In this document: one piece after another, positions 1 through 22,953 of the stretch
Numbering within the stretch: the first letter of the stretch is position 1
Layout of the letters: each line of letters opens with the position of its first letter
Origin: a virus
Strand: one strand, 5' to 3'
Virus record (IMG/VR): IMGVR_UViG_3300001851_000501
Coordinates: 1 to 22,953 of that record
Length of the DNA stretch: 22,953 nucleotides
Program-made: the position numbers and the translations under genes
Notes under the pieces: model-generated
The model's input: only the letters and a program-made list of their open reading frames with translations
Databases searched by the model: none
What the model was told of the DNA's origin: nothing

Positions 1-58
1 TTTTGATCGCAGTTCCGCTACCATTACGCTTAGGTTTCTGCACGGTTAGGACAAAAAT

Positions 59-334
59 ATGGCGAGGACAGACCCAACGACGTCGTTTGCCGCGCTGCTG
101 CAGCGCGCGAAACAGTACGACATGCCGCATGTGAAGGTGCCAATGGCGCTGGCGGAGCAGGTGTTGACCGCCCTGCACACCACCGCCTCCGCCCTTGGCA
201 AGCGAGGGGGCGCGTCCAGGAGTCCCCAGAAAACCGCCGCGTCGCGCGAGAATGGATTAAAAGGGGGCCGGCCCTTCAGGCGCTGCCCGCACGGGCTGCA
301 GCCGTCTCGGTGCCGCGACTGCCGGGAACAGTAG
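59..334 (+). CDS. Small hypothetical phage protein with Cys-rich tail
   Basis: A 91-aa plus-strand protein that runs tail-to-tail with the terminase gene and leaves only 3 nt between the two stop codons. An AGGA Shine-Dalgarno sits about 7 nt before the ATG. The N-terminal half (about residues 8-45) looks like one amphipathic helix. The middle carries the SPQKTAASRENGLKGGRP type of motif, which recurs in small phage and plasmid proteins of unknown role. The C-terminus has a CPH-x6-CRDC cluster that could bind one zinc ion. I do not recognise a named family. The antisense frame is Arg/Ala-rich and looks like a shadow. Its orientation against all neighbouring genes suggests a separate promoter, but I see no convincing one in bases 1-58. 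Confidence 0.6.
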   Translation: MARTDPTTSFAALLQRAKQYDMPHVKVPMALAEQVLTALHTTASALGKRGGASRSPQKTAASRENGLKGGRPFRRCPHGLQPSRCRDCREQ

Positions 335-337
335 CCT

Positions 338-1654
338 CTACAGCCCCATCCAGCTATCCGGCGTCTGTGTCCAGCGTGGGACGCCGGTCGCCGTGCGTGC
401 CGGCGCCGCTCCCTGCTGCTGCGCGACCGCCAGGTAGCGAAACGCGTCCGCGCCGTGGCTGTAGACGTCATGCACCGGCGTCGCCTTGAACACGTTTAGC
501 CGCTGGTTGTATTCGCGGCGGTATTGCGCCAGCGCCTCGAGGCCGGCGGCGCACCGGGTGGCGTCGAACCAGCACCGCGCAAACAACATGCGCGCGACGT
601 GAATGCCCTCCTCCAGTTCGCCGCCCGTCGTCCCGTGCAGCCGCGGCACCGTGCGAAACCGAATCCCGAGCGCCTGCGCGACTTCAATGCGCGTCCGGCC
701 GGTGCCTAATTCGCGCACCTCGATGTCATGCGGCGCCCAGTGGTCGCCGTAGGGATAGCCGCGCGCTTGGAGCACCTGCGCGTAGTGCGGGAGGCCTTCC
801 CCGCTGGCTTCGTAGTAGTCCACCAGCCGCACGTCGCCCGATCGCGGTCGCTGAAAGAACCAAATGGCCGTCGCATCGCCGACGCCCAAGTCCCACGCGG
901 TCTGCACCGGCAACATCGGCTCGACAGGCACGACGCCAATGCGGCCCTCGACGCGCGCCGCCTCCAGCTCGCTGCCGTAGATGGCGCCCCGCACAGAGGC
1001 GGTGAAGCTGCACTCAAATTCTTGCTGATACTCGTCGGCCGTCATCAGGGTGCGCGCATCCGCCAATTCCGGCTCGCTCAGCACGCCCGTGACCGACGCC
1101 CGAAACTCGAGAAACGTCCACCCGTCGGTGCCGCGCTTCGCGCGCTCGGCCACCTCATAGAAATGGTTGTGGCCGTTGGGCGTGCCGAGAAACACCGCCC
1201 ACCCTTCGCGATCCGCCAGCGCCGGCCGCACAATTTCCGCAAACACGTTGGGCGGCTGCATCCCGTATTCGTCAAACACAACGCCGTCGAATCGGGTGCC
1301 GCGGATGCTGTCGGGATTATCGGCGCCGAGCAGTTGCACGCGCGCACCGGTCGGAAAATTGATGATGAGGTCCGACTCACGCTGCTCGACGCCGGGTATG
1401 TGCGCGCTGTAGGCCTTGAGGTAGTCCCACGCAATCAACTTGGCCTGGCGATACGTGGGCGCAATCAGCGCGTAGCGCGGCCGTTCGCGCGTGTCCTGCA
1501 GCGCCGCCATGATGAGATGCACAATGCTGGCGACCGTCTTGCCAAACCGACGGTGCGCGACGGCCACCGTCCACCGATGTCCATCAATGGCATGGTGCAG
1601 TTGCACCTGGTGCGGACGCGGCTGATACCCCAGATCAATCTGTGTGGCGCTCAT
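338..1654 (-). CDS. terL: Terminase large subunit (packaging ATPase/nuclease)
   Basis: The DNA-packaging motor, which pumps phage DNA into proheads and cuts it. The 438-aa length is normal for the family. The ATPase domain shows a Walker A-like RRFGKT at residues 35-40, a Walker B VVFDEYG with D128/E129, and a coupling motif around FLGTPNG (155-161). The RNase H-like nuclease domain follows, with D255 in TAWDLGVGD and a terminal SHGADAFRY (399-407) giving D403. ATG at 1654 lies 12 nt downstream of the methyltransferase stop with no strong ribosome site, so translation may be coupled or weak. It is the last gene of the long minus-strand early transcript. No small subunit is adjacent; the 87-aa protein at 4438-4701 is a possible candidate. 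Portal and capsid genes are not in the window. Confidence 0.95.
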   Translation of the reverse strand: MSATQIDLGYQPRPHQVQLHHAIDGHRWTVAVAHRRFGKTVASIVHLIMAALQDTRERPRYALIAPTYRQAKLIAWDYLKAYSAHIPGVEQRESDLIINFPTGARVQLLGADNPDSIRGTRFDGVVFDEYGMQPPNVFAEIVRPALADREGWAVFLGTPNGHNHFYEVAERAKRGTDGWTFLEFRASVTGVLSEPELADARTLMTADEYQQEFECSFTASVRGAIYGSELEAARVEGRIGVVPVEPMLPVQTAWDLGVGDATAIWFFQRPRSGDVRLVDYYEASGEGLPHYAQVLQARGYPYGDHWAPHDIEVRELGTGRTRIEVAQALGIRFRTVPRLHGTTGGELEEGIHVARMLFARCWFDATRCAAGLEALAQYRREYNQRLNVFKATPVHDVYSHGADAFRYLAVAQQQGAAPARTATGVPRWTQTPDSWMGL

Positions 1655-1666
1655 CGGGTGATTTAC

Positions 1667-3034
1667 TTATGCGGCGTGCTCTTTGACTACTGTCGCAACA
1701 AGTTGAATTCTCTGCCCGATCCAGCGCATCACCGGCACGGCCATCGAATTCCCAAGCGCCTTATAACGCGGCCCATCAACGGCAGGCTTGCCGCGATAGG
1801 GAATCAGCGTGTAGTCGTCCGGGAAACCCTGAAGACGTTCACACTCTCGCGGCGTCAATCGGCGTACGGCCATGCCCGGCTGAAACACGTTGCCCGGATC
1901 GCCGTTGCGTCCAGTGATCGGCGGCACTCCCGGCTTACTCAATCCGAGCGCGGTATCGCCTGCCGTGTTCGCGAAGGCGACTGCCCCGACACCAATGCCT
2001 CCGCGTCCGCCGTTCGGCGTCAGGATCGCGTTAGCCGTTTCATCCTGCCGATACTCGAGATCGTGCGAATCGCCACGACCACGGATCGCCAGCGTGAAGG
2101 GCTTTTCATGCATCGTTGGCGCAGTGCCATCGGCTGAACAGGTCGATCGGTTATCTGGCGATGTGAGCTGTCTTTCGTCGAAGATGGCCTGAACGCGATC
2201 CGTCACCGTGAACGCTGGATCGCCTGGTTCCCCAACACCGGTTCCAGGCGCTCCGCCACTTCCGTGCGACCTGTTGTTCGTCAGCTTGTCTCCGCGCGAT
2301 GCCTGCCGCATATCGATCGGAAGCAGCGTTTCTGACTCGGCGTCGATGCGCTGATTAGATGTAGTTAGCGCGCGCGCTCTCTCTGGTACTAGCCCGCCGT
2401 CGTAGTGGAAATCTCCGCGTGGCCCACCGCCGCCAGTGCGCTGTGCAGGGAGGCAGGGAGCTGCTTGCCCCGTTTCTCGGCGCGGCGCAGGATGCCCCGA
2501 CAGGCTTTCGCCGTCAAATAGAACCGCCGCGGCACGTCGCCAGTCTCCAAGGTATCCGACAACGAACACACGACGGCGTCGTTGGGCCACTCCGAAGTAC
2601 TGAGCGTCCAGCACTCGGTAGGCGAACCCATACCCGAGTTGCCCCAGCCCTCCGAGAAAGGCTCCAAAGTCCCGTCCGCCGCCACTCGACAAGACGCCGG
2701 GGACGTTTTCCCAGACCACCCAGCGGGGGCGATAGCGGTCAGCGATGGCAAGATACGTGAGGGCGAGGTTGCCACGCGGGTCATCCAAGCCCTTTCGCAA
2801 TCCGGCGACTGAGAAGGATTGGCAGGGCGTTCCGCCAACGAGAACATCGACATTTGCATCGGGCCAGTCCTTAAACTTGGTCATGTCGCCCCAATTCGGA
2901 ACGGACGGGTAATAATGCGCCAGCACCGCAGACGGGAACTTCTCGATCTCCGCGAAGGCCACTGGCGTCCACCCGAGCGGATGCCACGCGACCGTCGCCG
3001 CCTCAATGCCACTGCACACGGAAAGGTAGTTCAT
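1667..3034 (-). CDS. dcm: DNA (cytosine-5) methyltransferase
   Basis: A 455-aa C5-cytosine methyltransferase that uses S-adenosylmethionine. The family motifs are in order: motif I SVCSGIEAA (5-13), motif IV GGTPCQSFS with catalytic C71, motif VI ENV (109-111), motif VIII QRRRRVFVVG (151-160), motif IX LTPRECERLQGFPDDY, and motif X ALGNSMAVP near the C-terminus. Between VIII and IX lies an unusually long variable region of about 220 residues, rich in Gly/Thr with recurring GG and TxT pieces; this would be the target-recognition domain. The ATG overlaps the preceding 67-aa gene by ATGA. No partner restriction endonuclease is adjacent, so it is an orphan phage methylase, most likely for evading host restriction or marking phage DNA. 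The target site cannot be read from the sequence. Confidence 0.93.
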   Translation of the reverse strand: MNYLSVCSGIEAATVAWHPLGWTPVAFAEIEKFPSAVLAHYYPSVPNWGDMTKFKDWPDANVDVLVGGTPCQSFSVAGLRKGLDDPRGNLALTYLAIADRYRPRWVVWENVPGVLSSGGGRDFGAFLGGLGQLGYGFAYRVLDAQYFGVAQRRRRVFVVGYLGDWRRAAAVLFDGESLSGHPAPRRETGQAAPCLPAQRTGGGGPRGDFHYDGGLVPERARALTTSNQRIDAESETLLPIDMRQASRGDKLTNNRSHGSGGAPGTGVGEPGDPAFTVTDRVQAIFDERQLTSPDNRSTCSADGTAPTMHEKPFTLAIRGRGDSHDLEYRQDETANAILTPNGGRGGIGVGAVAFANTAGDTALGLSKPGVPPITGRNGDPGNVFQPGMAVRRLTPRECERLQGFPDDYTLIPYRGKPAVDGPRYKALGNSMAVPVMRWIGQRIQLVATVVKEHAA

Positions 3035-3234
3035 ACCTTCTTTCTAGGCCTTTGATACTGGCCGCGTGCGTTTCTCGTCTGCGGCAGACGCGCGACACGC
3101 TGACCCTGCCGGCCACAGTTCGACGCCTGCGCGGAACCAAGGAGAAACGGACGACCCCGCACAACGGGTGTCTGCGCCACCGGTGCACGGCTGGCGTCAC
3201 CGCTCGCCTCGCACGTGGTTGGCGTGGTGGTCAC
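3031..3234 (-). CDS. Small basic protein, GTG start, 67 aa
   Basis: A 67-aa protein that is easy to miss because it starts with GTG. The GTG at 3234 overlaps the stop of the 169-aa gene upstream as GTGA, and its own TGA overlaps the methyltransferase ATG as ATGA. Two tight junctions of this kind, in the style used throughout the operon, are the main evidence. The N-terminus is Thr/Ser-rich. The C-terminus is basic, with RQGQRVARLPQTRN followed by GQYQRPRKKV, which would suit nucleic-acid contact. There are two cysteines (residues 7 and 40). No family is recognised. The same frame stays open upstream to 3408, but that part overlaps the 169-aa gene and is probably not translated. Confidence 0.6.
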   Translation of the reverse strand: MTTTPTTCEASGDASRAPVAQTPVVRGRPFLLGSAQASNCGRQGQRVARLPQTRNARGQYQRPRKKV

Positions 3235-3740
3235 GACGACATCGACTTTCGTGCGTAGGTGGATTGCCGCGTGCGATAGCGCTGTAGCGCCGGGTTCGTA
3301 GTGGCACACCGGCAGCGGGCAAAATAACTTCGCATCTCCGGCTCGCCGGCGGTGAGGCGCGACATGCGGCGCGACTCGACCCAGCCGCTGTCCTCGCAGT
3401 CCAGGCACTGCACCTGCACCCGCGGATCCTGGTCGGCCAGCGGCTGCACGGCGCCCGCGCGGTAGTCAGACGCGGTGACGGTGGGAGCCGGCGGCGTGCG
3501 CGTCTCGGGTGGCGCCGCAAACCGATCCGCATACATTCGCAACTCGGCCACCGACGGCAGAAACTTCTCGGCCTGAATCGCCGCGAACACGGCGCGCGTC
3601 AGAATGTCGTCGGGGACGTCGGCCAGTCCATCCTTGTAGGCGCTGGCCATTGACTCCGTCGGCGTCGTGCGAAACGCAGCGAACAGGCGCTGCATCGCGG
3701 CCACCCGCGGTGCGGGCATCGTGATCGTGGTGACGCTCAT
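3231..3740 (-). CDS. Helicase-loader-like / zinc-binding replication protein
   Basis: A 169-aa protein. Residues 11-75 form a compact all-helical segment of the kind seen in phage helicase-loader/inhibitor N-domains, with a short acidic-polar helix, a DVPDDILTRAV helix, then FLPSVAEL. A Pro/Thr-rich linker (77-90) leads to a C-terminal zinc knuckle: C112-x2-C115 with DSGW, then C143-x-C145. It is translationally coupled (ATGA) to the replication-initiator-like gene upstream, and that pairing is typical of phage initiator and loader genes. The loader assignment rests on the helical pattern and context, not on a firm motif. There is no Walker A, so it is not a DnaC-type ATPase. Confidence 0.55.
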   Translation of the reverse strand: MSVTTITMPAPRVAAMQRLFAAFRTTPTESMASAYKDGLADVPDDILTRAVFAAIQAEKFLPSVAELRMYADRFAAPPETRTPPAPTVTASDYRAGAVQPLADQDPRVQVQCLDCEDSGWVESRRMSRLTAGEPEMRSYFARCRCATTNPALQRYRTRQSTYARKSMSS

Positions 3741-4432
3741 CGGAACACCTCGGCAATCACCGCATCACTCACGGCCCCCTTGCCGGTCGGCGTCACGGTG
3801 CGCGTCGAGCCGTGCGTGTCGCGCCAGCGGTTGCGCCAGAAGTCGAACTGGTTGTCGCCAATCACGACGTCCGCCCACTGCTCGCGCACGCCCTGCGCCC
3901 ATGCGACCACCTGCGTGCGCTTCGCCTCGACATCGGCACCCGGCAGCTTGTTGCACAGCTCGAGCACCAACTCCTCGGTCAAGCACACCCAGTCGCAAAA
4001 CCCATCCACGTGCTGCCCATGACGCCGGTGCCACTGCACGCCTTCGGCGGGTCGAATCAGGGATCCGCTGCGGCTGGCGGCCGGCGACGGCGACATGCGG
4101 GCCACCGGCGCCGGCGTGTCCGGCGTCGGCGCGGGCGTGTCCACCGCGCCTGGCCGGCGCTTCTGCTCGACCGTCTCTCGCGCGGTCTGGTAGTCCAGAT
4201 AATCGTGAATATCGACCGAGCCGTCGCGGCGCGCCCTCCAGAGGCCCGACGCAATCAACTGCTGCCGCGCTTGCCACGGCCGGCTCCGCACAAAGGCGGA
4301 CGGCAGGTGCCCGTCGGTGAGAAATTCGGAGGCGTAACATAACGCTCCGACCCACTCGCGAAACGCGCGGTCAGAGAGCGTCAACACCTTCGGGTGTCGA
4401 ATCGACGTATGGTCCAGTTTGATCCACCCCAT
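3737..4432 (-). CDS. Replication initiator-like winged-helix protein
   Basis: A 231-aa protein. The ATG at 4432 is chosen because MGWIKLDHTS is the usual opening of this family; the frame also runs further upstream over the next gene. Residues 1-75 read as a winged-helix DNA-binding domain (IKLDHTSIRHPKVLTLSDRA, then ASEFLTDGHLP and LIASGLWR). A Pro/Ala/Ser linker of about 50 residues follows, and then a second helical domain with LTEELVLELCNKL and WRNRWRDTHG. This layout matches phage replisome-organiser or O-type proteins that bind the origin and recruit the helicase loader. The origin itself is not identifiable; in such phages it often lies inside this gene, possibly in the linker-coding DNA. 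The gene is followed by the loader-like gene with a 4-nt overlap. Confidence 0.65.
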   Translation of the reverse strand: MGWIKLDHTSIRHPKVLTLSDRAFREWVGALCYASEFLTDGHLPSAFVRSRPWQARQQLIASGLWRARRDGSVDIHDYLDYQTARETVEQKRRPGAVDTPAPTPDTPAPVARMSPSPAASRSGSLIRPAEGVQWHRRHGQHVDGFCDWVCLTEELVLELCNKLPGADVEAKRTQVVAWAQGVREQWADVVIGDNQFDFWRNRWRDTHGSTRTVTPTGKGAVSDAVIAEVFR

Positions 4433-4437
4433 GACAT

Positions 4438-4701
4438 CTACCAAGGCTTCACAACAACGATGTTGGTCACCGCCGCGGTCGGCGTGTCGTCTTTCGGCTT
4501 GCCGTAGGCGTAGTGCCATAAGACGGCTTCCATCGCGCCGGCTTCGCCGCGGCGGAGGCGGATCTTGAGCGCTTCGCGATAGACCTCGTCCTCGACGAGA
4601 TGCCGCGCATGGACGCGTGCGCGCGCCGCGATGTGATCGTTGGTAGTCGACCGTTTGGCCGGCGTCGTGGCTGTGGCGGGCTTAGGGGTGGGCAGGCTCA
4701 T
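4438..4701 (-). CDS. Small helical phage protein, possible TerS-like
   Basis: An 87-aa protein. The N-terminal 25 residues are Pro/Thr/Ala-rich and probably disordered. The rest is one helical unit, VEDEVYREALKIRLRRGEAG then MEAVLWHYAYGKPKDD. The GEAG...LWHYAYGKPK signature occurs in small phage proteins, some annotated as terminase small subunits, so a DNA-recognition role in packaging is possible. It lies about 2.8 kb from terL, with the methylase and replication genes between, so the assignment is tentative. Its ATG overlaps the preceding TAA by one base (TAATG). Confidence 0.6.
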   Translation of the reverse strand: MSLPTPKPATATTPAKRSTTNDHIAARARVHARHLVEDEVYREALKIRLRRGEAGAMEAVLWHYAYGKPKDDTPTAAVTNIVVVKPW

Positions 4702-4895
4702 TAATGCACCACCTTGTGTGCGACTTGGCCATTCAGCCAGTCCAGCACCGGCTGCGCGGGCCAGAGATACCGCTTGCCCATGCGGATGACGGGCAGCTTG
4801 GCCTCCAGCACGATCTTCCGGGCCTGTCGCGGCGTGACGAAGAGCAGCAGGCCGAGCTGTTCACTGTCGTAGTACAACCGTTCGTCGTCGATCAT
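4701..4895 (-). CDS. Excisionase-family helix-turn-helix protein
   Basis: A 64-aa protein with a MerR/excisionase-like helix-turn-helix: LYYDSEQLGLLLFVTPRQAR, then LPVIRMGKRYLWPAQPVLDWL. The pattern of a first helix, a recognition helix containing TPRQARKI, a short wing ending in GKRYLWP and a closing LDWL helix is typical of small phage Xis/AlpA-like DNA-binding proteins. It could serve as the recombination directionality factor for the integrase at 8582-9625, or as a regulator of the early genes. It sits inside the replication operon rather than next to int. A GAGGTG ribosome site lies about 10 nt before the ATG. Confidence 0.75.
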   Translation of the reverse strand: MIDDERLYYDSEQLGLLLFVTPRQARKIVLEAKLPVIRMGKRYLWPAQPVLDWLNGQVAHKVVH

Positions 4896-4897
4896 TG

Positions 4898-5449
4898 TCA
4901 GAGCACCTCACTCGAAAAACGTGCATGGGCGCGCTTCAGGCCGGTGGGCCAGGCGCCGTGATGGGTGGTCCAGCTGGGGTCGTGAACCAACACGCGGTCG
5001 GTCGGCTGACACGTGTAACGTCCGTTCTCAAGCGCAAGCACCGTCATGGTCTTGTCCTGCGACGGCTCGCGCGAGTAGTCGTCGTGCAGCGGCTGCACGG
5101 AAAACAGATAACGACCGTCCAGCGGGTGCGACGAGGCGGTACGCACCCGCGCCGAACAGCGAAGGCCGTCGAGATACGGCACGCGCAGCACCTGCACATG
5201 GTCGCTGTAGGCGTCCCAGTGCTGTGCGTCCCATGGACACCAGTCCGGCGCGGGGTCAGCCTCGTGCGCGAGGAAGTGCAGCGGCACATCGCGATACATG
5301 GCGCCCGACTCAAGCAACAGCGTCGCGCCAAACATGCGGCCAGGCACCGCATGCAGCAGAAACCACACCGCCGGCACAAAGCCCGTCGGGACGCGATGCG
5401 TGTACGTCGAATCGACGAAACAATATTGATGCGGCACCGGATGAATCAC
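4898..5449 (-). CDS. Conserved phage protein of unknown function, 183 aa
   Basis: A 183-aa soluble, mixed-composition protein with no signal peptide or membrane span. It has many aromatic residues and looks like one compact beta-rich domain: PVPHQYCFVDSTYTH at the start, VPAVWF, RMFGATLLLESGAMYRDVPL, PDWCPWDAQHWDAY, then SREPSQDK and PTDRVLVHDPSW. The pattern is familiar from unannotated phage and prophage proteins, but I cannot name a fold or activity. The start is GTG at 5449, overlapping the upstream stop as GTGA. It sits between a small membrane protein and an HTH gene in the early region. Confidence 0.75.
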   Translation of the reverse strand: MIHPVPHQYCFVDSTYTHRVPTGFVPAVWFLLHAVPGRMFGATLLLESGAMYRDVPLHFLAHEADPAPDWCPWDAQHWDAYSDHVQVLRVPYLDGLRCSARVRTASSHPLDGRYLFSVQPLHDDYSREPSQDKTMTVLALENGRYTCQPTDRVLVHDPSWTTHHGAWPTGLKRAHARFSSEVL

Positions 5450-5631
5450 GGTCGCTCCATCCGATGCACCTTGGCTTCCGGCCGCGCGTGAATGTCAAAC
5501 GGTTGATTCCACTGCCACAGGCGCACCTGCAGCGACTCCAACTTGCAACTGAATCGCCAGCAGGTACTCCATCCCACCCCGTAGCCCACCGCCGCGGCCA
5601 GCACCGCCGTGATCACATGCTCAGTCGTCAT
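5446..5631 (-). CDS. Small single-span membrane protein
   Basis: A 61-aa protein. ATG at 5631 is preferred because the residues upstream of it are Arg/Cys-rich and overlap the preceding gene. Residues about 6-22 (VITAVLAAAVGYGVGWS) form one predicted transmembrane helix. The remainder is a 40-residue soluble tail with CWRFSCKLE and a basic C-terminus. The gene overlaps the upstream winged-helix gene by 11 nt and the downstream 183-aa gene by 4 nt (GTGA). Function is unknown. Small early membrane proteins in phages are often superinfection-exclusion or host-takeover factors, but nothing here proves it. Confidence 0.6.
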   Translation of the reverse strand: MTTEHVITAVLAAAVGYGVGWSTCWRFSCKLESLQVRLWQWNQPFDIHARPEAKVHRMERP

Positions 5632-5851
5632 GTCGTGTTTGCGCCTCCACGCGCACCGAATACACCAACGCCCGTCGTTCGCGACGCGCGGCAATCACCT
5701 GTCGTTCCGCCCAGCGCTGCAGACTGCGCTGCACCAACGTCTTACTCACACCCGCGTCTCGCACCAGTTGCAGCACGGTCGCCGTGCCGCCGCGGCCCTG
5801 CAGCGCCTGCCAGACGCGCGCTTCGCCGGGTGAGCGCAGGGTTGGGATCAT
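5621..5851 (-). CDS. Winged-helix DNA-binding protein
   Basis: A 76-aa protein. The ATG at 5851 overlaps the stop of the 30-aa membrane microprotein as ATGA, which decides the start; the reading frame upstream of it is antisense noise. Residues 8-70 give a classic winged helix: ARVWQALQGRGGTATVLQLV, then the HTH DAGVSKTLVQRSLQRWAERQ, then a beta-wing IAARRERRALVYSV. It resembles minimal MarR/ArsR-like domains and could be an early transcription regulator. No ligand or partner domain is present. Confidence 0.68.
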   Translation of the reverse strand: MIPTLRSPGEARVWQALQGRGGTATVLQLVRDAGVSKTLVQRSLQRWAERQVIAARRERRALVYSVRVEAQTRHDD

Positions 5852-5940
5852 TCCGGCTCGACAATGTTGGCGACCACGACCGACGCCGCCAACAGCACGA
5901 CCAGCGCGAGGACGATCACGCCCGCCACCATCCACTTCAT
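5848..5940 (-). CDS. Membrane microprotein, 30 aa
   Basis: A 30-codon ORF starting ATG at 5940 and ending TGA at 5848. Both ends are 4-nt ATGA overlaps: with the stop of the nuclease gene (5937) and with the start of the winged-helix gene (5851). A GGAG lies 9 nt upstream. The peptide starts MKWMVAG and is almost entirely one hydrophobic helix of Val/Leu/Ala/Ile (residues 5-27), ending in VEPE. It would be a single-pass membrane peptide with an N-terminal Lys. Removing it would leave an unexplained 86-nt gap in an otherwise gapless operon. Function is unknown. Confidence 0.6.
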   Translation of the reverse strand: MKWMVAGVIVLALVVLLAASVVVANIVEPE

Positions 5941-6254
5941 GTCGTGGTTCTCCGATTCCAGTAGCAAACTAGGAGTTGTTCGACGAGCTTGGCCGCTTTA
6001 CCGTTACGCAAATCCGACGGTTCGCACCGCACAATGGCCCACCCGTCAGTGGTCGCGGTGTTGTATTTCTCCATGTCGCCGCGAAACCCCGACCCGCGCG
6101 TGTGCCGACCGCGCGACCAGACGCCGCCTTCGACCTCAAGCGCGCACCGAAATTCCGGCCAGGCGTAGTCGAAGCGCCACCGGCGCGTCGGGTGAAATTT
6201 GTATTCAGGTTGGGGCGCCGGCAAATTGAGGGCGCGGAGCTGCAGTTCAAACAT
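5937..6254 (-). CDS. PDDEXK-like small endonuclease
   Basis: A 105-aa protein from ATG at 6254; upstream in-frame residues overlap the previous gene. It has a compact restriction-endonuclease-like core: WRFDYAWP (D29), then beta strand ALEVEGGVWS (E40, E42), then GRHTRGSGFRGDMEKYN and a final GWAIVRCEP strand. This pattern is shared by small phage nucleases of the DUF559/VSR-like type. The usual Lys after the ExE pair is not where the textbook motif puts it, so the metal-binding set should be checked. Probable roles are in phage replication or recombination, or degradation of host DNA. It overlaps the upstream HTH gene by 8 nt. Confidence 0.65.
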   Translation of the reverse strand: MFELQLRALNLPAPQPEYKFHPTRRWRFDYAWPEFRCALEVEGGVWSRGRHTRGSGFRGDMEKYNTATTDGWAIVRCEPSDLRNGKAAKLVEQLLVCYWNRRTTT

Positions 6255-6666
6255 GCCGCGCGACTTCCGTTTCGTGCACTCGCTCGAGCATCTGCTGCGC
6301 CTGGTGTCGCAGGCGCGCCAGGGCCGCATCGACTTCCGCCGGCGTCGCCTTCGACGTCAGCTTGTAGCCGTCGCTGGACGAGATGACGGTGCCGTGTGCG
6401 TGGTTGGCGAGGTAGCGCACCTCCCGCAAATCGAGCTGCAGCGCGCGCGCAATCTCCTTAGCCGTGTGCCAGGCGCCGTCGTCCAATAGCGCGCGCATGG
6501 CGCGCAGTTCGTCCTTGCGGCGGTCGTCGGCCGTGACGCGCACGGACAGAAAGTTCAAGAACCCCTGTGCGGCAAAGCCCCCGAGTTTTGTGGCGACGGC
6601 TCGGGGGCGGACCGCCTGGAGCACCGGGTTTGCCGGTGAGCCAACCTTGTGATCGACGGCGCTCAT
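6247..6666 (-). CDS. Winged-helix protein with C-terminal coiled coil
   Basis: A 139-aa protein. ATG at 6666 overlaps the exonuclease stop as ATGA, which decides the start. About 45 N-terminal residues (MSAVDHKVGSPANPV...) are variable. A winged helix follows: ELRAMRALLDDGAWHTAKEI, then LDLREVRYLANHA and the wing GTVISSSDGYKLTS. The last 35 residues form a charged helix (EVDAALARLRHQAQQMLERV) suited to dimerisation. It looks like a DNA-binding regulator or replication accessory. No closer family is recognised. Confidence 0.65.
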   Translation of the reverse strand: MSAVDHKVGSPANPVLQAVRPRAVATKLGGFAAQGFLNFLSVRVTADDRRKDELRAMRALLDDGAWHTAKEIARALQLDLREVRYLANHAHGTVISSSDGYKLTSKATPAEVDAALARLRHQAQQMLERVHETEVARHV

Positions 6667-7325
6667 GCCGCCACCTCGGCGCGCGCCGGCACCAGCTTCA
6701 AGCGCATGGCGAGCGCGTGCGTCAGGCCGACGTCGCTGAGCACGTGGTCGTGGATGGCCTGCCATGACTCGGTCGTGTCCTCGGCGACCAGTTTGCCGAT
6801 GTCGGCACCAGACACTTTGTCGAGGGTGCCGATGCCGAGCCGCTTGGCGTAGAATTTCAGCGAGTGCGCCGACAAAGCGCCCTTGAAACTGAGCACCTGC
6901 CACAGGTCAATGTGCTCGCTGCGGTAGCGGTCGATGTTCAGCACCGGAAACGGCACGTCCAGATACATGGCGCGCCGCATCAGGGCCGGCAGGTCAAAGC
7001 GGTGCCCGTTGAACGTGACGAGGCGGTCGGCTTTCCGGACGTGCTCAGCCAGCATCTTGAGGTGTTCCCGCTCCTCAAACTCGTCGCGCATCAAATAGAC
7101 GGTGGGGTCACCACCCTCCGCCCACGCGTGACCGATTGCTACGATGCGATTGCAATCAAGGTCTAGCGCCAGCTTGTCGAGGCGCGACGCCTGCGCCTTG
7201 GCGACATACTCGGCAATCTTGACGGGATCCTTGTAGGTCGCTGGCGCCGTGATCGGCTCGTCGTCCAGCCAGGCGCTCGCCTCAGGCAGGCCGACCGTTT
7301 CGATGTCGAGAATCAAATGCTTCAC
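6663..7325 (-). CDS. DEDD-family 3'-5' exonuclease (PolB-exo-like)
   Basis: A 220-aa predicted 3'-5' exonuclease with an RNase H-like fold. Exo I is LDIETVG (D7, E9), Exo II is TFNGHRFDLPAL (D111), and Exo III is HDHVLSDVGL (D198). The fold and the LDIET/FNGxxFDLP signature match stand-alone PolB-type exonucleases. In Exo III the residue normally Tyr in YxxxD is His194. The start is GTG at 7325 with a good GGGAGG ribosome site, 15 nt after the SSB-like stop. Next to an SSB-like protein it is likely to act in replication proofreading, end processing or recombination of phage DNA. Confidence 0.85.
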   Translation of the reverse strand: MKHLILDIETVGLPEASAWLDDEPITAPATYKDPVKIAEYVAKAQASRLDKLALDLDCNRIVAIGHAWAEGGDPTVYLMRDEFEEREHLKMLAEHVRKADRLVTFNGHRFDLPALMRRAMYLDVPFPVLNIDRYRSEHIDLWQVLSFKGALSAHSLKFYAKRLGIGTLDKVSGADIGKLVAEDTTESWQAIHDHVLSDVGLTHALAMRLKLVPARAEVAA

Positions 7326-7340
7326 GTCGTCCTCCCTTCC

Positions 7341-8066
7341 TTAAAACGGAATGTCGTCGTCGGTAATCGCGACCGCATCCAGCGGCTGCGGCGGCGGCGG
7401 CGGCGCCACCGCGTCGTGCTGGTCGTCTGCGTCGGCCTGCTCGCGCCGATTCGTCTGCAGGTAGGTGAAGAGATACGCCTGGAGCTGCTGATCCAGCACC
7501 TGCGCCGCCGCGTGCGTCTCGGCCGCGGCCGGCAACAGTTCAAAGCGCGGCACGCGGTAGACGACGCGGCCTTTCTTGCCCTCTTCCACGCCGGCCACCT
7601 TGATGGCGTCGGCGTACAGACGCGATTTGTGCGCCGCCTTCTTGAACTCCGACCACGACTGCAGTGCGGCGCCCTTCAACCGCAGGTTGCCGATTCGCAG
7701 CTCACCCGCGTCGTCTCTGAAGGCGAGGTAGAGCGAGGCGTGATACTTGCCGCCTTGGCGGACGACCGCGTCGCGAATGTCGCGATAGAACCCCTCGGCC
7801 AACGTGCCGTGCTTGAAGGCTTTCACGACCAACGGCTCAAGCGTCGTGTCGCGCACTTCGTTGCTGGTGATGCCCGACCGACTCTCGTCGTGCCAGCCGC
7901 GGACGCACGCGAGGGTATCCAACAACAAGAAACTGAACGGCAGCGGCACGTCGACGGTGGTCTTGGTGTCGCGGTCGTAGTAGCGCAGCAACCCCTTCTC
8001 GCCGTGCCATTCCAGCCAACGGGTGCAGGGGTGCGACTGGGTGTCGAACGAGGAGGAACGGCTCAT
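7341..8066 (-). CDS. Single-stranded DNA-binding-like protein
   Basis: A 241-aa protein. ATG at 8066 has GGGAGGT 6 nt upstream and overlaps the 29-aa microprotein stop (ATGA). The body has LEWHGEKGLLRYYD (18-31), LPFSFLLLDTLACVRGW (42-58), SNEVRD (68-73) and GGKYHASLYLAF. This is a recognisable phage family thought to bind ssDNA with an OB-like core. The tail has a Pro-run linker (PPPPPQP) and ends in DDDIPF. That acidic, Phe-terminated tip is the partner-docking signature of SSB proteins, so I infer it recruits replication or recombination proteins, perhaps the adjacent exonuclease. Confidence 0.75.
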   Translation of the reverse strand: MSRSSSFDTQSHPCTRWLEWHGEKGLLRYYDRDTKTTVDVPLPFSFLLLDTLACVRGWHDESRSGITSNEVRDTTLEPLVVKAFKHGTLAEGFYRDIRDAVVRQGGKYHASLYLAFRDDAGELRIGNLRLKGAALQSWSEFKKAAHKSRLYADAIKVAGVEEGKKGRVVYRVPRFELLPAAAETHAAAQVLDQQLQAYLFTYLQTNRREQADADDQHDAVAPPPPPQPLDAVAITDDDIPF

Positions 8067-8152
8067 CGGCGCACCTCCCGTGACGTCAGGACGTCCGCTG
8101 CGAGCAGCAGCAAACAAAAGACCGCGAGGCCGGCGCGCGCGTAGGGTTCCAC
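8063..8152 (-). CDS. Membrane microprotein, 29 aa, GTG start
   Basis: A 29-codon ORF with a GTG start at 8152 that shares one base with the stop of the zinc-ribbon gene (TAGTG) and ends in a TGA overlapping the SSB-like ATG. A strong GGGAGG sits 6 nt before the GTG. The peptide begins MEPYARAG, has one hydrophobic stretch (LAVFCLLLLAADVL, about 9-22) and ends in a basic TSREVRR. The positive tail predicts a single-span membrane peptide with its C-terminus in the cytoplasm. It falls below usual gene-length cutoffs. Function is unknown. Confidence 0.6.
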   Translation of the reverse strand: MEPYARAGLAVFCLLLLAADVLTSREVRR

Positions 8153-8451
8153 TAGCGGCCTCCCTTCGTGAACGTGTCAAGAATGTTCTGGAAGACGGGA
8201 TGCAGCGCCGGGTGCGCCGCCGCGCAGCGAGGGCAGTAGAGATTCGGCGTGCCGTAGATCCGCGTGCCGTCAGGACCGAAAAACGACTGCTCGCACGTCG
8301 GGCAGGTTTCTACCTGGTCGGCGCACGTGCCGCAGGTGGGCGACGGGTGCGAGTCGCCCTGAAAGACGTAGCTGGTGACGGCGTCGTCGCCACAGAACAG
8401 GCACGGCGCGCCGTCGGCGGTGGTGGTGTTGATCGGGTCGTTCGTGAACAC
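8152..8451 (-). CDS. Four-CxxC zinc-ribbon protein
   Basis: A 99-aa protein encoded first in the leftward early transcript. It has four CxxC pairs: C17/C20, C40/C43, C50/C53 and C73/C76. These would form two treble-clef or zinc-ribbon sites. No catalytic domain is visible, so it is probably a nucleic-acid- or protein-binding adaptor. The start is GTG at 8451. Its AAGGAG ribosome site lies in the loop of a 6-bp hairpin whose 3' arm ends on the first base of the start codon. As the promoter-proximal gene it may be an immediate-early regulator, but that is inference from position. Confidence 0.75.
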   Translation of the reverse strand: MFTNDPINTTTADGAPCLFCGDDAVTSYVFQGDSHPSPTCGTCADQVETCPTCEQSFFGPDGTRIYGTPNLYCPRCAAAHPALHPVFQNILDTFTKGGR

Positions 8452-8469
8452 TTGCGGCTCCTTCGCAAG
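8451..8469 (-). promoter_or_regulatory. Leader hairpin presenting the Shine-Dalgarno in its loop
   Basis: On the minus strand CTTGCG pairs with CGCAAG around a 7-nt loop AAGGAGC. The loop is the ribosome-binding site of the zinc-ribbon gene, and the last stem base is the G of its GTG start. It could expose the site constitutively or be the target of a translational regulator. Confidence 0.5.
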
Positions 8470-8508
8470 AAGTGCTACATGTGGCTAAACACAACCGTTC
8501 AGCCCCAC

Positions 8509-8536
8509 TTGGCACGTGACCCGTTAACAGTACTTT
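8509..8536 (+). promoter_or_regulatory. Candidate sigma70-type promoter for integrase
   Basis: -35-like TTGGCA (8509-8514) and -10-like TACTTT (8531-8536) are separated by 16 nt and point to the integrase ATG at 8582. The -35 matches five of six consensus bases; the -10 is weak. Most of this element overlaps the leftward promoter candidate. Confidence 0.4.
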
Positions 8537-8539
8537 AAC
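8523..8539. promoter_or_regulatory. Candidate operator palindrome
   Basis: GTTAA-c-AGTACT-TTAAC is a perfect 16-bp palindrome interrupted by one extra C. It covers the -10 boxes of both divergent promoter candidates, so a dimeric HTH regulator bound here could shut both. CACGTG at 8513-8518 and the 5-bp inverted repeat at 8540-8553 flank it. Confidence 0.4.
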
Positions 8540-8556
8540 ACTTGGAGTCAAGTCAA
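8527..8556 (-). promoter_or_regulatory. Candidate sigma70-type promoter for the early operon
   Basis: Read on the minus strand, TTGACT (8556-8551) is the -35 and TACTGT (8532-8527) the -10, with an 18-nt spacer. It would drive the leftward early operon beginning at 8451. The -35 matches five of six bases; the -10 is poor, which would suit an activated or repressed promoter. Confidence 0.38.
8540..8553. repeat. Short inverted repeat in the int/early intergenic region
   Basis: ACTTG and CAAGT arms with a GAGT loop. The right arm belongs to a tandem GTCAAGTCAAG direct repeat that overlaps the leftward -35. It may be a second operator half-site set or an integrase arm-type site. Confidence 0.35.
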
Positions 8557-8581
8557 GGGGGAGCGGTCGGAAGGACATACA

Positions 8582-9625
8582 ATGCCCCCCGCCTTGCGTG
8601 CCGCCGTCGCCGCCGTCGCCGCTGGCGCCGCCGTTGCGCCGTCGTTCGTCGAAATTTCAACCACTTGGCTGCATTCCGAGCGCCGCCACCCCTCCACGCT
8701 GCGAACGTATGGGTGGGCTATCCGAATTTTGGCCGAGCGCTGGCCCGCGACTGGCTGGGCGACCGACCCACGCGACGTGATCCAAGACCTCCGTCTCAAC
8801 TTTCGTCCCTCGACGGCCAACGTGTTGACGTCCGTCCTGGCGCAGCTCGGACACTACTGTCTGTCCGTCGGTTTAATTGAATCGACCAAACATTGGTATG
8901 CCAAACCGTTGCCGTCGCCGACGAGGCGCTACGACTTGACGCGGGAGGAATTCGCGAGGCTGATGCAGGTCGGCCTCGACCACCGCGGCACCTCGGGACC
9001 GCTGCCGGCGCTGCTGGGCCTGACGGGTGTCCGCATTGGCGAAGCGCTGGCACTGACCTGGACGGACGTCGAAGTGGAGGCGAGCCAACTCAACGTCCAC
9101 TCCTACTATTCAGTGGAGCGACGGACTTTTGCGTTGCCCAAGACCCGAGCGGGCTACCGCCGCATCCCGTTGTCAGAGTCCCTGCTGCAGGCGCTGCTCC
9201 GATGGCGACGCGACCCCGACCCGACCGCGTTTGTGTTTCCGCATCGGCGCCTGCCGCAGCGCCCCGTCAACATCGACGACGTGCGCGCCGAGCTGCGCCA
9301 GCTCGCCACGGCCGTCGGGATTCGCGCCACGGTCACACCGCACACGCTGCGCCACGCCTTTGCGACGGTCGGCCTGCAGGCGGGCCTCGACGTCCGCACC
9401 CTCTCGACGTTACTGGGTCACTCCGAGATCGCCGTCACGTTGACCAACTACTGCCATGTCACCGCCGACTCCCTGCGCGAAGTCCGCGCGCACGCCGAGC
9501 AGTTGCTCGAGGCGCACCAGCCGCGCACAGCAATTACAGACCGCGTGCCGCGGCCGAAACCAGTCAAGGTCACGGCTCTCACACCACGGGCAGGACGCCG
9601 TGTCCATGCGTCAGGGCGTCGGTGA
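8582..9625 (+). CDS. int: Tyrosine-recombinase integrase
   Basis: A 347-aa site-specific recombinase. After an Ala-rich 20-residue lead, residues 21-105 form a SAM-like core-binding domain (FVEISTTWL, STLRTYGWA). The catalytic domain is complete: R151 in TGVRIGEALALTW, K187 in LPKTRAGYRRIP, H254 and R257 in HTLRHAFAT, H280 in LLGHSE, and nucleophile Y290 in TNYCHV. The last 45 residues are basic and Pro-rich. A GGAAGGA ribosome site is 6 nt before the ATG. It is divergent from the early operon and convergent with the lysis cassette, overlapping the 57-aa gene by 15 nt at the 3' end. It implies a temperate lifestyle. attP is not recognised; the 8452-8581 gap is one candidate location. Confidence 0.95.
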   Translation: MPPALRAAVAAVAAGAAVAPSFVEISTTWLHSERRHPSTLRTYGWAIRILAERWPATGWATDPRDVIQDLRLNFRPSTANVLTSVLAQLGHYCLSVGLIESTKHWYAKPLPSPTRRYDLTREEFARLMQVGLDHRGTSGPLPALLGLTGVRIGEALALTWTDVEVEASQLNVHSYYSVERRTFALPKTRAGYRRIPLSESLLQALLRWRRDPDPTAFVFPHRRLPQRPVNIDDVRAELRQLATAVGIRATVTPHTLRHAFATVGLQAGLDVRTLSTLLGHSEIAVTLTNYCHVTADSLREVRAHAEQLLEAHQPRTAITDRVPRPKPVKVTALTPRAGRRVHASGRR

Positions 9626-9628
9626 CGC
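9608..9628. terminator. Inverted repeat at convergent stops, possible two-way terminator
   Basis: GCGTCA (9608-9613) pairs with TGACGC (9623-9628) around a 9-nt loop, exactly where the integrase and the 57-aa lysis-region gene end. A second pairing, GACGCC (9594-9599) with GGCGTC (9615-9620), competes. There is no U-tract, so the terminator role is tentative. Confidence 0.3.
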
Positions 9629-9784
9629 TGGCGGCGGCTGCACGTCTCGGACCGCCTGCTCAATGCGTTGTTCGACGTCGTTGACGGCGCTGATCACCGT
9701 CTTGGCTTTGGGCGGCAGCGGCAGCACCGGTGCGACGGTGCGCGCCATGTCCCACCCTTTTTTGAGAACGCCCCAGAAGCCCAT
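9611..9784 (-). CDS. Small lysis-region protein, 57 aa
   Basis: A 57-aa protein from ATG at 9784, sharing one base with the preceding TAA (TAATG). It opens with amphipathic MGFWGVLKKGWDMARTVAP, continues with a helical AKTVISAVNDVEQRIEQAV and ends in a Pro-rich tail. The aromatic and basic amphipathic N-terminus may contact membrane. It is the last gene of the lysis cassette and runs 15 nt into the integrase 3' end on the opposite strand. No family is recognised. Confidence 0.55.
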   Translation of the reverse strand: MGFWGVLKKGWDMARTVAPVLPLPPKAKTVISAVNDVEQRIEQAVRDVQPPPASPTP

Positions 9785-9969
9785 TAGCGCGACGCCGTCG
9801 CTCGTTTCTTGTCCAGGAGCGACCACGCCAGCATCGCGGCCATCGCCAGGCCATTGACCATCGTTTCGGCCTCCGACGCACTGACCATCACCTGCCGCGC
9901 CGTTAGCACCGTCACCAGCCAGCGCGCCACCGCACCGGACGCCGCACGAAGAAACATCGGATCAAGCAT
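9784..9969 (-). CDS. Small membrane protein, holin candidate
   Basis: A 61-aa protein from ATG at 9969, with GGAGG 4 nt upstream. It has a weak hydrophobic stretch (AVARWLVTVLTA, about 11-22) and a clearer one (VNGLAMAAMLAWSLLD, about 38-53), ending in KKRATASR. The R..RW-L....E..VN-LA...WSLL-KK layout resembles small putative holins of the Pam3 gp28 type. Position next to the endolysin and the PLA2-like gene supports a membrane lysis role. Hydrophobicity of the first span is low, so it could instead be an accessory membrane protein. Confidence 0.55.
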   Translation of the reverse strand: MLDPMFLRAASGAVARWLVTVLTARQVMVSASEAETMVNGLAMAAMLAWSLLDKKRATASR

Positions 9970-10249
9970 GTGACCTCCACCACGAATACAGCCGCACGCC
10001 GGCATACCGCAGCCAGGCGCGGGGCGACCAGACGCCCAGCGGCGACCGGTCGGTCAAACATTTCCAAAACAGCGCATCGGCTTCCGTGCGCGTCACCGCA
10101 ACGCCGTCCATATCGACGCCGGTGCGGCACAGGATGTCGTGCAAGAGGCAGCAGTCATGCTGCCACTCGCTGACACCCGTGCAGCCATCGCTACCGAGCG
10201 CCGCGGCCCGCGCACGCACGCGCGCCCAATAGGCGTCGTTTGGCGTCAC
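9962..10249 (-). CDS. Phospholipase A2-like protein in lysis cassette
   Basis: A 95-aa protein from GTG at 10249, chosen because it overlaps the preceding stop as GTGA; an in-frame ATG at 10279 would overlap by 34 nt. The core is GSDGCTG, then HDCCLLHDILC (C33, C34, H37, D38, C41) and later ADALFWKCL (C64). CCxxHDxC is the active-site signature of secreted phospholipase A2, with the His/Asp pair that activates water. The calcium-binding loop is only partly recognisable (GSDGCTG). In phages such proteins occur near holin and endolysin genes, so membrane-phospholipid hydrolysis during lysis is a reasonable inference. There is no signal peptide. Confidence 0.65.
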   Translation of the reverse strand: MTPNDAYWARVRARAAALGSDGCTGVSEWQHDCCLLHDILCRTGVDMDGVAVTRTEADALFWKCLTDRSPLGVWSPRAWLRYAGVRLYSWWRSHA

Positions 10250-10854
10250 AGCGGCGGCAACCCGAGCAGGGCGCGCCACTCGGCGCGATGTTTGGCGATC
10301 GAGGCGTCTAGCGTCGGCGTGACGTTCGCCAGCCAGTCATACGTCACGCGGCCAAACCAGCGGCCCACCTGTGGGTCTAACACCCGTCCCGCTTGCGCGT
10401 AGTCCGCACACAGCCGCGCGCCCACCTGATCAAAGACGGCGTCACCGGGATACGCCGGCACCGGCGGCGCGGGCGGCGGCACGGGCGGCGCTGGTGGCAC
10501 AGCACCCGGCTGTATCCACGCGGTCTGAATCGGCGCATCAGTTTTGCTGACCACCACCCACTGCGCCACCGCGCCTGGCGTTCCCGCCGCACCGATGACG
10601 TCAATCACCGTCGCCGGCGTGCCATCGACGAGGTGGTCTGGCCCTTCACCTTTGAAGCACAGCGCGTCATTGCTTAGGTCATCAGGATTGCCACGCTTGC
10701 CATTCAATCCAAACCTCGGACTAATCGCATGGCATCGAGCCGCCAGCAGCCGGATAAATTCTTCGGTGCGCGCGCTGCCGGTGTGCGCGTGCCGCCAGGC
10801 TTCGGGATACTGACGCTTGCACGCCTCGACTTCAGACAACAGATTCGGAATCAC
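10246..10854 (-). CDS. Two-domain phage protein with Pro-rich linker
   Basis: A 202-aa protein starting GTG at 10854, overlapping the endolysin stop as GTGA. Domain 1 (1-118) has EEFIRLLAARCHAISPRFGL, then GKRGNPDDLSNDAL and TPATVIDVIGAAG. The GKRGNPxDLSxDA pattern is common to unnamed phage proteins found near endolysins. Residues about 119-139 are a Pro/Ala/Val linker. Domain 2 (140-202) is helical with CADYAQAGR, VGRWFGRVTYDWLA and HRAEWRALLG. It may be a virion-associated or lysis accessory protein. No catalytic motif is clear. Confidence 0.7.
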   Translation of the reverse strand: MIPNLLSEVEACKRQYPEAWRHAHTGSARTEEFIRLLAARCHAISPRFGLNGKRGNPDDLSNDALCFKGEGPDHLVDGTPATVIDVIGAAGTPGAVAQWVVVSKTDAPIQTAWIQPGAVPPAPPVPPPAPPVPAYPGDAVFDQVGARLCADYAQAGRVLDPQVGRWFGRVTYDWLANVTPTLDASIAKHRAEWRALLGLPPL

Positions 10855-11360
10855 ACAAACTCCATCAGCCGGCGCAGCCAGCCGGCCGCAAACGCGCGCT
10901 GGGTCGGGTCGGCCGCAATCAGCGACGCCAGCGCCCGGCCGCGCGCCTGTAACAACTGTCGCGTGACCGCGTCGGCGCCCATCCGGTCAATCGCCGCGAG
11001 GGTCTGCGGCCCCAGCACGCCGTCCACTTTGACGCCGACCACGCGCTGCAGTGCGCGAATCACGCGCGCCGGCCCGCTGTGGACGCCGTAGTCCACCAGC
11101 AGCGCCTGCAACCGCGCATCGGGTACTTGGTCAAAGCCTGGTTGGCGCACGTAGCGCTGCTCGAGAATGCGAGTCGCCTCGTTCACGCTCAGCGCCGCGA
11201 CGTCTGCCGCCGTGACCGCGCGCCCGCGCCAGTCGGCCAGCGTCGCCTGCGTGATGCCGTACTTCGTCGGCCCCCCGTGGTCCGCCGGATGCTGCACAAA
11301 CTCCCCTTCACGCCGCAGCACGTCCTGCACAATGTCGCGGACGGTCGGCGTCTGGCTCAT
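10851..11360 (-). CDS. Endolysin, GH108-type muramidase
   Basis: A 169-aa peptidoglycan hydrolase. ATG at 11360 overlaps the upstream gene as ATGA; residues further upstream in frame are noise. The catalytic domain has REGEF (E18 in the place of the family's EGGY glutamate), DHGGPTKYGIT (28-37) and VDYGVHSG. Residues about 108-125 (VGVKVDGVLGPQTLAAI) form a C-terminal peptidoglycan-binding module. This is the glycosyl hydrolase 108 plus PG_binding_3 layout common in phages of Gram-negative hosts. No signal-anchor sequence is seen, so release needs a holin. It is the core of the lysis cassette. Confidence 0.9.
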   Translation of the reverse strand: MSQTPTVRDIVQDVLRREGEFVQHPADHGGPTKYGITQATLADWRGRAVTAADVAALSVNEATRILEQRYVRQPGFDQVPDARLQALLVDYGVHSGPARVIRALQRVVGVKVDGVLGPQTLAAIDRMGADAVTRQLLQARGRALASLIAADPTQRAFAAGWLRRLMEFV

Positions 11361-11569
11361 GCGCGCCGCACCCGAATGCCTGCGGCCACTTCCACGCGCG
11401 CGGTGTCCTGATCGGCTGTCACGCGCACCCACGGCTCGAGCGTGACGCACGCACACACCGTCCGCAGTTCCGTCTGCCGCAAGCGCACCGCCATGTCGTA
11501 GATGATGGCCGTCTCTGACGGCGTCGTAATCGTCAACGCGCTGCGCGAGGGGTGTGGACTAGTTGCCAT
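11357..11569 (-). CDS. Small hypothetical protein, 70 aa
   Basis: A 70-aa beta-rich protein (SALTITTPSETAIIYDMAVR, then CACVTLEPWVRVT and ARVEVAAGIRVRRA) between the XhlA-like gene and the endolysin. It overlaps the first by 11 nt and the second by 4 nt (ATGA). It has two nearby cysteines (CAC) and no membrane span or signal. No family is recognised. Its position suggests a small lysis or virion accessory. Confidence 0.55.
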   Translation of the reverse strand: MATSPHPSRSALTITTPSETAIIYDMAVRLRQTELRTVCACVTLEPWVRVTADQDTARVEVAAGIRVRRA

Positions 11570-11816
11570 GCGTCAGCGCGTAGAGTGCGGCCCCCGCGAT
11601 CACGGTCGCGTTGATTCCCAACACCCACCACACCGCACGGCTCACGGTGTCTTTGAGGTCTTTGATTTCGCGGTCGTGCCCATTCACACGCCCATTCGTG
11701 CGCGTGACTTGCACGCGAATCTCGTCCGTCAATATCTCGACGAGTCCGAGCGATAACTCTAGCCGCGCGAGCGACCGAGCAATTTCGCCCGTGGTGATCG
11801 GCTGGTCGGCGTCCAC
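11559..11816 (-). CDS. XhlA-like membrane-anchored coiled-coil protein
   Basis: An 85-aa protein with a GTG start at 11816. Residues 8-58 are a charged helical region with heptad character (EIARSLARLELSLGLVEIL, then HDREIKDLKDTVSR). Residues 61-81 form one transmembrane helix (AVWWVLGINATVIAGAALYAL) with a very short exit tail. Coiled coil followed by a C-terminal span is the haemolysin XhlA/phage lysis-accessory layout, and it sits just upstream of the endolysin. No convincing ribosome site is visible; translation may be coupled to the tail gene ending 5 nt earlier. Confidence 0.7.
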   Translation of the reverse strand: MDADQPITTGEIARSLARLELSLGLVEILTDEIRVQVTRTNGRVNGHDREIKDLKDTVSRAVWWVLGINATVIAGAALYALTHGN

Positions 11817-11821
11817 GACGA

Positions 11822-12247
11822 CTACGCGTTGGCCAGCGCCTGCAGGTCGCTCAGAATCTGCGCCGAGCGATTCGCCGGGATGATGCCTTTGGCGACGAGC
11901 GCCGCGAAAATCTGGTTGAACCGCGGGTCGGCCAGATCGACGTAATCCGCCAAGTTAAACTGCGCCATGCCCCACACGACATCCGCGTCGGTGCTGCTGT
12001 TGGCATTCGCCCACTCCTGCGGCGTCAACACGCTGACCACCTGCGACTTGGTGACGCGTGTCCTCTGTGGCGCGGGCGGCGCGGTGAACGTGTCGGTCGC
12101 GGCGTCGTACAACATTCCGACTTGGGCGTCGTGGCGGTCGGTCACGTCGATGAAGATCCAAGTGTCGTCTGGCGGAATCGGGCTGTTACCTACTCCGCAC
12201 CATTCAGATTGCGCCACACCGGCTTGCACTTGCAGGATTCGCTTCAT
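11822..12247 (-). CDS. Tail-fibre-associated protein
   Basis: A 141-aa protein from ATG at 12247, one base after the preceding TAA, with GGAG upstream. It starts MKRILQVQAGVAQSEW, contains DDTWIFIDVTDRHDAQVGML and ATDTFTAPPAP, and then a helical C-terminus (SVLTPQEWANAN, then IIPANRSAQILSDL). The xLYDAATDTFTxPP hinge is typical of short C-terminal phage tail-fibre or assembly-chaperone proteins. It is the last of six consecutive small fibre-like genes, so it probably helps fold or cap the fibre encoded upstream. Confidence 0.65.
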   Translation of the reverse strand: MKRILQVQAGVAQSEWCGVGNSPIPPDDTWIFIDVTDRHDAQVGMLYDAATDTFTAPPAPQRTRVTKSQVVSVLTPQEWANANSSTDADVVWGMAQFNLADYVDLADPRFNQIFAALVAKGIIPANRSAQILSDLQALANA

Positions 12248-12248
12248 A

Positions 12249-12836
12249 TTAGAAAAACTCCAAGACCCATCCGTAGGTCGTATTGTAATAAACGCCGCTT
12301 GCTGTGCCACGATCTGCCGTAACGGTAGTCCCGTTTGTGAGTGTAGAGGCCGTAAAAACCAAGTTAGGCGTAGAGGTGTTGTCAGCGTTCGACGATCCAG
12401 GGCTACTAATGATGATCGACTTCGACGGGTTCACTTCGGTGATCGTCGCGGTATTCGACGTGGCTCCCACAGCAGAGATGGTAATCGTGAATGCTTGCAA
12501 TGACCGCAGCAGACCCGGCGCAAATTCGATGACGACGGCGCGCAACGTATCAACGCCACCCCAATTAGCGCGTGTTACGCGCAAGTTTGTATTACTCGTG
12601 AGAGCAAGCCCATAGAAGACCGTCAGTGCGACACTCCCGCCATACGTCGTCTTCATCCCAAGAGGAATAGCGACAGCGCGTTGCGTATCGACCGATGAAA
12701 TTGAGATATTCGTCGTTGACGCGTCGATTGTACTGGACACGTATTGCACGCTCGTAATCAGCGACGACGCGCCCCACAGGCCGACCATCCCTGCGCCGCC
12801 CAGCGGCCCCGTGCGATCTGCACCACGTCTATTCAT
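12249..12836 (-). CDS. Beta-rich putative tail/receptor-binding protein
   Basis: A 195-aa protein with an AAGGAG ribosome site 7 nt upstream. After a Gly-rich N-terminus (GPLGGAGMVGLWG) it is Ser/Thr/Asn/Val-rich with alternating beta pattern, for example SISSVDTQRAVAIPL, YGGSVALTVFYGLAL and STPNLVFTASTL, ending in YGWVLEFF. That composition is typical of phage fibres, decoration proteins or adhesin tips. The coding DNA is clearly richer in A/T than the genes on either side, which suggests recent exchange of a host-range module. No named domain is recognised. Confidence 0.65.
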   Translation of the reverse strand: MNRRGADRTGPLGGAGMVGLWGASSLITSVQYVSSTIDASTTNISISSVDTQRAVAIPLGMKTTYGGSVALTVFYGLALTSNTNLRVTRANWGGVDTLRAVVIEFAPGLLRSLQAFTITISAVGATSNTATITEVNPSKSIIISSPGSSNADNTSTPNLVFTASTLTNGTTVTADRGTASGVYYNTTYGWVLEFF

Positions 12837-12847
12837 GGTGAGGCTCC

Positions 12848-13210
12848 TTAGGCGATGCGGTTCACGTAGCCGCTGATCGTGAGGACGTTGGTGGTGCCTG
12901 CGAAGGCGTAGACCGTGTTGGCCGCCGAGCCAGTGCCCGTGAGCACGAGGCCGGGAATCACCAACATTAGGCCCGATTCGCCCGGCACTGTGACTTCGAT
13001 GTCTTGGTCAGGCGAGGTGGTGCCACCATACTGGATGGTCAGCTTGACCGCCGTGGTGGACGTGTTCACCGCCCACAGCCAGACCTCATCAATCGTGGTG
13101 GACGACGTGCCCGTCGCGTGAATCGTGGTGCCCGTGCTGGACGTCGCAGCCACTTTGATGGGCTTGCCCTGCGTGCTGCCCGACAGGATCGTTTTTGTGA
13201 ATGTCGCCAT
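12848..13210 (-). CDS. Small virion/tail structural protein, 120 aa
   Basis: A 120-aa Thr/Ser/Gly-rich beta protein: MATFTKTILSGSTQGKPI, GTTIHATGTSS, DEVWLWAVNTSTTAVKLTI, ending in TNVLTISGYVNRIA. It looks like a small beta-sandwich, a type often found among phage tail or capsid decoration genes. AGGAG lies 9 nt before the ATG. It is part of the run of fibre-like genes at 11822-14502. Confidence 0.7.
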   Translation of the reverse strand: MATFTKTILSGSTQGKPIKVAATSSTGTTIHATGTSSTTIDEVWLWAVNTSTTAVKLTIQYGGTTSPDQDIEVTVPGESGLMLVIPGLVLTGTGSAANTVYAFAGTTNVLTISGYVNRIA

Positions 13211-13222
13211 GCTATCTATCTC

Positions 13223-13420
13223 CTACGAGAAAATTTCCGTCGGCAAAATGATCTGGTCGCTGTCGCCAGCGGTCGACGCCGTCGACCACGACAACGTGCC
13301 GCTGCCGTTGGTGGTTAACGCTTGCCCGGACGTGCCATCGGCCGTCGGCAACGTGTAGGTTGCCGAGCCGACCTGCACGACGGGCGCGGCATCACTCCAA
13401 ATAAAGACGCTGCTCGCCAT
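13223..13420 (-). CDS. Short tail-fibre segment protein, 65 aa
   Basis: A 65-aa protein containing SATYTLPTADGTSGQALTTN followed by GTLSWS. This YTLPTADGxxGQxLTTNGSGTLSW unit is a recognised tail-fibre shaft or head-proximal motif. On its own it is far shorter than a normal fibre and looks like one module split off as a separate gene. Its TAG lies 12 nt before the next start, and its ATG directly abuts the upstream TAA. It ends in EIFS, as the 233-aa fibre gene ends in QIFS. Confidence 0.7.
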   Translation of the reverse strand: MASSVFIWSDAAPVVQVGSATYTLPTADGTSGQALTTNGSGTLSWSTASTAGDSDQIILPTEIFS

Positions 13421-13792
13421 TTAGTTATCTCCATCCGACAGCATCACCACCGCAATCGTGCCGCCGCCAGTCACGGCGCTGCTGATGCGCGCGCGCAGAT
13501 AGCCATACGCACCGAGACTAAGATGCACGCCCTTCTGGGCGTCGCCCGTGACGTCGCTGCACGCGACGCTGACCAACTGCGACCAGGTGCCGCTATACGG
13601 CGGTTCATCGTCGCCGTAGTCGGCCTCTTCGATCAGCAACGTGCCGCCCGAGATCGTGCCCGAGCCGCGCACATAGAGACTGATCTCTTCCGCGCCGAGG
13701 CGATTAATCGCCTGCGACGTGCCGCTGGTGACGCCGGTGACGGTGCCGCCGCTGCTGCTGCCGAGTAACATCACGCGAGACGGTGCCTGCAT
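13421..13792 (-). CDS. Small virion/tail structural protein, 123 aa
   Basis: A 123-aa protein with Gly/Ser/Thr-rich strands: VMLLGSSSGGTVTGVTSGTS, ISLYVRGSGTISGGTLLIEE, GTWSQLVSVACSDV, GAYGYLRARISSAV. The pattern suggests a beta-sandwich with one exposed acidic loop (EEADYGDDEPPY). GAGG lies 4 nt upstream of the ATG. Probably a tail or fibre component by context; no family name is assigned. Confidence 0.7.
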   Translation of the reverse strand: MQAPSRVMLLGSSSGGTVTGVTSGTSQAINRLGAEEISLYVRGSGTISGGTLLIEEADYGDDEPPYSGTWSQLVSVACSDVTGDAQKGVHLSLGAYGYLRARISSAVTGGGTIAVVMLSDGDN

Positions 13793-13800
13793 ACGTCCTC

Positions 13801-14502
13801 TTAACTAAAAATCTGGTTCGCCAGAATGTTGGTGGAATCGTCGTAGGCAATCGTGACCGACGCGGGGTTCGGGGCAATCACGATGGACGTGACACCGTCG
13901 GCCACACCCACGACGCGCGAATACGTGCCGGCGGTGGACGACAGTGCCCCCGCCGTGCTGCTGACGTAATACGTGGCGCCTACGGTCAGCGGCCCCGTCA
14001 CACTCACCTGGCCGAGCAACCGAATCGCGCCTGACGCGCCGCTGCTGATGGCCGCGGGCGCCATGCCCACCTGCGGCGTGCTTGAGCTGTCCGCGGCGTC
14101 GGCGTCCGCTAGATACCAGCGGCCCGCCGTCGTGCCGCCGCTGCCCGTCGCCAGATACACCACGTCGCCGGCCGCGATGGCCTCGCCCGCCGTGCCCGTG
14201 ATGTCTAGGTTGACGGAGAACGGGGCGACGCTCGAGACGTTGTCCTGCGACCACACGGTCGCGCCCGCGGCCGTCTTGAGGACGAACTTGTAGGAGGCGC
14301 CCGCCAGATACACCACCGCCCGACCCGCGCTGTTGAGCACGACCGGATTCGCGTTCGCGATGGTGAGGTTGACGTCGCTGTAGGTCGTTGCCGGCGTTGA
14401 GGTGCCCGCGTCGTAGACGTAGAGCAGCCCGCCCGAGACGGGGTCGCCGTTGCTATCAAAGCCCGTGAACACGGGCGACGGCATGACGGTGCCGGTCGCC
14501 AT
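13801..14502 (-). CDS. Tail-fibre N-terminal-type protein, 233 aa
   Basis: A 233-aa protein. Its first 75 residues are a classic phage fibre or tailspike start: PSPVFTGFDSNGDPVSGGLL, YDAGTSTPATTYSD, NPVVLNSAGRAVVYL and SYKFVLK. The rest is a repetitive Ser/Thr/Ala/Gly beta region (AGDVVYLATGS, GQVSVTGPLTVGATYYVSS, GVADGVTSIVIAPNP) with no catalytic residues. It probably attaches the fibre to the virion and carries a short shaft, the tip being supplied by the following small genes. GAGG precedes the ATG. It is the first fibre gene, with the divergent plus-strand gene starting 95 nt away. Confidence 0.82.
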   Translation of the reverse strand: MATGTVMPSPVFTGFDSNGDPVSGGLLYVYDAGTSTPATTYSDVNLTIANANPVVLNSAGRAVVYLAGASYKFVLKTAAGATVWSQDNVSSVAPFSVNLDITGTAGEAIAAGDVVYLATGSGGTTAGRWYLADADAADSSSTPQVGMAPAAISSGASGAIRLLGQVSVTGPLTVGATYYVSSTAGALSSTAGTYSRVVGVADGVTSIVIAPNPASVTIAYDDSTNILANQIFS

Positions 14503-14572
14503 TAGCTGAACCTCATCGTCGGTGTCAAGTGCACCATATCATCGTATCTCAATAGGTTGATTAGGTTTTTCG

Positions 14573-14594
14573 CCCACGCGTGCGGTAGCGTGGG
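14573..14594 (+). promoter_or_regulatory. Hairpin over the ribosome site of the plus-strand gene
   Basis: CCCACGC (14573-14579) pairs with GCGTGGG (14588-14594) around an 8-nt loop, 3 nt before the ATG at 14598. The right arm contains the only G-rich ribosome-binding candidate, so the stem could hide it. A T-run precedes the stem rather than follows it, which argues against a rho-independent terminator on the plus strand. The rest of the 95-nt gap (14503-14597) shows no convincing promoter. Confidence 0.4.
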
Positions 14595-14597
14595 GGC

Positions 14598-15377
14598 ATG
14601 TGCACTGGCTACAGAAAACGGCAATGGGAAGACCCGCCGCGCACGCCCGAGAGCGAACGCCGCAACCGCGCGTGGGACCGCAAACGGAAGCGATGGAGCC
14701 GCCATCCGCCGGCTCGGTTTGTTGACGTGAGCGAGAATCTGAATCAAAAGCGTGCGGGGTTCGCGGACCCCGACTACGCGCTCGCGTTTCGCGCGCTGGA
14801 TGGTTCGTTTTCCATCGCGCAGTTCAAACGGCACGCCGTGTTCTATGGCGGCGCCGTGCCGGACCACGCGCGCCAGGCGCCGCATGAATTGAGCGACACG
14901 CCCCTGCCGACGCACCTGCCGGTGTTTCACCGCAACGGCGCCGACGGCTCCTATGTGCTGCCGGGTGCGCCGCTCAAGCCGCTCCTGGCCCGCTGGCGGC
15001 GCCGGCCACCGAAGCGCATGGTCGTCTTGGCTGGCCCGACCCTGCCGCGCCATGACGTATGGCCGTATCGCAATCCCCAGCGGTTTTACATCCTGGCTTA
15101 CACGGCGCCCGATGGAACGCTCGGCATCGCGCGGTTTGAGAATACGCACGGCTATTGGGGGCCGACGCCCGACTACCTGATTCACCGGCGACAGCGAGAG
15201 CTTATCCACCGGTACGGCCCTGAGGGGATGCCGAAGCGGTTTGTGATGAATAGCCGCTCCGGCGGAGGAACGAGCCGAATCCCAGTGCCGCCAGCACCGG
15301 AAACAGCGTGTTCGGATCCTGCAGTTGTTTCTCCAGCTCCGGCACGCCCCCCTTTGCAAGCGCGCGAAGGTAATTGA
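14598..15377 (+). CDS. Plus-strand moron-like gene, unknown function
   Basis: A 259-aa protein inserted against the direction of all the virion genes. The N-terminus (1-40) is very basic (RKRQW, RRNRAWDRKRKRWSRH). Two similar modules follow: ALAFRALDGSFSIAQFKRHA (61-80) and ILAYTAPDGTLGIARFENTH (165-184). Each is L/I-A-F/Y-x3-DG-x2-I-A-x-F plus an aromatic/Gly segment (VFYGGAVPD and GYWGPTPDY). The last 40 residues are Pro/Ala/Ser-rich and antisense to the 988-aa gene for 176 nt. No family or active site is recognised. The antisense frame on the minus strand is Arg/Ala-rich and looks like a shadow. Orientation and isolation fit a lysogenic-conversion (moron) gene. Confidence 0.6.
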   Translation: MCTGYRKRQWEDPPRTPESERRNRAWDRKRKRWSRHPPARFVDVSENLNQKRAGFADPDYALAFRALDGSFSIAQFKRHAVFYGGAVPDHARQAPHELSDTPLPTHLPVFHRNGADGSYVLPGAPLKPLLARWRRRPPKRMVVLAGPTLPRHDVWPYRNPQRFYILAYTAPDGTLGIARFENTHGYWGPTPDYLIHRRQRELIHRYGPEGMPKRFVMNSRSGGGTSRIPVPPAPETACSDPAVVSPAPARPPLQAREGN

Positions 15378-18168
15378 GGAGGTCGGGCGCCACTTGTTCA
15401 ATGTCCGGCCGCGACTTCAGCAGCACGTCCAGTTTGGCTTGCGCCCACTGTCGCACAGGACGCGAGCCTAGCTTGCGTTGCATGTCCAGCGGCAGTTGCG
15501 AAAACCACCGTATTAGTTCGGTGGTTTTCACGCGGGAGCCAACCTCACCCGGTGGGGTTTCGAAATAGCTTGTGGACGCCGACACCGCGTTTCGGCCGAT
15601 GTCATGTTTTTCCACGGCCTGCCCAATAACGTCTTCGACGGCCTGACGCACCTGGTCCCCGTAGGCCTTGTCCACCGGCGCATCAAACCGCAGCACATTG
15701 ATGCTCTTGCCAAAATCCTGAATGACGTGCTGACTGCTACCGAGACGTTGACTCAGTGCATCCACATCGGCGCTACTCAGCGTGACGTTCTTGGGCAACT
15801 GCACGTGCACCATGTCAAGGGGAACGTCTTCTTTCACCAACCGTTCTGGCACAAACGCCGTGAGGGCGGACGCTTGTTGCTGATTGGCGATGGCCTCCAT
15901 CGACGCAGTCACCCGCAACGCCGCTTCGTCGGTGGGGGCAATCGCGTTGTTGCGGATGGGCGCGTTCGCCACGTATCCGCTCATCCGGTTGCGTTCACGC
16001 ACGCCACCGGCCGGCCAATCCCCGCGGCCAACGGTCGTGTCGCCCACGTTGTCGCCATACACCGCCCGCAGCAATCGCGACGCGCCCGTGTCGTCCTGGC
16101 TCGCTTGCTGCAATTGCTTTTCGACGCGCTTGGCTTTGGTGTCTGACAGCCCTTGATAGACGCCCTCGCGGCCGGCCGCACCGGTTCGCATGGATTCGGT
16201 CGGCGACACCACCGGCACGCGCCAGGACGTCGGCTGTTGCGCCGGTGACCAGACGTCACCCTCATGCAGCATGTTCGTGACTGTGCGCGCCTGTTGCGTG
16301 GCTTCGTCGGCCATCTTGCTGGCATACGTCACATCGCGCGGCGTGGTGACGCGTTTCTTGCCGAGCACGTCGCGCGTCGTGCCTTGACGCATCAACGCCT
16401 GTGTTGCGTCCAACCACGCCTCATACGGCATCCGCGCGGGGTTGGTGGCAATCGGCATCACCTCGCCCGTGTCGGGCGTGTCTTTCGTGCGAATCGCCGC
16501 GCTGTGGAAGTCCAGATTGCTCAACACGCGATCCCCAGCCGCCGCGTCGCGGAGGTGACCAGGGAGCCGCAGGCGCGCGGTGGCCGAGCTGAACGACGGC
16601 GTCGGCGAGCCAGCAATCGCCTGCATTCCCATCCAGGTCTTCGCCATGAACTGGAACGGGTTCTCGCCGCGCTTGGCCGCTTCTTTCGCCATCGCTTCTG
16701 AAATCAGGCGATAGTATCCGGTGCCCGGTGTCACGTCTGACTGGGCACCGATGGCGCGCATCAGCCACATATCAATCGGAATCTTGTCGTGCAGGCCGAC
16801 CATCGATCCCGACATCGCTTCGACCTTGTCGTCAAACAACCGGCCCAGCAACACCGCGCGCTCAAGATTGTCCTGCACCGTGTTCGGCCGCGGGTGCTTG
16901 AAGGACAACGACCCACCCATGCGCGTCATCTCGCCGGTGTCGGCGTCCTTCACCAACGGTCCAAGAATGTCGTCGACCGATTCGCCGCGCGCCGACCGCA
17001 AGAACGCTTCAATCGCGTTGAGGGTATTGGCGTCCGTCTTTTGTCCTGGCGAGAACGCACCAAACAATCGTGAGAGCTTTGCCGCTGTCGTCGGGTCGCC
17101 GTCGGTCAGGTGATACACCCAGCGCGCATCATCCCAGTCTTCCAGGGCGGCGCGCTCCACGCCGGCGTCATACGCGGCGGCGACACGCTGTTCTGACCAC
17201 GGCGCTAATTTGACCCCACGCGCCTTCAGGTCGCTGGTGGTCGTCGCCGTCCCGCGGGCATCCTCGGTCAACACCTGTGACAGCGGACGCCGATCATCAA
17301 AGTTGATGCCGCGGTACACGGGCAGCGCAATCGTGTTGTAGGCGTCCTCGAGACGCTGCGCGTCTGCGGGCGACTTCGCGTACTCGCGAATGATCTTGCG
17401 GGCGCCCGCGTCAATCTCCGCGGTTTTCAGTTGAAATGTGGATTCCGGTTTCCCGGAGGCCAGGTGCGCGGCTTTCTGCGCCGCGGTGGCTTCACTGCGG
17501 AACGCATCAAGATCCGCACTGAGTTTGCGGAATTTCTTCGGGAACCATCCCGCCGCCGCCATCGACGCGCCACCCGTCAGCGCTTTCGCGGCTAACGCGC
17601 CCTTCGCCGCGGTCACCACATCCTCAGGGCCAGTCGGCAGGTAGTCAGCCACGGTGGCGGCGGTCTGCAACCACGGTGACGCCTCACGTGCGCGCGCTTC
17701 GTTTGCGAAGGTGGCGTGCTCTTCCACCGGTCGCAGTGGATCGACGACGCCGGCGCCCGGTGGCGTCGGCTGATTCATCAACGCGTCGGCAAAGGCACCT
17801 GCCGCTGCGGGCACGGTGGCCTGCGCTGCGGACACCATTCGCAGCGGCGTCGTATAGGGGACGCCGTCGGGCAGTCCAGTCGGCTGGCGGTCTAACGCCC
17901 CGATCAGGCCTCCCAACGTCTGCACGGCGGCGTTGCCCATGACCGCACCGACGTCACGACCCAACCGTCCCTGCACCAGCGACGCACGCAGCGCCGGCGA
18001 CACAACGGGCGTCTCTTCCCGCGCCCGCGTCGGCCCCGCCATCGGGTCAATGCCCTCAAGAATCTGACGCGACGACGGCACCGCTGGCGGCGGCTGCGCT
18101 TGCAGCCACTGCCGCGCGCGGGCTACGTCCTCGGCCGTCATCGGCTGCAGAGAGAACCGCTGACCCAT
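15202..18168 (-). CDS. Large virion protein, polyvalent/ejection-like, 988 aa
   Basis: The largest gene. ATG at 18168 shares one base with the preceding TAA. Residues 1-30 carry TAEDVARARQWLQAQPPP. Residues 80-205 hold Ala/Gly-rich amphipathic helices, and 213-280 a charged helix region. Residues about 366-520 (LFGAFSPGQKTDANTLNAIE, then LHDKIPIDMWLMRAIG and ENPFQFMAKTWMG) resemble the DUF7178-type helical module of large phage polyvalent proteins. The C-terminus has VPELEKQLQDPNTLFPVLAA. It is probably an internal virion protein delivered with the DNA. No protease or lytic transglycosylase motif is obvious. The last 58 codons overlap the opposite-strand gene. Confidence 0.75.
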   Translation of the reverse strand: MGQRFSLQPMTAEDVARARQWLQAQPPPAVPSSRQILEGIDPMAGPTRAREETPVVSPALRASLVQGRLGRDVGAVMGNAAVQTLGGLIGALDRQPTGLPDGVPYTTPLRMVSAAQATVPAAAGAFADALMNQPTPPGAGVVDPLRPVEEHATFANEARAREASPWLQTAATVADYLPTGPEDVVTAAKGALAAKALTGGASMAAAGWFPKKFRKLSADLDAFRSEATAAQKAAHLASGKPESTFQLKTAEIDAGARKIIREYAKSPADAQRLEDAYNTIALPVYRGINFDDRRPLSQVLTEDARGTATTTSDLKARGVKLAPWSEQRVAAAYDAGVERAALEDWDDARWVYHLTDGDPTTAAKLSRLFGAFSPGQKTDANTLNAIEAFLRSARGESVDDILGPLVKDADTGEMTRMGGSLSFKHPRPNTVQDNLERAVLLGRLFDDKVEAMSGSMVGLHDKIPIDMWLMRAIGAQSDVTPGTGYYRLISEAMAKEAAKRGENPFQFMAKTWMGMQAIAGSPTPSFSSATARLRLPGHLRDAAAGDRVLSNLDFHSAAIRTKDTPDTGEVMPIATNPARMPYEAWLDATQALMRQGTTRDVLGKKRVTTPRDVTYASKMADEATQQARTVTNMLHEGDVWSPAQQPTSWRVPVVSPTESMRTGAAGREGVYQGLSDTKAKRVEKQLQQASQDDTGASRLLRAVYGDNVGDTTVGRGDWPAGGVRERNRMSGYVANAPIRNNAIAPTDEAALRVTASMEAIANQQQASALTAFVPERLVKEDVPLDMVHVQLPKNVTLSSADVDALSQRLGSSQHVIQDFGKSINVLRFDAPVDKAYGDQVRQAVEDVIGQAVEKHDIGRNAVSASTSYFETPPGEVGSRVKTTELIRWFSQLPLDMQRKLGSRPVRQWAQAKLDVLLKSRPDIEQVAPDLLNYLRALAKGGVPELEKQLQDPNTLFPVLAALGFGSFLRRSGYSSQTASASPQGRTGG

Positions 18169-19550
18169 TACTGCACCCTCACCGGTTGACCGTGCACCAT
18201 GCCCCACGCCTGGCCGGCAAACGGCCCTTCATGGAACACCACTTTCTGGCCCTCTGGCAGCGTGCCTAGACCCGGCGGCATGGCCTGGCGAGAGGCCATC
18301 GGCGGTTGCGACGGAGACGGCTCATCGGGCGTCGTGTCTGTGCCCAAAGACGACCGCAGCGCTCGGGCTGCTACCTCAATCGTCTTCGCGGGCACACGCG
18401 ACACCTTGCCAGCCTCGTTATACAAACCTTTGGCAATGTAGGATTTTGCCGCCGGCCAACGGTCGATAAGCGCCGCCATAAATGTTGCCGGCTGTTTACT
18501 CGCGGCGGTCGCGGTCCATGCAAACCCCACCGGATCACGATTACCAGCCACCGCGGCACGTCGAGCCACGGCGTCAAGGGCATCAATCAAGCGCCCTTCC
18601 CTTGCATTCATGGGCGCCACCGACGGCGCGAGCACTTCCAGTTCTTCTTTCAATCCACGGGCTAAAGCTTTTTCCGCTTCAATGGCCGCTGTTGACGCCA
18701 CGCCATACTTCTCACCCATGCGGCGATACGTGCCGACCTTCAACGCTTGCGCCTGTGGCGGTGTCAACCCTGTGCGCGCCATCCATGGATGCTGCAGAAA
18801 CTCATTGCCGACGTCACCAATGTCGCGTAGCGCCCTATCGGGATTGACCTGCGCGACATATTCGCGCGCCGTGTCACCGAGCCGTTGCGTGACGCGATAC
18901 GGATTCACCGCACCTGACGCATTCGCGATCTCGTTGTTCACTTGCGTATTTACGGCATCGATCTTTGCGCGCAGTTGCCGCACGCCCCGCGGCGACACCG
19001 GCACGCCCTCATCCAGCAGCGTCGTGACCACTTCCGGCTCAACACCTTGTTTTATCGCGCGCATGGCGTCCACATACGGTGGCTTCACCGCGCTCTGCAT
19101 CAACCCACGCGCGACTGCGTTGAACGCTGGCGTGATGGCCCATCGACCCACACCCTCGCCCACAGCACCCATCACGCCTTCTTTTGCGATTTGCGTGGCG
19201 GCATCGGCTGCTGTCGCTGGTGCGTCGACACCGCGATAGCGGTTGAGCAACTGGCGCAGGCTTTCGCCACCAGCCGCTAAAGTGCTCGCGCCAATTACCG
19301 CTCCAGGTGCGGCTCCGATACCAAAGGCCGGAAGGCCGGATGCGCCGCCAAGCACGCCGCCCACGGTCGCGGCCGCGGCAGGAATGAGGTCTACCGCCGT
19401 GTCCACCCACGTGCGCTCGCGCGGCTGCTGAACCTCTCGAACGACCACTGCGCCAAGATCACGCCATTTTTTGACTTGATCTTCCGGAACCTCTCGCTCT
19501 TCGCCGCCTTGGTCGGCCGGCGCCCGCATGAGAAATCGACGAGTGCTCAT
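18168..19550 (-). CDS. Internal virion/ejection-like protein, 460 aa
   Basis: A 460-aa protein. Residues 51-95 are a Gly/Ala segment with glycine-zipper spacing (AAATVGGVLGGASG, then GIGAAPGAVIGAS), able to insert into or cross a membrane. Residues 100-400 are mainly helical, with long stretches such as VRQLRAKIDAVNTQVNNEIA and STAAIEAEKALARGLKEELE. The C-terminus is Pro-rich and then short strands (GQKVVFHEGPFAGQAWGMVH). Such proteins in a run next to the tail genes are typical of DNA-ejection components. It joins the 988-aa gene by TAATG. Confidence 0.68.
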   Translation of the reverse strand: MSTRRFLMRAPADQGGEEREVPEDQVKKWRDLGAVVVREVQQPRERTWVDTAVDLIPAAAATVGGVLGGASGLPAFGIGAAPGAVIGASTLAAGGESLRQLLNRYRGVDAPATAADAATQIAKEGVMGAVGEGVGRWAITPAFNAVARGLMQSAVKPPYVDAMRAIKQGVEPEVVTTLLDEGVPVSPRGVRQLRAKIDAVNTQVNNEIANASGAVNPYRVTQRLGDTAREYVAQVNPDRALRDIGDVGNEFLQHPWMARTGLTPPQAQALKVGTYRRMGEKYGVASTAAIEAEKALARGLKEELEVLAPSVAPMNAREGRLIDALDAVARRAAVAGNRDPVGFAWTATAASKQPATFMAALIDRWPAAKSYIAKGLYNEAGKVSRVPAKTIEVAARALRSSLGTDTTPDEPSPSQPPMASRQAMPPGLGTLPEGQKVVFHEGPFAGQAWGMVHGQPVRVQ

Positions 19551-19551
19551 G

Positions 19552-20910
19552 TTATTGATCCCAGAAGCTCTTGCCTTTGTTGGGTGGCGTGTCCAACGCC
19601 GACCCCGCGCGTTTCTGCAATGACTCTAAAGCTCTGTTGCGACCGTTTCTTCGATCATTTGCCAGCTTCTCCGTTTCTCCGTATTGCTTGGCATACGTGC
19701 GCCGATCTGCTTCAAATTCTCCCGCGCTGATGGCCGCGCCAGACACCGAGCGCAGCCGTGCTTCGGTGAATTGCTCAAACGCGCGCATATAGCGCTTGGC
19801 GTTTTCGCTCAATTGGTTGCGATTCAGTAAACCGATTAATCCTTCTTGCGGTAAAGACTGAATCTGATACAACTCGTCTTTTGTCAGAAACGGCTCAACT
19901 TGATTTATCACGTCCAGTGCGTCTGACATCTGACCAAACCATCCCGCCGACTTCTTCTCATCTTCCGTAGCCTTGACGCGTGTCATCTCTCTCGGCGTAT
20001 CGCCTGGCTGCACGCGATTGGTGTACACATCCTCACCAGACCGCGTGACCCATTGCCACGACGGCTGCGGGCCTTGCGGCGCCACCGGCAACGGCGATAC
20101 CTGCACTGATGCGCCTGTGTTTGCGTCGGTGTATCTGCCAGAACGCGGATCAAAATTCACGATTGTCGGTTTGCCGTTCACCAACAACGTCTCGCGCTGC
20201 TGATTAGGTGGAACTGGATTCCGGGCGGTGTATTTCTGCAGACCCAAAGTCTCCGCTTGGAGCTGCTCCTGCCACGACGGCAACCGTTCATACCGATCTG
20301 GCCGCGCCGCGATATCCGACGACATGGTGGACCCGATGACCCCGCCCAGCGCCTCATTGTCTGGATTCAACGCTCTGACGCCCGCGAGGGGCATATTGTC
20401 GCTGATGCCACGTGCCGGTAGACGTTCCGCCTCAGCCGCCTGAAACGCATACATGGGCGCCGCCGACGTGTTCTGAATATCCCGCGCATAGTTTTCGGGC
20501 GTCATCACGTCACCAGGACGCATGTTCTCAGCCAGCTTTATGGCCCGCGTGTCTCGGAACTGGTCGCGCCGCCATTGCTCGTCCGCCGCCGCACGCGCCG
20601 CAGCATTCCGCTCGGCGGCTTCCTGCGTCGCGATCTGGCGGTTCTTGAACGCGTTCTCAATGGCTTGCTGTTCCGCCGCCACCGCGCGCTGTTTCGTCAG
20701 CTCGCGCTGCTGCGCCAACTGTGCCAGCGTCTGCATCACCGCCTGGCCGGCGCTCTGCCACATCTGCGCGCGCGAGGCGCCCCGCTGCAACGCCCCCTGC
20801 GCCGCGACGTCGGCCCGACGATTGATCAAGTCGGCTAGCCGCGTGACAAACGCGCTGTTGTCATACGGCTCGGGCACAAACGGCCCCGAGAACGTCTGAT
20901 TCACGGGCAT
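19552..20910 (-). CDS. Virion-associated coiled-coil protein, 452 aa
   Basis: A 452-aa protein. Residues 20-125 form a long Gln/Ala/Arg-rich coiled coil (WQSAGQAVMQTLAQLAQQRE, AAEQQAIENAFKNRQIATQE). The middle part is mixed, with a small beta unit (ETLLVNGKPTIVNFDPRSGR). The C-terminus has ARLRSVSGAAISAGEFEADR followed by a charged helix, RALESLQKRAG. The SGAAISxxE...RRRY-type end recurs in phage internal proteins. No enzyme motif is seen. The ATG shares one base with the preceding stop (TAATG). Confidence 0.68.
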   Translation of the reverse strand: MPVNQTFSGPFVPEPYDNSAFVTRLADLINRRADVAAQGALQRGASRAQMWQSAGQAVMQTLAQLAQQRELTKQRAVAAEQQAIENAFKNRQIATQEAAERNAAARAAADEQWRRDQFRDTRAIKLAENMRPGDVMTPENYARDIQNTSAAPMYAFQAAEAERLPARGISDNMPLAGVRALNPDNEALGGVIGSTMSSDIAARPDRYERLPSWQEQLQAETLGLQKYTARNPVPPNQQRETLLVNGKPTIVNFDPRSGRYTDANTGASVQVSPLPVAPQGPQPSWQWVTRSGEDVYTNRVQPGDTPREMTRVKATEDEKKSAGWFGQMSDALDVINQVEPFLTKDELYQIQSLPQEGLIGLLNRNQLSENAKRYMRAFEQFTEARLRSVSGAAISAGEFEADRRTYAKQYGETEKLANDRRNGRNRALESLQKRAGSALDTPPNKGKSFWDQ

Positions 20911-21761
20911 TACTGGTTGCCTCCGTTGAAGACACTATTGGCCCAGTTCCCCTGCGCCGCCCAGCGACGGAACGCGTCGTCATTCATGTAGGTGAACAAA
21001 TCCCAGTCGCGCCCAAACTGCAGTTCGGCCGCGCGCTGCTTCGGCAGGAATTCATTCCACGACGCCTGGAAGTCGCGGTCGTAGGCCGCACGGTTTTCAT
21101 CCGTATTGGCCGACCAGGACGTAAACGCATTGTTGCGGTTCCGGTCGTAGGTGTCCGCCGCGGTGCGATAGTTGCGGTCGTAGGCATCAGCGGCGCGGTT
21201 GTAGATGTTGTTGTATTCCTGCGACGCAAACGACTGGCCGTAGCCCAGCAAGTCTTTGAGCGTGCCGCCCGTCCGCAGTGTGCCGCGAGCGCCGGCCGAA
21301 TTCTCCAGCGCGCGTTGCCCTTCTTTCAGCCGAAACTGGTAACTGGGATCACCGGCAAGCTGATTGGGATCGGGCGCGACAAACGGATCCGGCGCCTTAA
21401 AGGCGTCGTAGCTAAACGGCGTCGCGCGCTGATACCGCGGCGCCGTGAACATGGGGAAGTTATACGCGCCACCGCCACCGCCACCGCCGGCGTAGGCGGT
21501 GCCACCGCCAGCGTAGGCGTTGGCTGAGCCGCCTCCCCCTGGAACTTTATCAACCGGTGAATCTTTCTTTTCGGCGGTTTCTTCGGGTGGAATATTCGTG
21601 GTGGGATACACCGCCTCGCCGGGAATGACAAACGGCGTGAATGCCGGCGTCGCCGGCGGCGCGGCGTCTTCCGGGTTCGGGTCATACCACGACGGCTGTT
21701 CCTGTTCCCACCAGGGCGGGGCATCGCTACCCCACGGGTCCGAATATTGATCGTCGTACAT
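20910..21761 (-). CDS. Virion protein with 11-residue aromatic repeats, 283 aa
   Basis: A 283-aa protein in three parts. Residues 1-70 are acidic, aromatic and Pro-rich (PWGSDAPPWWEQEQPSWYDP). Residues 75-100 are a Gly linker with AYAGGG repeats. Residues 135-283 are helical: SYQFRLKEGQRALENSAGAR, TGGTLKDLLGYGQSFASQEY, then an aromatic residue exactly every 11 positions (Y183, Y194, Y205, W216, Y227, F238, F249). The YQFRLxxGQxAxENSAxARG...GGTLKxLxxYGQ signature is known from phage tail-tip or ejection-associated proteins. The repeat predicts a long hendecad coiled coil. Likely a virion protein; its exact place is unknown. Confidence 0.72.
   Translation of the reverse strand: MYDDQYSDPWGSDAPPWWEQEQPSWYDPNPEDAAPPATPAFTPFVIPGEAVYPTTNIPPEETAEKKDSPVDKVPGGGGSANAYAGGGTAYAGGGGGGGAYNFPMFTAPRYQRATPFSYDAFKAPDPFVAPDPNQLAGDPSYQFRLKEGQRALENSAGARGTLRTGGTLKDLLGYGQSFASQEYNNIYNRAADAYDRNYRTAADTYDRNRNNAFTSWSANTDENRAAYDRDFQASWNEFLPKQRAAELQFGRDWDLFTYMNDDAFRRWAAQGNWANSVFNGGNQ
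20985..21215 (-). repeat. 33-bp periodic coding repeat (11-aa hendecads)
   Basis: Seven consecutive 11-residue units starting at Y183 of the 283-aa protein. At DNA level CGGTCGTAGG on the plus strand recurs at 21076, 21142 and 21175, spaced 66 and 33 bp, which shows real duplication rather than only amino-acid bias. Confidence 0.75.
21467..21539 (-). repeat. Gly-rich low-complexity coding linker
   Basis: Codes for GGGG, AYAGGGTAYA and GGGGGGGAY in the 283-aa protein. Runs of CCACCGCC on the plus strand make it prone to slippage and length change. It separates the acidic N-domain from the helical domain. Confidence 0.65.
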
Positions 21762-21768
21762 CGCTCAC

Positions 21769-22503
21769 TCAGCCTTTGTAGGTGATGCTGGGGTTGTAGG
21801 CGTAGGGCGCCGACGTCGGCTGGCTGTAGTTGTTCTGCAGCCACTGCAGCGCCGCCCCTGACGCCGCCCGATACGGCGCCCGTCGTGCCTGTTCCGCCTC
21901 ATACTGCTGCTGCGCCAGCGCCATCGTTTTTTCCCAGTTGGCCTGTTGCTGCGCGTTCATCTCTTTCTGCAGCGCTTCGGTGCGGTCTAACGCTTCTTTC
22001 TGGAACGCCAACGCATCCGCCGACGCACCGCTTTGAGCGCGGTTCGCCATGTAGTTGCTTAAGAGATTGGTGCCCAGACTCGCCACCGTGCTAAAGCCTG
22101 GTGAGTTCAAAATCTTTGCGAGATTGCCAAGGGTCGTCACGCCGCCTGCTCCTACCGCGGGAGCGGCGGTGAACCCGATGCCTTCGGTCGCGAAGGCCGG
22201 TGCGCCATATGTGCTCGTCGCCGCGCCGCCGGCCGCGGGCGCGAGTGCCGACAGTGCGCCTGCCGTCAACACCCCCGCCGCCCCCGCCATTGCCAGTCGG
22301 TCGGCCGTTCGCCACCGGCTCTTCGAGCGCTCCAACGCCAGCCGGTCGGCCTCCATCAACTGAGGCATCGTGACGCGTGAAAACTCCACAAAGGCCGGGT
22401 CATTCGCATCAGCCGGTCGACCAAACTGCTGCTCAAACTGTTTCGCGACGCGCTGGGCTAGGCTGCTACCGTCAGTCCAGTTGCTCTGCTTTGCAATCTT
22501 CAT
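21769..22503 (-). CDS. Virion protein with hydrophobic core and coiled coil, 244 aa
   Basis: A 244-aa protein. Residues 14-64 are charged and helical (AQRVAKQFEQQFGRP, LMEADRLALERSK). Residues 71-97 are an Ala/Gly hydrophobic segment (AMAGAAGVLTAGALSALAPA) and 100-150 a Gly/Ala stretch that could be membrane-active. Residues 163-208 are a Gln/Glu-rich coiled coil (QKEALDRTEALQKEMNAQQQ). The C-terminus is Tyr/Pro-rich. It resembles small podophage internal-core proteins. A GAGGGG ribosome site precedes the ATG. Confidence 0.68.
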   Translation of the reverse strand: MKIAKQSNWTDGSSLAQRVAKQFEQQFGRPADANDPAFVEFSRVTMPQLMEADRLALERSKSRWRTADRLAMAGAAGVLTAGALSALAPAAGGAATSTYGAPAFATEGIGFTAAPAVGAGGVTTLGNLAKILNSPGFSTVASLGTNLLSNYMANRAQSGASADALAFQKEALDRTEALQKEMNAQQQANWEKTMALAQQQYEAEQARRAPYRAASGAALQWLQNNYSQPTSAPYAYNPSITYKG

Positions 22504-22512
22504 GGCGCCCCT

Positions 22513-22953
22513 CTACCGATACCACCGAGACAAATCGGCCAACGTAATCTGGGGGCCATAGCCGCGACTCACATCGCCGCGCTGGCCCACCGTCACGGCC
22601 TCCATCCACGGGTATTGCTGCATCGCGTCCAACGACGTGCGGTAGCCGCGCGCGCCCGTCATCGGGTCAACGTACGACTGGGCCTGCGCCTGCGCGTTGC
22701 CGGCGCCACCGTCATCGGTCAACCACTGCCACCGCTTCGCGGAGTTATTGCTCGGGTCGCTCGCCTCCAGCACGTCCACGATGCCCACCGGCGTGCCCGA
22801 TTCGAAATCCGACTGCACCCCGCCGAAATCAATCTTGTCGTGGCCGACCTTCCGCGCATTCGGAAACGCGGCGCGAAAGTCGGCGTCCTGCATCACGGCG
22901 TCCAACGAATTCGGGGCGGAGGCATAGCGACTCGCAATCCGGCCAAACGTGTT
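22513..22953 (-). CDS. Virion protein, 3' part only (runs off the window)
   Basis: The frame is open from the right edge of the window to the TAG at 22513, so only the last 146 codons are visible and the true start is outside; a TTG at 22905 is not needed as a start. The visible part contains NTFGRIASRYA, VGHDKIDFGGVQSDF, TPVGIVDVLEAS and a WQWLTDDGG strand, and ends in ITLADLSRWYR. The DFGxxxxD...VDVL...WQW pattern occurs in phage structural proteins near ejection genes. The molecular role is unknown. Confidence 0.7.
   Translation of the reverse strand, partial: NTFGRIASRYASAPNSLDAVMQDADFRAAFPNARKVGHDKIDFGGVQSDFESGTPVGIVDVLEASDPSNNSAKRWQWLTDDGGAGNAQAQAQSYVDPMTGARGYRTSLDAMQQYPWMEAVTVGQRGDVSRGYGPQITLADLSRWYR

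Follow-up and report, generated by a model that had tools for sequence, protein, structure and literature searches.

A putative P22 gp7-type ejection protein with a predicted hendecad rod and a proline/aromatic strap whose length changes with it

We analysed a window of 22,953 bases, an IMG/VR virus record that is probably a fragment, and found on its minus strand a gene for a 283-aa protein that carries the core of a phage DNA-ejection family followed by an 11-residue aromatic array. Computation shows that the array lies within one predicted helix, that its length changes by whole units among relatives, and that the length of a Pro/aromatic segment ahead of the core, here called the strap, covaries with that of the helix at 1:2. 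In the best explanation, which we rate somewhat better than even, a P22-like podovirus encodes here a first-out ejection protein of the P22 gp7 type, a rod of hendecads strapped by the Pro/aromatic segment, with copies probably packed in the DNA conduit. The first-pass annotation spanned only the C-terminal half of the protein and had missed the strap at 21351-21458. The protein and its parts are as follows.

20910..21761, minus strand: gp7-type (phrog_598) ejection protein, 283 aa, with strap, core hairpin, hendecad array and cap (ORF, profile match, AlphaFold2 (AF2) model)
21459..21761, minus strand: residues 1-101, rich in Gly/Pro, predicted to be disordered (AF2 block pLDDT 46-56)
21351..21458, minus strand: strap, residues 102-137, putatively extended, Pro/aromatic, with the landmark FPMF at its start (repeat spacing, length comparison, AF2 coil)
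21216..21350, minus strand: conserved core hairpin, residues 138-182, helix 139-159, loop, helix from 166 (alignments, AF2)
21018..21215, minus strand: hendecad array, residues 183-248, six exact 11-residue units, aromatic first (periodicity, relatives)
20913..21017, minus strand: C-terminal cap FGRDWDLFTYMNDDAFRRW..., residues 249-283, bearing the seventh aromatic (alignments, AF2)

The family assignment rests on the core, for which the consensus is DPxYQFRLxEGQxALExSAxARGxLxTGGTLKDLLxYGQxxASQE. The phrog_598 profile, annotated 'DNA ejection', matches residues 133-189 of the window protein at E 1.9e-13 over profile positions 84-140 of 240, that is, over the core only, and the protein is likely a virion protein through this match. 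P22 gp7 is itself a member of phrog_598 (2e-95). Pfam PF25688 (P22_gp7) matches P22 gp7 proper at 9e-129 and gave no match to the window protein at E up to 1, and hhalign of the subfamily profile against P22 gp7 as a single sequence returned no alignment. Because the link to P22 gp7 is thus transitive through the family profile, we call the window protein gp7-type (phrog_598 core) and not an orthologue. Membership of the T7 gp14-type family (phrog_805) was rejected, since hhalign gave a probability of 0.05-0.07 for a sequence relation; only the upstream gene of locus L142 touches phrog_805, weakly (0.0086).

In P22-like phages, the genes of annotated relatives follow those for coat, adaptor and head closure and are immediately succeeded by the next ejection genes. 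A P22_portal match is present in 18 of the 20 records of array-bearing relatives, L123 carries head closure Hc3 and adaptor Ad3 as in P22, and L109 has a major head protein. The window ends before the portal, Hc3, Ad3 and head genes, and its P22-like context is read from these relatives. The records behind L115 (G001), L012 (G003), L134 (G004), L156 (G006), L099 (G016) and L229 (G014) have a portal insertion of ~50-90 residues near profile position 470.

In the collections that we searched, only uncultured viruses showed the array branch. None of 50,697 phage records covers 80% of either of two array queries, viral contigs scanned with the window protein alone or the 452-aa gene alone gave no relatives, and neither did a plasmid scan. 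Of six loci from a genome scan, L179 alone is clearly array-type; its contig, which also encodes a strap-like segment in the array-type protein, was binned as Acidobacteria, a possible hint at the host. A sequence search of the PDB gave no match to the family profiles, and the window protein had a single match at chance level; a fold search gave no confident match, long helices being poorly searchable. In Pseudomonas phage PAE2 (L005, 4689-5600) the ejection core is joined to a chaperone-of-endosialidase domain.

Standard phrog_598 members begin with an N-terminal half made of a hydrophobic stretch and then ...PYRxAGxxAL..., and this half is not in the window protein chain. The neighbouring genes indicate where it may have gone.

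21769..22503, minus strand: 244-aa upstream gene with a hydrophobic segment (best N-half match in the window, i-E 0.0025)
22513..22953, minus strand: 146-aa open-ended ORF, homologue of a domain N-terminal to the array core in relatives
19552..20910, minus strand: 452-aa gene with a 1-bp overlap, in the position of a gp20/tunnel-type ejection protein (synteny, weak match to L119)
18168..19550, minus strand: 460-aa gene with a Gly/Ala-rich hydrophobic stretch (DUF6861 at 2.3e-5, below the cut-off; comparison with relatives)
15202..18207, minus strand: 1001-aa gene, located where a large internal virion protein would be encoded (placed like the 1010-aa phrog_6651 protein of L115)

The 244-aa gene, which holds the hydrophobic segment (hydropathy 1.74), is 34% identical to the upstream gene of L123 over nearly its full length (6e-20). 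In many array loci the N-half profile matches the adjacent upstream gene while the downstream gene bears the core, most clearly in L142, where the upstream gene matches phrog_598 positions 4-88 at E 1.8e-14. The 244-aa gene therefore probably represents the N-terminal half of gp7-type proteins, split off as a gene of its own, and since that half apparently sits next door, the window protein is a split variant sharing the core and not a standard member. The 146-aa ORF is 46-48% identical to loci L204/L206/L214/L218; the domain that precedes the array core in L204/L218 is a separate gene in the window, a domain mosaic. The 460-aa gene is a probable further ejection protein, and the 1001-aa gene has homology to L123 (4e-9). 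A 233-aa gene at 13801-14502 has matches in 107 fetched loci, with up to 59% identity and a weak resemblance to cement/decoration proteins. A Type II-like DNA methyltransferase (1667-3034) and an integrase (8582-9625) are also encoded, and the phage may be temperate.

The array is exact. As had been noticed in the first pass, aromatic residues stand at positions 183, 194, 205, 216, 227, 238 and 249 (Y, Y, Y, W, Y, F, F) with zero slip. A run of seven aromatics at spacing 11 arose in 4 of 20,000 shuffles of the whole window protein and in 2 of 20,000 shuffles of residues 170-272, and the Phe/Trp/Tyr Fourier signal peaks, among the periods tried, at 3.667 residues. The aromatics of the array form one narrow stripe (resultant 0.77). 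Of the hendecad positions, a is Tyr/Phe/Trp in 84% of cases, d is Asn, e is Glu/Tyr and h is Arg/Ala; with ILMV at 8%, the units are devoid of a classical aliphatic core, and position composition finds no aliphatic a/d/e/h core of a hendecad coiled coil in the array. A right-handed coiled coil formed by the array is possible. Three DNA copies of CGGTCGTAGG, which had been taken to show growth by duplication, are indeed present at 21076, 21142 and 21175, with spacings of 66 and 33 bp. The decamer codes for (A/T)-Y-D-R, and over their full length the best pairs of units are identical at 16-20 of 33 bases, so the decamer alone is weak evidence and we dropped it as proof of duplication; it is the length steps among relatives that show growth by whole units.

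Using an AF2 monomer prediction of the window protein with 63 aligned sequences, we obtained a model in which helix 139-159 is joined by a loop to a second helix that runs without a break from 166 to 280, with block pLDDT of 92-98 across residues 181-250. The array is thus predicted as a single continuous helix, as expected of the long rod that had been proposed, and the exact 11-residue periodicity falls inside it. At 115 residues the helix would measure ~172 Å. Residues 101-140 are coil or short helix (block pLDDT 89-96), and residues 1-100 are poorly predicted. A model of the L143 protein, of lower confidence, has helices at 118-186 and 193-293.

Scans with core alignments yielded 80, 18 and 80 loci, partly overlapping, and later 7, 34 and 80 more, many on the same contigs. 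In most canonical members an Ala/Gly-rich tail follows after one or two units; long arrays occur in the closest relatives of the window protein, which keep the 11-residue spacing. The longest exact spacing-11 run has 15 aromatics (L143), and the same sequences shuffled reach 6 at most. We measured array length from the core tyrosine to the C-terminal cap, of which there are four kinds, that of the window protein being shared with L108, L113 and L123. In nearly all array members a whole number of hendecads, about 4 to 15, separates core and cap; L153 is 4 off register, and L205/L206/L218 have a 7-residue insert near the cap. Where two cores are at least 90% identical and the arrays unequal, the difference is always one of whole units (21 of 21 pairs; 11, 22, 44, 55 or 77 residues), and L149 and L166 differ by one 66-bp indel, with core and array DNA 96% identical. 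The length of the array thus changes between relatives by exact multiples of 11 residues; that it might vary had been anticipated in the first-pass annotation. In L126, L127, L161, L163, L164, L169 and L170, QTQYxDPY motifs break the arrays every 30-34 residues, so not every array is a single straight helix. L032 (ORF ~3060-6500) encodes a 1146-aa relative with a Q/N-rich 11-residue series far longer than the others. In L156, L166 and L149, E..R and Y..A units alternate to give a 22-residue super-repeat that spans as much as one strap repeat.

Just before the core lies a second 11-residue repeat, rich in Pro and aromatics, with aromatics at 105, 116 and 127 in the window protein (units FTAPRYQRATP FSYDAFKAPDP FVAPDPNQLAG). 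Its start coincides with the start of the confident AF2 coil at ~residue 101. Over 129 internal units the strap is 23% Pro and 19% Tyr/Phe. Chains of strap repeats have a length of 0-1 in 72 canonical members and of up to 7 in 51 array members, and no chains were found at other spacings from 7 to 14.

We compared strap length (start landmark to core, with landmarks picked by eye, subgroup by subgroup) with helix length (core to cap). Strap/helix residues are 36/66 in the window protein, 64/121 in L113 and L108, and 75/143 in L123; they run from 68/121 to 79/143 in a second group, are 28/78, 56/133 and 67/155 in a third and 52/121, 63/143 and 74/165 in a fourth, and in the small arrays are 28/37 (L153) and 31/44 (L109). 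Strap:helix changes in the four subgroups are 28:55, 39:77, 11:22 and 22:44, and 3:7 between the small arrays; the window protein conforms to this 1:2 rule when set against L113 and L123. Over the eight listed events the residual is 0.3 residue. Strap and array length correlate across 50 proteins (Spearman rho 0.73), and independent contrasts on the core tree give r 0.80 and a slope of 0.56 strap unit per hendecad (1 of 20,000 permutations), with 6 of 39 contrasts in the opposite direction and 8 without strap change. Exceptions are L098, in which a deletion shortens the strap by 16 residues with no change in the helix, and L205/L206/L218, in which the helix gains 7 residues and the strap none.

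At 1.5 Å per helical residue, the strap changes, that of 3:7 excepted, correspond to 2.95-3.0 Å per strap residue. This is close to the rise of a polyproline-II (PPII) strand, ~3.1 Å per residue. The 1:2 changes and the rise of ~3.0 Å thus suggest that the strap is extended and follows the helix over its full length. Strap and array are encoded apart from each other, so errors in copying would not by themselves hold them in step, and physical pairing would be the simplest reason for the covariation. This also disfavours the least probable alternative, a neutral low-complexity spacer expanded by slippage under no structural demand: the DNA is repetitive and units are gained and lost fast, but the register is held across four subgroups and the strap, a separate DNA stretch, follows the array at 1:2. 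From the length covariation we infer a contact between strap and helix; its antiparallel direction would follow from chain order, as the strap runs into helix 139-159, which is presumably folded back on the long helix. For a proline-rich strand along a helix, of the antigen I/II type, we observe the 1:2 covariation and an ordered AF2 coil in one monomer model.

In the strapped-rod explanation, the core would be a helix-loop-helix whose second helix is drawn out as a rod of 11-residue units showing a narrow Tyr/Phe/Trp stripe. The Pro/aromatic segment before the core would return along the rod, extended and PPII-like, as far as the C-terminal cap, one 11-residue strap repeat (33 Å) covering two hendecads (33 Å of helix). 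Several ejected copies would probably stand side by side and, we infer, form an oligomer that makes up the DNA conduit where it is closest to the virion. Unequal rod lengths would be tolerated provided that the strap matches the rod, and a strapped rod of ~17 nm (window) to ~30 nm (L096, if all helical) could give the conduit both length and stiffness.

A reading compatible with this explanation, tentative and in our estimate well short of even, is that the array lines the lumen of an oligomeric tube of alpha-helices like that of phiX174 H, and that its aromatic stripe forms the seam between neighbouring helices. H forms a decamer of hendecad helices, 170 Å long and N/Q/R-lined (PMC7354561), close to the ~172 Å of the window helix. 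The array is 35% N+Q+R with charges almost balanced, and in family arrays the amides lean opposite the aromatics (202° versus 8°; resultant 0.187, shuffle maximum 0.054). However, the amides of the window array are unpolarised (resultant 0.08), and the aliphatic seam residues of the H kind are scarce.

We consider it unlikely that the array is the molecular ruler that had been suggested, with the number of hendecads either fixing or being fixed by how long the tail, the portal barrel, the periplasmic tunnel or a similar structure is. Array length is quantised and variable, and rods of ~17 nm, up to ~30 nm (L096, if all helical), are comparable to an 18-25 nm periplasm (PMC10883804). Yet array length is unrelated to the portal barrel tail (rho -0.04) and to the downstream gene (rho 0.22, p 0.2): the L130/L155 and L149/L156 arrays (98 aa and 153 aa) are 55 aa apart, and the portal C-terminal tails are nearly equal at 117-123 aa. 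The length of the gp10-like protein is almost constant in the few loci measured. Whole portal length correlates with array length at rho 0.58, uncorrected for kinship. The sole partner found whose length the array tracks is the strap within the same protein.

Slightly less probable again is an amphipathic helix with an aromatic belt, lying on or lining a membrane, the latter also put forward in the first pass. A periodicity of 11/3 is known from membrane-lying helices too, and in the T7 gp14-type protein the ends are predicted to insert into the membrane of the host (PMC13320782). The array, by contrast, is very polar and charge-neutral, with few aliphatic residues (ILMV 8%) and a highest 19-residue hydropathy of -0.52, and the hydrophobic segment (1.74) sits instead in the upstream split gene; a membrane-lining helix is therefore not supported.

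Returning to the strapped rod, we give a little less than an even chance to its being a new architecture, that is, a hendecad rod zipped over its full length by an antiparallel strap at 2:1 in residues, forming a DNA conduit that evolves in quantised steps. No phage ejection protein of such design appears in the listed titles and abstracts of openly licensed papers on hendecads, and an earlier description may exist elsewhere. The first ejection protein of podophages has so far been regarded as the size-conserved member of the trio (PMC8954989, PMC10883804); in the array branch it varies several-fold, partly through added whole hendecads, and the lengths read from sequence suggest, by themselves, a composite rod of two strands. 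If this is right, natural pairs such as L149/L166, which differ by one 66-bp array step, offer a ready series on the conduit length required to cross the envelope in P22-like phages.

Among known systems, the nearest is P22 gp7 and phrog_598, which includes proteins of P22, Vibrio phage VvAW1 and others. Window relatives have the core DPGYxFRLxxGxxALxxSAAARGxLxSGxxxKxLxxYGQxxASQEYxNxYNR, shared with P22 gp7 only through the family profile, and they resemble the P22 type in their place before gp20/gp16-type genes and in the P22-type portal, Hc3 and Ad3 of array-bearing relatives. Unlike standard phrog_598 members, the window protein has its N-terminal half, it appears, as a separate upstream gene, a hendecad array and cap in place of the Ala/Gly-rich C-terminus, and an added Pro/aromatic strap. 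P22 gp7 has been proposed to be a tail extension and the virion-proximal conduit, and the Sf6 gp20 tube, at 15 nm, may fall short of the 18-25 nm periplasm (PMC10883804). Gp14-like proteins were reported to differ in size by <30% (PMC8954989), whereas array members here range from ~200 to 990 aa.

T7 gp14 is the functional counterpart of the gp7-type protein. It is ejected first, six two-helix subunits form a channel in the tail nozzle and outer membrane, and the ejected protein consists of two antiparallel, channel-lining helices (PMC11784390); Peru-2 P2_38 resembles it (PMC13320782). Like the predicted core of our protein, they form a helix-turn-helix, in their case in the ejected state, and they too come from the first small gene of the ejection trio; they differ in that no sequence link to our protein was found and, in the passages considered, no array or strap is described. 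The phiX174 H tube (PDB 4JPP as given in PMC7354561) likewise has a single long helix of similar length, with hendecads, N/Q/R-rich composition and a role in DNA delivery, but it comes from an unrelated kind of virus and sequence and has an aliphatic seam, mixed heptads and no strap. The stalk of streptococcal antigen I/II (the A3VP1 alpha/PPII hybrid) also pairs a long helix with a proline-rich PPII strand, in a 155 Å fibril (PMC3707005); it belongs to a surface adhesin, its helix is Ala-rich, the PPII strand follows the helix in the chain, and kinship is not expected. The likenesses to phiX174 H and antigen I/II are analogies, not kinship.
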